64,000 bases of DNA from Salinibacterium xinjiangense (GTDB lineage Bacteria > Actinomycetota > Actinomycetes > Actinomycetales > Microbacteriaceae), in the NCBI RefSeq assembly GCF_014645015.1, contig NZ_BMLC01000004.1, forward strand, positions 186,001 to 250,000, read 5' to 3'. A model generated the notes under the pieces. The model was not told where the DNA came from. It saw nothing but the letters and a program-made list of their open reading frames with translations, and made no database searches. Numbering within the stretch: the first letter of the stretch is position 1; each line of letters starts with the position of its first letter. Positions 1-64,000 of this stretch are shown piece by piece. The position numbers and the translations under genes were made by a program.

Positions 1-2
1 TG

Positions 3-1376
3 ACCGTCGAGGCCGGGATCAAGCAGCGGGTGCGAGCGCTCGAAGCCTTCCTGGCCGACATCTACGGTGAGCAGAACGCGGTGAAGGATGGCGTGATCCC
101 CGCCAGGCTCATCACGTCGTCGAGCCACTTCCACCGCCAGGCCGCCGGCATCGACCCCGCGAACGGCGTGCGCATCCAGGTCAGCGGCATCGACCTGATC
201 CGCGACGAACAGGGCACGTGGCGCGTGCTCGAAGACAACGTGCGGGTGCCGTCAGGCGTCAGCTACGTGATCTCCAACCGCAGGGTCATGGCCCAGACCC
301 TGCCCGAACTGTTCGTCAGCATGAGGGTGCGCCCCGTGGGCGATTATCCGCACAAGCTGCTCGGTGCGCTCAGGGCGTCCGCCCCGGCTGGCGTCGAAGA
401 CCCGACCGTCGTGGTGCTCACACCGGGTGTCTACAACTCGGCGTACTTCGAGCACACGCTGCTCGCGCGACTCATGGGCGTCGAGCTCGTCGAGGGCCGC
501 GATCTGTTCTGCTCCGGTGGCAGGGTGTGGATGCGCACCACGGCCGGTCCCACCCGGGTGGACGTGATCTATCGCCGGGTCGACGACGAGTTCCTCGATC
601 CGCTGCAGTTCAGGGCGGACTCGATGCTCGGCAGCCCCGGCCTGATGCTCGCTGCCCGCCTCGGAAACGTGACGATCGCCAACGCTGTAGGAAACGGGGT
701 CGCCGACGACAAGCTTGTCTACACCTACCTGCCCGAGCTGACGAAATACTATCTGGGCGAGGAAGCGCTGCTGCAGAACGTGCAGACGTGGCGCCTCGAA
801 GAGCCCGGTCAGCTCGAGGAGGTGCTCGACCGGCTCGATGAACTCGTGGTGAAACCGGTGGACGGTTCCGGCGGCAAGGGGCTCGTCATCGGCCCCGCGG
901 CATCCGCCGACGAATTGGCGAAGCTGAAAGCGAGCCTGCTGAAAGACCCCAGGGGCTGGATCGCGCAGCCCGTGGTGCAGCTGTCGACCATCCCGACGCT
1001 CGTCGACGATGGCATGCGACCCCGCCACGCCGACCTCAGGCCGTTCGCGGTCAACGACGGCAAAGACATCTGGGTGCTGCCCGGTGGCCTGACCCGGGTC
1101 GCGTTACCCGAGGGCGAACTCGTCGTCAACAGCTCGCAGGGTGGCGGCTCGAAAGACACCTGGGTGGTCGGACAGGATCCGCTGCTGGTGTCGCGCCACA
1201 GCATCCAGGGTCTCGTCGCAGGGCAGGCCGCCGCAACGGAAGCGATCTCGATCATCACACCGGAGATGCTGAAGGCGGCCCAGCAGGATCATGCGCCCCA
1301 TGAGCGACCGCTCGGCCACGGCCAGCAGGAGCAACAGCAGCAAACTTCCACAGAAGCGGAGGTTTCCGAATGCTGA
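3..1376 (+). CDS. Circularly permuted ATP-grasp protein (DUF404/DUF407 type), 5' end outside window
   Basis: The frame is open from the first bases of the window, so the N-terminus lies upstream; 457 codons are visible and the family is usually somewhat longer. The sequence has the family pattern, with a TPGVYNSAYFEH segment in the first third and a glycine-rich nucleotide loop, KPVDGSGGKG, at about residues 283-292. These enzymes are predicted to be peptide or amide ligases using ATP; no substrate is established. The end is Gln-rich. The stop overlaps the start of the alpha-E gene by 7 bases, and the three genes to 3144 form one transcription unit that recurs in many bacteria. Confidence 0.9.
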   Translation, partial: TVEAGIKQRVRALEAFLADIYGEQNAVKDGVIPARLITSSSHFHRQAAGIDPANGVRIQVSGIDLIRDEQGTWRVLEDNVRVPSGVSYVISNRRVMAQTLPELFVSMRVRPVGDYPHKLLGALRASAPAGVEDPTVVVLTPGVYNSAYFEHTLLARLMGVELVEGRDLFCSGGRVWMRTTAGPTRVDVIYRRVDDEFLDPLQFRADSMLGSPGLMLAARLGNVTIANAVGNGVADDKLVYTYLPELTKYYLGEEALLQNVQTWRLEEPGQLEEVLDRLDELVVKPVDGSGGKGLVIGPAASADELAKLKASLLKDPRGWIAQPVVQLSTIPTLVDDGMRPRHADLRPFAVNDGKDIWVLPGGLTRVALPEGELVVNSSQGGGSKDTWVVGQDPLLVSRHSIQGLVAGQAAATEAISIITPEMLKAAQQDHAPHERPLGHGQQEQQQQTSTEAEVSEC

Positions 1377-2299
1377 GCCGCATCGCAGAATCACTGTTCT
1401 GGATCGGGCGTTACATCGAGCGCTCCGACGGCACCGCGCGCATCCTCGATGTGCATCTCCAACTGCTGCTCGAAGACCCGTGGATCGAGGAAGACCTCGC
1501 CTGCCGTTCGCTGCTGAGCGTCATGGGCAGCGAGGTTCCGAAAGATCGCATGCTCAACCGGCAGAGCGTGCTCGAGATCCTGGCCGTCGACCGTTCGGAG
1601 CCGGCATCCATCGCCTACTCACTCGGAGCGGCCCGCGAGAACGCCAGGCGAGCCCGGGAGATCGTCTCCACCGAGCTGTGGGAATGCCTCAATACCACCA
1701 GGGCCAGGATGCCGCGGCGCGTGTCGAGCGACAAGGTGCACGAGTTCTTCGGCTGGGTGCGTGAGCGATCGGCGCTCGCGGTCGGCATCATCGAGTCCGG
1801 CACGAGCCGCGACGAGGCGTGGCAGTTCTTCACGCTCGGCCGCTCCATCGAGCGTGCCGACATGACGGCGAGGCTGCTGGCCACCCGGTCGCTGACCGAG
1901 GCGAGCGGGCCATCCTGGACGACGATCCTGCGCTCCTGTGGCGCGTACGAGGCATACCTCCGCACCTACCGCGGCGTGCCGAGCGCAAAGAATGCCGCCG
2001 AGTTCCTGCTGCTCGATCGACTGTTTCCCCGCAGCATCCTGTATTCGGTCACTCGCGCGCAGGAGTGTATGCGCGAGCTCGAGCCTCGCAGCGATCGCGT
2101 CGGAATCTCCGACCCCTCGCAGCGACTGCTCGGCCAGATCCGGAGCGAACTCGAATACCGGCCCATAGTCGAGATTCTCGAAGACCTGACCATGCACATG
2201 GATAACGTGCAGGCGGCGACGAGCGCGGCATCCGAGGCGATCCGGCAGCGCTACTTCCCGACGAACGCCGCACCGACCTGGGTGGGAAAGACCTCATGA
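1370..2299 (+). CDS. Alpha-E domain protein (DUF403)
   Basis: A 309-residue all-helical protein that begins MLSRIAESLFWIGRYIERS, the signature opening of the alpha-E family. It overlaps the ATP-grasp gene upstream by 7 bases and shares an ATGA overlap with the transglutaminase-like gene downstream, so the three are probably translationally coupled. Comparative-genomics work on ATP-grasp amidoligases has linked this trio to peptide tagging or synthesis, but the function of alpha-E is unknown. Identification is by family pattern; no catalytic residue can be named. Confidence 0.9.
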   Translation: MLSRIAESLFWIGRYIERSDGTARILDVHLQLLLEDPWIEEDLACRSLLSVMGSEVPKDRMLNRQSVLEILAVDRSEPASIAYSLGAARENARRAREIVSTELWECLNTTRARMPRRVSSDKVHEFFGWVRERSALAVGIIESGTSRDEAWQFFTLGRSIERADMTARLLATRSLTEASGPSWTTILRSCGAYEAYLRTYRGVPSAKNAAEFLLLDRLFPRSILYSVTRAQECMRELEPRSDRVGISDPSQRLLGQIRSELEYRPIVEILEDLTMHMDNVQAATSAASEAIRQRYFPTNAAPTWVGKTS

Positions 2300-3144
2300 A
2301 CCGCCTTCGCATCAAGCACATGACCGGCTTCCACTACGGCGGGGATGTCACGGCCTCCTACAACGAGGCGAGGATGCTGCCGGTCAGTTCAGATGGCCAG
2401 CTCGTGCTCTACTCGAACCTCGAGATCCTGCCGATGTCGAGCAACCACGGCTACGTCGACTACTGGGGTTCGAGGGTGTCGTCGTTCGAGATCCTGACGC
2501 CGCATAAAGAGTTGTCGCTGACGGCCACGAGCCTCGTCGAGGTGCGCCCAAGGCCTCACGAGCTCGACGGGCTGGGCTGGGATGATCTGGCCCTCGCCTC
2601 CAGCCGGGTGACCGAGACTGTGGAGCAGTTGAAGCAGACCCGTCGCACCGAGCCGCCGGCTGAGGTCGTCGCGATGGCCACGGAGATCGCCGGGCGTCAC
2701 ACCGACTCGTGCGCCGCCGCGCTCGAGATCAGCATGGCGATCGGCGACGCAGTGGAGTACATGCAGGGCGTCACTGCTGTCACTTCGACCGCGGCCGAGG
2801 CCTGGGCTGTGCGCAAAGGTGTCTGCCAGGACATCGCGCACCTCGCCCTCGGGGCGCTGCGTGCGGTCGGCATTCCGGCACGCTACGTATCCGGATACCT
2901 CCACCCGAAGTCATCCGCCGCAATCGGTGAGACCATCGCGGGTGAATCGCACGCGTGGGTCGAGTGGTTCTGCGGCAGGCAGTGGAGGGGATTCGACCCC
3001 ACCAACCTGATCGACATCGGCGACCGTCACGTGCTGGTGGGTCGCGGTCGCGACTACAACGACGTGCCCCCGCTGCGCGGCGTGTACGCGGGCCCGTTCG
3101 GCTCGTCGCTCTTCGTGAAGGTCGAGATCACGCGCGAGGCCTAG
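2296..3144 (+). CDS. Transglutaminase-like cysteine protease family protein
   Basis: 282 residues with an N-terminal bacterial transglutaminase-like beta domain (about 1-130) and a transglutaminase core. The catalytic triad is readable: Cys in RKGVCQDIAHLAL, His in GESHAWVEWF, and Asp in RGFDPTN. The family contains peptidases and amidases as well as transglutaminases; beside an ATP-grasp ligase and alpha-E it probably cuts or transfers the peptide made by the ligase (inference). The ATG overlaps the previous stop (ATGA), and the gene ends 14 bp from a convergent MFS gene. Confidence 0.9.
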   Translation: MNRLRIKHMTGFHYGGDVTASYNEARMLPVSSDGQLVLYSNLEILPMSSNHGYVDYWGSRVSSFEILTPHKELSLTATSLVEVRPRPHELDGLGWDDLALASSRVTETVEQLKQTRRTEPPAEVVAMATEIAGRHTDSCAAALEISMAIGDAVEYMQGVTAVTSTAAEAWAVRKGVCQDIAHLALGALRAVGIPARYVSGYLHPKSSAAIGETIAGESHAWVEWFCGRQWRGFDPTNLIDIGDRHVLVGRGRDYNDVPPLRGVYAGPFGSSLFVKVEITREA

Positions 3145-3158
3145 TGTCGCCGACAGGC

Positions 3159-4484
3159 TCAGCTCGTGCGGCGGGCGGTCGCTGCGACGATCGCGATCTC
3201 CTGGGTCGCGAGTTCCCGATGTTGCGCAGGGTCGACGCCCGCGCGGGCCGACAGTTCTGCGGCGATCTCGTCGGCGATGCGGTGACGGCGGGATCGCAGC
3301 ATCCACACTCCGGCAATCGCTCCCGCCAGGATGCCGGATGCCGCCCCGATACCGATCGACCAGCGGGGGCCGAACTCGTTCGCGACCCAGCCAACCACCG
3401 GTGCGCCGATGGGGGTGCCGCCAGCGAAGATCGCCATGTACAGCGCCATGACCCTGCCACGCATCATGGGCGCCGTGGTGGTCTGCACGTAGGCGTTCGC
3501 CGTGCTCATCATGGTGAGCGATGTCGCACCGACGATGACCAGCGCGGCTGCGAACAGCCAGTAGGTCGGCGCCAGGGCGGCGAGCACGCAGATGGCCCCG
3601 AAGGCCGCAGCGGCGATGACGATGAGCCCGAGACGCACCCGTTCGCGCCTCGCCGCGAGTAGGGACCCGACGATCGCACCGACCGCCATGATCGACGAGA
3701 GCACACCGAATTCGGTGGCGCCAAGACCGAACTCCACGGTCGACATCGTGGAGATGAAGATGGGGAAGTTGAAGCCGAACGTGCCCACGAGGAACACCAT
3801 GACGAGCACCACGAGAATGTCGTTGCGTCCGACGACATAGCGAAGACCATCCCGGATCTGGCCCCTGGCCTTCTCCAGCCTCGGAGTGGCGACCAGCTGG
3901 TGCTTCCGGATGAAGGCCAGCGAGAGCAGCACTCCTGCAAACGAGAGCCCGTTGACAATGAACACGGGGCCGGACCCAATCCACGCGATGAGCACACCAG
4001 CGGCGGCCGGCCCGATCAGGCGTGCGCTCTGGAACGAGGTCGAGTTGAGGGCAACGGCATTGGAGAGGTCGGCGTCCGTGACGAGCTCAGACACGAAAGC
4101 CTGGCGCACCGGGGCATCGATGGCGGTCGCGATACCGAGCAGCAGCGCAAACGCGTAGACGTGCCAGAGCTGCGCCTGCCCCGAGATGACGAGCACACCC
4201 ATACCGAGGGCGAGGGCGCACTGGGTGGCCTGCGTCCACATGAGCACGCGGCGGCGGTCGAAGCGGTCGGCGATGAGCCCGGAAACCGGCATCAGCAGCA
4301 GGATGGGGCCGAACTGTAGGGCCATCGTGATGCCGAGGGCCGCGGCGTCGCGGTCGGTGAGCTCGGTCAGCACGATCCAGTCCTGGGCTGTGCGCTGCAT
4401 CCATGCGCCGGTGTTGGAGACGAGTGCTCCCGCAAACCACAGCCGATAGTTGAAGATCTTCAGGCTTCGAAACATCGCGCTCAT
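3159..4484 (-). CDS. MFS transporter, EntS/DUF894-like
   Basis: 441 residues with about twelve hydrophobic segments and the MFS loop motif DRFDRRRV after TM2. The opening, FRSLKIFNYRLWFAGALVSN, is typical of the actinobacterial MFS_3 (enterobactin-exporter-like) group, which exports drugs, siderophores or other small molecules. The start overlaps the stop of the MarR gene by 4 bases, so regulator and pump form one operon read from the operator at 4899-4934. The substrate cannot be predicted. Confidence 0.9.
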   Translation of the reverse strand: MSAMFRSLKIFNYRLWFAGALVSNTGAWMQRTAQDWIVLTELTDRDAAALGITMALQFGPILLLMPVSGLIADRFDRRRVLMWTQATQCALALGMGVLVISGQAQLWHVYAFALLLGIATAIDAPVRQAFVSELVTDADLSNAVALNSTSFQSARLIGPAAAGVLIAWIGSGPVFIVNGLSFAGVLLSLAFIRKHQLVATPRLEKARGQIRDGLRYVVGRNDILVVLVMVFLVGTFGFNFPIFISTMSTVEFGLGATEFGVLSSIMAVGAIVGSLLAARRERVRLGLIVIAAAAFGAICVLAALAPTYWLFAAALVIVGATSLTMMSTANAYVQTTTAPMMRGRVMALYMAIFAGGTPIGAPVVGWVANEFGPRWSIGIGAASGILAGAIAGVWMLRSRRHRIADEIAAELSARAGVDPAQHRELATQEIAIVAATARRTS

Positions 4485-4897
4485 GAGTCGGCGAGCTTTC
4501 GCAGGATGGGGGCGGCGGCGGCGAGGGCGTCCCGTTCGTCCGGGGGCAGAGCCTCGAGTTGCCTGGCAAACCAGGCTGCCCGGCGCCGTTTGGTCTCCCG
4601 TGCGATCTCGAGCCCGGCATCCGTCGCCTCGATCAGCACTTTGCGGCCGTCATCCGGGGAGGTAGTGCGGGTGACCAGTCCGGACTCGACGAGGGCGTTG
4701 ACCGTGCGATTCATGGATGGCGGGGTCACCCGCTCGTGCTCGCTGAGGGAGCCGAGTGTCTGCGCGCCCTCTTTCCACAGCACGAACAGTGCCGAGAGGT
4801 GGCCGTCGCTGATGTCGTCGTCCGCGCGCTCGAAACGCATGCGCCGCACGATCCGCATAAGGGCTATGCGGAGATCGTCGTTCAGCGCTTCATTCAT
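4481..4897 (-). CDS. MarR family transcriptional regulator
   Basis: 138 residues with a MarR winged helix: a recognition region around LSEHERVTPPSMNRTVNALVE and a wing with TTSPDDGRKVLIEATDAG. It is the first gene of a two-gene operon with the MFS pump and very likely represses both genes, with a small-molecule inducer that the pump exports. A perfect 12-bp inverted repeat lies 1 bp from the start codon. A TATGCT hexamer 8 bases before ATG suggests a leaderless message, so a bound dimer would cover the promoter. Confidence 0.9.
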   Translation of the reverse strand: MNEALNDDLRIALMRIVRRMRFERADDDISDGHLSALFVLWKEGAQTLGSLSEHERVTPPSMNRTVNALVESGLVTRTTSPDDGRKVLIEATDAGLEIARETKRRRAAWFARQLEALPPDERDALAAAAPILRKLADS

Positions 4898-4898
4898 A

Positions 4899-4934
4899 TT
4901 TAGTTAGCATAGCAAATTAGTAATGCTAACTAAA
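4899..4934 (-). promoter_or_regulatory. Operator/promoter of the marR-MFS operon
   Basis: Arms TTTAGTTAGCAT (4899-4910) and ATGCTAACTAAA (4923-4934) are exact inverted complements separated by 12 bp. On the minus strand the proximal arm contains TATGCT, a good -10, ending 8 bases before the ATG at 4897; a weak TTTAGT lies 17 bp upstream as a -35. The AT-rich palindrome is the expected MarR autoregulatory site (inference). Confidence 0.75.
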
Positions 4935-4968
4935 ATTGCTGTCTTCGTCACGAGCAGCTGATGCCGCC

Positions 4969-5841
4969 TCAGCGTCGCGCGGTCGTCACACGGTACTCGC
5001 CGCGAGGGTCCTGATGATTCGTGATCGACAGCCAGCCATCGTTCTCGAGCAGTTCACCGACCCGCCGCCCCTGCGAGATGCCGTGCTCGAAAGCAAGGTG
5101 GCCACCGGGTTTCAAGGGCCGCCGTGCGGTCTTCGACAGCACGCGGATGATCAGCAGCCCGTCGCCGCCAGCCGCCCATGACACCCCCGGGTCGAACAGG
5201 CGCACCTCCGGGGTCACCGGTTCGACGCCTTCGGCGAGGAACGGCGGATTTCCTGCGACGACATCCACCTTTCCGTCGAGATGCGAGAGGGCATCGGTCA
5301 TGTCGCCCAGCACCGGATGCCCGTTATGAGGTGCGTGCTCCGCAAAGTTTTGCGTGGTCCACGTGAACGCCTCGGGAGAGATCTCGACACCGAAAACCGT
5401 CGCGGCCGGCACCTCCACAGCCATAGAGAGAGCAATTGCTCCCGCGCCGGTGCCGAGGTCGACCGCGATGGGGTGCTCCAGTTTGCTCGTGAGCAGCGCA
5501 TCTATCGCCAATTGGGTCACAAACTCGGTTTCACGCCGGGGAACGAATACGCCGGGTCCGACGGAGAGTTCGAGCTGCCGGAAGAAGGCGCGTCCGGTGA
5601 GGTGCTGGAGAGGTTCACGGTCGACGCGCCGATTGGTGAAGTCGAGAACCCGGTCGCGCTGTTCCACTGTGAGTGTCGCGTCGTTCAAGGCTCCCGACTG
5701 CACGTCGGAACGCCGCATCCCCAGGGCATGGGCGAGGATGATTTCGGCGTCCCCTACCGACGTCGGGATTCCGGCCGCACTGAGCCTGGCAACCACCGCA
5801 TCGAACACCTCAACGGCGATACGGTCGAGTCCGATCGTCAT
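4969..5841 (-). CDS. PrmC/HemK-like protein N5-glutamine methyltransferase paralogue
   Basis: 290 residues. An N-terminal helical domain is followed by the VPRRETE segment seen in PrmC, an SAM-binding motif VDLGTGAGAIAL (about 127-138) and a GNPPF active-site motif (about 197-201) in place of the usual NPPY. True prmC sits beside prfA; this copy stands alone, so it is probably the actinobacterial paralogue annotated as putative N5-glutamine methyltransferase, with an unknown protein target. I chose the ATG at 5841 because it has AAGGGA five bases upstream; an in-frame ATG at 5883 lacks this. Confidence 0.8.
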   Translation of the reverse strand: MTIGLDRIAVEVFDAVVARLSAAGIPTSVGDAEIILAHALGMRRSDVQSGALNDATLTVEQRDRVLDFTNRRVDREPLQHLTGRAFFRQLELSVGPGVFVPRRETEFVTQLAIDALLTSKLEHPIAVDLGTGAGAIALSMAVEVPAATVFGVEISPEAFTWTTQNFAEHAPHNGHPVLGDMTDALSHLDGKVDVVAGNPPFLAEGVEPVTPEVRLFDPGVSWAAGGDGLLIIRVLSKTARRPLKPGGHLAFEHGISQGRRVGELLENDGWLSITNHQDPRGEYRVTTARR

Positions 5842-5960
5842 CGGTTCCCTTCGATTCGAATCCCAGTGAACCGCGGTGGCCACCTTTGCGCGTGAATTCG
5901 GCGGACGTGTCGCGACTTCGGAAAACTTGCCCGTACAGTGAAGCTGAGCAAGGAGGCCCC

Positions 5961-6830
5961 GTGCCGAAATTCACCGTCATACGCAGTGAGGCGACCTTCG
6001 TCGACCCCCAGGGCGTCACCATTCACTACTACGAGTGGAAAGCGGCCAAGCCCAGGGCGATCGTGCAACTCGCGCACGGCATCGGCGAGCACGCGCTGCG
6101 GTACGAAGACCTGGCGCAGGCCCTCGTCACCGCCGGGTACTCGGTGTACGCAGACGACCACCGAGGCCACGGCGCGACGGGCATGCAGCAGTACGGCGAC
6201 GACGTTTCCCGGCTGGGGCGACTCGGCATCGGCGGGCTTCGCGCCACGATCGAGGCCGTGCGCCAGCTCTCCGGGATCGCACGCACCGAGAACCCGGGCG
6301 TCCCCCTTGTGCTGCTCGGTCATTCGTGGGGCTCGCTGATGGTGCAGATCATCGTCAACGACCACTCGGCCGACTACGACGCGGTCGTGCTCACGGGCAC
6401 CGCGTACCGCACACCCCAGTTCATGAACGGTGGCGACCTCGCGGCCAAACACCGTCACCTCGGCCCGACCGGCTACGACTGGCTGTCCCGAGATCCAGCA
6501 ATCCTCCAGGCCTTCGTGGATGACCCGCTCACGTTCGACGCCGAGGTGCTCAAGTTATTCGGGGTTGCCGACGGCCTGCGCCTCTTCGGTCGCCCGGCGA
6601 AGAACCTCGAGCGCGACGTTCCTCTCCTCATCATGATCGGAAGCGACGACTCGCTCGGTGGGGAGAAGAGTGTCGAGAAGCTCGCAGACTCCTATATCCG
6701 CCGGTCGAAGCTGTCTGACGTCATGGTCGTCGTCTATCCGGATGCCCGGCACGAGATCTTCAACGAGACGAACCGTGACGAGGTCTTCGCCGACCTGGTG
6801 GCGTGGCTCGACACCCGGGCGCCCGTCTAG
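5961..6830 (+). CDS. Alpha/beta hydrolase, monoacylglycerol-lipase-like
   Basis: 289 residues of the serine aminopeptidase S33/lysophospholipase group. An oxyanion region AHGIGEH (39-45) is followed by the nucleophile elbow GHSWG (Ser122), the acid SDDSLGG and the His in DARHEIFNE near the end. The likely role is hydrolysis of an ester such as a mono- or lysolipid; the substrate is not defined. The GTG start at 5961 has AAGGAGG at 5950-5956; earlier in-frame codons have no ribosome site. No signal peptide is seen, so it is cytoplasmic. Confidence 0.85.
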   Translation: MPKFTVIRSEATFVDPQGVTIHYYEWKAAKPRAIVQLAHGIGEHALRYEDLAQALVTAGYSVYADDHRGHGATGMQQYGDDVSRLGRLGIGGLRATIEAVRQLSGIARTENPGVPLVLLGHSWGSLMVQIIVNDHSADYDAVVLTGTAYRTPQFMNGGDLAAKHRHLGPTGYDWLSRDPAILQAFVDDPLTFDAEVLKLFGVADGLRLFGRPAKNLERDVPLLIMIGSDDSLGGEKSVEKLADSYIRRSKLSDVMVVVYPDARHEIFNETNRDEVFADLVAWLDTRAPV

Positions 6831-6878
6831 ACATTTCCCCTGCAGCCCCTGCTCGCCGGCCCCTGGCTCGCCGACTAC

Positions 6879-6967
6879 CTTCCGAAATGACGGAGGCTGC
6901 GGCATCCACACCCGCAGCCACGGGAGGCGATGCCGAGACAAGGGCACGAACTCCGTCATTTCGGAAG
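6879..6967. repeat. Intergenic inverted-repeat element with 17-bp perfect arms
   Basis: CTTCCGAAATGACGGAG at 6879-6895 is repeated as its exact inverse at 6951-6967, with 55 bases between. A nested hairpin (GGCTGCGG 6895-6902 with CCGCAGCC 6912-6919) sits inside. There is no T-tract, so it is not a standard terminator. It could be a REP/MITE-like element or a structured 3' UTR between the hydrolase and the lipoate ligase. Confidence 0.65.
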
Positions 6968-7058
6968 CGTGCGGCAGCTGCGGAAGGGCCGGGTTGCGGC
7001 ACAAATGAAACGGGCGCCGCCCGCGAGTTAGGCTTTCTTCAGAGAGAGGCGGCCACAC

Positions 7059-8108
7059 ATGCACGGTGAGTTCAAGGTCCCCGGGGGCAAGCTGGTCGTG
7101 GTCGACCTCGAGGTCGATGATGGCGTGATTTCCGGATTCCGGCTCGCCGGTGACTTCTTCCTGGAGCCCGATGGTGCACTCGACAGCATTGACGAAGCCA
7201 TCAACGGCATGCCCGCCGGCTCAGACGCTGCCGCGTTTGCGAAGGCGATCAACGTAGCCCTTCCCGCGGGCGCGCTGCTGCTGGGCTTCTCGCCCGAAGC
7301 GGTGGCCACCGCGATCCGCCGCGCCCTGCAGAAAGCCACGGGGTGGCGCGACTACGAATGGCAGGTCATCCAGGGGCCAGCGGTCGACCCCGTGCTGCAG
7401 ATGGCGCTCGACCAGGTACTCTCCGAGGAAGTCGGGGCGGGCATCCGCAAGCCGACGCTGCGCATCTGGGAGTGGGAGAAGCCGGCCGTCGTGCTCGGCA
7501 GTTTCCAATCCGTGAAGAACGAAGTGGATGAGGCGAACGCCACCAAACACGGATTCGATATCGTCCGCCGCATCTCCGGCGGCGGTGCGATGTTTATGGA
7601 GGCGGGTTCGGTCATCACGTATTCGATCCACGCCCCCGCCGACCTGGTGCAGGGCATGAGCTTCGCCGACTCCTACGCGTTCCTGGACGAGTGGGTCATC
7701 ATCGCCCTCAAGTCGCTCGGCATCGACGCGTCGTATGTGCCACTCAACGACATCACGAGCCCCACGGGAAAGATCGGTGGGGCCGCACAGAAGAGGCTCG
7801 GCGACGGCGCCGTGCTCCACCATGTCACCATGAGCTACGACATGGACGGCGACAAGATGGTCGAAGTGCTGCGCATCGGGCGCGAGAAGATGAGCGACAA
7901 GGGCACGAAGAGCGCTAACAAGCGCGTCGATCCCCTACGCAGCCAGACCGGACTGAGCCGTGCCGAGATCATCGACAGGATGAAAGCCACGTTCTCGAGC
8001 CTGTATGGCGCGACGCCCGATGAGATCACTTCTCAAGAGATGGCGAAGGCGGAGCAGCTGGTCGTCGAGAAGTTCGGCACCGAGGAGTGGCTGCGTCGCG
8101 TCCCGTAA
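7059..8108 (+). CDS. Lipoate-protein ligase A family protein
   Basis: 349 residues. The biotin/lipoate ligase catalytic domain covers about 100-349, with the lipoate-binding motif RRISGGGAM (170-178) and TGKIGGAAQKR (236-246) holding the expected catalytic Lys238. The first 95 residues look like the accessory domain that in E. coli LplA is C-terminal, here placed in front. It should adenylate lipoate or octanoate and transfer it to E2 and GcvH proteins; a scavenging role is inferred. No strong ribosome site is evident at ATG 7059. Confidence 0.85.
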   Translation: MHGEFKVPGGKLVVVDLEVDDGVISGFRLAGDFFLEPDGALDSIDEAINGMPAGSDAAAFAKAINVALPAGALLLGFSPEAVATAIRRALQKATGWRDYEWQVIQGPAVDPVLQMALDQVLSEEVGAGIRKPTLRIWEWEKPAVVLGSFQSVKNEVDEANATKHGFDIVRRISGGGAMFMEAGSVITYSIHAPADLVQGMSFADSYAFLDEWVIIALKSLGIDASYVPLNDITSPTGKIGGAAQKRLGDGAVLHHVTMSYDMDGDKMVEVLRIGREKMSDKGTKSANKRVDPLRSQTGLSRAEIIDRMKATFSSLYGATPDEITSQEMAKAEQLVVEKFGTEEWLRRVP

Positions 8109-8164
8109 GCCATGCCATGCCGCGCACCTGGGGCAACCAAGCGAGCCTGATCGCCCCGGGATAG

Positions 8165-9172
8165 CTACAGTCGAATGATCGCCTTGCCGACGTTCGCGCC
8201 GTTCATCATGCCGGTGAAGGCGTCGAACGCGCTGTCGATCCCGACGGAGATGGTCTCGTCGAACACGATCTTCCCGTCTTCGAGCCATCCGCGCATGGCT
8301 TCGCCAAACTCGGGTGCGAACTGGAAGTAGCTGCCCATAGTGAATCCCTTGAGGGTGAGTCCGCGGGTCACAATGTTCGACATGTTGCGCACTCCGATGT
8401 CGCTGTCAGCGTTGTACAGGGAGATGGCGCCACAGATTGCGGCGCGGCCGCCGTCGTTGAAGGCACCCAGGGCGGCCGTGAGGTGCTCCCCGCCGACGTT
8501 GTCGAAATAGACGTCGATGCCGCCGGGTGCGGCCTTTGCCAGCTGGCCCCGGAGATCGCCGTCGCGATAATTGAAGGCGGCGTCATAGCCGTACTTGTTG
8601 GTGAGCAAATCGACCTTCTCGGCCGTGCCGGCGCTGCCCACGACGCGGGATGCGCCGAGCAGGCGAGCGATCTGACCGACCATCGTGCCGACTCCACCGG
8701 CGGCGCCGGAGACGAAGACGATGTCGCCCTCTGTGACGTGCGCGATCTGCGTGAGTCCGACCCACGCGGTGATCCCCGTGATGCCGAGCACACTGAGGAA
8801 CAGCGAAGGCGACACGCCCGGGACGTTCGGGAGGGGCTGGAACTGGGCCGCCGAGCCCTGGGCGAGGTCACGCCAGCCGAGTTGGTGCTGTACGAGCGAG
8901 CCGACGGGCAACGCAGCATCCTGCGATTCGATGACCTCGCCGATCGCGGCGCCCTGCATGGTTTCATCGAGGTTGAAGGGCGCAATGTACGAACGGCCCC
9001 CGTTCATGCGACCGCGCATGTACGGGTCGACCGAGAAGAACGTGTTGCGCACGCGAACCTCGCCGACACCGAGTTCGGGAAGGGTGATCTCGATCCTGGC
9101 GACGTTGTCGACCGTCGGCTCGCCCGTGGGGCGCGAGACGAGTTGCCACTGGATGCTGGTGGTCGTGCTCAT
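8165..9172 (-). CDS. NADP-dependent oxidoreductase of the MDR superfamily (2-alkenal reductase-like)
   Basis: 335 residues, zinc-free MDR. It has DPYMRGRM in the N-terminal domain and the cofactor loop VSGAAGGVGTMVGQIA typical of NADP-dependent alkenal/one reductases and leukotriene B4 12-hydroxydehydrogenase-like enzymes. It probably reduces reactive alpha,beta-unsaturated carbonyls. The start at 9172 is preceded by GGAGAGG. It lies 25 bp after the DJ-1-like gene on the same strand and opposite a TetR regulator, so both look like a stress operon under that regulator. Confidence 0.88.
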   Translation of the reverse strand: MSTTTSIQWQLVSRPTGEPTVDNVARIEITLPELGVGEVRVRNTFFSVDPYMRGRMNGGRSYIAPFNLDETMQGAAIGEVIESQDAALPVGSLVQHQLGWRDLAQGSAAQFQPLPNVPGVSPSLFLSVLGITGITAWVGLTQIAHVTEGDIVFVSGAAGGVGTMVGQIARLLGASRVVGSAGTAEKVDLLTNKYGYDAAFNYRDGDLRGQLAKAAPGGIDVYFDNVGGEHLTAALGAFNDGGRAAICGAISLYNADSDIGVRNMSNIVTRGLTLKGFTMGSYFQFAPEFGEAMRGWLEDGKIVFDETISVGIDSAFDAFTGMMNGANVGKAIIRL

Positions 9173-9197
9173 GGGGATGTCCTCTCCTGGGGGCCGG

Positions 9198-9902
9198 TCA
9201 GTTCTTGTCGGCGACGATGCGCTCGGCGACGGCGACGGATGACGCGGGGTTCTGCCCGGTGTAGAGCTGGCCGTCGACCACGATGTGGGAGGCAAACGGC
9301 TCCGGAGCTTTCGAATATTCCGCGCCAAGCTCCACGAGCCGGGTCTCGACGAGCCACTTGGCCCTGTCGGCGAGGTGGTTCAGCTCTTCCTCGCTGTTCG
9401 CGAAGCCGGTCATCCTGCGACCCTTGAGCACCCAGTCGCCAGTGGACGTGTCGTTCGCGGCGAGCAATGCGGCCGGGGCGTGGCACAGCACTCCGAGTGT
9501 GGTGTTGGACTTCACAGCGTCCACGATCAGCTGGCCGGAGTCCGCGTCGACGGCGAGATCTTCCATCGGGCCGTGCCCGCCGGGATAAAACAGCACGTCG
9601 TAGTCGCCGATGGTAACGGCATCCACTTTCTTCGGGTTCTTGAGCACGGCATCCAGTGCGGTGATCCTCGAACTGAAGTCGGTAGCGCGCTCGGCCGAGC
9701 CCGCTCCGCTCTCGCTGAGGCTGACGGTGTCGAAGGTGGGCGCAACGCCCGCGGGGGTCGCGATGTCGACCTTCCAGCCCGCCTCGGTGAAAATCCGGTA
9801 CGGCTCGAGGAATTCCTCAGCCCAGACGCCGGTGGGGTGCCGGGTGCCGTCGGCGAGTGTCCAGTAGGTCGCTGCTGAGAGCACCATAAGTACGTTGGTC
9901 AT
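9198..9902 (-). CDS. DJ-1/PfpI family type 1 glutamine amidotransferase-like protein
   Basis: 234 residues related to Hsp31/YhbO-type DJ-1 proteins. The nucleophile elbow is GVLCHAPAALL, and an acidic residue is seen in FYPGGHGPMEDLA. Members act as glyoxalases, deglycase-like proteins or chaperones; pairing with an alkenal reductase suggests detoxification of reactive carbonyls (inference). Two adjacent ATGs exist; the second (9902) has AAGGAG at proper spacing. Confidence 0.85.
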   Translation of the reverse strand: MTNVLMVLSAATYWTLADGTRHPTGVWAEEFLEPYRIFTEAGWKVDIATPAGVAPTFDTVSLSESGAGSAERATDFSSRITALDAVLKNPKKVDAVTIGDYDVLFYPGGHGPMEDLAVDADSGQLIVDAVKSNTTLGVLCHAPAALLAANDTSTGDWVLKGRRMTGFANSEEELNHLADRAKWLVETRLVELGAEYSKAPEPFASHIVVDGQLYTGQNPASSVAVAERIVADKN

Positions 9903-9914
9903 CATTCTCCTTTA

Positions 9915-9972
9915 TCAAACCGATTGGTTCGATCGTAGGCTTCGCTGTATTCTCAGTCAAACCAATCGGTAC
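9915..9972. promoter_or_regulatory. Two inverted operator sites between the DJ-1 operon and tetR
   Basis: AAACCGATTGGTT (9917-9929) and AAACCAATCGGT (9959-9970) carry the same ACC-4-GGT core; the second is the first read in reverse complement. Both lie in the short divergent intergenic region, one near each gene. This is the arrangement expected for a TetR repressor controlling itself and its neighbour. Confidence 0.7.
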
Positions 9973-9991
9973 GGTAAGGAGATGCGCTGGG

Positions 9992-10630
9992 ATGGATCCG
10001 ATAGCGCCCCGCGACCAGCTGCGCGGACGAGAAACCCGGCAGCGGGTCATCGATGCTGCGACCGACGAGTTCGCCGAATACGGCGTCGCCGGTGCCCGCA
10101 TCAACCGCATCGCAGGAACGGCCAAGGCCAGCAAGGAACGCATCTATGCGTGGTTCGGAGACAAGGACTCCCTGTTCGGCCACGTGATGCAGAACGGACT
10201 GGACACTCTTGCTGACGCCGTCCCCATCGATGTGGATCTCGTCGAATACACGTTAAGGCTCTACGACTACTTTGCCCGCGACGAGAGCGCGCAGCGGATC
10301 GCCGTATGGGCATGGCTCCACGACTCGGCGACCGCCGGTGCATTCTCGAGCAGTCGCACACGGGGGTACAGCCACAAGCTCGACGTCATCCGGCAGGCAC
10401 AGGGCGAGGGTCTGGCCGACCGGGCCTGGCGACCGGAAGAACTGCTCGCCCTGCTACTCGCGGTTGCCGTCAACTGGCATCGATCGCCCGCCGAACTGCG
10501 GGCGATCGACCCATCCGGATTCCATGCAGACGCCGTCGCACAGCGGGATTCGGTGCGGCAGGCCGCACGCAGGCTCGTGGTGCCTCCCGAGACCGACGTG
10601 ACTGTTCCCCGCCCGATCGGATTCGGCTGA
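9992..10630 (+). CDS. TetR/AcrR family transcriptional regulator
   Basis: 212 residues. The N-terminal HTH (about 12-58) reads RVIDAATDEFAEYGVAGARINRIAGTAKASKERIYAWFGDKDSLF, split here by the usual TetR pattern of a small-residue turn and the YAWFGDKDSLF helix. The ligand domain is unassigned. It is divergent from the DJ-1/oxidoreductase pair, with two matching operator sites between them, so it probably represses that operon. GGAG at 9978-9981 supports the ATG at 9992; another ATG at 9982 is in a different frame. Confidence 0.88.
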   Translation: MDPIAPRDQLRGRETRQRVIDAATDEFAEYGVAGARINRIAGTAKASKERIYAWFGDKDSLFGHVMQNGLDTLADAVPIDVDLVEYTLRLYDYFARDESAQRIAVWAWLHDSATAGAFSSSRTRGYSHKLDVIRQAQGEGLADRAWRPEELLALLLAVAVNWHRSPAELRAIDPSGFHADAVAQRDSVRQAARRLVVPPETDVTVPRPIGFG

Positions 10631-10722
10631 AACCCTGTAGGTAGGGCCTGTGCCTAGGACCGCGCGCCTGGGACCCCGGGCTTGACATCTTCCTGGTCGG
10701 TGGTGCCGCATACACTGTGACA

Positions 10723-11028
10723 GTGGAGCCCTGGATTGTCGTACTCGTCATCGTGGGCATCGGCGTCGCATTCTATCTCGCTCAGCACTTCGGGCTCATC
10801 GATCTCTCCGACAAGAGCAAGTCGTCGGGTCGCGGCGGCGGAGGCATCGCCGGGATCGGCGATGAGGTCTTCCACCCGGCCAGGCACGAGGCGCAGGTCG
10901 AGATGGATCGCCAGTCGATCCTTCCGGCTCCCGCTCCGCTTCCGGGGGATGGGGACTTCGGCATCTATGACGGCAAGCTGAAGATCGATCTCACTGAGCG
11001 TGGAAAGCACTACAAATCAACTGAGTAG
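10723..11028 (+). CDS. Small membrane-anchored protein, function unknown
   Basis: About 101 residues: one N-terminal membrane segment (WIVVLVIVGIGVAFYLAQHF), a Ser/Gly-rich linker, then a short acidic and polar tail. I do not recognise a domain. The GTG at 10723 lies 6 bases after TACACT (10711-10716), matching the leaderless pattern seen at several other genes here; a GTG at 10717 is the alternative. TTGACA is present at 10682-10687 but the 23-bp spacer is too long for a standard promoter. Confidence 0.65.
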   Translation: MEPWIVVLVIVGIGVAFYLAQHFGLIDLSDKSKSSGRGGGGIAGIGDEVFHPARHEAQVEMDRQSILPAPAPLPGDGDFGIYDGKLKIDLTERGKHYKSTE

Positions 11029-11100
11029 CACACCCGATGACTCCATTCAAGGGTCGCGGCCATGCTCGCACGGCCTGTCTCCGCCACGTACCGTGGACGC

Positions 11101-11349
11101 ATGAGTGATTCAGGGAAAGAGATGCTCGGCGATGCGTCGGGTGATCCAACAAACTCGGCAGTAAAAGATCCAGCCGACTGGGTGACCGGCGATGAGCCGG
11201 CCACTGCGCCACAGAAGAGCTACCTCGACACCCTGGCGCGTGAGGCTGGGGAAGAGATTCCGGCAAGCGTCAGTAAGGCCGAGGCGTCCGAGCACATCGA
11301 TCGCCTCCAGCACAAGACGGGCCGCGGGGTCATCGATAGCGAGGCCTAG
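11101..11349 (+). CDS. DUF3072 domain protein
   Basis: 82 residues containing the DUF3072 core, DWVTGDEPATAPQKSYLDTL followed by AREAGEEIPASVSKAEASEHIDRLQ. This small soluble family is widespread in actinobacteria and has no known function. The C-terminal helix is similar to SAP-like or Lsr2-tail helices, which hints at nucleic-acid association, but that is speculative. An in-frame ATG at 11062 exists; 11101 begins right at the conserved part. Confidence 0.8.
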   Translation: MSDSGKEMLGDASGDPTNSAVKDPADWVTGDEPATAPQKSYLDTLAREAGEEIPASVSKAEASEHIDRLQHKTGRGVIDSEA

Positions 11350-11382
11350 CGCCTGCTGGAGCGGCGGTAGTGCAGAACCGGT

Positions 11383-11667
11383 TTAGCGCGAGAGCAGGTC
11401 GTCGTACTCGGGGTGCTCCGAAATCCATTCCGCGGCGAAAGGACAGCTCGGTACGACTCGGTAGTCGGTGTCGGCCCGGATGAGGTTCAGTGCTCCGCGA
11501 ACGAGCTCACCGCCGAGTCCCGTCTCACGCCGCGCAGGATCGATCTCCGTATGGGTGAGCACGATCGTATTGTCGTGCACCCGGTAGTCGATCTCGCCGA
11601 CGCTGGCGCTGTCGACCAACAATTCGAAACGGTTCATCTTCGTGTCCTGCTGCACCTCGGTGGTCAT
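11383..11667 (-). CDS. Small GNAT-like N-acetyltransferase (COG2388/YjdJ type)
   Basis: 94 residues, the size of the minimal Gcn5-like family. Recognisable elements are the strand pattern around GEIDYRVHDNTIVLTHTEIDP, the acetyl-CoA loop RRETGLGGELVRGAL, and the ending PSCPFAAEWISEHPEYDDLL, which is diagnostic for COG2388. The substrate is unknown. It lies 9 bp downstream of lacI on the same strand and may be carried on that transcript by position only. Confidence 0.85.
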   Translation of the reverse strand: MTTEVQQDTKMNRFELLVDSASVGEIDYRVHDNTIVLTHTEIDPARRETGLGGELVRGALNLIRADTDYRVVPSCPFAAEWISEHPEYDDLLSR

Positions 11668-11676
11668 GCCGCAAGC

Positions 11677-12702
11677 CTACGCGCTGTCGCGAATGACCAT
11701 CCTGGTGGGCATGATGCGCTCCCGTTCGACGTGCTCGCCCCGCAGCAGCGCGAGCAGCATACTGGCCATCTCCACGCCCATCTGCCGTGAGGGCTGGTGC
11801 ACGGTGGTGATGCCGATCTCGCCGCTCGTCGCGGCGGAACTGTCGTCGAACCCGACGATGGCGACGTCACCGGGCACGCTCCTGCCGCGTTCGCGCAGCA
11901 CCGAGATCGCTCCGGACGCCATCAGGTCACTTGCCACGAAGACAGCATCGAGATCTGGAGCCATCTCGAGCAGGGATCGCATCGCGCTCGCCCCGCTGGC
12001 CATGGTGAAGTCACCCTGTGCACGAAGATCGTCGGCCATCCCGGCCGCGCGTACGGCGCGCCCCCACCCCTTAGACCGATCGAGCGCCGCCTGCATGTTG
12101 GCAGGTCCGTCGATCGTTGCTATCCGCTTGCGGCCTTTCTCGATCAGGTAGCGCGCGCCCATCTCGGCACCCGCGGCATTGTCGACGTCGACGAAGTTGT
12201 TGATGTGCTGTTCGGGCAGATACGGACGGCCGCCGAAAACGACCGGAATCGTGGCATCCAGCGTCGTGAAGAAGTCGTCGCCCGAGTGGTGGGAGACCAC
12301 GATCGCGCCGTCGACGTTGCCGCCGAGGAGGTAGCGGATCGTCTTGGCCGATGGGCTGGATGGGCTCGCGAGCTGGAGATTGAGCACATAGTCGCTGTCT
12401 TCGAGCCCCTGGGTGATGCCCTGCACGATCTGGGCGAAGAATGGATCGCCGAAGAACCTGGTCGTATCTTCCGGCACCACGAGCGCGATGGCCATGGTCT
12501 GGCTGTTCGCGAGCGACCTGGCGGCGCGGTTCGGGATGTAGTTGAGGCGGTCGATGGCCGCGGTCACCGCGGTCACCACATCCGGCCGCACCTGGGTCGA
12601 TCCGTTGACGACGCGCGACACGGTCGAGCGCGACACTCCGGCCTCTGCGGCTACTGCTTCGAGCGTCGGCGCCGTGCGTTTGCCGTGCAGATCGAGCGTC
12701 AT
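11677..12702 (-). CDS. LacI family transcriptional repressor of the beta-glucoside operon
   Basis: 341 residues. The HTH (about 13-35) reads TLEAVAAEAGVSRSTVSRVV with the hinge helix NRAARSLA, followed by a periplasmic-binding-protein-like effector domain. It is last in the operon with transporter and GH1 genes, and three LacI-type palindromes lie at the operon promoter. It has its own promoter candidate: TAGACT on the minus strand 6 bases before the ATG, just past the GH1 stop, consistent with a leaderless message that maintains repressor when the operon is off. Confidence 0.9.
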   Translation of the reverse strand: MTLDLHGKRTAPTLEAVAAEAGVSRSTVSRVVNGSTQVRPDVVTAVTAAIDRLNYIPNRAARSLANSQTMAIALVVPEDTTRFFGDPFFAQIVQGITQGLEDSDYVLNLQLASPSSPSAKTIRYLLGGNVDGAIVVSHHSGDDFFTTLDATIPVVFGGRPYLPEQHINNFVDVDNAAGAEMGARYLIEKGRKRIATIDGPANMQAALDRSKGWGRAVRAAGMADDLRAQGDFTMASGASAMRSLLEMAPDLDAVFVASDLMASGAISVLRERGRSVPGDVAIVGFDDSSAATSGEIGITTVHQPSRQMGVEMASMLLALLRGEHVERERIMPTRMVIRDSA

Positions 12703-12716
12703 GGGGGAAGTCTAGG

Positions 12717-14174
12717 TCAGAGAGCGTGGGCGGTGATGACGCGAGCCTGGATGATTCGGGCATAGGCGATTGCGCTGTCTTTGGGCGTGCGCGCCTGCGT
12801 GTCGTAGTCGACCCTGACGATTCCGAACCTCTTGTCGTAGCCCCAGGCCCATTCGAAGTTGTCCATGAGCGACCAGTAGAAGTAGCCGCTCACGGGCACC
12901 CCCTCGTCGATCGCGTCGAGGATCGCGCCAAGGTGTGCCTCCAGGAAGTCGACGCGCTCGGCGTCGTGAACCGCGCCGTCGACCAGTTCGTCGTCGTAGG
13001 CGGCGCCGTTTTCGGTCACGGCGAGGGCTATGCCGGTCGGGCCCGTGTACTCCTCGTGCACGCGCCTGAGCAAGCGGGTCAGCCCCTCGGGCTGCACTTC
13101 CCAGCCCATGCCGGTCGTGGGAAGGTCGCGCAGGTGCCAGTGCACGTCATCTGCCGCGGGGAAGGGGGAACGCTTGGGCCTGACCGACGGTGCCGCTGTC
13201 GACATCGCGGTCTCACTGGGCCGGGAGCTGACCGCTTCACCGTGGTAGTAGTTGACACCGAGTGAGTGGATGGGCGAGCTGATGATCTCAAGATCGCCGG
13301 GCTGCACGTGCTGCTCGAAACCGAGGTGCGCGACATCCTGCATCACATCATCAGGATACGAGCCACGGAAGATCGGATCGAGGAAGAACCTGTTGAACTG
13401 GCCGTCGATGCGTCTCGCAGCGTCGAGGTCGCCGGCGTCTGTGGGGTCGACGGGGTCGGCTACGGTCAGGTTGAGTGTGATGCCGAGCCGCAGGTTCTCG
13501 TCGCGGGCCGCCAGGTCCCTGACGGTCAGCCCGTGCGCGAGCAGCAGGTGGTGGCCGGCAGCGAGGCCCGTGGCCGGATCCTGGAGCCCTGGCGCATGCT
13601 CGCCGCCGATGTACCCGAGGAACGACGCGCACCATGGCTCGTTGAGCGTCGTCCAGTTGGTGACACGGTCGCCGAGCGCGTCATGCACACCGAGCGCATA
13701 GTCGCGGAACCGTGATGCGGTGTCGCGATTCGCCCAGCCGCCGAGGTCTTCGAGTGCCTGCGGAAGATCCCAGTGGTACAGGGTCAGCCACGGGGTGATG
13801 CCGTGGCCGAGCAACTCGTCGATGAGCCGGGAGTAGAAGTCGAGCCCCTTCGGGTTGAACGCGCCTCCGTCCGGCTGCACTCGCGACCACGATGTCGAGA
13901 ACCTGTACGCCTGCAGGCCCAGGTCTTTCATCATGGAGACGTCGTCGCGGTAGCGGTGGTAGTGATCGCATGCGACCTCGCCATCATCTGCGTTCACGAC
14001 TGCTCCGGGAACGCGGCAGAACACATCCCAGATCGAATCGGTTCTGCCGTCTTCGTGGGCAGCCCCCTCGATCTGGTACGCGGCCGTGGCAGCACCGAAC
14101 AGGAAGGTGGGTGGGAAAGAGCGGGAGGCAGGTCGGCTGCCTGCCGTGGTCTGGGCTTCGAACACGATCGTCAT
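12717..14174 (-). CDS. Glycoside hydrolase family 1 beta-glucosidase
   Basis: 485 residues, full-length GH1 (beta/alpha)8 barrel. The acid/base Glu179 is in TTLNEPW and the nucleophile Glu388 is in VTENG; the substrate-binding FLFGAATAAYQIEG opens the domain. No signal peptide, so it hydrolyses imported beta-glucosides or cello-oligosaccharides in the cytoplasm. The start at 14174 lies 7 bases after the permease stop, so translation is probably coupled; an upstream in-frame ATG at 14234 would overlap the permease gene. Confidence 0.93.
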   Translation of the reverse strand: MTIVFEAQTTAGSRPASRSFPPTFLFGAATAAYQIEGAAHEDGRTDSIWDVFCRVPGAVVNADDGEVACDHYHRYRDDVSMMKDLGLQAYRFSTSWSRVQPDGGAFNPKGLDFYSRLIDELLGHGITPWLTLYHWDLPQALEDLGGWANRDTASRFRDYALGVHDALGDRVTNWTTLNEPWCASFLGYIGGEHAPGLQDPATGLAAGHHLLLAHGLTVRDLAARDENLRLGITLNLTVADPVDPTDAGDLDAARRIDGQFNRFFLDPIFRGSYPDDVMQDVAHLGFEQHVQPGDLEIISSPIHSLGVNYYHGEAVSSRPSETAMSTAAPSVRPKRSPFPAADDVHWHLRDLPTTGMGWEVQPEGLTRLLRRVHEEYTGPTGIALAVTENGAAYDDELVDGAVHDAERVDFLEAHLGAILDAIDEGVPVSGYFYWSLMDNFEWAWGYDKRFGIVRVDYDTQARTPKDSAIAYARIIQARVITAHAL

Positions 14175-14181
14175 TATTCCA

Positions 14182-15105
14182 TCAGCCTTTGACGGCGCCC
14201 TGCATGATGCCAGACACGAGCTGTCTGCCGGCAACGATGAACAGGATCAGCAGCGGCACGGTCGACAGGATCACGCCGGCGAGTACCACCGAATAGTCCA
14301 CGAAGTAATTGCTCTGCAGCAGCGCGAGCGCCACCGGGAGCGTGGGGTTCTGCCGGTCGAGCACGATGAACGGCCAGAAGAAGTTTGTCCACGTGGAGAT
14401 GAAGATGAAGAGTCCGAGCATCGCGGCGGCCGGTCGGGCGGCGGGGAGCGCCACATGCCAGAAGGTGCGGATCATGGATGCGCCGTCTACTCGGGCCGCC
14501 TCGATCAGCTCGAACGGCAGCGCCTGGCCGAAGTACTGTGTCATCCAGAACACTCCGAAGGCCGACACGATGGCGGGCAGGATGACCGCAGCCAGGGTGC
14601 CCGCGAGCTGCAGCTTCGACATCGCGATGAACAGCGGCACGATGCCGAGTTGGGTCGGAACAGCCATCGTGGCGATGACGAAGATGAGCAGCCCGGTCTT
14701 TCCTCGGAAGCGCAGCTTGGCGAATGCATAGCCGGACAGGGTCGAGAAGAACACGACGCTGACGGCGACCACCGTCGAAACGATGATGCTGTTGCCGATG
14801 GCCCGCCAGAAGTTGACACTCTCGTTCTCGAGAACCGAGGCGGCGTTCACAAGGAAGTTGCCGCCGGGCCACCAGACGATGTCCTGCCTGGTAATCGTGG
14901 ACGCGTCGCCGCTGCCGATCAGGAACGACCAGTAGAGCGGAAACACCGAGCCGAGAATCACGGCGGCGAGAAAACCGTAGGTCAGGAACCCGGGCCGCTG
15001 CCTGTTCGCGAGTCGGTTTGGCCGCTGCCGAATCGCGCGTCGCTGTTCGGATGGCGCCGAGCCGACGTGGGGTTCTACGCGTTCGGGAGTGAGCTGGGTG
15101 GTCAT
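14182..15105 (-). CDS. Carbohydrate ABC transporter permease, MalG type
   Basis: 307 residues with about six membrane segments and the EAA loop, ELIEAARVDGASMIRTFWHV followed by LPAARPA, which contacts the ATPase. It pairs with the MalF-type permease upstream (4-base overlap) and the binding protein at 16194. No ATPase is encoded here, as is common for CUT1 sugar importers that share an MsiK-like ATPase elsewhere in the genome. The likely substrate is a beta-glucoside, inferred from the GH1 neighbour. Confidence 0.92.
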   Translation of the reverse strand: MTTQLTPERVEPHVGSAPSEQRRAIRQRPNRLANRQRPGFLTYGFLAAVILGSVFPLYWSFLIGSGDASTITRQDIVWWPGGNFLVNAASVLENESVNFWRAIGNSIIVSTVVAVSVVFFSTLSGYAFAKLRFRGKTGLLIFVIATMAVPTQLGIVPLFIAMSKLQLAGTLAAVILPAIVSAFGVFWMTQYFGQALPFELIEAARVDGASMIRTFWHVALPAARPAAAMLGLFIFISTWTNFFWPFIVLDRQNPTLPVALALLQSNYFVDYSVVLAGVILSTVPLLILFIVAGRQLVSGIMQGAVKG

Positions 15106-16106
15106 GCCGTCACCTTCTGCCTGCGAGGTTGGACTGTTTTCGACTTTCGTGGTGTTGCGGTGATGTCGTTCGATGCCGCGATGGTGCGGGTGATAGCGAG
15201 GTTCACCAGGCCGATCAGCACGATGATCAGGAATAGCAGCCAGGCGACCGCTGCGGCACGACCGAAGTTCAACTGGCCCCAGCCGAGGTTATAGAGGTAG
15301 ATCGTGATGGTCATCCACTGGCTGTTGGCACCACCCTGGCCGTATTGGTCGTACAGCCGTGGTTCGTCGAAGATCTGAAGGCCGCCGATCGTCGAGGTGA
15401 CGATGACGAAGATCAGGGTGGGTCGAAGCTGGGGGATGGTGATCGAGAAGAACTGGCGCGGCTTGCTGGCGCCGTCGATTGATGCCGCTTCGTACAGGTC
15501 CCGAGGGATGGCCTGCATGCCGGCCAATAAAATCAGCGCGGTATAGCCCGTCCAGCGGAAGTTGACCATGGTGGCAATCGCGACGTGGCTCGGAAGCTCC
15601 TGGGAGTGCCACTGGACGGGGGCGATCCCCGCCTGCCCGAGCAGGTTGTTCACGAGACCGTACTGGTCACCGAACATGTTGCTGAAGATGAGGGTGACCG
15701 CGACCGGGGCGACGATGTATGGCAACAGCACGCCCATGCGCCAGAACGTCTTCGCGCGAAGGTTCTCGTTGAGCACGGCCGCAATGACCAGGGCGAATGT
15801 CACCTGGGGAATCATCGAGAGCAGGAAGATGCTGAACGTGTTGCGCAGCGCGATCCAGAACTGAGGCTGCTGCAGAACGAAGGAGAAATTGTCCAGGCCG
15901 ACGAAGTCGCCCTCGCCGCCGATGAGGTGCCACTCGTGCACCGAAACATACGCCGTGTACAGCAGCGGGAAGAGCCCGGTGACGGTGAAGAGGATGAAGA
16001 ATGGCGAGATGTACAGGTATGGCGAGATCTTCACGTCCCAGTGCGAGAGCTTCTGGGAGAACGCGATCCGCCGGATGCGGCGCTCATCGTCGAGTGCGGT
16101 GGTCAT
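15102..16106 (-). CDS. Carbohydrate ABC transporter permease, MalF type
   Basis: 334 residues with six membrane segments. The N-terminus carries a cytoplasmic lead, KLSHWDVKISPYLYISPFFI, and the EAA loop reads DLYEAASIDGASKPRQFFSI. It forms a heterodimer with the MalG-type permease, whose ATG overlaps this stop. It lies 87 bp downstream of the solute-binding protein gene. Confidence 0.92.
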   Translation of the reverse strand: MTTALDDERRIRRIAFSQKLSHWDVKISPYLYISPFFILFTVTGLFPLLYTAYVSVHEWHLIGGEGDFVGLDNFSFVLQQPQFWIALRNTFSIFLLSMIPQVTFALVIAAVLNENLRAKTFWRMGVLLPYIVAPVAVTLIFSNMFGDQYGLVNNLLGQAGIAPVQWHSQELPSHVAIATMVNFRWTGYTALILLAGMQAIPRDLYEAASIDGASKPRQFFSITIPQLRPTLIFVIVTSTIGGLQIFDEPRLYDQYGQGGANSQWMTITIYLYNLGWGQLNFGRAAAVAWLLFLIIVLIGLVNLAITRTIAASNDITATPRKSKTVQPRRQKVTA

Positions 16107-16193
16107 GATGTCGATTCCGTGTGACTTGGTGGTGCGGGTCAGGATGGGGCCGCGCGGTCGTGGTGGAGACCGCGCGACCCAAAACTGCTGTGG

Positions 16194-17471
16194 TTAGCCG
16201 AGCGCCTTCACGTCAGCAACGAACTGGGTCCAGGATTCGGAGATCGACTGGGACTTGTCTACGTCGACCCGGGTGAGGGCCTTCTGCAGCGCGTCGTTGA
16301 TGGGGAAGTAGTGCACGCTCTTGAACGGTGTGACGGTGATCGCCTTCGAACGGTCGGTCAGGATCTGGCCGACCGGGGCGTTGTTGAAATACTCGTTGGT
16401 GGCATCGAGCAGGGTCGAGTCCGTGTAGGTCGCGACCTGGCTGGGGAAGGTTCCAGCGTTGGTGAAGGCCTGCAGCTGCTGCTCCGGAGCGGTCAGCCAT
16501 GCTGCAAACTCCTTCGCCGCCTCGGTGTGCTTGCCCTGTGCCGGAACCGTCAGGTACGAGCCACCCCAGTTTCCGCCGCCGCCAGGGAAGACGTTCGCAA
16601 CGTTCCAGTCGGAGATGTCGGGAGCGTTACCGGAGATGACTCCGAGCATCCAGCCGGGGCAGAGCATCGTGGCGAAAGAACCGTTGGCAAGCCCTGCGGT
16701 CCAGTCGTCGCTCCATTGGCCGAGGTGGGCCGAGAGAGTGCTGCTCGCCTCGAGCACCGAGGTGAAGGCCTCTTCGACCTCGGGGTTCTCGGTCGCGATG
16801 ACGGTTCCGTCATTCTTCTCGTATGCGTTCTCTACCTGGTTGATGACACCCTGGTAGGTGGCCCCTGCAGAGTCGAACCACGGCTTACCTGTGGCATCCA
16901 CGTACTGCTGTCCGACCGAGTAGTACTTGTCCCAACCGCCGTCCAGTAGCGCGGCGACGCCGTCCGGGTCGCTGGGGAGGCCGGCGGCCTTGAGCAGGTC
17001 GCCGCGGTAGCAGACAGCCTCAGGGCCGATGTCTGTCCCGTAGCCGACGAGGCGGCCGTCGGGGTCGGTCGCCGATGCTGACTTCCAGTCGACCCAGCGG
17101 CCGTCGACCTCTGGACCGGAGAGGTCGGTGAGCTTGTCTGAGTACTGCATCATCTCGGCGAGCCAGTCGACCTCGATGGCTTCAACGTCAGCAAGCCCCG
17201 ATCCGGCACCGAGCTTGGTGAAGAAGTTGTCACGGGCGTCGTTGGAGGTCGCCGCCTTGTTCTGTACGATTTTCACGTTCGGGTGCGACTCGGTGTACTG
17301 GGCGAGTAATTCGTCCGTGTAGCCGAAGTCATTGAAGGTCGCCAGCGTGAGGGTGATCTTCTCGTTGGGATCTGCGGCTTCGCCGCCCCCGGGTGCGCAG
17401 CCTGTGGCTACGAGCGTGATGGCTGCCGCGCCGGCAACGATTGCGGCGATTGTGCGTCGTGAGGTTCTCAC
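16194..17471 (-). CDS. Extracellular sugar-binding lipoprotein (CUT1 family)
   Basis: 425 residues. A lipoprotein signal peptide ends in VATGC, so the mature protein is lipid-anchored outside the membrane; the rest is the ABC solute-binding fold of family 1. The GTG at 17471 has AAGGAG at ideal spacing, whereas the GTG at 17477 sits on that site. It captures the sugar for the two downstream permeases and is the first gene of the operon controlled by the palindromes at 17533-17637. Confidence 0.92.
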   Translation of the reverse strand: MRTSRRTIAAIVAGAAAITLVATGCAPGGGEAADPNEKITLTLATFNDFGYTDELLAQYTESHPNVKIVQNKAATSNDARDNFFTKLGAGSGLADVEAIEVDWLAEMMQYSDKLTDLSGPEVDGRWVDWKSASATDPDGRLVGYGTDIGPEAVCYRGDLLKAAGLPSDPDGVAALLDGGWDKYYSVGQQYVDATGKPWFDSAGATYQGVINQVENAYEKNDGTVIATENPEVEEAFTSVLEASSTLSAHLGQWSDDWTAGLANGSFATMLCPGWMLGVISGNAPDISDWNVANVFPGGGGNWGGSYLTVPAQGKHTEAAKEFAAWLTAPEQQLQAFTNAGTFPSQVATYTDSTLLDATNEYFNNAPVGQILTDRSKAITVTPFKSVHYFPINDALQKALTRVDVDKSQSISESWTQFVADVKALG

Positions 17472-17532
17472 GGTCACTCCTTTGTGTGCGTGGATGGGTG
17501 CTGCGAGGGGTACTGAGAGGGGGCGATAAAGT

Positions 17533-17548
17533 TTGGGAGCGCTCCCAA
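17533..17548. promoter_or_regulatory. LacI operator 1
   Basis: TTGGGAGCGCTCCCAA is a perfect 16-bp palindrome with the central CG typical of LacI/CcpA-like half sites. It lies downstream of the predicted -10 and would block elongation or initiation of the sugar operon. It is centred 24 bp from operator 2. Confidence 0.85.
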
Positions 17549-17557
17549 CATCAGCGA

Positions 17558-17571
17558 TGGGAGCGCTTCCA
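17558..17571. promoter_or_regulatory. LacI operator 2
   Basis: TGGGAGCGCTTCCA differs from the perfect operator in one half-site base and lies just downstream of the predicted transcription start. Its centre is 66 bp from operator 3, close to six helical turns, so a DNA loop between them is possible. Confidence 0.8.
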
Positions 17572-17585
17572 CGGTAGCGAGCCCC

Positions 17586-17615
17586 ACACTAGGCAGCGAT
17601 ACGAGATGATGTCAA
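17586..17615 (-). promoter_or_regulatory. Promoter of the beta-glucoside operon
   Basis: On the minus strand TTGACA (plus-strand TGTCAA, 17610-17615) and TAGTGT (plus-strand ACACTA, 17586-17591) are 18 bp apart. Transcription would begin near 17579, giving a leader of about 105 bases. Operators 1 and 2 lie downstream and operator 3 upstream. Confidence 0.55.
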
Positions 17616-17623
17616 GGACTTTT

Positions 17624-17637
17624 TGGGAGCGCTCTCA
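17624..17637. promoter_or_regulatory. LacI operator 3
   Basis: TGGGAGCGCTCTCA matches the operator consensus and lies just upstream of the -35. A weaker relative, GCAAACGCTTGC, occurs at 17652-17663. Three operators bracketing one promoter suggest cooperative repression. Confidence 0.75.
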
Positions 17638-17747
17638 CGCAATGATTACGTGCAAACGCTTGCTTCGGGCTATTTCCCGGCAATGTGGCGGATCGATGCT
17701 GCTGGCCAGAGATCCAAATAAATCCGGCGCGGCGGCACCGGCGCATC

Positions 17748-17790
17748 GAAAAACGGACCAGGCACACCCGAGAGGTGCAGCTGGTCCGTT
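17748..17790 (-). terminator. Rho-independent terminator of the DHA2 efflux gene
   Basis: AAACGGACCAG (17750-17760) pairs with CTGGTCCGTTT (17780-17790), with a smaller stem in the loop. Read on the minus strand, the stem is followed by a run of five T. It lies 13 bp after the efflux gene and separates it from the sugar operon. Confidence 0.8.
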
Positions 17791-17802
17791 TGGGAAGGAG
17801 GG

Positions 17803-19626
17803 TCAGGACTTCGGCTTCCCCGAACGGGAATCGGTTGCCGAGCCTGCGATGCCCGAGTCGTTCGAGTCGCCCGAGATGCCCGAGTCGGCGGCGGCGCCCG
17901 GCACCACGGGTGCACCTGTCGCATCCGCGGCATTCTGGGCGAGCAGTGCTGCCTCGTTGTCCGCGTTCTCCTGGAGCGCCGACTTCTCACGAAGGGGCGC
18001 CGCCTTCAGGAAGAAGCTCAGGACGAAGGCCACGAACACGACAGCGAGCCCGACCCAGTAGATGCTCACTGTTGCGTTGCTGAAGCCCTCGAGGAACGGA
18101 GCCGCGAGTCGAGGATCCGAACCGTTCAGGAACGACGTATTCCCATCGAGTGCCGTGCCGATACTGGAAGGGTTCTGCAGCAGCCCGAGGATCTGCTTGT
18201 TCGCCGGGTCAGCGAGCACGGCGGGATCCGCGATGGCGACGGCGAGCCCATCCTGCACCGACTTGCTCGCGAAAGCCGTGGCGATGGTGTCGGGAATGCG
18301 CGAGAAAAGCACCGAGAACAGCACGGCGACACCGAGCGTTCCACCGATCTGGCGGAAGAAGGTCGACGAACTCGTCGCCACACCGATATCGCGAGGGCCG
18401 ACGGCATTCTGCGAGGCGATCGTGAGCGTCTGCATCAGCTGGCCGAGCCCGAGTCCGATGAAGAACATACCGATCATGACCCAGATCACGGGCTTGTCTG
18501 CGGTCAAGAAGGTGAGCCAGAAGAACCCGACGACCATGAGCGCCGTGCCGGTCTTCGGGAAGATGCCGTATTTACCCGTGCGCGCGATCAGCTGGCCGCT
18601 GACGATCGAGGCGATCATGAGGCCGAAGATCATCGGCAGCATCAGGAAACCGCTCTCGGTCGGTGTCGCGCCCTGCACGAGCTGCAGGTACAGCGGAATG
18701 GTCATCATGGCGCCGAACATGCCGAAACCGACCAGGACACCGATGATGGTGGCCATGCGGAACGTGGAGTTCCTGAACAGCTTGAGCGGAATCAATGCGT
18801 CATCGCCCATGAGCTTTTCGCTCAGGATGAAGGCGGCGATACCGAGTGTTCCGATGACATAGCAGGCGATGGCGTATCCGGAATCCCAGCCCCACTCGCG
18901 GCCTTTCTCCGCGACGAGTAGTAGCGGAACGAGGCCGATGACGACGGTCGCAGCACCCCACCAGTCGATGCGCACCTTATGGCGGGTGTGCGGGATGTGC
19001 AGGAAGCGCAGCACGATCGCGAGAGCGACCAGGCCGATGGGGAGGTTGATCAGGAAGACCCAGCGCCATCCGGTGATGAACAGGATCTCGGATGTTCCCG
19101 AGAGCAGTCCGCCGATCAGTGGGCCGATGACGCTCGAGACGCCGAATACAGCGAGGAAGTAGCCCTGGTATTTGGCGCGCTCACGCGGAGCGAGGATGTC
19201 GCCCATGATGGCCAACGGAAGCGCCATGAGCCCACCGGCGCCCAGCCCCTGCAGCGCCCGGAAGATCGCGAGCTGGTACATGGAGTCCGCGAAGCCAGCG
19301 GCGACGGAACCGATCAGGAAGATCACGATGGCGGCTATGAAGAGCGGTCGACGACCGAAGATGTCGCTGAGCTTCCCGTAGATCGGTGTCGTGATGGTCG
19401 ACGTGATCAGGTAGGCGGTGGTCACCCAGGCCTGGAGGGCGAGCCCGTCGAGGTCGTCAGCGATCGTCCGCATGGACGTGCCCACGATGGTCTGGTCGAG
19501 TGACGAGAGGAACATCCCCGCCATGAGTCCGAAGATGACGAACAGGATCTGGCGATGCGTCATGACGCCGCCAGCATCCGCAATGGCCTGGGCCTGCTGC
19601 TTGCCCTTTGATTCGACGCGTGTCAT
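17803..19626 (-). CDS. DHA2 family MFS drug efflux transporter (14 TM, EmrB/QacA-like)
   Basis: 607 residues with about fourteen membrane segments. TM1 reads LFVIFGLMAGMFLSSLDQTIVG, split here: the LDQTIV signature of proton-coupled DHA2 pumps is present, and the loop motif KLSDIFGRRP follows TM2. A Ser/Asp/Gly-rich cytoplasmic tail of about 50 residues ends the protein. ATG 19626 has GAGGAAC upstream; the ATG at 19653 has none. Substrate unknown; drug or metabolite export is the family role. A small inverted repeat at 19707-19725 may be a regulator site. Confidence 0.9.
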   Translation of the reverse strand: MTRVESKGKQQAQAIADAGGVMTHRQILFVIFGLMAGMFLSSLDQTIVGTSMRTIADDLDGLALQAWVTTAYLITSTITTPIYGKLSDIFGRRPLFIAAIVIFLIGSVAAGFADSMYQLAIFRALQGLGAGGLMALPLAIMGDILAPRERAKYQGYFLAVFGVSSVIGPLIGGLLSGTSEILFITGWRWVFLINLPIGLVALAIVLRFLHIPHTRHKVRIDWWGAATVVIGLVPLLLVAEKGREWGWDSGYAIACYVIGTLGIAAFILSEKLMGDDALIPLKLFRNSTFRMATIIGVLVGFGMFGAMMTIPLYLQLVQGATPTESGFLMLPMIFGLMIASIVSGQLIARTGKYGIFPKTGTALMVVGFFWLTFLTADKPVIWVMIGMFFIGLGLGQLMQTLTIASQNAVGPRDIGVATSSSTFFRQIGGTLGVAVLFSVLFSRIPDTIATAFASKSVQDGLAVAIADPAVLADPANKQILGLLQNPSSIGTALDGNTSFLNGSDPRLAAPFLEGFSNATVSIYWVGLAVVFVAFVLSFFLKAAPLREKSALQENADNEAALLAQNAADATGAPVVPGAAADSGISGDSNDSGIAGSATDSRSGKPKS

Positions 19627-19706
19627 CGTTCCTCGTTCGTTCTGGATCGTCATCAGATGTGGAACGCAGAGAAGATGACTATCCCGGCATCAGGGATGTC
19701 ATAAAT

Positions 19707-19725
19707 CTTTGCGCAGACTGCAAAG
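19707..19725. promoter_or_regulatory. Possible operator upstream of the DHA2 pump
   Basis: CTTTGC and GCAAAG form an inverted repeat around a 7-base centre in the otherwise AT-rich upstream region of the efflux gene. No regulator gene adjoins it. Weak call based on symmetry alone. Confidence 0.35.
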
Positions 19726-19886
19726 TTATACCGGATGCACTCTTTTCGCAAGTCAACGGCCCGGAGTTCCCAGCCGGATGCGGCGGCAGCAGTGAGGTGC
19801 GGCAAACGCAGGTCCGCAGCCGCGGGGAGCATGTCATCGCCGCACCTCACCGTATCCGGCGAGAGGCAGCGTCGTAGGATCGTCGG

Positions 19887-20741
19887 GTGACAGAACTTCG
19901 CCACCGCGCAGGGCCCCGGGGGGCGGTGAAACGTCGCCGCATGATCGTGATCGCCGGTGCCGTGACTGCCGTCGTGATGACTGTCGCCGTGGTGGCGATC
20001 ATCGCCGCAATCCCGGTGCTCGCGCCGAACGCAGCCCCCACCGCGCTCGCGACGAGAACGCCCACTCCGACCCCTGCGGTGACGCCCTCATCCACCCCCG
20101 CCCCCGTTCCTATCCCCACGCCGACGTTCGATGCCGGAGCCCAGTCCATCGATGACCCGAACAGCTACTGGGTGATCGCAGACAAACTGCGCCCCCTCAA
20201 TCCCGCCGACTGGGAGCCACCTGACCTCGTCGAGGTGCCCGTGGCGTACGCCAACCAGCCATTCCTGCGCCAGGTGGCGTCGGATGCTGCGGTGGCGATG
20301 TTTGCCGCCTTCGCTTCCGAGAGTGGCGGGCTGCAGATGCAATCGCAGAGTGCGTACCGCAGCTATTCGACCCAGGAGAGCGTCTACGCAGGATGGGTTT
20401 CGAGCCTCGGCCAGGCCGGCGCCGACCTGACGAGTGCTCGGCCGGGGTATTCCGAACACCAGACCGGGCTCTCGATCGATGTCAGTGCGTCACCCGCGAA
20501 CTGCACACTCGAGCAGTGCTTCGCCAACACTCCGCAAGGGCAGTGGCTGGCCAGTGAGGCCTGGCGCTTCGGTTTCGTGCTGCGGTACCCCAATGGCAAG
20601 TCCGATGTGACGGGTTACGAATTCGAGCCGTGGCATATGCGCTACGTCGGGGCGGAGCTGGCCACAGAGTTGCACACCACCGGCGTGCAGACGCTCGAGG
20701 AGTTCTTCGGCCTGCCGGCAGCTCCCGACTACGCGGGCTGA
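19887..20741 (+). CDS. M15 family D,D-carboxypeptidase (VanY-like), membrane-anchored
   Basis: 284 residues. A membrane segment at about 19-45 is followed by a Pro/Thr-rich linker and a VanY domain. The zinc ligands and catalytic pattern are readable: SEHQTGLSIDV (His191, Asp198) and EPWHMRYV (His250). It should trim D-Ala from peptidoglycan stem peptides outside the membrane. The GTG start lies 6 bases after TAGGAT (19875-19880), suggesting a leaderless message. The 3' end overlaps the convergent membrane-protein gene by 13 bases. Confidence 0.88.
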   Translation: MTELRHRAGPRGAVKRRRMIVIAGAVTAVVMTVAVVAIIAAIPVLAPNAAPTALATRTPTPTPAVTPSSTPAPVPIPTPTFDAGAQSIDDPNSYWVIADKLRPLNPADWEPPDLVEVPVAYANQPFLRQVASDAAVAMFAAFASESGGLQMQSQSAYRSYSTQESVYAGWVSSLGQAGADLTSARPGYSEHQTGLSIDVSASPANCTLEQCFANTPQGQWLASEAWRFGFVLRYPNGKSDVTGYEFEPWHMRYVGAELATELHTTGVQTLEEFFGLPAAPDYAG

Positions 20742-21316
20742 GCCGCGGGAATCCGATCCACTGATCGAGTGACGGTGATGGCCATGATCACGAATCCCGC
20801 TGCGAACAGCACCAATGCCACGGTGCCGAGCCCGAGGTAGATGTGGCCCGGCTGCACCAGGATCGCCCCGACCGTCGCGAGCACGGCTCCCGGTAGGGCC
20901 ACGACCCCGGCGACACGGAAGGCTGCGATACCGGCCACGATGCAACCCGCGACGAGGCTGACCACGCCGATGGCGGCGAGGGTGCGCGCGACCGCGAAGA
21001 TCGGGCCGGTGGCGTCGCCGCTGCCCGCCATCACGAGTGCGCCGCCGGCAACACCGGCAAGGATGTCGAGAGAGGTGTAGAACGTCGCAAATCCGTATCC
21101 GAACAGGGCGGCGACTCCGCCGAACCACCGTCCGGCCCTGCGGGCGATCAGCCAGGGTGCCAGGCCGATGAGCGGGAAGACCGGGATCAGCACGAGATGC
21201 AGGTTGCGCCACAGCTCAGCGCTACCGGCGGTCAGGTGCGCCGGATGCGCCAGCCCCACTGCAGCGCAGGCGACGGCGGGCAGCGAGACGAGCAGGACGA
21301 GAGTGAGGCGGCTCAT
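20729..21316 (-). CDS. Multi-pass membrane protein, function unknown
   Basis: 195 residues with five or six hydrophobic segments and few charged residues. I do not recognise the family. The start codon overlaps the stop of pgm (ATGA type), so it is co-transcribed with that gene, which need not imply a shared function. The 3' end runs 13 bases into the convergent VanY-like gene. Confidence 0.75.
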   Translation of the reverse strand: MSRLTLVLLVSLPAVACAAVGLAHPAHLTAGSAELWRNLHLVLIPVFPLIGLAPWLIARRAGRWFGGVAALFGYGFATFYTSLDILAGVAGGALVMAGSGDATGPIFAVARTLAAIGVVSLVAGCIVAGIAAFRVAGVVALPGAVLATVGAILVQPGHIYLGLGTVALVLFAAGFVIMAITVTRSVDRIPAAQPA

Positions 21317-22989
21317 CCTGCGAGCGCCGCATCCACGATGGCCCTGGCCTCGGCCTGCACCTGGAGCAGGTGCTCGGCACCCTTGAACGATTCCGCGTAG
21401 ATTTTATAGACGTCTTCGGTGCCGCTCGGTCGGGCGGCGAACCAGGCGAACTCGGTGGTCACCTTCACTCCACCGATGGATGCCCCGTTCCCCGGTGCCT
21501 CCGAGAGCCTGGACGTGATGGGATCTCCTGCCAGCTCCGTGGCCGTGATCGCGGCGCCGCTCAGCTTGCCGAGTCTCGCCTTCTGCTCCTTGGATGCCGC
21601 GGCATCCACCCGCTCGTAGGCCGGACCGCCGAACTCCTCGACCAGCTCGGCGTACAGCACCGAGGGAGACTTGCCGGTGACCGCGAGGATCTCGCTCGCG
21701 AGCAGCGCCAGCAGGATGCCGTCTTTGTCTGTCGTCCACACGGTGCCGTCTTTGCGCAGGAAACTCGCGCCAGCGCTTTCCTCTCCGCCGAAACCGACCG
21801 AGCCGTCGACGAGTCCGGGAACGAACCATTTGAATCCCACGGGCACCTCCCACAGTTCGCGGCCGAGCGCGGTCGAGACCCTGTCGATCATCGAGCTCGA
21901 GACGAGCGTCTTTCCGATGGCGGCGTCCCGGCTCCAGCCGTCACGATGGGTGTAGAGGTAACGGATGGCGACAGCCAGGTAGTGGTTGGGGTTCATGAGG
22001 CCGCCATCGGGGGTGACTATCCCGTGGCGGTCCGCGTCGGCGTCGTTACCGGTGAGGATGTCGAACTCATCACGCCGTGCGACGACGGATGCCATGGCGA
22101 AGCGTGACGACGGATCCATGCGGATCTTGCCGTCCCAGTCGAGAGTCATGAACGACCACGCGGGGTCGACCGACGGGTTGACGACGGTGAGGTCGAGGTC
22201 GTACCGCTCGGCGATGAGTTTCCAATAGTTCACGCTCGCGCCCCCGAGCGGATCGGCGCCGATGTGAAGCCCGGCCGCGCGGATCGCCTCGATGTCGATG
22301 ATGCTCTCGAGGTCGTTGACGTAGTTGCCGCGGAAATCGTATGTCCCCGCCCGCACGGCCGTCCCGTCGCTTCGTGACGCGTCGGAACCGGCGGGTGTGG
22401 TCCCCGCTTCGGAAGGCACTGCCCGCCTCACGTCACGGCTGCCGTCGGCGATGATCGCGTTGGCGCGGTCGGCGATCCAGCCCGTCGCGTCGCTGTCGGC
22501 CGGCCCGCCGTGCGGAGGGTTGTACTTGAATCCGCCGTCGCGCGGGGGGTTGTGGCTCGGCGTGATGATGATGCCGTCAGCCTGGTCATCATGACCTTCG
22601 GCGTTGTACCTGATGATCGCGTGGCTCAGGGCCGGGGTGGGCACGAAATCGTCGAACTCGTCGACCAGAGCCCGCACACCGTTAGCCTCGAGCACCTCGA
22701 GCGCGGTCGTTTCGGCCGGTCTCGACAGGCCGTGGGTGTCCCGTCCGATGAATAACGGCCCGGTGATTCCCTGCGACGCGCGATACTCCACGATCGCCTG
22801 GGTGATGGCGGCGATGTGCACCTCATTGAACGCGGTGTCGAGCGACGAGCCGCGGTGGCCGCTGGTGCCGAAGACTACGCGCTGCTCGGGGATCGAGACA
22901 TCCGGAACCAGTGCATAGTAGGCACGAACCAGCTCGTGCACATCGATGAGGTCAGAGGGCTGGGCTGCGGTGCCTGCGCGATCATTCAT
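21313..22989 (-). CDS. pgm: Phosphoglucomutase (alpha-D-glucose-specific)
   Basis: 558 residues, full length. The opening VVFGTSGHRGSS and the phosphoserine loop TPSHNPPRDGG (Ser145) identify the alpha-D-phosphohexomutase family; the metal loop is GNDADADRHG. It interconverts glucose 1- and 6-phosphate and so feeds UDP-glucose synthesis, the precursor of the UDP-glucose dehydrogenase at 34814. The ATG at 22989 begins 12 residues into a longer open frame and precedes the conserved region. Confidence 0.93.
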   Translation of the reverse strand: MNDRAGTAAQPSDLIDVHELVRAYYALVPDVSIPEQRVVFGTSGHRGSSLDTAFNEVHIAAITQAIVEYRASQGITGPLFIGRDTHGLSRPAETTALEVLEANGVRALVDEFDDFVPTPALSHAIIRYNAEGHDDQADGIIITPSHNPPRDGGFKYNPPHGGPADSDATGWIADRANAIIADGSRDVRRAVPSEAGTTPAGSDASRSDGTAVRAGTYDFRGNYVNDLESIIDIEAIRAAGLHIGADPLGGASVNYWKLIAERYDLDLTVVNPSVDPAWSFMTLDWDGKIRMDPSSRFAMASVVARRDEFDILTGNDADADRHGIVTPDGGLMNPNHYLAVAIRYLYTHRDGWSRDAAIGKTLVSSSMIDRVSTALGRELWEVPVGFKWFVPGLVDGSVGFGGEESAGASFLRKDGTVWTTDKDGILLALLASEILAVTGKSPSVLYAELVEEFGGPAYERVDAAASKEQKARLGKLSGAAITATELAGDPITSRLSEAPGNGASIGGVKVTTEFAWFAARPSGTEDVYKIYAESFKGAEHLLQVQAEARAIVDAALAG

Positions 22990-23033
22990 GCCGCCCAGTC
23001 TTGCACTCGCGCCCCGCCGATACACTCGTCACC

Positions 23034-24011
23034 ATGCCAGACAGCGCCAATCTCACCCCTGCCGCAGCGGAGACGTACAGCTACCTTGGCCCGGCCGGAA
23101 CCTTCACCGAGGCGGCCCTGAAGCAGGTACCCGCTGCCGCCGGGAAGTCATGGCGCTCCGTCAACAACGTGGGTGAGGCGCTGGACGACGTGGTCACCGG
23201 CCGTTCCGTGGCCGCCATGATCGCGATCGAGAACTCGGTGGAGGGCGGCGTGAGTGCCACCCAGGACGCCCTGGCGAGCATCCCGAACCTGCGGATCGTC
23301 GGCGAATACCTCGTGCCGGTCAATTTCGTTCTGGTGGCCAGGCCGGGCACGACCCTGGCCGACGTGAAGGTCGTCAACGCCCACCCGGTCGCCTACGGGC
23401 AGACGCACCTCTGGCTGGATGCGAATCTGCCCAGCCACGGCCACCTTCCGGCCACCTCGAATGTCGCGGCCGCCGCCTCCCTCCTCGCGAGCGACCTGGC
23501 GGATGCTGCCGTCGCCCCCCCGGGCATCACCGACCATCACGACCTGGTCGTGCTCGCCGAGGCCATCGGCGATAACCCCAACGCCGTCACCAGGTTCGTG
23601 CTGGTATCGCGTGCCGCGGCACTCCCGGCGCCCACCGGCAGTGACAAGACCTCGATCATCGCCGAGCTTCCGGATGACACGTCAGGCCGCCTCCTCGAGA
23701 TGCTCGAGCAGTTCGCCACCCGCGGTGTGAACATGAGCCTGATCGAGTCGAGGCCCATCGGCGACGCCCTCGGCCGATACAGGTTCGTCATCGACCTCGA
23801 TGGGCACATTCTGGACGAGAGGGTCGCAGACGCCCTTCTCGGCCTCAAGCGGTTCAGCCCACGTGTAACCTTCCTTGGCAGTTACCCTCGCGCTGACAAG
23901 CTCGCCATCAGCGTGATTCCACGCTACGACAACGATGCGTTCGTGGATGCGCGGGCCTGGCTGCGGGGGCTGCTCACCGGCGAGCCGCTGCCGCCGCCGG
24001 CGCGGCCCTAG
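23034..24011 (+). CDS. pheA: Prephenate dehydratase
   Basis: 325 residues: a PDT domain opening YLGPAGTFTEAAL with the ENSVEGGV motif, then an ACT domain (NMSLIESRPIG) for phenylalanine feedback. It converts prephenate to phenylpyruvate. There is no fused chorismate mutase. TACACT lies 7 bases before the ATG, so the message may be leaderless. The gene overlaps the convergent lipid-kinase gene by 4 bases. Confidence 0.92.
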   Translation: MPDSANLTPAAAETYSYLGPAGTFTEAALKQVPAAAGKSWRSVNNVGEALDDVVTGRSVAAMIAIENSVEGGVSATQDALASIPNLRIVGEYLVPVNFVLVARPGTTLADVKVVNAHPVAYGQTHLWLDANLPSHGHLPATSNVAAAASLLASDLADAAVAPPGITDHHDLVVLAEAIGDNPNAVTRFVLVSRAAALPAPTGSDKTSIIAELPDDTSGRLLEMLEQFATRGVNMSLIESRPIGDALGRYRFVIDLDGHILDERVADALLGLKRFSPRVTFLGSYPRADKLAISVIPRYDNDAFVDARAWLRGLLTGEPLPPPARP

Positions 24012-24994
24012 ACCGCCGCGGGCACCCGCACCGTGAGCGCGCCCGGATCCACCCAGGCATGCACGCTCTTGGCTTCACCGAATTCGTCGCCATCGAGCTG
24101 GAACTCCTGCGGGCTCTCCACGGTCATCCGAAGAGATGCGGCCGTGACATAGGTCACATCGCGCACGTCCGCCGACAGGTCGATGATCTTGCGGCCGATG
24201 GCAGACTTGCGCAGCACACCGTTCTCCCACGCGATCTTGCGCCAGATATTCGCCCAGCCAAACGGCCCCTGCGGCCGGAGGGCGGCGATGTCGAGCAGGC
24301 CGTCATCAGGTTTCGCGTCAGGCATGAGCAGGAGTCCGCCGGGAAGGAGTCCGCAGTTGCCGACCAGGATCGTGTGCACTTTGATCGACTTCGCCGGTTC
24401 GTTGTTGAGACGGTAGGTGAGCCTGATGGGTTTGAGCTCCGGAAGAGATCGCGCAATCCCGTCGACGTACGCCAGCCAGCCGACAGCCTTTTTCAGCGTA
24501 CTGCTCGTGTTCTTGATCATCTTCGCGTCAAGACCAAGGCCGGCCATCACCAGGAAGCCGCGTTCCTCCGATGCTCCATCGTCGCGCACGATCTCGACCA
24601 TTCCGAGGTCGATCACCCGGTCATCGCCCCCGAAAGCGATCTGCACCCCGGCGTTGAGATCCGACAGGGGCAGTTCGAGGTTTCTCGCGAGCAGGTTGCC
24701 CGTGCCCGAAGGGATCAGGGCAAGGGCTACCCCGCTGCCGCGAAGACCTTCGGCGACCGCACGGACGGTTCCGTCGCCACCGGCGGCGAGTACGACGCTG
24801 GCGCCCCGCCGGATGGCGCTGGCCGTGACCTCCTGGCCGGCATCCTCCAGGGATGTCTCGAACCATGCGGTCGTTGCCCATCCGTGCGCGGCCTCGGCCG
24901 CCTCGACGGAAGCTCGTAGCTTCTTGATGTCGACCTTGATGGGGTTGTAGACCACCGCAGCGCGCTTCGGCCTGGAGGCGGGGGTATTCTTCAC
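24008..24994 (-). CDS. Diacylglycerol kinase family lipid kinase
   Basis: 328 residues. The DAGK catalytic domain shows VYNPIK near the start, the nucleotide loop AAGGDGTVRAVAEGL and PSGTGNLLARNL. Relatives phosphorylate diacylglycerol, sphingoid bases or other lipids, or make phosphatidylinositol-mannoside precursors; the exact lipid is not defined. The GTG start is 7 bases after TACCGT on the minus strand, again a leaderless layout, and lies back to back with serS. Confidence 0.88.
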   Translation of the reverse strand: MKNTPASRPKRAAVVYNPIKVDIKKLRASVEAAEAAHGWATTAWFETSLEDAGQEVTASAIRRGASVVLAAGGDGTVRAVAEGLRGSGVALALIPSGTGNLLARNLELPLSDLNAGVQIAFGGDDRVIDLGMVEIVRDDGASEERGFLVMAGLGLDAKMIKNTSSTLKKAVGWLAYVDGIARSLPELKPIRLTYRLNNEPAKSIKVHTILVGNCGLLPGGLLLMPDAKPDDGLLDIAALRPQGPFGWANIWRKIAWENGVLRKSAIGRKIIDLSADVRDVTYVTAASLRMTVESPQEFQLDGDEFGEAKSVHAWVDPGALTVRVPAAV

Positions 24995-25021
24995 GCCGCT
25001 TACGGTACGGCATGGGCTGGG

Positions 25022-25033
25022 TAGGCTGTGTGA
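25022..25033 (+). promoter_or_regulatory. Leaderless -10 element of serS
   Basis: TAGGCT (25022-25027) is followed by exactly 6 bases and then the GTG start. No ribosome site can fit. A divergent -10 for the lipid kinase (ACGGTA, 25002-25007) lies in the same 39-bp gap. Confidence 0.6.
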
Positions 25034-26299
25034 GTGATCGACCCCCAGCTTCTCCGCGAAAACCCGGAATCCATTCGTCGCTCGCAGCAGTCTCGAGGTT
25101 CATCCGTCGCCCTCGTCGACGATGCGATCACGGCCGACTCCAACCGGCGTACCGCAATCCAGCAGTTTGAGAAGCTGCGTGCGGAGCAGAACGCATTCGG
25201 GCGCACAGTTGCCACCGCGCCCAAGGAGGCGAAGCGCGCGCTTGTACTCCAGGCCCAGGCCCTCGCGGCCCAGGTAAAAGCGGCACAGCAGAAATCGATG
25301 GATGCCGAGGCCGAGTTCACGAAGTTCGTCGGGGCGATCGGAAACGTCACGATCGACGGCGTTCCTGCCGGCGGCGAGGACGACTGGAACCTCATTCGCG
25401 AGGTCGGCACCCCCGCCACCTTCGACTTCGAGCCGCGAGATCACGCCGAGCTGGGTGAGCTACTCGGTGCTATCGACATCGCCCGCGGGGTGAAAGTCTC
25501 GGGCAGCCGTTTCTACTTCCTCAAGGGTGTCGGCGCAAGACTCGAACTCGCGCTCATGAACATGGCCCTCGACAGGGCGCTCGCCGAGGGTTTCATCCCG
25601 CTCATCACGCCGACCCTGGTGCGGCCCGAGATCATGGCGGGTACCGGATTCCTCGGCGAGCACGCCGATGAGGTCTACTACCTCCCCGCCGACGATCTCT
25701 ATCTCACAGGCACGAGCGAGGTCGCGCTCGCCGGATACCACTCCGACGAGATCCTCGAACTCTCCAAGGGGCCGCTGCGGTACGTGGGTTGGTCGACCTG
25801 CTATCGCCGGGAGGCCGGTTCTGCCGGGCGTGACAACCGTGGCATCCTGCGCGTGCACCAGTTCAACAAGCTCGAGATGTTCACCTATGTGCTTCCGGAT
25901 GAGGCCGAGGCTGAGCACGAGAAGCTTCTCGCCTACCAGGAGTCGATGCTGCAGGCGTGCGGGCTCAGCTATCGGGTGATCGATGTCGCAGCGGGCGATC
26001 TCGGCTCCAGCGCGGCGCGCAAGTTCGACGTCGAAGCGTGGGTTCCTACCCAGAACGCCTACCGTGAACTCACCAGCACCAGCAACTGCACGACCTTCCA
26101 GGCCCGACGGCTCGATATCCGCCACCGCACGGAGTCGGGCAAGACCGCGCCGGTCGCGACCCTTAACGGCACGCTCGCAACGACCAGGTGGCTGGTCGCC
26201 ATACTCGAGACCCACCAGCAGGCTGATGGGTCCGTTGTGGTTCCGGATGCCCTGCGCGGGTACCTCGGCGGCCTCGAGATCTTCGAGCCGATCGTATGA
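25034..26299 (+). CDS. serS: Seryl-tRNA synthetase
   Basis: 421 residues, full length. An N-terminal coiled-coil arm (about 30-105) for the long variable arm of tRNA-Ser is followed by the class II core, with motif 2 containing [15 protein letters not shown] and motif 3 near [14 protein letters not shown]. It charges tRNA-Ser and tRNA-Sec-type substrates with serine. Two tRNA-Ser genes lie 0.9 and 4.2 kb downstream. The start overlaps nothing upstream and is probably leaderless. The stop overlaps the next gene by 4 bases. Confidence 0.95.
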
Positions 26300-27105
26300 G
26301 CGCCGCATCTGAACGGTGGCTCATCGCTCTGGATATCGACGGAACTGTGCTGCGCGAAGACGGCGTGATGAACGATCCGGTGATCGCCGCCGTGGCGAAA
26401 GTGCGGGATGCAGGGCACGAGGTCATGCTCGCGACGGGTCGCTCCGTCGCCCTGACACTGCCGATCCTCGAAAGGCTGTCGATCACGCCCGAGTACGTGG
26501 TCTGCTCCAACGGCGCGATTACGCTTCGACGCGATCCGGATGCGCCTACCGGGTATGCGCGCGACTATGTCGAGACCTTCAACCCGAGCGAAGTGCTGAC
26601 GACGATCCGCTCGAACCTCGAATCTGCCAACTATGCGGTGGAGGACGAAGATGGTTTCTATAAATTCACCGGGCATTTTCCCGAGGGAACCCTCGGCGCT
26701 GCGAGCAAGAAGGTGGAGTTCGACGAACTGCTTCTGGCACATGCGACCCGTGTCGTCGTGATCTCACCCGGGCACAAGATCGAGGATTTTCTTTCAGTCG
26801 TCGAGCGGATGGGCCTCCACAAGGTGAGCTACAACGTCGGCTGGACGGCCTGGCTCGACATCGCGCCTGACGGCGTGAACAAGGCGACAGCTCTCGAGCG
26901 GGTGCGACAGCTGCTCGACATCCCTCGATCACGCGTCATGGCGGTCGGTGACGGCCGCAACGATATCGACATGCTCGAGTGGGCGTCGGTCGATGGTCGC
27001 GGGGTGTCGATGGGCCAGGCTCCGGATGAGGTGATCGCGGCCTCCAATGAGCGCACCGCGAGCGATATCGATGACGGCGTCGCGGCGCTTCTCGAGGCCT
27101 TCTGA
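26296..27105 (+). CDS. HAD-IIB (Cof-type) phosphatase
   Basis: 269 residues. Motif I is ALDIDGTVL, motif II lies in MLATGRS, and motif IV is [14 protein letters not shown]. The cap is of type IIB. Members dephosphorylate sugar or cofactor phosphates; the substrate is unknown. ATGA overlap with serS indicates co-transcription, an arrangement common in actinobacteria. Confidence 0.9.
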
Positions 27106-27169
27106 CCCGGAGTCGCACACGAGTTCGCGAGCGCCGGCATTCTGTCGGCTAAACTCTCGAGTTGTACCA

Positions 27170-27254
27170 GGAGGGCTGTCCGAGCGGCCGATGGAGCCAG
27201 TCTTGAAAACTGGTGGGCAGAAATGTCTCGCGAGTTCGAATCTCGCGCCCTCCG
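27170..27254 (+). tRNA. tRNA-Ser (TGA anticodon)
   Basis: The acceptor strands GGAGGGC (27170-27176) and GCCCTCC (27247-27253) pair fully. The anticodon stem CCAGT/ACTGG encloses CTTGAAA with anticodon TGA, a long variable arm is present, and the T arm has GTTCGAATC. The gene does not encode a full CCA (GCA follows). It reads UCA and related serine codons and is the substrate of the adjacent serS product. Confidence 0.95.
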
Positions 27255-27305
27255 CAACAGGGGTTTCCGTCAATCTCATAAGAATTTTCAGGAAATCGCG
27301 AGTAG

Positions 27306-27347
27306 GCAGCTGGGTTCGGGTCAAAGCCTGTGGTCAGCTGCTTTTTT
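27306..27347 (+). terminator. Rho-independent terminator after tRNA-Ser(TGA)
   Basis: GCAGCTG (27306-27312) pairs with CAGCTGC (27335-27341), followed by six T. It closes the tRNA transcript, and possibly the serS operon. Confidence 0.75.
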
Positions 27348-27419
27348 CTTCCCGCGGGGGCGGCTGAAGGTGGGTATAGGCATCCGACGACTATCGCTGC
27401 CTGAACGCAGGCCTCAGGC

Positions 27420-28067
27420 CTATATGCCGCCGAAGCGGATCGCGGCGGTGATCACCCGAGGGTCCGGCCAGTCCTCACAGTACTGATATCGATAGGCGAG
27501 CTGAACCTTGCCGTCAGAACTGATGACGAACTCGCCTGGGAGTTGCCACGGGCTGTCGACCGACGCGATCTCCGTACCGTGACGCGCCGCGGCGAGCTGT
27601 TCGCCCGCAGCCGCGTCGCGGCGGAGAAAGCTATCCGGGGCATCAAAAAGGATTTGTGAGGGAGTCCCATCGAGGAGGTCGAATGCGCGGTAAGCGATTC
27701 TTTCAGGGTCTGAGAGGATGGGGCAGACGATGCGATTGCGCTCCCGGTATTCGGCGGAACGGTCCGGATCTGCCTGGCCGATGACCACAACGGAAGCGCC
27801 AGCATCGATGTACTTCGAATACTCGGCCTCAAGACGAGCGGCACGGTCGAGACCGCAGCTGCACCCAAAGTGCCTCCAGAACAGGAGGACCGCCGGCCCA
27901 TCCGTCCAGAATGTCGACAGTCGGACCAGCTGCCCCGTGTGATCCGCGAGTTCGAGGTCTGGTGCGGAGTCGCCGATCTGGAGCGGGATCCGGTCCCATC
28001 GCAGCCGTAGCGGGCCTTGGTGCCAGGCGTCCAGCCATTTCTGCTCCGCCTGCTGCAGTGTGCTCAT
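27420..28067 (-). CDS. Peroxiredoxin-like/AhpC-TSA family protein
   Basis: 215 residues with a thioredoxin-fold redoxin domain: IGDSAPDLELADHTG, then FWRHFGCSCGLDRAARL, where CSCG is a CxC active-site variant of the usual TxxC. It belongs to the PRX-like2 type and probably reduces peroxides or dithiol targets. Adjacent ATGs at 28070 and 28067 and further upstream codons leave the start uncertain; no strong ribosome site is seen. Confidence 0.75.
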   Translation of the reverse strand: MSTLQQAEQKWLDAWHQGPLRLRWDRIPLQIGDSAPDLELADHTGQLVRLSTFWTDGPAVLLFWRHFGCSCGLDRAARLEAEYSKYIDAGASVVVIGQADPDRSAEYRERNRIVCPILSDPERIAYRAFDLLDGTPSQILFDAPDSFLRRDAAAGEQLAAARHGTEIASVDSPWQLPGEFVISSDGKVQLAYRYQYCEDWPDPRVITAAIRFGGI

Positions 28068-28264
28068 CATGCACCATCCAGACCCATGAATTCTTGGCCA
28101 CGACCCTAGCGTTGGGGTGTTGATCACCGCTAGACCCCGTATCGAATTGCATCCATTCAGGAACAGAGGTCAGAAGCCTGTCTCTCTCAGTTGAAGTGAC
28201 TTCTGAGTACCCCCCCCCATCATGTGCCTCGAGGGTCAAGCCTCGAGGCCTCGCCTAAGGGGAA

Positions 28265-28720
28265 TTGAAATCTCAGGTCGACAAGGTCCGGAGCGTCTTC
28301 GGCAGCGGCGGTATCGCCAACCCGGGTGTTCGAGTAGAGGTGACCACCCGCACGTGGAGGTGGGAAATTGACCACAGTGCGCTAGGTCAGGTGGGCAGCG
28401 TGAAATTTCCTTCTCCCGCGTTCGCGGCATTCCACGCGGGGCGGAGCGTTTGCGGATCGGCCGACCTGCTCGACGCCAACGGCTATGGGGCCACAGTATT
28501 TCACCGGGTGCCCGGCGCAGGCTTCGGGTCCGCATATCTGTACGTGCGTAACGATCTTCTGGACTCGTCCATGTCCGCGCGGTCTCTTCGTCTCGTCACA
28601 GTCATCGGCGGCGAGCGAACGCCTCACCACGATCATCTCGCCGGGCCGTTGCCGGCCGATGTGCGGGAGGTCTACCAATCACAGGTCAGTGACTTCGTAG
28701 CGGTGCTCGGACTGAAATAG
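28265..28720 (+). CDS. Hypothetical protein
   Basis: A 151-residue frame with high third-position GC over its whole length, which supports real coding. It is mixed alpha/beta, with no signal peptide or recognised domain. The TTG start has AAGGGG immediately upstream at tight spacing; a later GTG near 28340 is possible. A nine-C run (28210-28218) and CCTCGAGG palindromes lie just upstream. Confidence 0.5.
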   Translation: MKSQVDKVRSVFGSGGIANPGVRVEVTTRTWRWEIDHSALGQVGSVKFPSPAFAAFHAGRSVCGSADLLDANGYGATVFHRVPGAGFGSAYLYVRNDLLDSSMSARSLRLVTVIGGERTPHHDHLAGPLPADVREVYQSQVSDFVAVLGLK

Positions 28721-29177
28721 CCATAAGACTGCCCGACGCGGCGTCGTATCGCGGACGCGTGCGCGGAGCGCGCGGGCAAGCCGTTTCGGATCTAGATGGG
28801 CCTGTCGTCCTCAGCGGCGCAAGCCAGAACATGATGAATTGGTGGCGTTCGACGGTGAGGACAGGGGCACGCCCGCCCTCCATGCACTGGAACCCGTGAT
28901 GGCGGTGGAAAAGTTCGGCGCTTAGGCTGAAATCAAGATTGCACCCGTCAAAAAGTGCCCAATGGCTACGAGGTCTCGGGGATTTCCTGAAAGGCCCGCA
29001 CATTCCCTTGTTTTCCCAGCCTTGCTTGGTAACCTAGAGTCAGTCGAGCGCTTCTCATCGCGCCGCGAAGCTGGGGGGCATCGTTTCGACTGCACCCAAA
29101 GGCGCCGTGCTCTAGTGTTCCACTACCCGTCTGATCACGCGTGACCGGACTCTAGGGGCTGACGAAAGGGTTCTGTC
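28721..29177. other. Intergenic stretch without a supported gene
   Basis: A minus-strand frame (28686-29003) has a short patch resembling the end of a small GNAT or VOC protein, but no start signal or full domain. I see no convincing gene. GAAAGG at 29164-29169 is the ribosome site for the LCP gene that follows. Confidence 0.4.
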
Positions 29178-30446
29178 TTGAGTGAATTGACTCCACGATC
29201 TGAGTTGCGTTCGCGCTCGGAGCTGCGTACCCGCAGCGGCGCCAGTACCCTCACCGGCATCGCTCGCCATGGGAGACTCCGCAGGTCGAGCCCCATCACC
29301 ACCATCGTCAAGTTCATCGCCGTGGCCCTTGCCGTTGTGCTGGTAAGCGGTGCCTCAGTGGGCGCCCTGGCGGTGACCAGCCTGACCTCTAAAGCGACGG
29401 TCGTAGACATCCCCAGCACACAGGGTGACGCGGCACCGATTCCCGAGGTCGGCGCGATTGAGGGTGGATTCAACATCCTCATCGCTGGCAGCGACACCCG
29501 ACAGGACCAGGGCGGGATCGGCGGCACAACGGAAGATGACAGCGGCGAGCTGAACGATGTCACGATGCTGCTGCACGTCTCCCAGGATCAGACAAATGCC
29601 GTAGCTATTAGTTTCCCGCGCGACATGGTGGTGGGCATCCCCGAGTGTGAGGGTTCCGATGGCTACACCAAGGGATACTCCACAGAACCGATCAACACGG
29701 CGCTCTCCTATGGGGGGCTTTCCTGTGTCGCGCAGACGGTCACCGAGCTGACCGGGCTGCCGATCCAATACGCCGGGCTCATCAAGTTCTACGGCGTGAT
29801 CAACATGGCTGACGCAATCGGCGGCGTCGACGTGTGCGTCGATGGTCCCATGGTTGACGACAACACGGGGATCAACATCGCCGAGGCGGGCACGTACAAC
29901 CTCAAGGGAATTGATGCCCTGGCGTTCCTTCGCTCTCGCGCGGCGGTCGGCGACGGAAGCGACCTGACCCGAATCAGCTCACAGCAGGTCTACCTCTCGG
30001 CTCTCGTCAGGAAGCTGAAGAGTTCGGAAACTCTCGGCGACTTCAAGAAGGTCTACTCGCTCGCCGACGCTGCCCTCAGCAACATGGTCGTGTCGTCCAG
30101 CCTCAACAGCATCCCCACCATGGTCTCGATCGCACAGGCGCTCAAGAACATTCCGCTCGAGAACGTCACGTTCGTGCAGTACCCGGGCACAACGGGTGGC
30201 GACGGTGTTTACACGGGGAAGGTGCAGCCAAACCAGTATGCGGCTGACACCCTCCTGGAATACATCAAGGCCGACCAGCCATTCGTGCTGGAAGCGGCTG
30301 GAGACGAACGTGGTTCGACGCTCGACCCGAATGCTCCCGTGGTGCCGACCACTCCAGCGACAGATGCACCGGAAGTTCCTGTCGCTTCGGGCGTAAGCGG
30401 ACAGACTGCGGCCCAATACACCTGCACCATAACCAATAGCTATTGA
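29178..30446 (+). CDS. LytR-CpsA-Psr (LCP) family cell-wall glycopolymer ligase
   Basis: 422 residues: a basic cytoplasmic head, one membrane segment (about 38-62), the LCP domain, and a Thr/Pro/Ala-rich extracellular tail. Conserved features are NILIAGSDTR, DVTMLLHVS, SFPRDMVVGIP and FLRSRAAVGDGSDLTRISSQQ. LCP enzymes transfer lipid-linked polymers (teichoic-acid-like or capsule glycans) to peptidoglycan, so it could serve either polysaccharide locus in this window (inference). It starts at TTG with GAAAGG upstream and stands alone between two tRNA-Ser genes. Confidence 0.9.
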   Translation: MSELTPRSELRSRSELRTRSGASTLTGIARHGRLRRSSPITTIVKFIAVALAVVLVSGASVGALAVTSLTSKATVVDIPSTQGDAAPIPEVGAIEGGFNILIAGSDTRQDQGGIGGTTEDDSGELNDVTMLLHVSQDQTNAVAISFPRDMVVGIPECEGSDGYTKGYSTEPINTALSYGGLSCVAQTVTELTGLPIQYAGLIKFYGVINMADAIGGVDVCVDGPMVDDNTGINIAEAGTYNLKGIDALAFLRSRAAVGDGSDLTRISSQQVYLSALVRKLKSSETLGDFKKVYSLADAALSNMVVSSSLNSIPTMVSIAQALKNIPLENVTFVQYPGTTGGDGVYTGKVQPNQYAADTLLEYIKADQPFVLEAAGDERGSTLDPNAPVVPTTPATDAPEVPVASGVSGQTAAQYTCTITNSY

Positions 30447-30495
30447 TCCGATTCGGGCATGCGCCCGCGATTGGCTATGATTACTGACGAACACT

Positions 30496-30584
30496 GGAGA
30501 CGTCGCATAGTTCGGCCTAGTGCACCACCCTGCTAAGGTGGAGTACCCGTAAGGGTACCGAGGGTTCAAATCCCTCCGTCTCCG
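30496..30584 (+). tRNA. tRNA-Ser (GCT anticodon)
   Basis: Acceptor strands GGAGACG (30496-30502) and CGTCTCC (30577-30583) pair fully. The anticodon stem CCACC/GGTGG holds CTGCTAA with anticodon GCT. The long variable arm is a perfect GTACCC/GGGTAC hairpin and the T arm has GTTCAAATC. It reads AGC/AGU serine codons. Confidence 0.95.
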
Positions 30585-30639
30585 CTCTTGGCTTCTCGTG
30601 TCGTCGCTTACAAGTGAATCGGCGCCTCATTCACATTTC

Positions 30640-30662
30640 GCTCTCCTTCGGGAGGGCTTTTT
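30640..30662 (+). terminator. Rho-independent terminator after tRNA-Ser(GCT)
   Basis: GCTCTCC, a TTCG tetraloop and GGAGGGC form a compact stem (30640-30657), followed by five T. It ends the tRNA transcript. Confidence 0.85.
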
Positions 30663-31668
30663 GTGGTTTGCGGGGCGGGGAGTCTCGGCTGGGGTCGAAG
30701 GCGACCTGGCTCAGCAGTTCGCCGGCGGTCACGAAAACTCACGAGCCACCCGTGCCCCATTAATGGCCTGGTGGTCACGTAGTCGCGCCGACTGGCGCCG
30801 ACCAGATCGAGTGGAACGCTATCGTTCGTGTCACCGGGGTCCCACGGTGATGAGCTCCGTGGAGCGTACCGACGGGAGCGAGGGTCAGCCGGCGTCCGCC
30901 CTAGTATCTGTTCGAATCGTCACCCATCGGGAGGAGGCGGTCTCCGGTCTTCTTGCTCACGTCCGAGCGGGAGTAACAGCGGGGACAATAGCGATGCTCG
31001 GCGGCCTCTGGCGGAGCCTGGGACTTCTCGAGGATGGTGAGCCGTTGTCGCGCCCATACTGGTAGGGGTAACGACAAGGCGGGCGCACGAACATCAGGTC
31101 CCTCGATCTTGATATCTTCCACGAGGCCGCAAACGACTCGACAGCGAGCGCACTCCGACGAGCGCATATCGGCAGCCTGGGCGCCCTCATGGATGTCGGT
31201 TATAGACCCTGCGAAAGCTGCCAGCGCCGGAGATGCCGGGCACCCGGGTGAAATATTCCGACTCAGGCATGTGGGCGTGCCAATTGCTCAGCTCACTGCT
31301 CGAGATCGTCGGAAGCGAGGTTCGCCTGCTGGCTACAGGCCTCACCAGCTTCGAGTCGGTGGGCGAATCACGTTGCGCGATAGGACAGGCCGCCGCAACG
31401 TTGCGGCGAGCCGAACGCCCGGTAATCCTCTGCAACTCAGGGCAGTCCCTGATGCGATCGCGCACGGCGCTCCACTGGCGCCAACACTCACTGGTTGCTC
31501 GCGATGGTGAAACTGGATGGTGAAACTGATCGATGGGACCTGGGTCGAAGCCGGGCTGCTGCCGCGGCGAGGCCTCATGCGGCCTCAAAGTCAAGCCCTT
31601 CTCGGGCTGCGACGCCCCCCGTAAGCTGAAAACACTCTCCATGGAAGGGTGATGACCGGGGGATTCAG
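30663..31668. other. One-kilobase stretch with no clear gene
   Basis: Many short overlapping frames occur here but none has convincing codon bias, start signal and domain together. The best is a minus-strand frame at 30901-31167 listed separately. The segment may be eroded accessory DNA between the tRNA and the SARP-type regulator. Confidence 0.5.
30901..31167 (-). CDS. Possible small two-CxxC protein
   Basis: An 88-residue frame with CARC near the N-terminus and CPRC about 53 residues later, the spacing of a treble-clef or zinc-ribbon pair. Third-position GC is only moderate and no ribosome site is seen, so the gene is uncertain. No function is assigned. Confidence 0.3.
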   Translation of the reverse strand: MRSSECARCRVVCGLVEDIKIEGPDVRAPALSLPLPVWARQRLTILEKSQAPPEAAEHRYCPRCYSRSDVSKKTGDRLLPMGDDSNRY

Positions 31669-32727
31669 ATGATGCACTTCGAGCGCTGGAGCCTCTTGAT
31701 CCTCGGCGAAGCGCTCACCAGCCAGGTGACTCGCTCAAGCGTATTCGAGAGAAATCTCCTGATCGATCGTCGCACCCTCAAATCGAGACTGGCGTCGCTT
31801 GTCAGCTCCGGCCTAATGGACCGACGAGCATCACCCGGACTTGACTCCGACCCCGAATTTACGCTGACCGACAAGGGCCGGGATCTTGAAAAGGTCATTC
31901 GCGAGCTCAACGAGTGGAGCGAGCGTTGGTCACTGCCCGTCCTCGCCGAGGCAGACCTCAGCATTGCGACATCGTCAGATCGGCGCGGCGACCAGCACTC
32001 ATCTATGCCCGAAGTCGTGCCTATCGAAGTCAGCGTATTGGGATCGTTCAGTCTGAGAGTGGGCGGCCAGGCAATAGCTGGGCTCCCACTGGGCTCCCAA
32101 CGCTTACTTGTCTTTCTGGCCCTGCACGACAGGCCTATGAGCCGCGTGGCGGTGGCAGGGAAAATGTGGCCAGACTCGTCGCACGAGCGGGCAGGCGTGA
32201 GCCTTCGGAGTGCGTTGGCCCGACTCGATCCGCCAACGCGGGACGCCATCAATGTTGCCTGTGCAGGGCTGGCACTCGCCGATTCCGCGACGGTGGATCT
32301 GCACTTCGCTCAGGATCTCGCGCACCGGCTACTGCTCGGCGTTGAAGCGGTAGTCGCGAGGGACCTGACGACGGCGGCGCTGCGTTCGCTCTCCACGGAG
32401 CTTCTTACCGACTGGCAGGACGAGTGGATTCTCGAGGACCGCGAGGACTGGCGACAATTGCGCACGACCGGCCTCGAAGCGATGTCAGGGATTCTCACCG
32501 GGCATGGGCAGCCGCTCAAAGCTGCGCAGGCCGCGCGTGCGGCGATCAAAGTCGAGCCTCTTCGTGAAAGCGCGCACATTGCACTTGTTCGCGCACACCT
32601 CGCTCACGGCAACCGTTCCGAAGCTGTTGGAGCCTACGAGCGGTATCGAGCCCTGCTCCACGACGCGCTCGGTATTGCACCTTCTCCGCTGCTGACCGAA
32701 CTGGTGTCTAACTTACGATCCGCGTAG
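31669..32727 (+). CDS. HxlR-type HTH fused to a SARP/BTAD regulator
   Basis: 352 residues with three parts: an HxlR-like winged helix at about 1-95 (ERWSLLILGEAL, then FTLTDKGRDLEKVIREL NEWSERW pattern), an OmpR-like SARP DNA-binding domain at about 118-187 (VLGSFSLRVGGQ, WPDSS, LRSALARL), and a bacterial transcriptional activation domain of TPR-like helices at 230-352. Each domain is well known; having both HTH types in one chain is unusual. It lies 132 bp upstream of the secreted beta-helix gene on the same strand and is the likely activator of the polysaccharide block. Confidence 0.8.
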   Translation: MMHFERWSLLILGEALTSQVTRSSVFERNLLIDRRTLKSRLASLVSSGLMDRRASPGLDSDPEFTLTDKGRDLEKVIRELNEWSERWSLPVLAEADLSIATSSDRRGDQHSSMPEVVPIEVSVLGSFSLRVGGQAIAGLPLGSQRLLVFLALHDRPMSRVAVAGKMWPDSSHERAGVSLRSALARLDPPTRDAINVACAGLALADSATVDLHFAQDLAHRLLLGVEAVVARDLTTAALRSLSTELLTDWQDEWILEDREDWRQLRTTGLEAMSGILTGHGQPLKAAQAARAAIKVEPLRESAHIALVRAHLAHGNRSEAVGAYERYRALLHDALGIAPSPLLTELVSNLRSA

Positions 32728-32859
32728 CGCCACGCCGCCGTCACGCCTCAGACGCGTCATCGTCACTTGGCATCCCGTAGCTTTGTCTTCGCACTCTCGC
32801 TCTGAGCGTGTGGGAACGGGCCCCGGGGGACCATCATCGCTAACACTCGTCGTACAACC

Positions 32860-34797
32860 ATGGCCAAAGCTGCCGTGGCAATTGCACTCGGAATATCACT
32901 CTGCGCGACTGGAGGTGCGGCCTTCGCCGCCCCGATCGCCGTCACAGTCTCCAACTCAGCTCAACTCAAAGTCGCACTTGCTGCCGCTCAGCCGGGTGAC
33001 ACCATCGCGCTGGCGGACGGCACCTACAGTGGCAGTTTCGCAGCCACCGCGAAGGGTACTTCGAGCGCCCCGATCACCCTCACGGGCAGTCGGCGAGCCG
33101 TGCTGACCACCGGGTCGACCGGTGCGGGATCAGGGCTCACGGTAAGTGGCGACTTCTGGCACCTGAACGGATTCGCCGTGAAATCCGTGCTTCGCGGCAT
33201 CGTTCTCATCGACGCAGACAGCACCGCCATCGACGGTGTCGAAGTCGCCAGCGTAGGCCGCGAGGCGATTTCCGTCATGAGTGGAAGTCGCGATGTCAGC
33301 ATTCGCAACTCGTCCATCCACGACACCGGACTCACCGAAGCGAACTGGGGCGACGGAATCATCGTCGGTTCACCCTTCGCCCAGTGGGGCGCCGTCACCG
33401 GCTCCGCCTCGGTGCCCGACCAGTCCGATCGGGTGATCATCGAGGGGAACACCATCAGCAACACCGCAGGGGAAGGTGTCGATATCAGAGAAGGTACGAG
33501 GAACGCGCAGATTCGAGGGAACATCTTTGCGAACTCGGGCTACAGCGGCCAGAACTATGCCGACTCCTGGGTCGACGTCAAAGGAGACTCAACCGTGGTG
33601 CAGGGCAACAGCGGCACCGGGGCACTGCTCGATGCGTTCCAGGTTCATTCCCCGGTAGCCGGATGGGGCGGGGACAACGTGTTCGCGGGTAATTCCGTTG
33701 CAGGGATGCCCGGCTACGAAGTGCGAGTCGAGTCGACGGAACGAGGCAACACCGTCGCCTGCGGAGTCACGGGGGCGGGGCTCGGCACAGCAAATATTCC
33801 GTGCCTGGGATCCCCGAGCGCACCGGCTCCGACGCCAGCGCCGACCCCCACACCGGCTCCGACGCCAGAGCCGGCCCCCAGCGCGACCCAAACTCCAGTA
33901 GCGATATCCGCGCCGTCCGATCGCATTTTGGTTTCCACTTCAGCGCAACTGACGGCAGCGCTCAGGGCGGCCACGCCCGGCCAAACCATCGAACTCGCGC
34001 GCGCAACTTACACCGGCCAATTCGTGGCGGCAACAGACGCATCCTCACTGAAGCCCATAACAATTACCGGGCCAGCGGGGGCAGTGCTGACAACGGGTTC
34101 CGACAGGTCGGGCTATGGGCTGCACGTCACCGGCAACTACTGGCGCCTCACCGGGTTCAGCGTTTCAACTGCGCAGAAAGGTGTGGTGCTCGATGGTTCC
34201 AACGGAACCGTCATCGATCATCTCACGGTCGGAAAAACGGGACAGGAGGCCGTGCACGTGAGAGCAAACAGCGCGGGGGTCACGATTCGCGACTCCACGG
34301 TTCACGACACCGGGCTCTCGACACCGGAATATGGCGAGGGCATCTATGTCGGCAGCGCAAAGAGCAACTGGGCTTCGATCATGGGATCGGCATCGACCCC
34401 AGACAAATCGGATCGCGTGCTCATCGAGAACAACATCATCACCAACACGTCTGCAGAGGGTATCGACGTGAAGGAAGGCACATCCGGGGGGATCATTCGA
34501 GGCAACGTGTTCACCAACGCGGGGTACTCGGGGGCGAACTACGCAGACTCGTGGGTCGATGTGAAGGGCAATGGCTATCTGCTGGAATCCAATTCGGGCA
34601 GCGGGACGCTGCTTGACGCGTTCCAGGTGCATTCCGTCATGACCGGATGGGGCCGCGACAACGTCTTCCGCACGAATACGGTATCGAGCGGGGTGCCCGG
34701 CTATGAGGTGAGGGTCGATTCGAGCGAGACTGGGAACAAGATCTACTGCAAATCGTCGGGCGCTCGATTGGGTCTCACTAATGTGAAATGCATTTGA
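32860..34797 (+). CDS. Secreted two-module right-handed beta-helix protein
   Basis: 645 residues. A signal peptide (cleavage after AAFA) is followed by a beta-helix module (about 25-318), a Pro/Thr/Ala linker (320-347) and a second beta-helix module (350-645). The halves are homologous: both contain HDTGL, EG(V/I)D, DSWVDVKG (residues 235 and 563) and LLDAFQVHS. The same module forms the lipoprotein at 36274. Such folds occur in polysaccharide lyases (PL6-like) and C5-epimerases, so it probably acts on the glycan made by the opposite-strand genes. No ribosome site precedes the ATG. Confidence 0.85.
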   Translation: MAKAAVAIALGISLCATGGAAFAAPIAVTVSNSAQLKVALAAAQPGDTIALADGTYSGSFAATAKGTSSAPITLTGSRRAVLTTGSTGAGSGLTVSGDFWHLNGFAVKSVLRGIVLIDADSTAIDGVEVASVGREAISVMSGSRDVSIRNSSIHDTGLTEANWGDGIIVGSPFAQWGAVTGSASVPDQSDRVIIEGNTISNTAGEGVDIREGTRNAQIRGNIFANSGYSGQNYADSWVDVKGDSTVVQGNSGTGALLDAFQVHSPVAGWGGDNVFAGNSVAGMPGYEVRVESTERGNTVACGVTGAGLGTANIPCLGSPSAPAPTPAPTPTPAPTPEPAPSATQTPVAISAPSDRILVSTSAQLTAALRAATPGQTIELARATYTGQFVAATDASSLKPITITGPAGAVLTTGSDRSGYGLHVTGNYWRLTGFSVSTAQKGVVLDGSNGTVIDHLTVGKTGQEAVHVRANSAGVTIRDSTVHDTGLSTPEYGEGIYVGSAKSNWASIMGSASTPDKSDRVLIENNIITNTSAEGIDVKEGTSGGIIRGNVFTNAGYSGANYADSWVDVKGNGYLLESNSGSGTLLDAFQVHSVMTGWGRDNVFRTNTVSSGVPGYEVRVDSSETGNKIYCKSSGARLGLTNVKCI

Positions 34798-34813
34798 CCC
34801 TCACCTCGGTGAC

Positions 34814-36229
34814 TTACCGACCCGGCGTGGCTGCGGAGTCCTTGTGGTGTTCGGCGAGTGCGACCGTCGGGGATGACAGGGGCCGGCCCAATGCCCTGTA
34901 CTCCCAGCCGGCGGCCCGGTAGCGATCTGCGTCGAGGGCGTGGCGCCCGTCTACGATCCGCCGGTTGGCCACGAGCTGGCCGAGAACCTCGGGATCTGCA
35001 TTTCTGAATTCGTCCCACTCCGTCAGAAGAGCAACTACCTGTGCGTCATTGATCGCGTCGGCCATCGAGTCTGCAAAGTCGAGGTCGGGATAGACCCGGT
35101 GGGCATTCTCGTTGGCCTCGGGATCGTAGACCGTCACGATGGCACCCTCGAGGTAGAGCATCCGGGCAACATCGAGTGCCGGGGCATCCCGAATATCGTC
35201 CGAATTTGGTTTGAAGGCAGCGCCGAGGGCGGCAACTTTCACGCCCATGAGGTCGCCCCCGACCAGCTCCCTGATCAGGTCAACCGTGCGTACTCGGCGG
35301 CGAATGTTGATGGCGTCAACCTCACCGAGGAACGCAACCGCCTGGCCCACGCCCAGCTCTTCGGCCCGAAACTTGAAGGCGCGAATATCTTTCGGAAGGC
35401 ACCCGCCGCCGAACCCGAGCCCGGGCTTGAGAAACCTGGAGCCGATCCGTTCGTCGTACCCCAGAGCGGTCGCGAGAATATTCACGTCGCCGCCTGTGAC
35501 CTCGCACACCTCAGCCATGGCGTTGATATACGAGATTTTTGTTGCGAGGAACGAGTTGGCCGCCACTTTCACCAATTCGGATGTGGCCAGATCGGCGATC
35601 ACAACCGGTGTCTGCTCTTCGAGGATCGGGCGGAACGCGGCCCGCAATTGCTGTTCCGCCCACAAGGAAGATACTCCGAAGACGAGTCGGTCGGGGTGAA
35701 GCGTGTCTTCTACGGCGTGGCCTTCGCGCAGGAATTCGGGGTTCCAGGCGAGCTCGAGTTCAGACCCGACCGGGGACATTTCGTGAACCATCTCAGTCAA
35801 TCGAGCAGCCGTTCCGATGGGCACCGTCGACTTTCCGACCAGCAAAACCTTTCGAGTGATTCGGGTGGCAAGGCTCGAGAATGCAGCGATAACGTAGCGC
35901 ATGTCAGCGGCGGGCGAATCCGCCGCCTGGGGTGTGCCAACGCAGACGAAGTGCACGTCGCCGAAATCTGCGGCAAGCGCAAAATCGGTCGTGAATCGCA
36001 GGCGACCGGATGCGAGCGCCTCCTTCAGCTTCTCGGGCAACCCGGGCTCGAAGAAGGGAACGCGCCCTGCACTGAGTTCGGCGACCTTTCGAGCATCGAC
36101 GTCGACGCCAAGAACGTCATAGCCGAGATTCGCCATGCAGATGGCGTGGGTCGCGCCAAGATATCCGGTGCCGATAACGGTCATCCTGGGATGTTCGACG
36201 ATGGGGTGGGTAGTAGGCGTGATGGGCAC
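34814..36229 (-). CDS. ugd: UDP-glucose 6-dehydrogenase
   Basis: 471 residues of the UDP-glucose/GDP-mannose dehydrogenase family. The NAD loop is VIGTGYLG (18-25), NPEFLREG marks the central region and the catalytic Cys277 is in FGGGCLPKD. It oxidises UDP-glucose to UDP-glucuronate, the donor for a uronic-acid polymer. GTG start with GAGGAG six bases upstream. It is the last gene of the minus-strand synthase set; a 44-bp gap with a tandem repeat separates it from the lipoprotein gene. Confidence 0.93.
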   Translation of the reverse strand: MPITPTTHPIVEHPRMTVIGTGYLGATHAICMANLGYDVLGVDVDARKVAELSAGRVPFFEPGLPEKLKEALASGRLRFTTDFALAADFGDVHFVCVGTPQAADSPAADMRYVIAAFSSLATRITRKVLLVGKSTVPIGTAARLTEMVHEMSPVGSELELAWNPEFLREGHAVEDTLHPDRLVFGVSSLWAEQQLRAAFRPILEEQTPVVIADLATSELVKVAANSFLATKISYINAMAEVCEVTGGDVNILATALGYDERIGSRFLKPGLGFGGGCLPKDIRAFKFRAEELGVGQAVAFLGEVDAINIRRRVRTVDLIRELVGGDLMGVKVAALGAAFKPNSDDIRDAPALDVARMLYLEGAIVTVYDPEANENAHRVYPDLDFADSMADAINDAQVVALLTEWDEFRNADPEVLGQLVANRRIVDGRHALDADRYRAAGWEYRALGRPLSSPTVALAEHHKDSAATPGR

Positions 36230-36246
36230 GTGTTTCTCCTCAAAGT

Positions 36247-36278
36247 GGGTTAGTGGGTTACGGGGTTAGTGGGTTACG
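36247..36278. repeat. Two-copy 16-bp tandem repeat
   Basis: GGGTTAGTGGGTTACG occurs at 36247-36262 and 36263-36278 without mismatch, covering the gap between the lipoprotein stop and the ugd ribosome site. The copy number could change by slippage and alter spacing. Confidence 0.85.
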
Positions 36279-37293
36279 GATTGGTGGAACCTGGGGCGCA
36301 ATCGACGTTGCTGACCCCTTCTTGCGCATTTGTTGCGGTGTTGCTGCATTCGACGACATTGCCAAGCTCAGGGGTGAGTGAGAATCCAAAACCACCCGCC
36401 ATGACGTCCGCCGTATTTGACCGGAACACGTTGCCGGTCCCCCAGCCATCGAGAATCTCGTGGGTTTGAAATCCGTCGAGGGGCGACGAGCTACCCTTGT
36501 TATCAACGATCAGCCAGTCGTTTCCTTTGACATCGACCCAGGAATCGCCTCCTGATATGGATGCACCGTCGAATCGGTTATCGCTGAGAATGCCGTCGCT
36601 CGTGCCTTCCTTGATGTCGACCGATTCGGCCGTTGTCTCCGAGATGGTGTTGTGGGAGATCGTGTTGCGATCCGACTTGTCCGGCTCACAATTGGTGATG
36701 GAACACCAGTTGCTCTCAGCCGTTCCGATGTAGATGCCTTCGCCGAACTTCGGTTTTCGTAGTCCCGTGGCATTGATCGTGTTGCCCGTCACGACGTTGT
36801 CGGTGCTGAATGCCCTCAGGTGAATTGCTTCATCACCGATTCCGGTCACGGTTAGGCCGCGAATGATCGTGTCGGTGACGCCATCGGCCATGACACCCTT
36901 TTGACCACCGCGAACGGTGAATCCGTCGAGGATCCAGTTGCTCACCCCGTCGAGATGAAACACGTAACCCTTGTCGGTGCCCCCCCCGTCAAGAATCGCA
37001 TCGGCTGGCCCGCACAACGAGATTGGTTGTGCCTTCGTGCCTGGAACGCTCGCAATGAAGCGCCCCGCATAGATGCCGGGTGCCAGCAGGATCGACGCCC
37101 CGGGTTTCGCCGCAGTGAGGGCATCCGCCAGCTGCGATGACGTAGCTACCTTTTCGGTCGGCGATGCGCACGATTCCGGAGTGGATTGCTGTTTCGAATC
37201 GCCCGAAGGCTTGGGAGTCGGGGCACCGCATGCCGTCAGGCCTATGAGCAGCGTGGCGACGGCGATCAGGCGGATACCCTGGCCCGCCATCAT
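36274..37293 (-). CDS. Right-handed beta-helix lipoprotein
   Basis: 339 residues. A lipobox LTAC (Cys22) ends the signal peptide, followed by a single beta-helix module homologous to each half of the protein at 32860: DEAIHLRAFS, GEGIYIG, PDKSDRNTIS, DIKEGTSDG, DSWVDVKG and DGWGTGNVF. It would be anchored on the outer face of the membrane, close to the synthase exit. The start ATG overlaps the stop of the upstream beta-helix gene (ATGA), showing translational coupling. An enzymatic (lyase or epimerase) role is inferred from fold and context only. Confidence 0.87.
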   Translation of the reverse strand: MMAGQGIRLIAVATLLIGLTACGAPTPKPSGDSKQQSTPESCASPTEKVATSSQLADALTAAKPGASILLAPGIYAGRFIASVPGTKAQPISLCGPADAILDGGGTDKGYVFHLDGVSNWILDGFTVRGGQKGVMADGVTDTIIRGLTVTGIGDEAIHLRAFSTDNVVTGNTINATGLRKPKFGEGIYIGTAESNWCSITNCEPDKSDRNTISHNTISETTAESVDIKEGTSDGILSDNRFDGASISGGDSWVDVKGNDWLIVDNKGSSSPLDGFQTHEILDGWGTGNVFRSNTADVMAGGFGFSLTPELGNVVECSNTATNAQEGVSNVDCAPGSTNP

Positions 37294-39146
37294 TCGGACA
37301 CCCGACTGACAGAATGCCGCGCGATGACACCTTTGCTGAGGGTCTGCAATGGGGCACGGTTGGCATAGGGATGGCGGTAGGCACCAAATCTGAGCGATCG
37401 GGGGCCAACCATCGTTGCGAGCAGCAAGAGCGCCAGCACCAGCCAGATGATCGTCAACGGTCGAAAAATGGATTTGAGAACAGCGGCCGGCGTCGTGGCC
37501 GGATGCCATCCGTCAAGATCGTTGATGCCCGGGGTGAACCCAACGGCCTCACGATCGTAGATGGGCAGCGTGCCGTAGCCCGAGATCGAGTTGCCAACGA
37601 CGCTGACGGCGCCCGCATCCCCCATGACCGTGACGCCATGGTTCGACAGTGATGTCAGCGTGTTGTCCGTTATCGCTACTCCGGCATTCCTGACATATAT
37701 TGCCGTATCGCCGCCGGCGAAGGTGTTGTTGCTGACCGCAGCCTGCATTACTCCATCCCGCACGGCGACAGACTGCAGGCCCTGCTCGCCGAAGTCGTTA
37801 TTCTTTATGATTGCGCCAAAGGAGCCGTGATTGATGACGACGCCCACCTGGTTGGATGCGATGCGGTTGGCTGCGACCGTGACGTCGCGCCCCCCGCTGA
37901 TCTCGACGCCGTACCGCCCGTTTTCGAGGAGGTCGCTGTCGGTGATGCGGTTGTCGCCGTAGCTCTCAACTTCGCTTCCGATCGCGCTCGGCCCGTCGGC
38001 GAGCGGCTGGCCGTCCAGGGAGATGCCGTTGCGACCGTTGGCGGATGCCGTGACGCGGTCGAAAATCACGCCGGTCGACGAGCGGGCGAGCGTGAACCCG
38101 TCGACAGCGTTATTGGACGATGTTGTGTCGATCACAGTGCTGTCCTTAACGAATCGGTGAAACACGAGGCCGTCGACGAGGCTGTTCGTAATGTCCGAGT
38201 GACTGACCCTGACGTTCACCGCGCTGGTCACAAACAGACCGAAGGCGTTGCCGTCGATGCTCACGTTGTCGACCTTTGCTGAAACAAGTGGGCTGACTGT
38301 GGGAGCCGACACGTCGCCTTTCAGGGCTCCGGCCGGAAGCAAAAACGCTCCCGCTACCTCTGGCGCGGCCTTATCGGTGAGAGCGCTCATATCGGCCACA
38401 TTGAATGGCCCGGCCGCCTCGCTTCCGGTCAGCGCCAACCCTCCCGTGTTTCCGCTCCAGAACCCCAGATTGGCGAAGTCTGCGTCAGAGAGGGTCGCCT
38501 GCCCGCCAATCGCACGAATGTAGGCTCGGCCATCATCGGTGACGGTGTCGGGCGCGGCCAGCTGGCTGTCCCAGCTCAGCATGGACACGGGCGCGAGGTC
38601 GGAGCCGGCGATCGTCAGGGCGCCACCGAGAGTCACGATGGACACGAACTTTGAGGCGTCGCTCTCCATTCGAATCGTGACGCCCCGGTCAGCATTCAGC
38701 GCCAGGGTAGCCCCCTCCATCACCACTACGCTTTCGCTCAGCAGGTAGGTGTTGGCATCCTGGGCCACGAAGGTGTTCGGAGCCAGTGCGAGCAGGTCCT
38801 CGATCGTGTACGGCTCGGCGCGAGCCGTGAGCACCAGGGTGAACGCCGCGCCGGTGTCGAGTCGGAACGGGCCGTCCGTGCTGATATCTCCCCAACGCGC
38901 GACCGAAGCCGCAGTGCGCGCATAGACCAGCCGCTCGTCTTCGATTTGCACCAGCCGAGACTCGAGCTCAGGCGTACCGGAATAGAGGTCGCCCTGTATG
39001 GTTCCGTTCGCGGCGATTTCGTTTCGTCCGACCGCATCGGGCTTGACGTCCCCAAAATCTACGCCGTTGACGACGAGACCAACCAGTATTGCCCCGACGG
39101 CAACGCCGACACTCGCGCCGATCAGGCCAGCTCGAACGCGGCTCAT
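37290..39146 (-). CDS. Membrane-anchored right-handed beta-helix protein (epimerase/NosD-like)
   Basis: 618 residues: an N-terminal membrane segment (about 8-30), an extracellular region with a parallel beta-helix at about 300-560, and a second membrane segment (about 578-600) with a basic cytoplasmic tail. The repeated turns, such as NGRNGISLDG, NGRYGVEISGGRDVTV and NAGVAITDNTLTSLS, match the pectate-lyase/NosD/AlgG type. AlgG-like proteins epimerise uronic acids during export. It lies between the synthase (4-base overlap) and the lipoprotein (4-base overlap). Confidence 0.87.
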   Translation of the reverse strand: MSRVRAGLIGASVGVAVGAILVGLVVNGVDFGDVKPDAVGRNEIAANGTIQGDLYSGTPELESRLVQIEDERLVYARTAASVARWGDISTDGPFRLDTGAAFTLVLTARAEPYTIEDLLALAPNTFVAQDANTYLLSESVVVMEGATLALNADRGVTIRMESDASKFVSIVTLGGALTIAGSDLAPVSMLSWDSQLAAPDTVTDDGRAYIRAIGGQATLSDADFANLGFWSGNTGGLALTGSEAAGPFNVADMSALTDKAAPEVAGAFLLPAGALKGDVSAPTVSPLVSAKVDNVSIDGNAFGLFVTSAVNVRVSHSDITNSLVDGLVFHRFVKDSTVIDTTSSNNAVDGFTLARSSTGVIFDRVTASANGRNGISLDGQPLADGPSAIGSEVESYGDNRITDSDLLENGRYGVEISGGRDVTVAANRIASNQVGVVINHGSFGAIIKNNDFGEQGLQSVAVRDGVMQAAVSNNTFAGGDTAIYVRNAGVAITDNTLTSLSNHGVTVMGDAGAVSVVGNSISGYGTLPIYDREAVGFTPGINDLDGWHPATTPAAVLKSIFRPLTIIWLVLALLLLATMVGPRSLRFGAYRHPYANRAPLQTLSKGVIARHSVSRVSE

Positions 39147-40420
39147 GCGTCGACCGTTTCTGGGCGCAGGGTTTTGGCTGTCTGTCCGTCGCCACCGATG
39201 GTGTCATCGTGCCGGGTGAGCCACCCCTGCTTATTCATCGTGAAGAAGGCGAAAACCTTGATGGGCAGCGCGACAAAGATGACCGTGAGAGCGAGCACTG
39301 GCAATATCAGAATGTCCTTGGGATGCCGGCGCAGGTGCGAGATGCCCCGGATGCCACGGCCGAGCAGCAACCACGCGGCTGCCGCGATGATCCCCCAGGT
39401 GGACACATCCAGGCGGCTGAAAATCAGATAGAAGATCGTCAGTCCCATCGTGACCGGGGTCAGCAGGATCTGAAGCACAGTGATTTTTGTAATGAACGGA
39501 ACCCGCCACAGCCAACCCTTCGCGATTGCGGTGAGGTAGGCGCGGTAAGAGTTGCGGCTCCACCGAACTCGCTGCTTCACGAATGCGCCAAAGCCCGCCG
39601 GGAACATGGAGAGCGCCTTGGCCGATGACTGATGAACGGTGCGGTAACCGGAGGCGAGAACAAGCCAGGTCAACCGACCATCGTCACCCGAGATGCATCG
39701 TCGGCCGAGGAAGAACTCATTTTCGAGGTTGTCGAGCACCGGCATCACGGCTGAGCGACGGTAGACAGCGGTTCGACCCGAGAGGCACGGCACCGCGCCA
39801 GCGCGACCCATTGCCGGCACGTAATCGAAGTAGCGCAGGTTCACCAGCCAGTCGGCGATGCGCCGCCACAGGCTGGAGTCGCGCTGGTAGACGCTCTGCT
39901 GGGTGCTTGTGCCGCCGACGGTCGGATCGATGAACGGTTTCTGAACGTTCTCGAGCAGTCCGGGCATCCACGAGGTGTCGGAGTCGGTGAGCACCAGCAG
40001 TTCGGAGCTGGCTTCACGAATTCCCACGCCGAGAGCCGATCTTTTCCCCGCGTGGTGGAAGAGAATCGGCCGAACCCGAGGGTCACCGAGCTGCACAATG
40101 CGCTCGTATGCGTCGAGGTCGGCGACGTCGAGAACGATGATGATTTCGGTCGGATTTTGGCTGCGCCATGAATCCAGGCAGCGCATCAGGATCTTCGGAT
40201 CCTCATGAAACGACGGAACGACTATCGAGGTTGTCGTCCTGAAGTCGCTTTCGATGGGGCGCGCCAGCCGCGACAGGATGAACCGGTAGATCCACAGTCC
40301 CCAGACGATCGTGCCGGCGATCGCCAGTGGGAAGTACGGTGCGATGCTTTCGACGACGGACGTGATTGCAGCGAGTATCCCGGAAAGATCGAACTCAGAA
40401 TTGCTCGGCGGAAACGTCAT
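39143..40420 (-). CDS. Processive membrane glycosyltransferase, GT2 (hyaluronan/chitin synthase-like)
   Basis: 425 residues. One membrane segment near 31-50, a GT-A catalytic domain, and several C-terminal membrane segments. The processive GT2 signature is complete: DSD (146-148), GDD (245-247) and QRVRW (283-287). It would polymerise UDP-sugars on the cytosolic side and extrude the chain. Adjacent ugd points to glucuronate as one donor. No PilZ domain is seen, so no c-di-GMP control is evident. It is the first gene of the minus-strand set. Confidence 0.9.
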   Translation of the reverse strand: MTFPPSNSEFDLSGILAAITSVVESIAPYFPLAIAGTIVWGLWIYRFILSRLARPIESDFRTTTSIVVPSFHEDPKILMRCLDSWRSQNPTEIIIVLDVADLDAYERIVQLGDPRVRPILFHHAGKRSALGVGIREASSELLVLTDSDTSWMPGLLENVQKPFIDPTVGGTSTQQSVYQRDSSLWRRIADWLVNLRYFDYVPAMGRAGAVPCLSGRTAVYRRSAVMPVLDNLENEFFLGRRCISGDDGRLTWLVLASGYRTVHQSSAKALSMFPAGFGAFVKQRVRWSRNSYRAYLTAIAKGWLWRVPFITKITVLQILLTPVTMGLTIFYLIFSRLDVSTWGIIAAAAWLLLGRGIRGISHLRRHPKDILILPVLALTVIFVALPIKVFAFFTMNKQGWLTRHDDTIGGDGQTAKTLRPETVDA

Positions 40421-40644
40421 GGAAGTCCTTTGCTCGGATGGGAAAAACCGAACGCTGGACGCATGGGTGGCGCTAGCTCGGTCCCCGTTGGCCGTGTGCC
40501 TGAAGGTCGGATCCCGGGACCAGGGAACCCAACATGCGGCTTATCGGTTGATGACCCTCATTACAGACATAGGTCGAATAAGAACGCAACCCCCTTCGCG
40601 AAACTTTCTACGTGACATAAATTCGGCTACGTGATCGTCGCGAA

Positions 40645-41070
40645 TCAGCGTGACGCCTCTACCCGATCGCGCAGGACGCGCGAGAAAACAACGGTGAGCA
40701 TCCCGGCAACCGGCACCATATGTAGACCCATTCAACGGCTTGGGTTCTCTGCGATCGCTCCGACGATAGGCGGTGAAATTAGATAGCCGACCCGCACGAC
40801 GGTCGAGATTCCGACGCTCGCGAGACCGACGCCGGTGATCATTCTGGGATCGTGAGAAACGGGCGCGCGAGCCGCATACCCAGGAAGAAGATCACGACGC
40901 CGGTGCGTGCGGCGGCACGCTGGCCCAAGCGATCCACGAGCTGGTCTCAAAACAGTCGGATCGTGAACTGTACGTCCTGCAGCGCGACGAACCCGTGCCG
41001 CCGACGACCGGAAATATCGCGTCCCCCAGCCCGAACACGGCGTCGGTCAGGTGCAGCCTGGGCAGAACCT
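40645..41070 (-). pseudogene. Decayed MFS transporter remnant
   Basis: On the minus strand, pieces of an MFS protein can be read: a DRLGQRAAARTGVVIFFLG-like loop and TM2, then VGISTVVRVGYLISPPIVGA, followed after an in-frame stop (near 40732) by VPVAGMLTVVFSRVLRDR resembling TM12. Frameshifts and the stop break the frame, and the N-terminal and central parts are missing. It is a remnant without function. Confidence 0.45.
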
Positions 41071-41740
41071 GGGGATACTTCAGCAGGCAGGCGACCTCGC
41101 GGTCATTCGAAGCTTGGAATGGTGATGAGTCGCGCTGGGTTTTGTGCCCGGGTGGTTTCTTGCGAGCGGTCGCTTCCAGAAGTGGCTCGGCTTCAGCGTG
41201 GTGCGCGTGATTCGGCCTCGGTCATGGCGTTGTCGCAGGGTTCGCCGACGGTTCCTGTTGAGGGGACAGCGCCGAGCATCGAGCATCGAGCGCCGCAAAC
41301 ACGCTCGCTGACCGGAGGATATCGTTCGCGTTCTCCAGCCCAGCGATCTGTTTCTACAAGAGTCTCATCGCCAGCTGCCGCCTCGGAGGCCCTTCCCGGC
41401 TTACGACCGGCGTCCGATATCGGCACGCTTCTTCCACAACCGCAACGGCCGGAATTCACCCCGAGACCGCCGGCAACATGGCCCGCGGCAGAGTGATCAG
41501 ACCGGGGATCGGCACGAGCTCGAGCCAGCATCCGCAGTGCATGCTCACGAGACTCGATCGGGTGAGGGTTCGACATAGTTCAGTCCTCCCAGGGGAAACA
41601 CAGAATGAAAGCCAGGGCGAGTCAGGGCGTGCCTAGCCCCCGTGCTTGTCCTACGTCAAGAGTTAGTGGAAGAATCCCGCTAGACGTAACGTCATAGGCA
41701 ACGGCGAATGGTTGCCGTTCCGGCAACCGGAAGCAGTCGA
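41071..41740. other. Stretch without a supported gene
   Basis: A minus-strand frame beginning at 41576 has a good ribosome site (GGGAGGACTGAACT before ATG) and a plausible first 25 residues, but then loses coding character, so it may be another broken gene. Nothing else can be supported. Confidence 0.4.
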
Positions 41741-41998
41741 GTGACCTACCTGATCCATATCAACGCACAGGCATTTGCCGTGAGTGACGACGAGATCGAC
41801 GATGTCGAGGCTCGGATACTCGAGGCAGTTCGTGCCACCGGCGCATTCATCGACTTCGTCGGAACTGGTGAGAGGCCACTGCGAATTTTGGTCACACCCG
41901 CGTCGTGGGTGTGGATCGAGAGTTTCGCGTACGTCGACGATCTCGATGAAGGCGACGAGGGCGACTCAGATCTCGTCATGCTGGACCTCGATCTCTAG
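41741..41998 (+). CDS. Small acidic hypothetical protein
   Basis: About 85 residues, strongly acidic at the end (DDLDEGDEGDSDLVMLDLDL). The body looks like a small alpha/beta fold, ending in ILVTPASWVWIESF. No known domain is recognised. The GTG at 41741 has GGAAG upstream; an ATG at 41708 adds 11 residues. Codon bias supports coding. Confidence 0.55.
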   Translation: MTYLIHINAQAFAVSDDEIDDVEARILEAVRATGAFIDFVGTGERPLRILVTPASWVWIESFAYVDDLDEGDEGDSDLVMLDLDL

Positions 41999-42193
41999 GG
42001 GAAGCCGATCCAGGAATGACGGCGCCGGCTAGACCGCCGTCACGCCTGAATCGGCAGGAACATATGCAAGGGGGCTCACCGGCAGTCGGAGGAACCCGGC
42101 TGGTCACCATGCCTTGTAGTGGCAACAACTCCAGTTCTGTCCTGTCGATTCTGATCAGATGCCTCATGACCGATGCCGAGACACTGCTCTGCC

Positions 42194-42529
42194 TTACACA
42201 GACGTGAAAACTTTGGCATCAGCTGGCTCCTGCACAGGCTCGGTAACCAGCCGCAATCCAGAGGGGGTCTTGGCCGTGGCGATGATGGAGCGTGCCCAGG
42301 TTTCATTGATGCGGGGTGGTCGGCTGCCATGAAAACGGAACCGGATTTCGGTCGAGGGACTGATCCACAGTGTTTCGCGCCCGCCGCCCAGTTCGCCTGG
42401 GCGATCGAAGGAAAATGCAACGCACTGTCCGGCGCGTAGCAAACTGAGCACGGCAATTTTTAAATGTGCCAGTGGGCGGTCGTCAATTTCGATTGCATAG
42501 CTGTTGTTGCCGTAGTAAAGAAATCCCAT
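42194..42529 (-). CDS. DUF7882-type small protein
   Basis: 111 residues opening MGFLYYGNNSYAIEIDDRPL with ALAHLK-like continuation, and WISPSTEIRFRFHGSRPPRIN in the centre. This is the short Microbacteriaceae family that older annotations call ATP-dependent DNA ligase, although it has no ligase motif; current usage is DUF7882. Function unknown. ATG 42529 has GGTGAG upstream; a longer open frame to 42739 lacks similar composition. Confidence 0.65.
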   Translation of the reverse strand: MGFLYYGNNSYAIEIDDRPLAHLKIAVLSLLRAGQCVAFSFDRPGELGGGRETLWISPSTEIRFRFHGSRPPRINETWARSIIATAKTPSGLRLVTEPVQEPADAKVFTSV

Positions 42530-43248
42530 GGTTCTCACCGTTCGGTTGTGACGGATTGTGATGCTGATTAGCCCAGCCCTGCACCTATTTCCCTCTCGAC
42601 GTTGCGCCGCCCTGTCGTCGTCCAATGCGGATGTAGGGCGAGCTACGCGCCTCGGAGTGGTTCCGTTCCGGCTCGATTGGCCCGGAAAACCCGGAACGTT
42701 CTGCTTCGGCGACCAGCGCGATGTCGAAATTCGCGACATGGATCCATCGCGGAGGTGCGGCAGCCCCCGACATCCGGAACCGATCGGGGCGTAGACGTTC
42801 GATGTGGCCCGGCAGTCGAGTCTCGTTCGTCGATGTCGATGTCGATGGCGATGGCGATGGCGATGGCGATGTCGCCGTGCCGCCGCGCCGCCTCGTCTGA
42901 ACGGACGACCGTGAGCGGCACAGACAGGATGTTGACCTGGGAGCTACCGGCCTGCCAGTTTTGTCTATGGTCCCGTCGCACCGTCAGCAAGGGACAAGGC
43001 ACACCGCGGCTGATAACCCGGGCGAGAGCCTCGGGGAGGGTCGAGGGAAAATGTGTCACAGCACGGCCGATCCGTCAGGGAAGACTCACCGAAGGCTGGA
43101 GTGATGCTCAATAGACTTTCATTCTGCAAAACGAATGTCAACGACATATCTGCGATTGTCCGAATCATCGGAACTGAGCGCCAGATTGCGGGCGTGCGGT
43201 ATCGTGAAAGCACTGTCCCAGACCCTGGCAGTCCAACTGCGAGGGTCG
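42530..43248. other. Stretch with short repeats and no supported gene
   Basis: It contains the hexamer repeat at 42831-42872. A minus-strand frame at 42643-43059 reads through that repeat as alternating Ile with Asp or Ala, but has no ribosome site or recognisable domain and I do not call it. Confidence 0.4.
42831..42872. repeat. Seven-copy hexanucleotide tandem repeat
   Basis: Seven consecutive CGATGK units: CGATGT twice, CGATGG four times, CGATGT once. A simple-sequence tract of this kind can vary by slippage. It lies in non-coding or doubtful coding sequence. Confidence 0.85.
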
Positions 43249-44001
43249 ATGGGGGTTTTGCCTGATGCCGTGGTACTCAGCATGACATCCCCGCGAAACG
43301 AGCCCCCCGCCGTCTCCGACGAAAGCGAAACGGTCGGTGGCAGCGACCCACTGGACCTGTGCGACGCTTTTGTCGCGGCCCTCCCTATTACCGGCGCATC
43401 CGTTGCAGTACTTGCGGGTTCTGGGGCCCGATTGACCCTGTGCTCCAGCGACGCCACCGCAGCACGCGTGGATGAGCTGCAATTCGAACTCGGCGAGGGG
43501 CCGCAATTCTCCGTGTCGCGATTCGGGAACTTCATCGGCATTCCGGATGTTGCTCAGCACCTCCATCACGACTGGCCAGTGTTCGGGGCCGCACTTCACG
43601 AACTGTCGATTGGGGCATTATTCAGTGTGCCGATGAGAATGGGGGCAGTGACCCTCGGAGTCGCGACACTCTATTGCGCTGCTGCTCGTGTCCTGAGCCC
43701 GGAGCAAAAAACGACGGCACTGGCCATCGCATCCGCAGCAGTCGGCTCGCTGACGAGCCAGGCGCTGCGATCGGCCACAGACGAGATCGATGCTGGGTCA
43801 CAGATGGCGCCGGCATCGCGCCGAGAAATTCATCAGGCAACCGGCATGGTTCTGGTACAACTGGATACAACGGCGACCATCGCCTACGCACGACTCCAGG
43901 CCCATGCGTTTGCCAACATGAAGACGCTCCAGCAGGTTGCCCATGAGGTGGTGTCGGGCGTGTTCACGTTCGACGCCACCCCATATGAAGCAGAAACTTA
44001 G
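43249..44001 (+). CDS. GAF and ANTAR domain protein
   Basis: About 250 residues: a GAF domain (roughly 25-165) and a C-terminal ANTAR RNA-binding domain (roughly 190-240, REIHQATGMVLVQLDTTATI). ANTAR proteins bind twin-hexaloop RNA hairpins and act as antiterminators. ATG 43249 has GAGGG upstream; the frame is open from 43135, but those residues do not look like domain sequence. Nine bases separate it from a second GAF-ANTAR gene. Confidence 0.85.
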   Translation: MGVLPDAVVLSMTSPRNEPPAVSDESETVGGSDPLDLCDAFVAALPITGASVAVLAGSGARLTLCSSDATAARVDELQFELGEGPQFSVSRFGNFIGIPDVAQHLHHDWPVFGAALHELSIGALFSVPMRMGAVTLGVATLYCAAARVLSPEQKTTALAIASAAVGSLTSQALRSATDEIDAGSQMAPASRREIHQATGMVLVQLDTTATIAYARLQAHAFANMKTLQQVAHEVVSGVFTFDATPYEAET

Positions 44002-44010
44002 GAAAGGACG

Positions 44011-44745
44011 ATGATGAAGACGGGAACGCGCGAGAGCAGGCTCAACACGGCGTTTGTCAAGCTGGCCGACACCCTCGTCGCCGAGTTCGACGTGATAGAC
44101 CTCATGCACTGGCTGGTCGAACAGTGCATCGAAATTCTTGACACCCAGGCTGGCGGGTTGATGATCGTCAACTCTGCAGGGGACCTGCAACTTGTTGCGT
44201 CGACAAGCGAAGATGCGACGATGGTCGAAGTCTTCCAACTCGCGGCGGGAGACGGACCGTGCATGGAATGTTTCCGGACCGGCAATGCTGTCACCGTCGC
44301 GAGCATCGAGGAGAACCTGGATCGCTGGCCGCGATTCGGACCGGAGGCGCTGAAGCTCGGATTTCGGTCGGTGCACGCCACGCCGCTTCGTCTGCGAGGT
44401 CAGGTCATCGGCACCATGAACCTGTTCAGCTACCATGTCGGCGCGCTGGTGTCGGAGGATGTCGCCATAGCTCAGGCTCTGGCCGACGTCGCTACGATCG
44501 GGATTTTGCAGGAACGCAGCATCCGGAGCGCTGAGCTGGTGGCCGAGCAGCTTCAGCGAGCGCTCGACTCCCGGGTCCTGATCGAGCAGGCAAAAGGCGT
44601 GCTTGCCGCGACGCTGGGCACGACCATGGACAACGCGTTTTCCATCATGCGCACCTACGCACGGGATCGCAACCTCGTACTTCGGCAGGTTGCCGAGGAC
44701 ATCACCGCCCGGCGGCTGCAGCTGGGAAAGGTCGGCAAAAAATAG
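44011..44745 (+). CDS. GAF and ANTAR domain protein (paralogue)
   Basis: 244 residues with a GAF domain (about 30-165, GLMIVNSAGDLQLVASTSED and DGPCMECFRTG) and an ANTAR domain at about 178-235 (LQRALDSRVLIEQAKGVLAA). GAAAGGACG precedes the ATG. It is the second of a tandem pair and probably co-expressed with the first; the two could form heterodimers (inference). Cys residues in the GAF pocket (GPCMEC) may matter for sensing. Confidence 0.9.
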   Translation: MMKTGTRESRLNTAFVKLADTLVAEFDVIDLMHWLVEQCIEILDTQAGGLMIVNSAGDLQLVASTSEDATMVEVFQLAAGDGPCMECFRTGNAVTVASIEENLDRWPRFGPEALKLGFRSVHATPLRLRGQVIGTMNLFSYHVGALVSEDVAIAQALADVATIGILQERSIRSAELVAEQLQRALDSRVLIEQAKGVLAATLGTTMDNAFSIMRTYARDRNLVLRQVAEDITARRLQLGKVGKK

Positions 44746-45054
44746 CATCTGACCGCCTGGACCCTCGTCGGCCATCCATCGCCCCCGGGTTCATTCAATG
44801 GTGCAATGAGGCCGCCTTTGTGCGGCCCTGTCGGCCAGGGGCGTAGAGGCTCAATCCGACAGGGAGCGCTAGTGCGCCGAACAGCCGAACAGGGGTGGTG
44901 CTGGGATGCCTGAGTTCCCCGCGGGGCGATTATCGGAAGCCTCCAAGTCCCGATCCTGTCGAGACACACACCGCGCTTGCACAGAAGACCCCCACAGCCA
45001 GGGCTGAAGGGGTCTTCGCATTGCGGCAATGGGCCGCAGGGTGCTTACCGGGAA
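44746..45054. other. Convergent intergenic region with a terminator
   Basis: No gene is seen. Its main feature is the hairpin at 44984-45017 between the GAF-ANTAR pair and the convergent secreted-protein gene. Confidence 0.6.
44984..45017. terminator. Bidirectional hairpin terminator candidate
   Basis: GAAGACCCC (44984-44992) pairs with GGGGTCTTC (45009-45017), with CAGCC/GGCTG stacked in the loop. It lies between convergent genes. There is no long T-tract, so termination strength is uncertain. Confidence 0.65.
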
Positions 45055-45558
45055 CTAGCGTCCCAGGATGCCGCCCAGCATGCCGTCGAGGTTGATGCTG
45101 TCGGTGATGTCGCCAACGAGGTCAGATGCGTTGGAGGTTACGTCGGTGTTGTCAGACACATCCGCGACATCAGACACATCCGCGACATCAGATACACCGG
45201 TGACGTTGTCGACTACGTCGCTGACGTTGTTGCCGTTGGCTACGTCGCTGACGTTGCCGGTAGCGGTGTCGTTGCCCGACGCGATCGGCGCGGTGATGTC
45301 GTTGCCTGAAGCGACAGCGTTTCCGTTGCCGATTCCGCCGTTGAGGGCGTTAAGCAACTCGTTGAAGTTGTCACCGTTGAGTAGCTTGACGTCGGGTGCG
45401 ATGACCACGGGGGTCTCGGTGTTCGAGTTGAACGAGTACGAACTCGTCGGGCTGTCGTTCGTGTCGTCCGACGCCATAGCCGGGCCGGCGATGCCGACGA
45501 CAACGAGGGCTGCGGTTGCAGCGATTGCTCCGAATGCGGTCTTCTTCGTGATGTTCAT
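45055..45558 (-). CDS. Secreted Asp/Asn-rich repeat protein
   Basis: 167 residues. A signal peptide (KKTAFGAIAATAALVVVGIA, cleavage after AMA) precedes an Asn/Ser-rich segment, NGN and SGND motifs, and tandem DVADVSDVADVSD-type repeats, ending LDGMLGGILGR. No enzyme domain is present. Surface or extracellular structural roles are possible, and the Asp-rich repeats could bind cations. AGAGGAG before the ATG at 45558 gives a strong start; the frame is open further upstream but not coding in character. Confidence 0.75.
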   Translation of the reverse strand: MNITKKTAFGAIAATAALVVVGIAGPAMASDDTNDSPTSSYSFNSNTETPVVIAPDVKLLNGDNFNELLNALNGGIGNGNAVASGNDITAPIASGNDTATGNVSDVANGNNVSDVVDNVTGVSDVADVSDVADVSDNTDVTSNASDLVGDITDSINLDGMLGGILGR

Positions 45559-45843
45559 GGTGAACTCCTCTTCAGATTGCGGGCCAGAACCTACTGGACC
45601 AGTCGGGCCCAGGTCTTCTGGGCCACGGTGGGTATCCGGAGTGATGGCGTCCCCGGTTTGGGGGCCAGGCTTCGAGACCGATGGCACAGGGTGATTTTCG
45701 ACGACTGCTGCGTGCGCTCTTTCCCGCGATGCCGCGGGAACTGGCATCACCCTTTCCGAACCTGAAAGCTTCCCTCTTGTCGCGTTCCAAAAGCTGTGGT
45801 AACCATCGACCGCAGGGAGGCTGAAACCCCTAGATTGGTGTGG

Positions 45844-46200
45844 ATGCCTCAACCATTCGTTCTCTCAGCCGAAGTCGCCGACGCCATCGCAGCCCCGCGG
45901 CCGGTCGTGGCGCTCGAGTCGACGATCATCGCCCACGGGCTCCCCCGCCCCCGCAACCACGAAGCTGCCGTCGAATTCGAGTCGATCCTGCGCGACTCCG
46001 ATGTGACGCCGTCCACCATTGCGGTGCTTGACGGGGTCGCCTGCATCGGTCTCGACGCCGGCGGCATCCGGCGGATAGCCGAGGAGCCGCTAGCGAAAGC
46101 AAGCGTTCGCGGCTTCCACGAGGACAACCTCGACCTCGCCCACGGCAATGTGCGGGTCGCTGCTCGCATCGTCACCGCATGGGAGGCGCTCAGTGCCTGA
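45844..46200 (+). pseudogene. psuG: Pseudouridine-5'-phosphate glycosidase with internal deletion
   Basis: 118 codons where PsuG is about 300. The first 90 residues match the enzyme start (RPVVALESTIIAHGLPRPRN, TIAVLDGVACIGLD, EPLAKASVRG), and the last 25 (DNLDLAHGNVRVAARIVTAW) match the final helix of full PsuG. The roughly 170 residues between, holding the Schiff-base lysine (Lys166 in E. coli) and the metal-binding aspartate, are gone, yet the frame is kept. It should be inactive as a glycosidase. TAGATT lies 7 bases before the ATG. It overlaps the kinase gene. Confidence 0.75.
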
Positions 46201-47074
46201 CCGCATCGTCTCGTTCGGGGACATCATCGACGATGTTGTGGCGATGCCGTACGACGCGATCCGCATAGACACCGACACTGCGGCATCCATCGGCTTCAGG
46301 GCGGGCGGATCGGCAGCCAATACCGCAGCCTGGCTCGGGTCGCTGGGAATGACTGTCGATTTCGTCGGTGTCGTCGGGAAGGCCGATCTCGAGAGACACA
46401 CGATGCTGCTTAGACGGGCCGGTGTCACCACGCACCTGCGAGCGCACCCGACCCTGACCACGGGCACGATCGTGATCATCGTCGAGGGTGAGCACCGCAC
46501 GATGCTCACCGAGCGTGGTGCGAACACGGAACTCGACCCGGTGGATGTCACCACCGAGCTGCTGGCGGATGCCGCAGTGCTGCACCTCACCGGATACTCG
46601 CTGCTGAACTCAGCCGGTGCTGCCGGGTTTGCCACGCTGGTTGCGCGTGCACACCGGGCCGGAGCGAAGGTCTCTGTCGACCCGGGCTCTGGCGGCGTCA
46701 TCGCGGATTATGGTGTCGACAAATTTCTCGCGGCCATCAAAGGTGTCGAGTTGCTGTTCCCGAGCCTCGAGGGGGGCAGGGTGCTCACCGGGCTCTCCGA
46801 CCCCGCCCACATCGTCGATAAACTCGCAAAAGACTTTCCGACCGTCGTTTTGACCATGGGTGCGGCCGGTGTTGTGATCTCCCACCATGGCACGACCCTG
46901 ATGGTGCCGGCGGTCACTACCCCCGTGGTCGATCCGACGGGAGCCGGGGACGCATTTTGCGCGGGTTTCCTGAATGGATGGGTGCGCTCGGGCGACCTCG
47001 GGCGATCGGCGAGCGCTGGGGCGAAATTGGCGGCGAAGGCCGCTTCCATCATCGGCGGCCGGCCGGTGCTTTAG
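46193..47074 (+). CDS. PfkB family carbohydrate kinase (pseudouridine-kinase-like)
   Basis: 293 residues, intact. The sugar-binding GGSAANTAAWL and the ATP/catalytic motif DPTGAGDAFCAGF are present. The family phosphorylates sugars and nucleosides; next to psuG the best guess is pseudouridine kinase (PsuK), which makes the PsuG substrate. The GTG overlaps the psuG stop by 8 bases, so they were an operon. It overlaps the convergent photolyase gene by 4 bases. Confidence 0.88.
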   Translation: MPDRIVSFGDIIDDVVAMPYDAIRIDTDTAASIGFRAGGSAANTAAWLGSLGMTVDFVGVVGKADLERHTMLLRRAGVTTHLRAHPTLTTGTIVIIVEGEHRTMLTERGANTELDPVDVTTELLADAAVLHLTGYSLLNSAGAAGFATLVARAHRAGAKVSVDPGSGGVIADYGVDKFLAAIKGVELLFPSLEGGRVLTGLSDPAHIVDKLAKDFPTVVLTMGAAGVVISHHGTTLMVPAVTTPVVDPTGAGDAFCAGFLNGWVRSGDLGRSASAGAKLAAKAASIIGGRPVL

Positions 47075-48414
47075 GCGCGCTGGCCAGCCTTCACGTGTTC
47101 GTACGCCGCGAGCGCTTCCCGACGCGACGCGGCGAGGTCGACGATCGACTCCGGATATTCGGCGGTGCCGAACTCGGGAACCCAGCGCTTGATGTACTTC
47201 TGCTGACCGTCGAATTTGTCAGCCTGCAGCATCGGGTTGAAGATGCGGAAATACGGGGCCGCGTCGGCTCCTGAGCCAGCCACCCACTGCCAGTTGCCTG
47301 GATTGCTGGCCTCATCGGCGTCGACCAGGCAATCCCAGAACCACTTCTCGCCGACCCGCCAGTCGATGAGCATGTTCTTGATGAGCAAACTGGCCACGAT
47401 CATCCTGACCCTGTTGTGCATGTAGCCGGTGTGCCGGAGCTCGCGCATGCCGGCATCGACGATCGGAATGCCGGTGCGCCCCTGCTGCCAGGCCTTGAGG
47501 TCGCGGGGGTCTGGTTCGGCCCACGGGAAGGCATCGAACGCGGGGCGGTAGTTTTTCTCCGCGAGTTCCGGCGAGTGGAACAGGATGTTGGCGTTGAACT
47601 CACGCCAGCCCACCTCGCTCAGGAACTTTGCGACATTCTTCGTCGCGGCAGCAGGCAGGTCGCCGTGCATCCGCTCCCAGATCTGGAACGGGCTGATCTC
47701 ACCGAAGCTCAGGTGGGGGCTCAGGCGGCTGGTCGCTTCGACGGCGGGTTCGTCGCGACGGTGGTAGTCGGCCAGCCTTTCGGTGACGAAGCTCTCGAGC
47801 TGGGCGTGGGCGCCCTCTTCTCCCGGATTCCACGACTCGTGTAATCCTGCAGTCCAGTCCAGGTGGGTCGGCAGCAGTGCCCACGACTCGAGGTCGTCGC
47901 CGTCTGCGATCGCCCAGTCCACGTGCGGCACGGGGAGCGGGGCGCGAACCGCTGCCTCGCGGGCGGCCCTCCAGAACGGCGTGAACACCCTGAACGGGTT
48001 GCCTTCGCCTGTCCTGACCGTCCACGGTTCGAAGAGCAGGTTCGCCTGGAAGCTCTGTGCTTCGAGCCCGCTCTCACGAAGGCTCGACTTGAGGCGTGCG
48101 TCGATCTCCCGTGCCGCGCCGTAGCGGCGGTTCCAGAACACGGCAGCCGCGCCCGTGTCTGCGACCAGTTGGGGGATCACCGTCTCCGCGGCTCCGCGGC
48201 GCAGCACGAGTTGGTCGCCGGTTGCTGTGGACAGCGATCGCAGCGAGCCGTGCAGCCACCATCGGCTGGCGGCTCCCATCGGCCGTACCTCGGGGCTGTC
48301 GTCGTCGAGCAGGTACACGAGCACGACCGGCCCGCGATCGGCCGCAGCTGTGAGCGCGGGGTTGTCGGTCAGCCTCAGGTCGTCGCGCAGCCAGACGATG
48401 GTGGGCGCGGTCAT
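47071..48414 (-). CDS. phr: Deoxyribodipyrimidine photo-lyase
   Basis: 447 residues, class I CPD photolyase. An N-terminal antenna-binding Rossmann domain (VWLRDDLRLTDNPAL) is followed by the FAD domain with WREFNANILF, MRELRHTGYMHNRVRM and WQWVAGSGADAAPYFRIFNP. It uses blue light to split cyclobutane pyrimidine dimers. Its start overlaps the stop of the MarR gene by 4 bases, so the two share a transcript. Confidence 0.93.
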   Translation of the reverse strand: MTAPTIVWLRDDLRLTDNPALTAAADRGPVVLVYLLDDDSPEVRPMGAASRWWLHGSLRSLSTATGDQLVLRRGAAETVIPQLVADTGAAAVFWNRRYGAAREIDARLKSSLRESGLEAQSFQANLLFEPWTVRTGEGNPFRVFTPFWRAAREAAVRAPLPVPHVDWAIADGDDLESWALLPTHLDWTAGLHESWNPGEEGAHAQLESFVTERLADYHRRDEPAVEATSRLSPHLSFGEISPFQIWERMHGDLPAAATKNVAKFLSEVGWREFNANILFHSPELAEKNYRPAFDAFPWAEPDPRDLKAWQQGRTGIPIVDAGMRELRHTGYMHNRVRMIVASLLIKNMLIDWRVGEKWFWDCLVDADEASNPGNWQWVAGSGADAAPYFRIFNPMLQADKFDGQQKYIKRWVPEFGTAEYPESIVDLAASRREALAAYEHVKAGQRA

Positions 48415-48854
48415 ACGACTCCCACGTTGAGGCGCAGCTTGTCGGTGAGTGCGGTGAGGGTCTTGAGCTCGACATCGGTCAGCGCTCCACCGACCCTGCG
48501 GTGGATGGATGCCGCGTGTACGACCGCAATCCTGCGAAAGATCTCGAAACCGCTCTCCGTCAGCCGCACGATAGTTCCACGACCATCGGCCGAATCGTGC
48601 TCCTTGGAAACGAATCGCCGGGACGCGAGCCTATCGACCAGGCGGCTGACGCTGGGCTGGGTGATCAGCAGGTTCCGGTTCAGTTCGCGGATGCGCAACT
48701 GGCGGTCTGGCACGCGTGCGAGGTTGAACAGCACGTCGTACTCATTGAGCGACAGCTCACCGCTCGGAAATTCCGAGTTCAACTGGCGGAGCACGGATAC
48801 CTGCGCGCGGAACAGGGCTTCCCAGGCATCCACCGACAACGACTTATCACTCAT
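48411..48854 (-). CDS. MarR family transcriptional regulator
   Basis: 147 residues with a MarR winged helix (IRELNRNLLITQPSVSRLVDRL, split pattern) and a wing at HDSADGRGTIVRLTESG. It is first in an operon with photolyase. TAGAGT lies 6 bases before the ATG (minus strand), giving a leaderless message, and three 20-bp repeats start just upstream of that -10. Autorepression and control of photolyase are inferred. Confidence 0.88.
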   Translation of the reverse strand: MSDKSLSVDAWEALFRAQVSVLRQLNSEFPSGELSLNEYDVLFNLARVPDRQLRIRELNRNLLITQPSVSRLVDRLASRRFVSKEHDSADGRGTIVRLTESGFEIFRRIAVVHAASIHRRVGGALTDVELKTLTALTDKLRLNVGVV

Positions 48855-48880
48855 GGACCAACTCTATGCATGTGCACGGA

Positions 48881-48940
48881 CTTCTATTGCAGATTAGAAG
48901 TCTCTATTGCAGATTAGAAGTCTCTATTGCAGATTGGAAG
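48881..48940. repeat. Three tandem 20-bp repeats at the marR-phr promoter
   Basis: The unit TCTCTATTGCAGATTAGAAG occurs at 48901-48920, with near-identical copies at 48881-48900 (CT instead of TC at the start) and 48921-48940 (one G change). A fourth partial copy (GATTAGAAG) is at 48949-48957. The first unit is dyadic, CTTCTA-8-TAGAAG. They cover the predicted -35 region of the MarR gene. Confidence 0.85.
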
Positions 48941-48979
48941 ACAGTGCCGATTAGAAGACCATGGTCCTTTAAAAGGATT

Positions 48980-49013
48980 GAGGGTCGGTTTCAGAGGCTA
49001 GAAACCGACCCTC
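48980..49013. terminator. 13-bp hairpin, possible terminator
   Basis: GAGGGTCGGTTTC (48980-48992) pairs exactly with GAAACCGACCCTC (49001-49013) around an 8-base loop. No T-run follows on either strand, so it could be a terminator or a structural element. Confidence 0.5.
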
Positions 49014-49173
49014 TCCCTTGCACCAAGAGTGTCCTGCAATCACATTCCGCTTCAGTTGCCACAGCAAACAACTTCTGCTCTATGAATGTATAACGGAAAG
49101 ATAACGCTGTCTAGTTACGCAACCGTTATTTTTCAAAAACTTCACGGATCGAGGTGACATGTCCCGTTGTGCT

Positions 49174-49235
49174 GTGCCACCCAACTTGTCCGCGGTGACA
49201 TATTCATGTCCGCTGTGCCATCCAACTTGTCCGCG
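49174..49235 (+). repeat. Two direct copies of an IS-end-like repeat
   Basis: GTGCCACCCAACTTGTCCGC (49174-49193) and GTGCCATCCAACTTGTCCGC (49215-49234) differ by one base. Related copies, including an inverted one, occur at 51924-52039. Multiple short repeats of this type are found at the ends of IS21/IS481-like elements, but no transposase is present. Confidence 0.6.
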
Positions 49236-49430
49236 ACAGGCGAGCTTTTCAACAACAACGGTTTTCCCGTTGAGACACGCATTCTGGCATTTTCGTCGGG
49301 TGGAATTTACGGGCATCGAACCAAACGGCAGGAGTTGAACTGTCCGAGCGTCGATCTGTAAACCGTTGAAAGACCGTCTCACGGCCGCTGTCTGCGCTTT
49401 GCTAAGTAGCCAATCCCGGTGGGGTGCGTC

Positions 49431-50318
49431 CTACGGGCGGGCGGCTGTCGTCGGCGAGACGACTGTTTCCATGGTCAGTTCAAGCGCACCGTCGGCTTCG
49501 GTTGCAGTGAACGAGGTGATGACGGCGGACAGCTCGGCGAGATCGTGGGCGTGGGTGCCACCGCAGGGGATGTCGGTGCGTCCGCCAGGGAGTACGCAGA
49601 CCCAGGTGCGGCGGGCTGACAGGGCGTTATCGCCTCGTTCGATCCGGACAGCACCGCCTGCGTTGACCCACTGAGCGAGTTGGGCGTTGATCTGATTCGC
49701 GACAGCATCGAGGTCGTCGAGTGAAGTAGGGATAAATCCTTTGCGGCGGAGGGATTTTCCAATCCGGTAGATGTCGACCGAGTGGTGGGGACTGATCCGG
49801 GAGGTCCGGATGGCGAGGGAGTCGAAGGCGGGATTGCCGAGCGCGTCGGCGGAAACGGGCTTGCTCCACGCGGCAGCCAAGGCTGCGTCGAGGGCGAGGG
49901 CCGCCAGGTGGCAGGCGGTGTGAGCGACCGATAGCGCGGCGCGGTAGGCCACGTCGACGTCGATTCGGGCGATGTCGCCGATCGCGGGAGCTGGGCCGTC
50001 GACGATGTGGGCGACGACGAAGACCCATCCTTCGGTTCCGGTGCGAACGGGCAAGTCGGCGCCGAGGAACAGTCGACCGTCGTGGATGCCACCGGTAACG
50101 GCGTCGACGATCGCCTGGGTGCCCTGGGCTTCCGTAGTGATGGTGCCGTGATCGGCGGGCTGGTCAGGCCAGGCTGTGTCGACCGGGTGGAACGCTGTCG
50201 TGTCGAGCAGGACCGCGGACAGCCCGTCGGACAAGAGTTCGACGTGGATCACGGTGCCTGTCGAGGTCGTCGCGCCGTCGGGGTAGGTGATCGTGGTGTC
50301 GGTGGTGAGGAGAGTCAT
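49431..50318 (-). CDS. AlaX-like alanyl-tRNA editing domain protein
   Basis: 295 residues. The two halves of the editing-site metal motif are present: HTACH (His133, His137) and CGGTH (Cys252, His256), as in the AlaRS editing domain and free-standing AlaX. It should hydrolyse mischarged tRNA-Ala or a related ester. The stop side faces the repeats at 49174. The start overlaps the EamA stop by 4 bases, so an amino-acid exporter and a tRNA-editing-like hydrolase are co-expressed. Confidence 0.8.
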   Translation of the reverse strand: MTLLTTDTTITYPDGATTSTGTVIHVELLSDGLSAVLLDTTAFHPVDTAWPDQPADHGTITTEAQGTQAIVDAVTGGIHDGRLFLGADLPVRTGTEGWVFVVAHIVDGPAPAIGDIARIDVDVAYRAALSVAHTACHLAALALDAALAAAWSKPVSADALGNPAFDSLAIRTSRISPHHSVDIYRIGKSLRRKGFIPTSLDDLDAVANQINAQLAQWVNAGGAVRIERGDNALSARRTWVCVLPGGRTDIPCGGTHAHDLAELSAVITSFTATEADGALELTMETVVSPTTAARP

Positions 50319-51280
50319 GCGTCAGTCCGTTCGTTCGAGATGTGGGTGGATGCCGCCGGGTCGCCGGTGCCGCCTGACATCTCGTCTGGAGCGGTAGTGT
50401 CAGTGCGTTTGCGCAGGTTGAGTTCGCTCACTAAGGCGCCGGCGACGATGAATACGGCGCCGGCGATCGCGATCGGGGGGAGCCGTTCGCCGGCGATGCG
50501 GCCGATGATGGCGGCCCAGACGGGTTCGGCGGCGTAGATGATCGTGGCCCGGGTCGGTGAGACCGACTTCTGGGCCCAGTTCATCGTGAGCTGGATGAGG
50601 CAGCTCGCCGCACCGAGAGCGACAGCTGCAGCTACCCACACCCAGGAGAAAACGGGCGGCTGTTCGCCGACAACGGGCATAGTGAGGAAGCCAAGCACCC
50701 CGGCGACAAGGAGTTGGATGACGGTGATCCGGCCGAGGTTGACTTTGCCGGCGAACCAACCAATGAGGATGATCTCCGCCGCGATCGGGAGGGTGCTGAC
50801 GACAGTCGCGATCTCCCCTCCTCCGAAGGAGAAACTGGCGCTGCCCGGGTCGGCGAGCAGCATGAGACCCGCGAAAGCGAGCACGACACCGATCCAGGTG
50901 AGCAGCCTGGGCGGCTTCTTGAACACGATCCACTGCAGGATAGGGACGAGCGGGACATAGAGGGCGGTTATGAACGCAGAGGTGCTGCTGTCTATCGTTT
51001 GCAGCCCGACGGTCTGCAGCCCGTAACCGAGGAAGATCATCACCCCGATGGCCGCCCCGGCGACGATCTCCTTCCTGGTGATGCCACGGAGGATGCGGGC
51101 GAAGATGATCGCGCTGATCAGGCCGGCGGTGATGAACCGCATACCGATGAAGAACCACGGCCCGCTGTACTGCACGGCGATGTGCACGACGAGGAACGTC
51201 GCACCCCAAACGGCGGTGACCAAGACGAGGGCCATCTCCTGACGGGAGAGCCAGCGCCCCCGAGATGGTGTGTGCAACAT
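50315..51280 (-). CDS. EamA/DMT family transporter
   Basis: 321 residues, ten membrane segments in two EamA halves (TAVWGATFLVVHIAV and the second half ending AEPVWAAIIGRIAGERL). Such proteins export amino acids or metabolites. The ATG lies 7 bases after TAGAGT (minus strand) with TTGCAT 18 bp further up, a leaderless promoter that overlaps the start of the divergent XRE-cupin gene. Confidence 0.9.
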   Translation of the reverse strand: MLHTPSRGRWLSRQEMALVLVTAVWGATFLVVHIAVQYSGPWFFIGMRFITAGLISAIIFARILRGITRKEIVAGAAIGVMIFLGYGLQTVGLQTIDSSTSAFITALYVPLVPILQWIVFKKPPRLLTWIGVVLAFAGLMLLADPGSASFSFGGGEIATVVSTLPIAAEIILIGWFAGKVNLGRITVIQLLVAGVLGFLTMPVVGEQPPVFSWVWVAAAVALGAASCLIQLTMNWAQKSVSPTRATIIYAAEPVWAAIIGRIAGERLPPIAIAGAVFIVAGALVSELNLRKRTDTTAPDEMSGGTGDPAASTHISNERTDA

Positions 51281-51287
51281 ACTTCAC

Positions 51288-51317
51288 ACTCTATGGTGCA
51301 GAATAGTGCACATGCAA
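51288..51317 (-). promoter_or_regulatory. Promoter of the EamA-AlaX operon, inside the divergent start region
   Basis: Plus-strand ATGCAA (51312-51317) and ACTCTA (51288-51293) read as TTGCAT and TAGAGT on the minus strand with an 18-bp spacer. The -35 covers the ATG of the XRE-cupin gene, so binding of polymerase at one promoter would exclude the other. The intervening TGCA-containing half-sites could be the XRE operator. Confidence 0.5.
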
Positions 51318-51863
51318 ACGGGAGAAACGTCACAGGTCCTGGTTCACGTCGGGGCGAATGTGCATCGCTTCCGCAACGCTGCCAACCTCAGCCAAGTCGC
51401 CCTGGCGGATCGCGCCGGCATCAGCCGCCGAACGATCATCAAGCTCGAATCCGGTGAGGCAAACATCAGCCTGACGGGCCTGGACCATCTGGCTGACGCG
51501 CTGGGCGTCACCTTCGTCGACCTGGTTGCCGCCCCCGCCGCCGCCCACGCCGACATCCGCGAGCTCGCGTGGGAAGGTCGGCCCGGGAGCGCCGCGGTGC
51601 TGCTGGCCTCTGTGCCCGCCGCGAAGGATGCCCAGCTGTGGGCGTGGGTGCTGGAACCCGGGGACCGCTACGACGCCGAACCGGACCCCGAAGGCTGGTC
51701 CGAACTCCTCATGGTCTCCGAAGGGTCTATCCGAGTTGAACAAGAACGCGGCGACGTCATACTGGTTGCGGGCGAACACCTCGCCTTCGGGACGGCGCAG
51801 CAGTACTCCTACGTTAACGACGGCGATTATCGCGCGCGTTTCACGCGGATTGTCGTCAGCTGA
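51312..51863 (+). CDS. XRE-family HTH regulator with cupin sensor domain
   Basis: 183 residues: a Cro/CI-type HTH at about 12-66 (SQVALADRAGISRRTIIKLE) and a C-terminal cupin (about 90-180, VLEPGDRYDAEPDPEGWSEL). This class senses small molecules, often amino acids, and controls a neighbouring transporter. Divergent from EamA with overlapping promoters, so it is the likely regulator. An in-frame ATG at 51270 lies upstream; 51312 fits the family length. Confidence 0.88.
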   Translation: MQTGETSQVLVHVGANVHRFRNAANLSQVALADRAGISRRTIIKLESGEANISLTGLDHLADALGVTFVDLVAAPAAAHADIRELAWEGRPGSAAVLLASVPAAKDAQLWAWVLEPGDRYDAEPDPEGWSELLMVSEGSIRVEQERGDVILVAGEHLAFGTAQQYSYVNDGDYRARFTRIVVS

Positions 51864-51923
51864 CGAACCACACACTCCCGCTTGCAGACGGCAGGCCGAG
51901 CAGGCGGTTGATCAATTCGATTT

Positions 51924-52039
51924 GGACAAGTTGAATGGCACAAATCACGCTTGCTCGCCGCAGCGTGAAGCCTGAATCTGCCTACAGAACGGCGACAAAT
52001 CGAATGGCACGGGACGTTGTGCCACCTGATTTGTCCGCG
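51924..52039. repeat. Cluster of IS-end-like repeats, both orientations
   Basis: Three copies of the GTGCCA...TTGTCC motif: inverted at 51924-51941 and 51994-52010, direct at 52019-52039. The last two form a palindrome around an 8-base centre. They are inverted relative to the pair at 49174-49235, flanking the AlaX/EamA/XRE genes. Confidence 0.6.
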
Positions 52040-52110
52040 CCTGGCCTGTCGCTTATCTCCGTGCCAATAGTAGGATCTGACTCCATTGTCGGTGAGGGGG
52101 CGAAGATCGT

Positions 52111-52482
52111 ATGGTCGCGAAAATCCTATTTCAGCGATCACAGTACCGGCGGAACAGGCTCCATTTCCTGTGGGCGCTGCCCGTCGCATGGTTCCTCACC
52201 GTTCCGGCGCAATTCATCGCGGCTTTGAGCCTCTGCGGTATCAGCGGATGTAGCGGTGGTGGCTTCGGGCGGTCGACCCCTGACTTCCCTTCGGTCTTCG
52301 GCGGAGTCCTGGTCAGCGGGATAATCCTGGCTATTCCGGTACTGGCGATTCCATGGACACAACGGTGGACCCACCGCCTCACGCTGGCTATTTTCATCGC
52401 CTTTGGAGTTGCAGCCCTGCTCTTTCTCCTGATCGATCAGCGCCCCGGCGACCTCAAGTGGGATTTCAGCGGGCGCCACTAG
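52111..52482 (+). CDS. Small membrane protein, function unknown
   Basis: 123 residues with three hydrophobic segments (about 19-43, 62-83 and 90-108) and a basic N-terminus. No known family. The codon bias is good and ATG 52111 is the first start; ribosome signal weak. It stands alone between repeat clusters. Confidence 0.55.
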   Translation: MVAKILFQRSQYRRNRLHFLWALPVAWFLTVPAQFIAALSLCGISGCSGGGFGRSTPDFPSVFGGVLVSGIILAIPVLAIPWTQRWTHRLTLAIFIAFGVAALLFLLIDQRPGDLKWDFSGRH

Positions 52483-53405
52483 GGTCTCGTGGCAAGGGAC
52501 GGCAGACGCCATGTCCATTGCCAGCCGAGTTGGCCAATTGCCACTCTTCATGGCCGGGCCGCCATCTCGTTGACCAATTTGCCACGCACGTGGTCTGAGC
52601 GAATGTCTGAAACGCAGCATCTTGCCCGGGCATACGGGGACGGCGGGGCAACTTCCGTTGCAAGAAGTCGCTTCGGTTATCGGTTCAACGCGATGCATGG
52701 TGCGATCCGCCAGTTCTGAATGACGTCGGGTCGAACTTTTTTCGAGCTAACGGCACCTCACGTGGAGTCGTGGTTGACGTCGCTCAACATCGCGCGCAAC
52801 GTATCGGCTCGTCATGGCCGTCTCCTCAACCCGGTTTTCGCGATGTCCCCGAAACTTTCAAAGTCCCGTAAGTGCCCCCCTCGACGCTGGCAGCCCGTTC
52901 ACCCGAACGTTCCGACAACTCACCATGGTTCAGATGCATGCTGAAGATGCAGGCGATGGGGAACCAGCGATTGCTTCCGGCCGCCGTCCGGCCGTTCCCG
53001 AGCGTGCCCCCGTGCCGATCCGTCGTCTCGGCGCTTGGTTTACGGGCACTGTCAGCACCGACCGCGCTACGTCGGCCTACCCTCCGATTTGGACAAGCGG
53101 GAAGACACGCGCCCACTCAAACGCGTAGGTGTCGCCACCTGAGGCGGTGATCAACAAGGTCTGCCGGGGTGATTGGATGTCAAGGAGAAGTAGACACGAT
53201 GACGCGACCAGAAACGGGCATGATGCTCGCCGGTATGAACGCCGACGTCGAGCAGGCCGATGACATCGGCCCCGGCTGCCACCCAAACAAGAAGGACTGG
53301 ATTTCGGCCGACCTCCCGACAAAAGCCGCGCCTCGGGATAAGCGCAACCAAGCGTCGTACTACCCCGTGTTCGCAGGCCAGCGATGCCAAACCGCGGGGC
53401 AGCGC
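52483..53405. other. Gene-poor stretch with repeat remnants
   Basis: About 0.9 kb with no supported gene. It holds two related direct repeats at 52529-52546 and 52569-52587 and a fragment GATTTGGACAAG at 53086-53097 that matches the inverted repeat at 51924. It is probably eroded mobile DNA. Confidence 0.5.
52529..52587. repeat. Pair of direct repeats
   Basis: GTTGGCCAATTGCCACTC (52529-52546) and GTTGACCAATTTGCCACGC (52569-52587) match with small differences. The TTG-CCAATT-GCCAC core is also reminiscent of IS ends. Confidence 0.5.
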
Positions 53406-54092
53406 CTAGAAGAAGTCGGGGCTCGGGGTCGATGCCTGTCGGATCGAAACGTCAGCGTGGCGATCGAAACGATAGCCAACGCCGCGGACTGTGCGCACGA
53501 TGTCTTCGAAGTCACCGAGCTTTGAACGGAGTCGACGCACGTGCACGTCGATGGTCCGCTCGTTCGGGATCTCATCGTCCCCAGCGGCCCACAGCGCCGT
53601 GATGATCTCGGCACGATCGATCGTGCGGCCCTCGCGCAGCACGAGGTATTGCAGCAGCTCGAATTCTTTGTAGGTGAGGGATGCGGTCGAGCCGTCGAGC
53701 AGCACGCGCTTGCGAGAGATGTCGACGACCACACCACCGCGAGGCTTCGGGGCAGGTTCCTCGACCTGGCGGTGCTTCGCGAGAGCCGCTGGATCCTGCA
53801 ACGCCAGGCGCACTACGTCGACATCGCGGCCACCCGCACCGGCCGGAGCCAGGGCCACGGCGGCGTAGGTTTCAGACCCGGGGACGAGCTGTGCAAGAAG
53901 CTGTTTGAGCTGTTCGACCACCTGGCCGAGGTCAGTGCCGGCGTCGAGTGCTTTCGCCTGGTCGACACCCACGTAGAGGGCGAATCCACGGGCCTCTGTG
54001 CCGGTCGGCACGGCATGAAGTCTGCGAGGCGGGGAGGGTTGGATGGGCAGAGCCGGAGAAAGTGGTGCACGTTCGATGGCGGCAAGTGACAT
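53406..54092 (-). CDS. OmpR-type winged-helix regulator without receiver domain
   Basis: 228 residues. The C-terminal 100 are an OmpR/PhoB winged helix: LTYKEFELLQYLVLREGRTI, then TIDVHVRRLRSKLGDFEDIVRTVRGVGYRF. The N-terminal half is not a receiver; it has no phospho-acceptor Asp pattern and looks like a small sensor fold (FALYVGVDQAKALDAGTDLG). This layout is seen in Microbacteriaceae; the signal is unknown. It stands alone, minus strand, with no adjacent kinase. Confidence 0.85.
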   Translation of the reverse strand: MSLAAIERAPLSPALPIQPSPPRRLHAVPTGTEARGFALYVGVDQAKALDAGTDLGQVVEQLKQLLAQLVPGSETYAAVALAPAGAGGRDVDVVRLALQDPAALAKHRQVEEPAPKPRGGVVVDISRKRVLLDGSTASLTYKEFELLQYLVLREGRTIDRAEIITALWAAGDDEIPNERTIDVHVRRLRSKLGDFEDIVRTVRGVGYRFDRHADVSIRQASTPSPDFF

Positions 54093-54394
54093 GGCGTCGA
54101 GAATCCCTGAGAATTGTGGTGAAGGGCCTCTGATGATGAGGGTGTGATCCTTCTGGGTGCTACGGGTGATTCATTCAGGTAATACGCCGCTATGAGGGCG
54201 AGAGCCTGGGAGCTGGATCTGGTGAAGAACCGTACTCGGCGGAATGGGCCGTTAGGCGCACATTCGACAACACATGACGACACGAACTCCGCCGACCTCG
54301 AGGGAGGTGCTTGCGAACGTGTGAGCAGTCATAGGTCAATTATGCCAGAGAGATCCGTGCTTGTCGACAGCAAACCTTCCGATGGGTTGGACGG
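54093..54394. other. Intergenic stretch, no gene seen
   Basis: About 300 bp between the winged-helix gene start and the upp stop. No frame, hairpin with T-run, or RNA gene is evident. It should hold the promoter of the winged-helix gene. Confidence 0.5.
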
Positions 54395-55027
54395 TCAGAC
54401 GGAGCCGTAGAGCCGGTCTCCCGCGTCGCCGAGCCCCGGCACGATGTATCCGACCTCGTTGAGCCGCTCATCGAGGGCGCCCAGCACGATGGTCACCTCG
54501 CGGCCGGTGGTGGCGGCGTCGACGGAGGCGAGGCCCTCGGGGGTTCCGAGAAGGCAGACGGCCGTGACATCCACGGCTCCCCGATCAAAGAGGTACTGGA
54601 TGGCGGCGATAAGGGACCCGCCGGTCGCGAGCATCGGGTCGAGCACAAAGCACTGGCGGTTCGATAGGTCGTCGGGAAGGCGCTCGGCGTAGATATGCGG
54701 CTCCAGCGTTTCCTCGTTGCGCACCATGCCGAGGAAGCCGACTTCGGCGGTGGGGATGAGCTTGACCATTCCTTCGAGCATCCCGAGCCCGGCTCGCAGG
54801 ATGGGGACGACGAGGGGCCGCGGGGAGCTGATGGCGAGCCCGGTCGTCACGGCCACGGGCGTCTCGATCTCGAGCGGTTCAGTACGCACGTTGCGGGTGG
54901 CTTCGTATGCGAGAAGCGTCACGAGCTCTTCGGTGAGTGCCCTGAACGTCGGCGAGGGTGTGTTCTTGTCTCGCAGGACGGTGAGCTTGTGCGTGATGAG
55001 CGGGTGATCGGCAACGTGTACTCGCAT
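54395..55027 (-). CDS. upp: Uracil phosphoribosyltransferase
   Basis: 210 residues, full length. The PRPP loop reads [18 protein letters not shown], and the uracil site is near the end ([15 protein letters not shown]). It makes UMP from uracil and PRPP in pyrimidine salvage. TAGATT lies 6 bases before the ATG on the minus strand, a leaderless layout, interleaved with the divergent tadA promoter. Confidence 0.95.
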
Positions 55028-55041
55028 AGGCTCAATCTACT
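55027..55041. promoter_or_regulatory. Interleaved divergent -10 elements of upp and tadA
   Basis: On the plus strand TAGGCT (55027-55032) precedes the tadA GTG (55042) by 9 bases; on the minus strand TAGATT (plus AATCTA, 55034-55039) precedes the upp ATG by 6. The start codons are only 14 bp apart, so both -10 elements share that gap. Confidence 0.55.
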
Positions 55042-55512
55042 GTGGGTGGCTATGAAGAGTTGATGTCGGAGGCGATCACCGAGGCGAAGCTCGCCATCGA
55101 GACCGGTGACGTTCCTGTCGCGGCCATCATCGTGGATGCCGCGGGGGCGACGATCGCGATCGGTCGCAACGAACGCCAACTTACGCATGACCCCACAGCG
55201 CATGCTGAGATCGTGGCGATCCGTAAAGCTGCGGAACAGGCCGGAACGTGGCACCTCGAGAACACCACGCTCGTGGTCACGCTTGAACCGTGCACGATGT
55301 GCGCGGGCGCGATTCTGCAGGCGCGCATCCCGCGTGTGGTGTTCGGTGCGTGGGACGAGAAGGCGGGCGCTGTCGGCAGCGTGCACGATGTGCTGCGCGA
55401 CCGCCGACTGCCGCACAGGGTTGAGGTCATCGCTGGAGTTCTTGAGACGGAATGCGCAGCACTGCTGACTGGCTTCTTCGAAGAACGCCGCCGCCCGCCG
55501 CTCGACAGCTAG
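55042..55512 (+). CDS. tadA: tRNA adenosine(34) deaminase
   Basis: 156 residues. The zinc cytidine-deaminase motif is complete: HAEIVAI (His54, Glu56) and PCTMC (Cys84, Cys87). It makes inosine at the wobble position of tRNA-Arg(ACG). GTG 55042 is the likely start given the promoter position; an ATG at 55063 is the alternative. It overlaps the convergent cation-efflux gene by 4 bases. Confidence 0.93.
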   Translation: MGGYEELMSEAITEAKLAIETGDVPVAAIIVDAAGATIAIGRNERQLTHDPTAHAEIVAIRKAAEQAGTWHLENTTLVVTLEPCTMCAGAILQARIPRVVFGAWDEKAGAVGSVHDVLRDRRLPHRVEVIAGVLETECAALLTGFFEERRRPPLDS

Positions 55513-56471
55513 TCTGCGCTCCTGATCACGACCGTCTCGGTCGCGGGGTTCGCGGGGTTCGGCGCGCTAAAGATGTCGGGTTCGAGATAGATCATTCGGG
55601 CGGTCGGAACGGCAGCCCGAATGCTCGCTTCGACGGAGTTGATCTCGGTCGCGACATCCGACAGCCGCATCTTGCTGGCGAAGGCGATCTTCGCGGCGAC
55701 CAGCAGTTCGTCAGGCCCGAGGTAGAGGGTCTTCAGGTGGATGAGTGCCTCGACGCACTCATTCTCATTGATCGCATCGCGGATCTTCACCGTGTCATGA
55801 GGGTTCGCGCCCTCACCGACCAGCAGGCTCTTGGTTTCGATCCCGAGGATGACGGCCACGGCGACGAGCAGCACGCCGATGGCGAGAGTGCCGATGGCAT
55901 CCCAGTTTGCGTCCCCGGTGGCGACGGTCAGGCTTATGCCGGTCAGGGCGAAGGCAAGACCGAGAAGTGCTGCGCAGTCTTCGAGAAGCACCACGGGAAG
56001 CTCCGGAGCTTTCGCACGGCGCACGAACTGCACCCAGCTTTGAGTGCCGCGCACGTGGTTCGACTCTTTGATGGCGGTGCGAAGCGAGAACGTCTCGAGG
56101 CCGATAGCGACGATGAGGATCACGATGGGCACGATCGGCATCTCCACCTCATGCGGGTTCTGGAGCTTGTCGATGCCCTCGTAGATCGAGAAGACACCTC
56201 CGACCGAGAACAGGATGATCGACACGACGAATGCGTAGACATAGCGCTCGCGGCCGTAGCCGAACGGATGGGAGTCGTCGGCTTTGCGTCGGGATTTGCG
56301 CCCGCCGAGCAGTAGCAGGCCCTGGTTGCCGGTGTCGGCCAGCGAGTGCACACTCTCGGCGAGCATGGAGCTGGAACCGGAGATGAGAAAACCGATGAAC
56401 TTCGCGATAGCAATACCGAGGTTCGCCAGCAGTGCCGCGATGATTGCCTTACCTCCGCCAGATGCGCTCAT
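55509..56471 (-). CDS. Cation diffusion facilitator family transporter (ZnT9-like)
   Basis: 320 residues with five or six membrane segments. TM2 region MLAESVHSLADTGNQG and TM5 region show the CDF metal-site pattern, and HPFGYGRERYVYAF is diagnostic. A cytoplasmic C-terminal domain follows. It exports Zn2+, Mn2+ or Fe2+ in exchange for protons; the ion is not defined. The ATG lies 7 bases after a -10 shared as a palindrome with proC. Confidence 0.9.
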   Translation of the reverse strand: MSASGGGKAIIAALLANLGIAIAKFIGFLISGSSSMLAESVHSLADTGNQGLLLLGGRKSRRKADDSHPFGYGRERYVYAFVVSIILFSVGGVFSIYEGIDKLQNPHEVEMPIVPIVILIVAIGLETFSLRTAIKESNHVRGTQSWVQFVRRAKAPELPVVLLEDCAALLGLAFALTGISLTVATGDANWDAIGTLAIGVLLVAVAVILGIETKSLLVGEGANPHDTVKIRDAINENECVEALIHLKTLYLGPDELLVAAKIAFASKMRLSDVATEINSVEASIRAAVPTARMIYLEPDIFSAPNPANPATETVVIRSAD

Positions 56472-56478
56472 GGGATCA

Positions 56479-56488
56479 ATCCTAGGAT
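56479..56488. promoter_or_regulatory. Palindromic -10 shared by two divergent leaderless genes
   Basis: ATCCTAGGAT is a perfect palindrome. It supplies TAGGAT on both strands: 6 bases before the proC ATG (56495) and 7 bases before the CDF-gene ATG (56471). The start codons are 23 bp apart. Confidence 0.7.
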
Positions 56489-56494
56489 GATCGC

Positions 56495-57322
56495 ATGACC
56501 ACGACGCTTCCCACGATTGCCATCATCGGAGCAGGTTCCATGGGTGGCGCCATCCTCGGTGGGCTACTCTCCCCCGCGGTGATCGTGGATGGCGGTATCC
56601 GGGTAACCAATCGCACCCGCGCCAAAGCAGACCTGATCGAAGCGCCCGGCGTCACCTCCTATGCGCTGGCAGAGACGGCGGATGCCAACCAGCGCGCGGT
56701 AAGAGGCGCGGAAATCGTGTTGCTCGGGGTCAAGCCCGCCATGATCCGTGACACGCTCGCCGAGATCGCTCCCGCGCTGGATGCTGGCACTCTCGTCATC
56801 AGCGTCGCGGCCGGTGTCACCATCTCGACCATGGAGGCCGCGGTACCGAACCCGGTGCTGCGGGCGATGCCGAATACGCCGGCACTCGTCGGCAGGGGAG
56901 TTACGGGGCTTGCTGCAGGAACCCGATCCACTCCCGCCCAGCTCGAACTGGGTCGGACGCTCTTCGAGACCGTCGGCACCGTGCTCGAGATCCCGGAATC
57001 CCAGATCGATGCGCTCAGCACGATCTCGGGGTCTGGTCCGGCGTACGTGTTCCTGCTGATCGATGAGCTCACCCATGCGGCCGTGCGCATGGGTTTCACC
57101 GCAGAGCAGGCGGCGATCATGGTCAACGGAACCTTCGGTGGCGCGGTCGCATTGCTCGAGGCCTCGGACAGGTCGCCAGAGCAGTTGCGCCTGCAGGTGA
57201 CCAGCCCGAAAGGCACGACCGAACGGGCCGTGGCCGAACTGCAGGAGGCCGACCTCGGTGGATTGTTCGACCGGGCGACCGCTGCGGCACTGGCGCGCGC
57301 TCGCGAACTCGCCGCGAGCTAA
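56495..57322 (+). CDS. proC: Pyrroline-5-carboxylate reductase
   Basis: 275 residues. The NAD(P) loop is IIGAGSMGGAI near the start, and the C-terminal signature is ALSTISGSGPAYVFLLIDEL with TSPKGTTERAV. It performs the last step of proline synthesis. No ribosome site is possible because the -10 TAGGAT ends 6 bases before the ATG. Confidence 0.95.
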   Translation: MTTTLPTIAIIGAGSMGGAILGGLLSPAVIVDGGIRVTNRTRAKADLIEAPGVTSYALAETADANQRAVRGAEIVLLGVKPAMIRDTLAEIAPALDAGTLVISVAAGVTISTMEAAVPNPVLRAMPNTPALVGRGVTGLAAGTRSTPAQLELGRTLFETVGTVLEIPESQIDALSTISGSGPAYVFLLIDELTHAAVRMGFTAEQAAIMVNGTFGGAVALLEASDRSPEQLRLQVTSPKGTTERAVAELQEADLGGLFDRATAAALARARELAAS

Positions 57323-57358
57323 TTGTTCTTCCCAGGGAATACAGCCGGGTCACGGCGC

Positions 57359-58075
57359 TCAGGCGCCGATGCCCGCGAAACGCTCGATGTCGGCAGAGTT
57401 GCCGCTGACGATGATGAGGTCGTGGTTGGATACGACCGTATCCGGCGTCGCATAGGTGAAGTCCTGGCCCGGTGACTTCACGCCGACGACGGTAATGCCG
57501 AATTTTTTCCGCACCAGCGACTCGGAAAGCGGGATACCGCGAATCGGCTTGGGCGGATACATCTTTACTATCGCGAAATCATCGTCGAATTCGATGAAGT
57601 CGAGCATGCGGCCCGACACGAGATGGGCGACGCGCTCGCCGGCTTCGGCCTCGGGGTAGATGACATGATTCGCGCCGATGCGTGTCAGGATCTTGCCGTG
57701 CGACCGGCTGATGGCCTTCGCCCAGATCTGGGGGATCTTCAGGTCGACGAGATTTGCCGTGATCAGAACCGACGCCTCGATGGATGATCCGACGGCGACG
57801 ACCGCGATCGAGAAGTCCTGCGCGCCGATCTGCCGCAACGCATCGATAGATCTGGCGTCGGACTGCACGGCGTGGGCGACGCGGGCAGACCACTTTTGCA
57901 CGAGACTCGCGTCGGCATCGATCGCCAGTACCTCACGGTCGAGCCTCTGCAGCTGGCCGGCCGTTGCAGCGCCGAACCGGCCGAGCCCGATCACCAGCAC
58001 CGGCGCGTTATGTGCAATTCTGTCAACCACGGTTGAGGCCCCATTTTCGGTCTGGAACGTGCCGGGAAGCAACAC
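57359..58075 (-). CDS. TrkA/KtrA-type potassium-uptake regulatory protein
   Basis: 238 residues: an RCK_N domain with VLVIGLGRFGAATAGQL, the dinucleotide-binding loop, and an RCK_C domain (about 160-235). It gates a Trk/Ktr K+ channel in response to nucleotides; no channel subunit is in the window. The first 15 residues are not family-like and a GTG at 58030 may be the real start. Confidence 0.88.
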   Translation of the reverse strand: MLLPGTFQTENGASTVVDRIAHNAPVLVIGLGRFGAATAGQLQRLDREVLAIDADASLVQKWSARVAHAVQSDARSIDALRQIGAQDFSIAVVAVGSSIEASVLITANLVDLKIPQIWAKAISRSHGKILTRIGANHVIYPEAEAGERVAHLVSGRMLDFIEFDDDFAIVKMYPPKPIRGIPLSESLVRKKFGITVVGVKSPGQDFTYATPDTVVSNHDLIIVSGNSADIERFAGIGA

Positions 58076-58130
58076 GTGCGACTTGCGGCTATGCGTCGAA
58101 AGCTTAGCTTCACCGCGCTACCCTGATCGG

Positions 58131-58628
58131 ATGGCAGACATCTTCGACGTGATTGCAGACGCCACGAGGCGCGACCTCATGCAGGTCCTGCTCGACCGGC
58201 ACGGGTCAGCCATAACCGGATCGGGCGACATCAGCGTCAACGAGATCGTCGAGAAGCTGGGTCTGAGCCAGCCGACAGTGTCGAAACACCTCAAGGTGCT
58301 GCGCGACCATGGTCTCGTCTCGGTTCGTGAAGACGGCCAGCACCGCTACTACAGCATGGATGCCGACCCCCTCGAGACTGTTGAAGACTGGCTCATCCCC
58401 TTCCTGAGTGCTGACGTCGACGACTCCGTGATCGATGGTGGCTCGGCCGCGGTCGCGGCGTGGTCGGGGGCCGACGTGGGTGGCACCCTCGGTCGCCGCA
58501 TCGCCGACGGTTCGCGCCAGGCCCGCACGGCCATCCACGAGGCAACCGACAAACTGCACGACGCATCCGAGGCTGTCGCCGAGAAGCTGCCGGATGGTGT
58601 GCGACGCCGGTTGTTCCGCGACCGGTAG
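58131..58628 (+). CDS. ArsR-type winged-helix regulator with amphipathic tail
   Basis: 165 residues. The winged helix (about 1-85) includes VNEIVEKLGLSQPTVSKHLK and LRDHGLVSVREDGQHRYYSM. The remainder is Ala/Asp-rich, helical and heptad-like. This gene is conserved near proC and trkA in actinobacteria. TACCCT lies 6 bases before ATG 58131. The frame is open 450 bp further upstream, but that part overlaps trkA on the other strand and is not real. Confidence 0.88.
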   Translation: MADIFDVIADATRRDLMQVLLDRHGSAITGSGDISVNEIVEKLGLSQPTVSKHLKVLRDHGLVSVREDGQHRYYSMDADPLETVEDWLIPFLSADVDDSVIDGGSAAVAAWSGADVGGTLGRRIADGSRQARTAIHEATDKLHDASEAVAEKLPDGVRRRLFRDR

Positions 58629-58682
58629 GCAGTCGTCCGTCCCCGGATTCCGGGGTGGACAGTGAGTCACACCAGCCCCTAT

Positions 58683-58708
58683 TGTTACCGAATAGCACAC
58701 CAGTAACA
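58683..58708. promoter_or_regulatory. Inverted repeat upstream of the BldC-like gene
   Basis: TGTTAC (58683-58688) and GTAACA (58703-58708) are inverted around 14 bases, 38 bp before the BldC-like start. CACACCAG also occurs twice nearby. A regulator site is possible but unproven. Confidence 0.35.
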
Positions 58709-58745
58709 TCCTCGGTGTGCCTACGGTTCGAGGGGCGCAGCCAAT

Positions 58746-58940
58746 ATGACGCGGGATCTGTCTGACGTGCGATTCCTCACGGTTGCCGAGGTCGCTGAGA
58801 TGATGCGCGTGTCGAACATGACGGTCTACAGGATGGTGCACTCCGGTGACCTGCCTGCCGTGCGATTCGGTCGCTCCTTCCGAATCCCGGAGTCTGCAGT
58901 CGCTTCCGCCATCGAGACACCGATGTCGGACGTCGGTTAG
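58746..58940 (+). CDS. BldC-like/excisionase-type helix-turn-helix protein
   Basis: 64 residues, one MerR-like winged HTH: FLTVAEVAEMMRVSNMTVYR, then VHSGDLPAVRFGRSFRIPES. It matches the small actinobacterial BldC family that binds direct repeats cooperatively and controls development or stress genes. GAGGGG upstream is the ribosome site. It is followed by the bS22-like gene, a conserved actinobacterial neighbour pair. Confidence 0.9.
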   Translation: MTRDLSDVRFLTVAEVAEMMRVSNMTVYRMVHSGDLPAVRFGRSFRIPESAVASAIETPMSDVG

Positions 58941-59034
58941 CGCGCATATCCTGCTGCGGTAGACTCACGTAGTACATTTTTCCGCGGTTCTGATTCGGAC
59001 CGAGCGGTTCGTTGAAGAAATCAGTGAGGTCCCT

Positions 59035-59133
59035 ATGGGTTCAGTCATCAAAAAGCGTCGCAAGCGTATGGCCAAGAAGAAGCACCGCAAACTGCTTCGC
59101 AAGACGCGCCACCAGCGCCGCAACAAGAAGTAG
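59035..59133 (+). CDS. AURKAIP1/COX24-domain small ribosomal protein (bS22-like)
   Basis: 32 residues, almost all basic (MGSVIKKRRKRMAKKKHRKL start). This is the tiny family associated with the 30S subunit in actinobacteria and related to mitochondrial AURKAIP1. GTGAGG precedes the ATG with 5-6 bases. It was too short to be found by length cut-offs but the family pattern is clear. Confidence 0.92.
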   Translation: MGSVIKKRRKRMAKKKHRKLLRKTRHQRRNKK

Positions 59134-59163
59134 GTCGGTAGCCGCGAATGCGGCAACCGACGA

Positions 59164-59928
59164 TCAGCGGGCGCGTTTCTTCACGAAGCGCGCCTGCTTC
59201 TTCACCAGCTTTCGTGCCTCTCGGATGCTCGATCGCTTCAGCGGAAGCACGGTCCAGGACTTCTCCCGGGCGTGCGCCAGCAGCTTCGCGTCAGGGTTCA
59301 CCACGACCCGGTTGCCCACCATGCTGAGCAGCGGGATGTCATTGCTCGAGTCCGAGTAGGCCCAGCAGTCCGCGAGATCCGCGTCTAGGTTCGCAGCGAC
59401 CTCGCGTGCAGCCGCGGCCTTCTCGTCACCATGGATCACGTGCCCGTCCAGTGCCCCGGTAAACACGCCGTCGAGCGCCTGCACCTTCGTGCCAAGAGCT
59501 CCGGTCAATCCGAGCCGGTCGGCGATGACCTGTGCGACGAGCTGGGGCGTCGCCGTGACGAGCCACACCTCATGGCCCTTGGCGAGATGCTCCCGGGTCA
59601 GTTCGACGGTTTCGGGCCACAGTTTCGGAGCGAAGTCTCGTTCATAGATCTCTTCGGCGAGGGCGATCAGCGCCGCCTCGGTGTGGCCGCTGACCAGCCC
59701 GAGCGCGCGATCCTTCGCCGTAGCCAGGTGATTTTGGTTCTCACCCACGGCGAGGAATCGAAACTGGTGCCAGCCGAAGAGGGCGATGTCGCGCCACGAG
59801 ATGATTCCCCGGCGGAATGCCTCGCGACCCACGTAGTAGACGCTCGCACCCTTCATCAGCGTGTTGTCGACGTCGAAGAAAGCCACGATCGGGCGATCAC
59901 TGGGCGGAAGGGGCTGGGCGTCTGACAT
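59164..59928 (-). CDS. HAD-IB phosphatase, SerB-like
   Basis: 254 residues. Motif I is FFDVDNTLMKG (Asp19, Asp21), motif II is LVTATPQ and motif IV is YSDSSNDIPLL. This HAD-IB type covers phosphoserine-phosphatase-like and lysophosphatidic-acid phosphatase-like enzymes; the substrate is uncertain. TAGACT lies 8 bases before the ATG. The last 40 residues are strongly basic. A longer upstream frame (to 60171) overlaps the divergent glutaredoxin gene and is rejected. Confidence 0.9.
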   Translation of the reverse strand: MSDAQPLPPSDRPIVAFFDVDNTLMKGASVYYVGREAFRRGIISWRDIALFGWHQFRFLAVGENQNHLATAKDRALGLVSGHTEAALIALAEEIYERDFAPKLWPETVELTREHLAKGHEVWLVTATPQLVAQVIADRLGLTGALGTKVQALDGVFTGALDGHVIHGDEKAAAAREVAANLDADLADCWAYSDSSNDIPLLSMVGNRVVVNPDAKLLAHAREKSWTVLPLKRSSIREARKLVKKQARFVKKRAR

Positions 59929-59967
59929 CGCGGCCCAGTCTACGGTCGCGTCATCTACTCTGGTGGG

Positions 59968-60231
59968 GTGACGATCGCGCGGCTGACACTCATCGGCAAA
60001 CCGGAGTGCCACCTGTGCGACGACGCCAGGGCTACCGTGGCTTCCGTGATCGGCGCGCTGGATGATCCAACATCCGTCGCGCTCGAAGAGTTCTCGATTC
60101 TCGACGACGCGACCCTGGCTGAGAAGTACTGGGACGAGATCCCGGTTCTCATTCTCAATGGGGTCGTACACAACATCTGGCGCATCGACCCGGTGCGACT
60201 GCGGGCAGCACTCCTGGAGGCAACAGCATGA
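59968..60231 (+). CDS. Glutaredoxin-like protein
   Basis: 87 residues, thioredoxin fold with a CHLC active site (Cys14, Cys17) and the cis-Pro in EIPVLIL. It is the DUF836/glutaredoxin2-like family common in actinobacteria. GTG start 6 bases after TACTCT, so leaderless. ATGA overlap with the Dabb gene. Confidence 0.88.
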   Translation: MTIARLTLIGKPECHLCDDARATVASVIGALDDPTSVALEEFSILDDATLAEKYWDEIPVLILNGVVHNIWRIDPVRLRAALLEATA

Positions 60232-60527
60232 TCCGTCACATCGTCACGTGGAAATTGAAGGCTCAGGATGACGCCGCAAAAGCGGCCGCTGTCGCCGCAA
60301 TCGCGAAGGTGCTCGAACCTCTCGTCGACGTGGTGCCGGGCATCCGCTCCCTCGACGTGCGCCAGAACGTGGCGTATTTCGAGAAGAATTGGGACGTGCT
60401 GGTCATCGGAGACTACGAGTCGCTGGACGCTCTCGACGCCTACCAGTTGCACCCAGACCACAAGGCTGCGGCCGCGGTGGTGCGCGAGCACGTCACCGAG
60501 CGGTCATCCATCGACTTTGAAGTTTGA
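60228..60527 (+). CDS. Dabb family (stress-responsive alpha/beta barrel) protein
   Basis: 99 residues opening MIRHIVTWKLK with the conserved VVPGIRSLDVRQNV and YQLHPDHKAAAAVVREHV. The dimeric alpha/beta-barrel fold is shared with heme- or polyketide-related enzymes; no activity is assigned. Co-transcribed with the glutaredoxin gene. Confidence 0.9.
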   Translation: MIRHIVTWKLKAQDDAAKAAAVAAIAKVLEPLVDVVPGIRSLDVRQNVAYFEKNWDVLVIGDYESLDALDAYQLHPDHKAAAAVVREHVTERSSIDFEV

Positions 60528-60539
60528 CGCGGTTCGTGC

Positions 60540-60833
60540 TTACTTTTTCGGGATGTCGATCGGGCCGGTAAGCCGCTTGTGCAGCGAATCGCGCTCGGCC
60601 GAGAGCGAATCGAGCGTTGCACGCTCGAGGCCCGGGGGCGCCATGTCGTCGAACGGGTTGCCCATTCCACTCTTGGCGTGAACGGCCGCAGCGTACGCAG
60701 TGGCCGTCGCGGTGACCTTCGAGCTCGCTCGCTGTGCTTTCTTGAGCGATACAGCGCTGCCGCCGACGACCTCGGCATGGGCCTTCAGTGCCCTTTTGAG
60801 ATCTTTGAGGGCGGCATCGATTTTTTTGGACAT
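60540..60833 (-). CDS. Small helical protein, function unknown
   Basis: 97 residues beginning MSKKIDAALKDLKRALKAHA; Ala/Lys-rich helices with heptad character at the start and end (ERDSLHKRL). The middle is Gly/Pro-containing (NPFDDMAPPG). No domain recognised. Several in-frame ATGs (60842, 60890) exist; 60833 is chosen by composition. Confidence 0.65.
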   Translation of the reverse strand: MSKKIDAALKDLKRALKAHAEVVGGSAVSLKKAQRASSKVTATATAYAAAVHAKSGMGNPFDDMAPPGLERATLDSLSAERDSLHKRLTGPIDIPKK

Positions 60834-61012
60834 GACGTTCATCTTGCCGCATGGAGGTGTATGGCTGCCAGAGCGCGTCGCAGGGCACATCGACGATCAC
60901 CGCGGGTCGACGACAACTCGATAGATCCGTCGGGTAACGCGATTCGAGCGTTCGCTCCAGTCAGTTTTCGAAGATCCGCGACAGCATTGTTGTCGTGAGC
61001 GACGAAGCCACC

Positions 61013-61858
61013 CTATGTGCCTGGATTCAGCAATTGCCGGATCCGGGTGGAGTCACCCCAAACGATGGGGGAATCGTATGGGCGGTCAGGAAACGCGCCG
61101 TATTCAAGCGAGATCGGCAATGCGTTGTCGACGATGAAGGATTCAACCTTGTCTCGAAGGCTCGTCGGAACCCCGCTCGAACAATTGATGATCCCGATCG
61201 CGCCCGCCAGCGACGAGACTCTGGCGATCTGGTCAGCCAGGTGGTCGACATGGATGAAGTCGTACTGGTTTATGCCGCTCGTGAACGGAAAAGTTGTCTT
61301 GCTGTCGTCGACGGCGTTAAGGATCCGAGTGAAGATCGAGTGGTTGTTGCGATCATCACCGTGGATGTAGTAGCAACGCAACCACTGGATCTCGGCACGC
61401 CCGGCGAGGTTCACGAATACGGAACGTCGAAGGGAATCCTTCGCGATGCCGTACAAGGTGAGGGGATTCGTCGGGGTGTTCTCATCGACGCCGCCCTCCC
61501 AGTACCCGATCTCATGCATGGTGCCGAGCACTGCGACCCTCGTGACGCCCCAGCTGACCAGGCGGTCGAGCAACGAGAAGTGGTTCGACAGCTGGAGCAT
61601 ATGAGACGGCGCGTTATGTGAGAAACCATCCTGCCAGGCAAGATGAATGACGCGGTCGAATGGCATCGTTGCCAGGGTCGTGACGTCCAGCTGGGGGTCG
61701 AGAATGTCGACGGTGAGAACCTTGGCTCGCGAATCGATCTCTGCCGAGGATCCCGGGCGGACGGTAGCAGTGACGACGTGCCCCAGGTCGAGGAGAGATC
61801 GGACGACATGGCGCCCGATGTATCCACCGCCACCGGTCACAAGAACGCGATCCTGCAT
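61013..61858 (-). CDS. NAD-dependent epimerase/dehydratase (SDR)
   Basis: 281 residues, extended SDR fold. The cofactor loop is VTGGGGYIGRHV and the catalytic YxxxK is in LYGIAKDSLRR. It probably modifies a nucleotide sugar (such as a deoxyhexose) for surface polysaccharide; context is the rhamnan-synthesis gene on the other side. ATG 61858 has GGAG nine bases upstream; ATG 61873 lies on that site. Confidence 0.85.
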   Translation of the reverse strand: MQDRVLVTGGGGYIGRHVVRSLLDLGHVVTATVRPGSSAEIDSRAKVLTVDILDPQLDVTTLATMPFDRVIHLAWQDGFSHNAPSHMLQLSNHFSLLDRLVSWGVTRVAVLGTMHEIGYWEGGVDENTPTNPLTLYGIAKDSLRRSVFVNLAGRAEIQWLRCYYIHGDDRNNHSIFTRILNAVDDSKTTFPFTSGINQYDFIHVDHLADQIARVSSLAGAIGIINCSSGVPTSLRDKVESFIVDNALPISLEYGAFPDRPYDSPIVWGDSTRIRQLLNPGT

Positions 61859-61998
61859 TTTTACACTCTCCATGTCTATGAGCGATTCTAGATTGCAAGC
61901 TGCCAGCTTCTGTACCTCAGGCCGCGAGTGGCCCCGCCGTCTATAATTTGACAGTTCCTATCGGCTCCTCGAGGGCCTCAACCTGTCGCGAGAGAGTC

Positions 61999-63939
61999 AT
62001 GCCCTACGAGATGAATGCAGCTGCTGGTGCAGATCCGAAGCGACTCATCATCTATCTCGTGTTCGATGCCCGGGGGGACATCGATCGCTATATCCCCCAC
62101 AAGCTGGTGAAGCTGAGGCCCTTCGCCGAACGCATCGTCGTGGTGTCGAACGGTGCTCTCAGTGGCGCTGGACGCGCAGTCCTCGATTCAGTCGCCGATG
62201 ATGTGTGGGAGCGGGAGAACTCGGGTTTCGACGTGGCTGGCTACCAGTGGGCTCTTCAGAAGCTGGGCCCGGAGGTCGTAGCGAGCTTCGATGAACTGAT
62301 CCTCATGAACTACACCTGGTTCGGCCCGATCGGGTCTTTCGAGCCTGTATTCGCCGATATGGATTCGCGCACCGTCGATTTCTGGGGAATGACCGATCAC
62401 GGGCCTGTCACCCCCAATCCCCACACAGGCCGCGGGACGATGCCGTCTCACATCCAGTCGCACTGGATTACCGTACGTAAACCGATACTGGAGTCTGATC
62501 ACTGGAAGCGGTACTGGGCCGACATGCCGCCCATCACCTCCTATGCAGGTTCCATCACTCATCATGAATCGAGATTCACCGAATATTTCGCGTCGAGGGG
62601 TTTCACATACGCGGTTGCTTTTCCCTACCAGGACTTCCCCGGAACCGTGCACCCCGCGTTCGAACGGGCACAGGATCTGCTCGATGCCGGTTGCCCGGTG
62701 CTGAAGCGCCGAATTTTCTTCCACGATCCGCTCTACCTCGACCGTGAGGGGATCGTCGGTCGCTGGCTGCTCGATTCAGCCGACCGGGCGGGGTATCCGA
62801 GGGGCTTCATCCTCGAGAATCTCGCGAAGAATGTGAAGCCGAAGATCCTCAACACGAGCGCATCGATGCTCGAAATCCTCCCGGAGCAGACCGTGGGATA
62901 CGAGGTGGACAGCCCACTTCGCATCGCGGCAACCGTCCACATCTTCTACGAGGAGATGACGGGCGAACTGCTGGACCGGCTCGACACGCTTCCTGGTCGG
63001 TTCGATCTCTTCGTCACGACGAGCGATGAGTCAAAAGCCGCTCACATCCGGGCCCGGATCAATGACCGAGTAGACACCAGGATCGGGAGCTGGGAAGTCA
63101 GGGTTGTAGCGTCCAACCGGGGTCGGGACATCAGCGCGTTCTATGTCGGATGCAGGGATGTGATCCTGGGCGGGAACTACGACCTGGTCGTCAAGGTTCA
63201 CTCGAAGAAGACGATCCAGCAGGGTTCTGCGGTCGGTGACCTCTTCAAGCGCCAGCAGATCGACAACCTGCTGAACTCTCCGGGTTATACAGCCAACCTG
63301 GTGGGGCTGTTCCAAGCAGAGTCGGGGCTCGGCGCAGTGTTTCCTCCCACGGTCCACATCGGATTCCCGACGCTGGGAGGTGCCTGGTTCACCAACAAAG
63401 CGCGCGCCGCGACACTGTGCGCCAAACTCGGAATCACGGTTCCACTGGATGACCTGTCTCCTCTTGCCCCCTTCGGCTCAATGTTTATCGCCCGGCCTGA
63501 GGCACTGGCGCTGTTGGCGTCTGACGATGTCGACTACGACGACTATGCGCCAGAGGGTGTGTACGGAGACGGAAGTCTCGCACACGTGCAGGAGCGCCTG
63601 GTCGCCTACGCGGCGGGCGAGCTGGGTTACCACTGCAGGACTGTGGCGAACGCGGAGTATGCGGCCATCAGCCATACGTTCCTCGAGTACAAGCTGGACC
63701 AATTGAGCGAAACCGTGCAGGGGGATGCTGTGGATGAAGTTCACACCCTGCGTTCACGCCAATCGCTAGCCAGGCTCACTGAGGGCAAAAGCTGGCTGGG
63801 GTTCCAAAAGGCGTACCTCCTCGAGCGCTATCCGGGCTTCGTAGCGTGGGCCTTACCGAGATTCAGGAAACTGCGCCCGTCACGACGCCCCGTGTCGATC
63901 GTCGCCGGCGCCCCTTCATCGAATCCAGAGAAGCCGTGA
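61999..63939 (+). CDS. Rhamnan synthesis protein F-like glycosyltransferase
   Basis: 646 residues. The RgpF family pattern appears twice: FGPIGSFEPVFADMD with the WGMTDHG block in the first half and NRGRDISAFYVGCRD with VVKVHSKKT in the second. These proteins assemble rhamnose-containing cell-wall glycans. ATG 61999 has GAGAGAG upstream. The stop overlaps the next gene (GTGA), so the locus continues past the window. Confidence 0.88.
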   Translation: MPYEMNAAAGADPKRLIIYLVFDARGDIDRYIPHKLVKLRPFAERIVVVSNGALSGAGRAVLDSVADDVWERENSGFDVAGYQWALQKLGPEVVASFDELILMNYTWFGPIGSFEPVFADMDSRTVDFWGMTDHGPVTPNPHTGRGTMPSHIQSHWITVRKPILESDHWKRYWADMPPITSYAGSITHHESRFTEYFASRGFTYAVAFPYQDFPGTVHPAFERAQDLLDAGCPVLKRRIFFHDPLYLDREGIVGRWLLDSADRAGYPRGFILENLAKNVKPKILNTSASMLEILPEQTVGYEVDSPLRIAATVHIFYEEMTGELLDRLDTLPGRFDLFVTTSDESKAAHIRARINDRVDTRIGSWEVRVVASNRGRDISAFYVGCRDVILGGNYDLVVKVHSKKTIQQGSAVGDLFKRQQIDNLLNSPGYTANLVGLFQAESGLGAVFPPTVHIGFPTLGGAWFTNKARAATLCAKLGITVPLDDLSPLAPFGSMFIARPEALALLASDDVDYDDYAPEGVYGDGSLAHVQERLVAYAAGELGYHCRTVANAEYAAISHTFLEYKLDQLSETVQGDAVDEVHTLRSRQSLARLTEGKSWLGFQKAYLLERYPGFVAWALPRFRKLRPSRRPVSIVAGAPSSNPEKP

Positions 63940-64000
63940 CGATTTCGGTTCGCGCTTCAAACGAGCGTCGCGAGGCACTGCCGGGAGCTCGGGCCCGCAA
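63936..64000 (+). CDS. Start of next polysaccharide-locus gene (partial)
   Basis: A GTG overlapping the RgpF stop opens a frame of 21 codons that runs off the window (TISVRASNERREALPGARAR). The length is too short to identify. The coupling suggests another glycan-assembly or export gene. Confidence 0.5.
   Translation, partial: MTISVRASNERREALPGARAR

Follow-up and report, generated by a model that had tools for sequence, protein, structure and literature searches.

A compact group of genes in the genome of Salinibacterium xinjiangense (3.02 Mb in 9 contigs) raises the question of which of its members belong together and what kind of polymer they act on. The window, by which we mean the whole stretch of 64,000 nucleotides that was analysed, carries a processive GT2 synthase, two beta-helix proteins and a dehydrogenase on one strand, faced by a secreted double beta-helix protein and a regulator (Table 1). 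A preliminary description had proposed that this set makes a glucuronate-containing exopolysaccharide which is modified at the membrane and outside the cell. All six reading frames were found where it had placed them, and the DSD (residues 146-148), GDD (245-247) and QRVRW (283-287) motifs of the synthase are intact, as are GKR and NKQGWLTR. Our comparisons partly support its interpretation, in the form of a putative assembly line on the alginate plan that would combine UDP-glucuronate supply, a relative of AlgG and a tethered lyase of the PL31 type. The gene set resembles the alginate machinery in a Gram-positive setting and probably makes, modifies and trims an acidic polysaccharide at the surface of the cell. 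A probability of roughly 0.68 is given to the reading that it is a synthase-dependent acidic exopolysaccharide operon of Actinomycetota, fed by UDP-glucuronate, which would follow the alginate plan through the steps proposed below.

Table 1. Features of the locus and its surroundings in the window
Feature	Protein	Coordinates	Strand	Place	Basis
Processive GT2 synthase, NodC/hyaluronan-synthase type	P0001	39143..40420	-	core gene 1	GT2 Pfam, motifs, model
AlgG-like membrane beta-helix protein, predicted N- and C-terminal membrane helices	P0002	37290..39146	-	core gene 2	
Putative tethered (lipoprotein) PsAly-type polysaccharide lyase	P0003	36274..37293	-	core gene 3	phmmer, residues, lipobox
UDP-glucose 6-dehydrogenase type protein (Ugd; putative UDP-glucuronate supply)	P0004	34814..36229	-	core gene 4	
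Secreted double PsAly-type protein	P0005	32860..34797	+	optional accessory	signal peptide by eye
HxlR-type HTH and BTAD (SARP-like) regulator	P0006	31669..32727	+	not conserved with the system	domain search
LytR-CpsA-Psr (LCP) protein		29178-30446		neighbourhood of the core	Pfam, NCBIfam
PfkB-family sugar kinase, substrate unassigned		46148-47074			Pfam/NCBIfam scan

The first three genes of the minus strand had been described as joined by 4-base overlaps, and this arrangement was observed at both junctions. The stop of the GT2 frame is overlapped by the P0002 frame, with which it shares 4 bases. The P0003 frame was listed from 37509 and has an ATG at 37293, which precedes a lipobox (MMAGQG...LTAC, read by eye) and overlaps the P0002 stop by 4 bases. 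A gap of 44 bases separates P0003 from Ugd. Across related loci, the 4-base stop overlap holds the next start codon in 44 of 59 GT2/P0002 junctions and 40 of 45 P0002/lyase junctions, and in just 1 of 36 junctions between the lyase and Ugd. The overlap pattern and the conserved gene order exceed chance. Since the overlaps at the first two junctions are conserved, the products of the first three genes are probably translated together.

GTDB species contigs scanned with P0001 gave 71 loci, of which, judged by record title, 67 are actinobacterial, two are archaeal and two are labelled Vibrio and Stenotrophomonas; most of the best matches with a name come from Microbacteriaceae. Gene order was read from matches to the window proteins of at least 85 bits within the stretch fetched for each locus. 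A P0002 homologue directly follows GT2 in 67 of the 71 loci, the four others being contig ends (L032 and L077) and the archaeal contigs (L096 and L098). Homologues of GT2, P0002 and P0003 are contiguous in 46 loci, and all four core genes are contiguous in the order GT2-P0002-P0003-Ugd in 36, while a P0003/P0005-type gene occurs somewhere in the stretch in 64. The dehydrogenase lies only elsewhere in the fetched stretch in 9 loci and is absent from it at 85 bits in 26; fourteen of these 26 are the Microbacterium/Nocardioides clade and some others are cut by contig ends. The pairwise divergences of the four core proteins correlate over 32 loci (Mantel r 0.56-0.80, with none of 999 permutations as high), a correlation also expected from shared host ancestry. 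The four-gene core is conserved and is repeatedly found as a compact set.

The two genes on the opposite strand had been included in the proposed set and do not share this conservation. A gene matched best by P0005 is present in just 8 of the 71 loci, so that the double beta-helix protein is optional and outside the conserved core, and for the regulator no locus gave a tblastn match at E 1e-3 (0 of 71), which also places P0006 outside it. The expected co-occurrence of the genes was thus borne out for the four-gene core only. Apart from the core families, clusters recurring in at least four loci were to a large extent synteny of related Microbacterium loci or short frames antisense to the core, as judged by eye. 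Nine proteins from these clusters and other neighbouring positions were scanned. Response regulators came from a cluster present in 14 loci, and the remainder were a peptidase, an HTH protein, one with a weak nucleotidyltransferase match, another dehydrogenase, a protein with an FBP-type zinc finger and one that matched nothing; a weakly conserved extra gene may be among such neighbours.

One protein near the core bears on whether the polymer is free or wall-bound. The LCP-family domain (120 bits in Pfam; 118.6 bits against a cut-off of 62.3 in NCBIfam) would suit a teichuronic-acid-like cell-wall glycopolymer in place of a free exopolysaccharide, which the LCP protein would attach to peptidoglycan. 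A relative of this protein was found in only one of the 71 loci (L062) and the gene is outside the conserved core; moreover, a processive single-synthase GT2 requires no lipid-linked repeat. We consider such a wall-bound polymer quite improbable.

The distribution of the operon at closer range was surveyed across 199 family genomes, the window's genome among them (E<=1e-60 for GT2, 1e-10 for P0002, 1e-20 for the lyase and 1e-150 for the dehydrogenase). GT2 was found in 20 genomes and a P0002 homologue in the identical 20. A lyase-type protein was found in 27, among them all 20 with GT2, and the dehydrogenase in 95. Nineteen dehydrogenase copies are at least 72% identical to that of the window; 16 of these adjoin GT2 and three (G042, G127 and G176) do not, where no other core gene was found in the regions around the G042 and G127 copies and G176 is a fragmented assembly. 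GT2, the P0002 homologue and the lyase are all missing from three genomes of the same genus, and the distribution of the operon is therefore patchy. Phylum-wide, the GT2 profile (E<=1e-80) matches 5 of 396 genomes, the window's genome among them. Two of the other four (L101 and L102) keep the GT2-P0002-P0003 order, with the dehydrogenase also present in L102, while in L103 and L104 the neighbours of GT2 are weak or partial; a lyase search of these four genomes found the gene in L101 and L102 only. No plasmid-borne copy was matched at E 1e-60.

GT2 is missing from seven of the 27 lyase-bearing family genomes, and the lyase family therefore has other uses. These genomes would fit a catabolic set, in which lyases and beta-helix proteins degrade environmental alginate or glucuronan and GT2 and Ugd are adjacent by chance. 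The bacterium that yielded the lyase PsAly was studied for alginate degradation (PMC6796002), and the PfkB-family kinase of the window matches some KDG kinase models, all far below cut-off, the best with 62.9 bits where 440 are required. Against this, the reading frames overlap GT2, the synthase and the AlgG-like gene share an identical phyletic pattern, the kinase has no match in the 71 related loci, and a Pfam scan of the other nine flanking proteins found no uronate-catabolism family. A degradative function for the set is accordingly regarded as very improbable, and the evidence below is set out with the biosynthetic operon on the alginate plan as the preferred reading.

The synthase was modelled with AlphaFold (pLDDT 84.4, pTM 0.83). 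In a Foldseek search of the PDB, the first 13 matches to this model are all hyaluronan synthases (E 1.8e-22 to 2.7e-19). A mannosyltransferase (1.2e-14) and a cellulose synthase (1.5e-14) follow, and a chitin synthase (4.4e-12) stands at rank 21. The best NCBIfam model is NodC (TIGR04242), for which the score of 139.5 bits does not reach the cut-off of 550. The fold and catalytic motifs of a class I hyaluronan synthase were found in the model and alignment of GT2. In CvHAS, K177 and R341 hold the carboxylate of UDP-GlcA (PMC12987647). These residues align with K126 and R286 of GT2, both of which are invariant across 32 rows. K126 and R286 sit in motifs shared across the wider NodC/HAS group, so their presence allows the use of UDP-GlcA and does not prove the choice of donor; GT2 may take UDP-GlcA as its donor. 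The proximity to hyaluronan synthases and the NodC match would also agree with a hyaluronan-like or chitin/cellulose-like heteropolymer in which GlcA alternates with GlcNAc or Glc, P0002 is a non-catalytic guide and the lyase cuts hexosamine-GlcA bonds.

The identity proposed for Ugd is supported, as its nearest relatives are UDP-glucose dehydrogenases. P0004 scores 402.2 bits on the nucleotide sugar dehydrogenase subfamily model TIGR03026, above the cut-off of 189.8, and its best PDB match is UDP-glucose dehydrogenase 4a7p (7.4e-94), with GDP-mannose dehydrogenase weaker (6.6e-49). It stays below the equivalog cut-offs of the models for TuaD (356 bits where 700 are required) and AglM (345 where 670 are required). 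A second copy, 58% identical, is present on another contig of the same genome. Of seven dehydrogenases located near GT2 and scanned, six resemble TuaD most closely and that of L080 the E. coli Ugd type; the best enzyme-specific model was always a UDP-glucose dehydrogenase, although none of the seven reaches its cut-off. The Pseudonocardia dehydrogenases (L063, L071 and L097) are merely 38-42% identical to P0004. Because the lineages beside GT2 differ, a UDP-glucose-type dehydrogenase seems to have joined the operon at least twice, and this would favour UDP-glucuronate as the substrate fed to the synthase.

AlgG had been named as an example of parallel beta-helix proteins that act on uronic polymers, and for the beta-helix protein P0002 structure prediction agrees with a relation to it. 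The AlphaFold model of P0002, built from 49 rows (pLDDT 85.8), is a beta-helix flanked by two predicted helices at residues 7-25 (low confidence) and 563-580 (higher confidence). The four best Foldseek matches are crystal structures of AlgG (E from 1.5e-11 to 1.4e-9, with target-based TM of 0.51-0.69), below which AlgE epimerases are mixed with other beta-helix enzymes. When the 49-row profile was searched against all PDB sequences, the top seven matches were mannuronan C5-epimerases (AlgG 4e-10, AlgE4 2.1e-8) and NosD came eighth (1.2e-6). The NCBIfam AlgG model NF038177 matches 15 of the 49 rows at E<=1e-3, the best with 34.7 bits against a cut-off of 700, and the window's own P0002 is not among the 15. 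The row from L069, without the 46-residue insertion, aligns over residues 125-299 to profile positions 145-323, from the N-terminal non-repeat domain through and past the His (279), and that from L051 aligns over 144-270 to 124-245, within the N-terminal domain. The helix part of AlgG gave an hhalign probability of 91.8 against 74.8 for the lyase P0003 as a control, so helix likeness alone is weak evidence for the relation; the N-domain fragment of AlgG alone was not significant by hhalign (probability 1.3). Generic beta-helix similarity as the full cause of the AlgG match was dropped on the N-terminal domain matches and the fold ranking, and P0002 is read from sequence and model as a distant relative of the alginate C5-epimerase AlgG. 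A NosD copper protein was also considered, as NosD_copper_fam matches 41 of the 49 rows at E 1e-3; the window protein, with 24.2 bits where 300 are required, does not reach the cut-off, and the match was taken as generic repeat similarity.

In the register of the L069-type alignment, which has the better support, H330 of P0002 falls on the His of the AlgG DPHD motif and R355 on a downstream Arg, which we take to be R345 of AlgG. H330 is kept in 38 of the 49 rows and R355 in 45, while the DP of DPHD is not kept; the helix register differs between alignments, two others (one with the type I profile) placing the P0002 helix one coil off. In AlgG, a histidine has been proposed to abstract the proton (PMC8824271). 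The His is lost in 11 rows, namely all eight Microbacterium/Nocardioides rows together with L038, L065 and L071, and its absence there also speaks for a guide that is not catalytic, as the alternating heteropolymer would have it. The N-domain is conserved throughout the rows, His-less ones included. With a patchy His and a universal N-domain, guiding the chain may be the common role of this family, and catalysis may be limited to the rows in which the His is kept.

The single strong PDB relative of both P0005 and P0003 is PsAly (6kfn; phmmer E 2.7e-51 and 3.6e-41, respectively), presumably a member of CAZy family PL31, and the homology spans about 255 residues. Chondroitinase B was tried as an identity for P0005 and rejected at 28.1 bits, far weaker than PsAly. 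PsAly is endolytic and prefers polymannuronate, its predicted catalytic residues are Tyr184 and Lys221, and its first cation is bound by Glu181, Glu216 and Asp219 (PMC6796002). We compared 60 operon copies, taking the best plus-strand copy per locus and leaving out loci with no usable copy. Residues E181, Y184, E216, D219, K221, K128, H154 and K252 (PsAly numbering) are present in all 60, followed by R156 (59), D246 (56), H278 (56), D250 (55) and Q276 (45), and Tyr244 of the second metal site is kept in none. P0003 keeps 13 of the 14 compared active-site positions, with a gap at Tyr244, and the second domain of P0005 keeps all 14. Uronate modification by the beta-helix proteins had been proposed without distinction. 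It is favoured by the predicted alginate-lyase-type active sites of P0003 and the second domain of P0005 and by the AlgG relationship of P0002, and it is not supported for the first half of P0005, a degenerate domain in which 6 of 14 residues are lost (K128R, H154S, R156M, E181D, Y184I and K221R). The lipobox of the window P0003 is also found in type II copies, whereas in many type I copies a hydrophobic stretch at the N-terminus takes its place; either would tether the lyase.

For both partner proteins of the synthase, the nearest relatives act on 1,4-linked polyuronates; PsAly prefers polymannuronate (PMC6796002), and the substrate of AlgG is mannuronan. This argues against the alternating heteropolymer with hexosamine-GlcA cleavage, which we regard as possible and somewhat unlikely. 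That reading overlaps the preferred one, which allows either a homopolymer or an alternating polymer.

In the preferred reading, a synthase-dependent operon on the alginate plan, Ugd would supply UDP-glucuronate, as expected from its family. GT2, by homology, would polymerise this donor to a 1,4-linked chain rich in glucuronate, which may be a homopolymer or may alternate with a second UDP-sugar, and would pass the chain through its own channel. The AlgG-like protein, anchored at both ends, would guide the chain outside the cell and, judging from fold and residues, may epimerise uronate at C5 where the active-site His is kept. A more specific version, in which the AlgG-like protein converts polymer glucuronate of a glucuronan-type chain to L-iduronate, with no lipid-linked repeat and with trimming by the tethered PL31 lyase, is considered doubtful. 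The tethered PsAly-type lyase would cut chains by beta-elimination, whether to control their length, to free them or to remove misdirected polymer. The last of these roles would resemble that of AlgL, which is reported to clear alginate from the periplasm (PMC8829089). The secreted double-domain protein would be an optional extracellular lyase.

The combination had not been recognised as a described system, and our full-text literature search for the gene set or for such polymers likewise found no description; its coverage is incomplete, so this absence is weak evidence of novelty. An on-line epimerase and lyase working with a synthase-dependent acidic polymer are known from alginate, and a conserved four-gene counterpart supplied with UDP-glucuronate and spread over many genera of actinobacteria would suggest a matrix polymer that has so far escaped description. 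If the proposal is true, the PsAly family gains a biosynthetic role, and both uronate polymers and the enzymes that act on them could be obtained from these operons.

The closest known system is alginate biosynthesis in Pseudomonas and Azotobacter, with Alg8/Alg44, AlgD, AlgG and AlgL. As here, one cluster holds a GT2 synthase, a nucleotide-sugar dehydrogenase, an AlgG-type beta-helix protein of the outer face and a lyase. The two differ in that alginate producers use the GDP-mannose dehydrogenase AlgD and the present operon a UDP-glucose type, and AlgL has the PL5 fold whereas the operon lyase has that of PsAly. Unlike AlgG, P0002 is predicted to carry a membrane helix at each end, and the DP of DPHD is missing from it. 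The operon hosts are Gram-positive, and no Alg44/PilZ, outer-membrane or acetylation genes were found by Pfam among the six genes and 10 neighbours. Class I hyaluronan synthases (CvHAS and XlHAS1) have in common with GT2 the fold, DxD, GDD, QxxRW and the carboxylate-contacting Lys and Arg, but the identity is about 20% and GT2 has GDDG in place of GDDR; we know of no hyaluronan synthase system with partner genes like those of the present operon. PsAly of Paenibacillus sp. FPU-7 shares its catalytic and first-metal-site residues with P0003, while the operon lyase differs from it in lacking Tyr244, in its predicted membrane tether and in being encoded within a synthase operon.

Relatives of the GT2 synthase were also observed outside loci labelled as Actinomycetota. 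Two archaeal contigs (L096 and L098) carry a GT2 with 30-35% identity, together with a distant dehydrogenase-like match within about 4 kb of it. Actinobacterial-type GT2 genes were found in loci labelled Vibrio cholerae (L058) and Stenotrophomonas maltophilia (L032), the entire operon being present in the former, and both of these assemblies are probably contaminated.

The operon-type dehydrogenase Ugd also occurs by itself in two genomes of the host's family, where the other core genes are absent from the 18 kb region around it. These lone copies are possibly operon remnants, or they may serve another use.

Within the window, no convincing long gene was observed in the ~2.7 kb upstream of GT2 (40421-43134), where the sole ORF retained by coding bias encodes 96 residues and is without a Pfam match. 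The two adjacent ANTAR-domain proteins, the second of which also contains a GAF domain, are predicted to be RNA-binding antiterminator-type regulators. The PfkB-family kinase reached no cut-off of the NCBIfam models. A relative of the LCP protein near the operon is present in only one of the 71 related loci.

Features in the window and lone Ugd copies in related genomes
Feature	Location	Strand	Basis or identity
LytR-CpsA-Psr (LCP glycopolymer transferase) family protein	window 29178-30446	+	
Two adjacent ANTAR-domain proteins	window 43135-44745	+	Pfam
PfkB-family sugar kinase	window 46148-47074	+	Pfam
Operon-type Ugd	L099 (genome G042) 8018-9385		77% identical
Operon-type Ugd	L100 (genome G127) 8643-9968		74% identical

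The family of lyases related to PsAly, the alginate lyase of Paenibacillus sp. FPU-7, is expanded in some genomes of the host's family, with eight matches in G134 and seven in G187.
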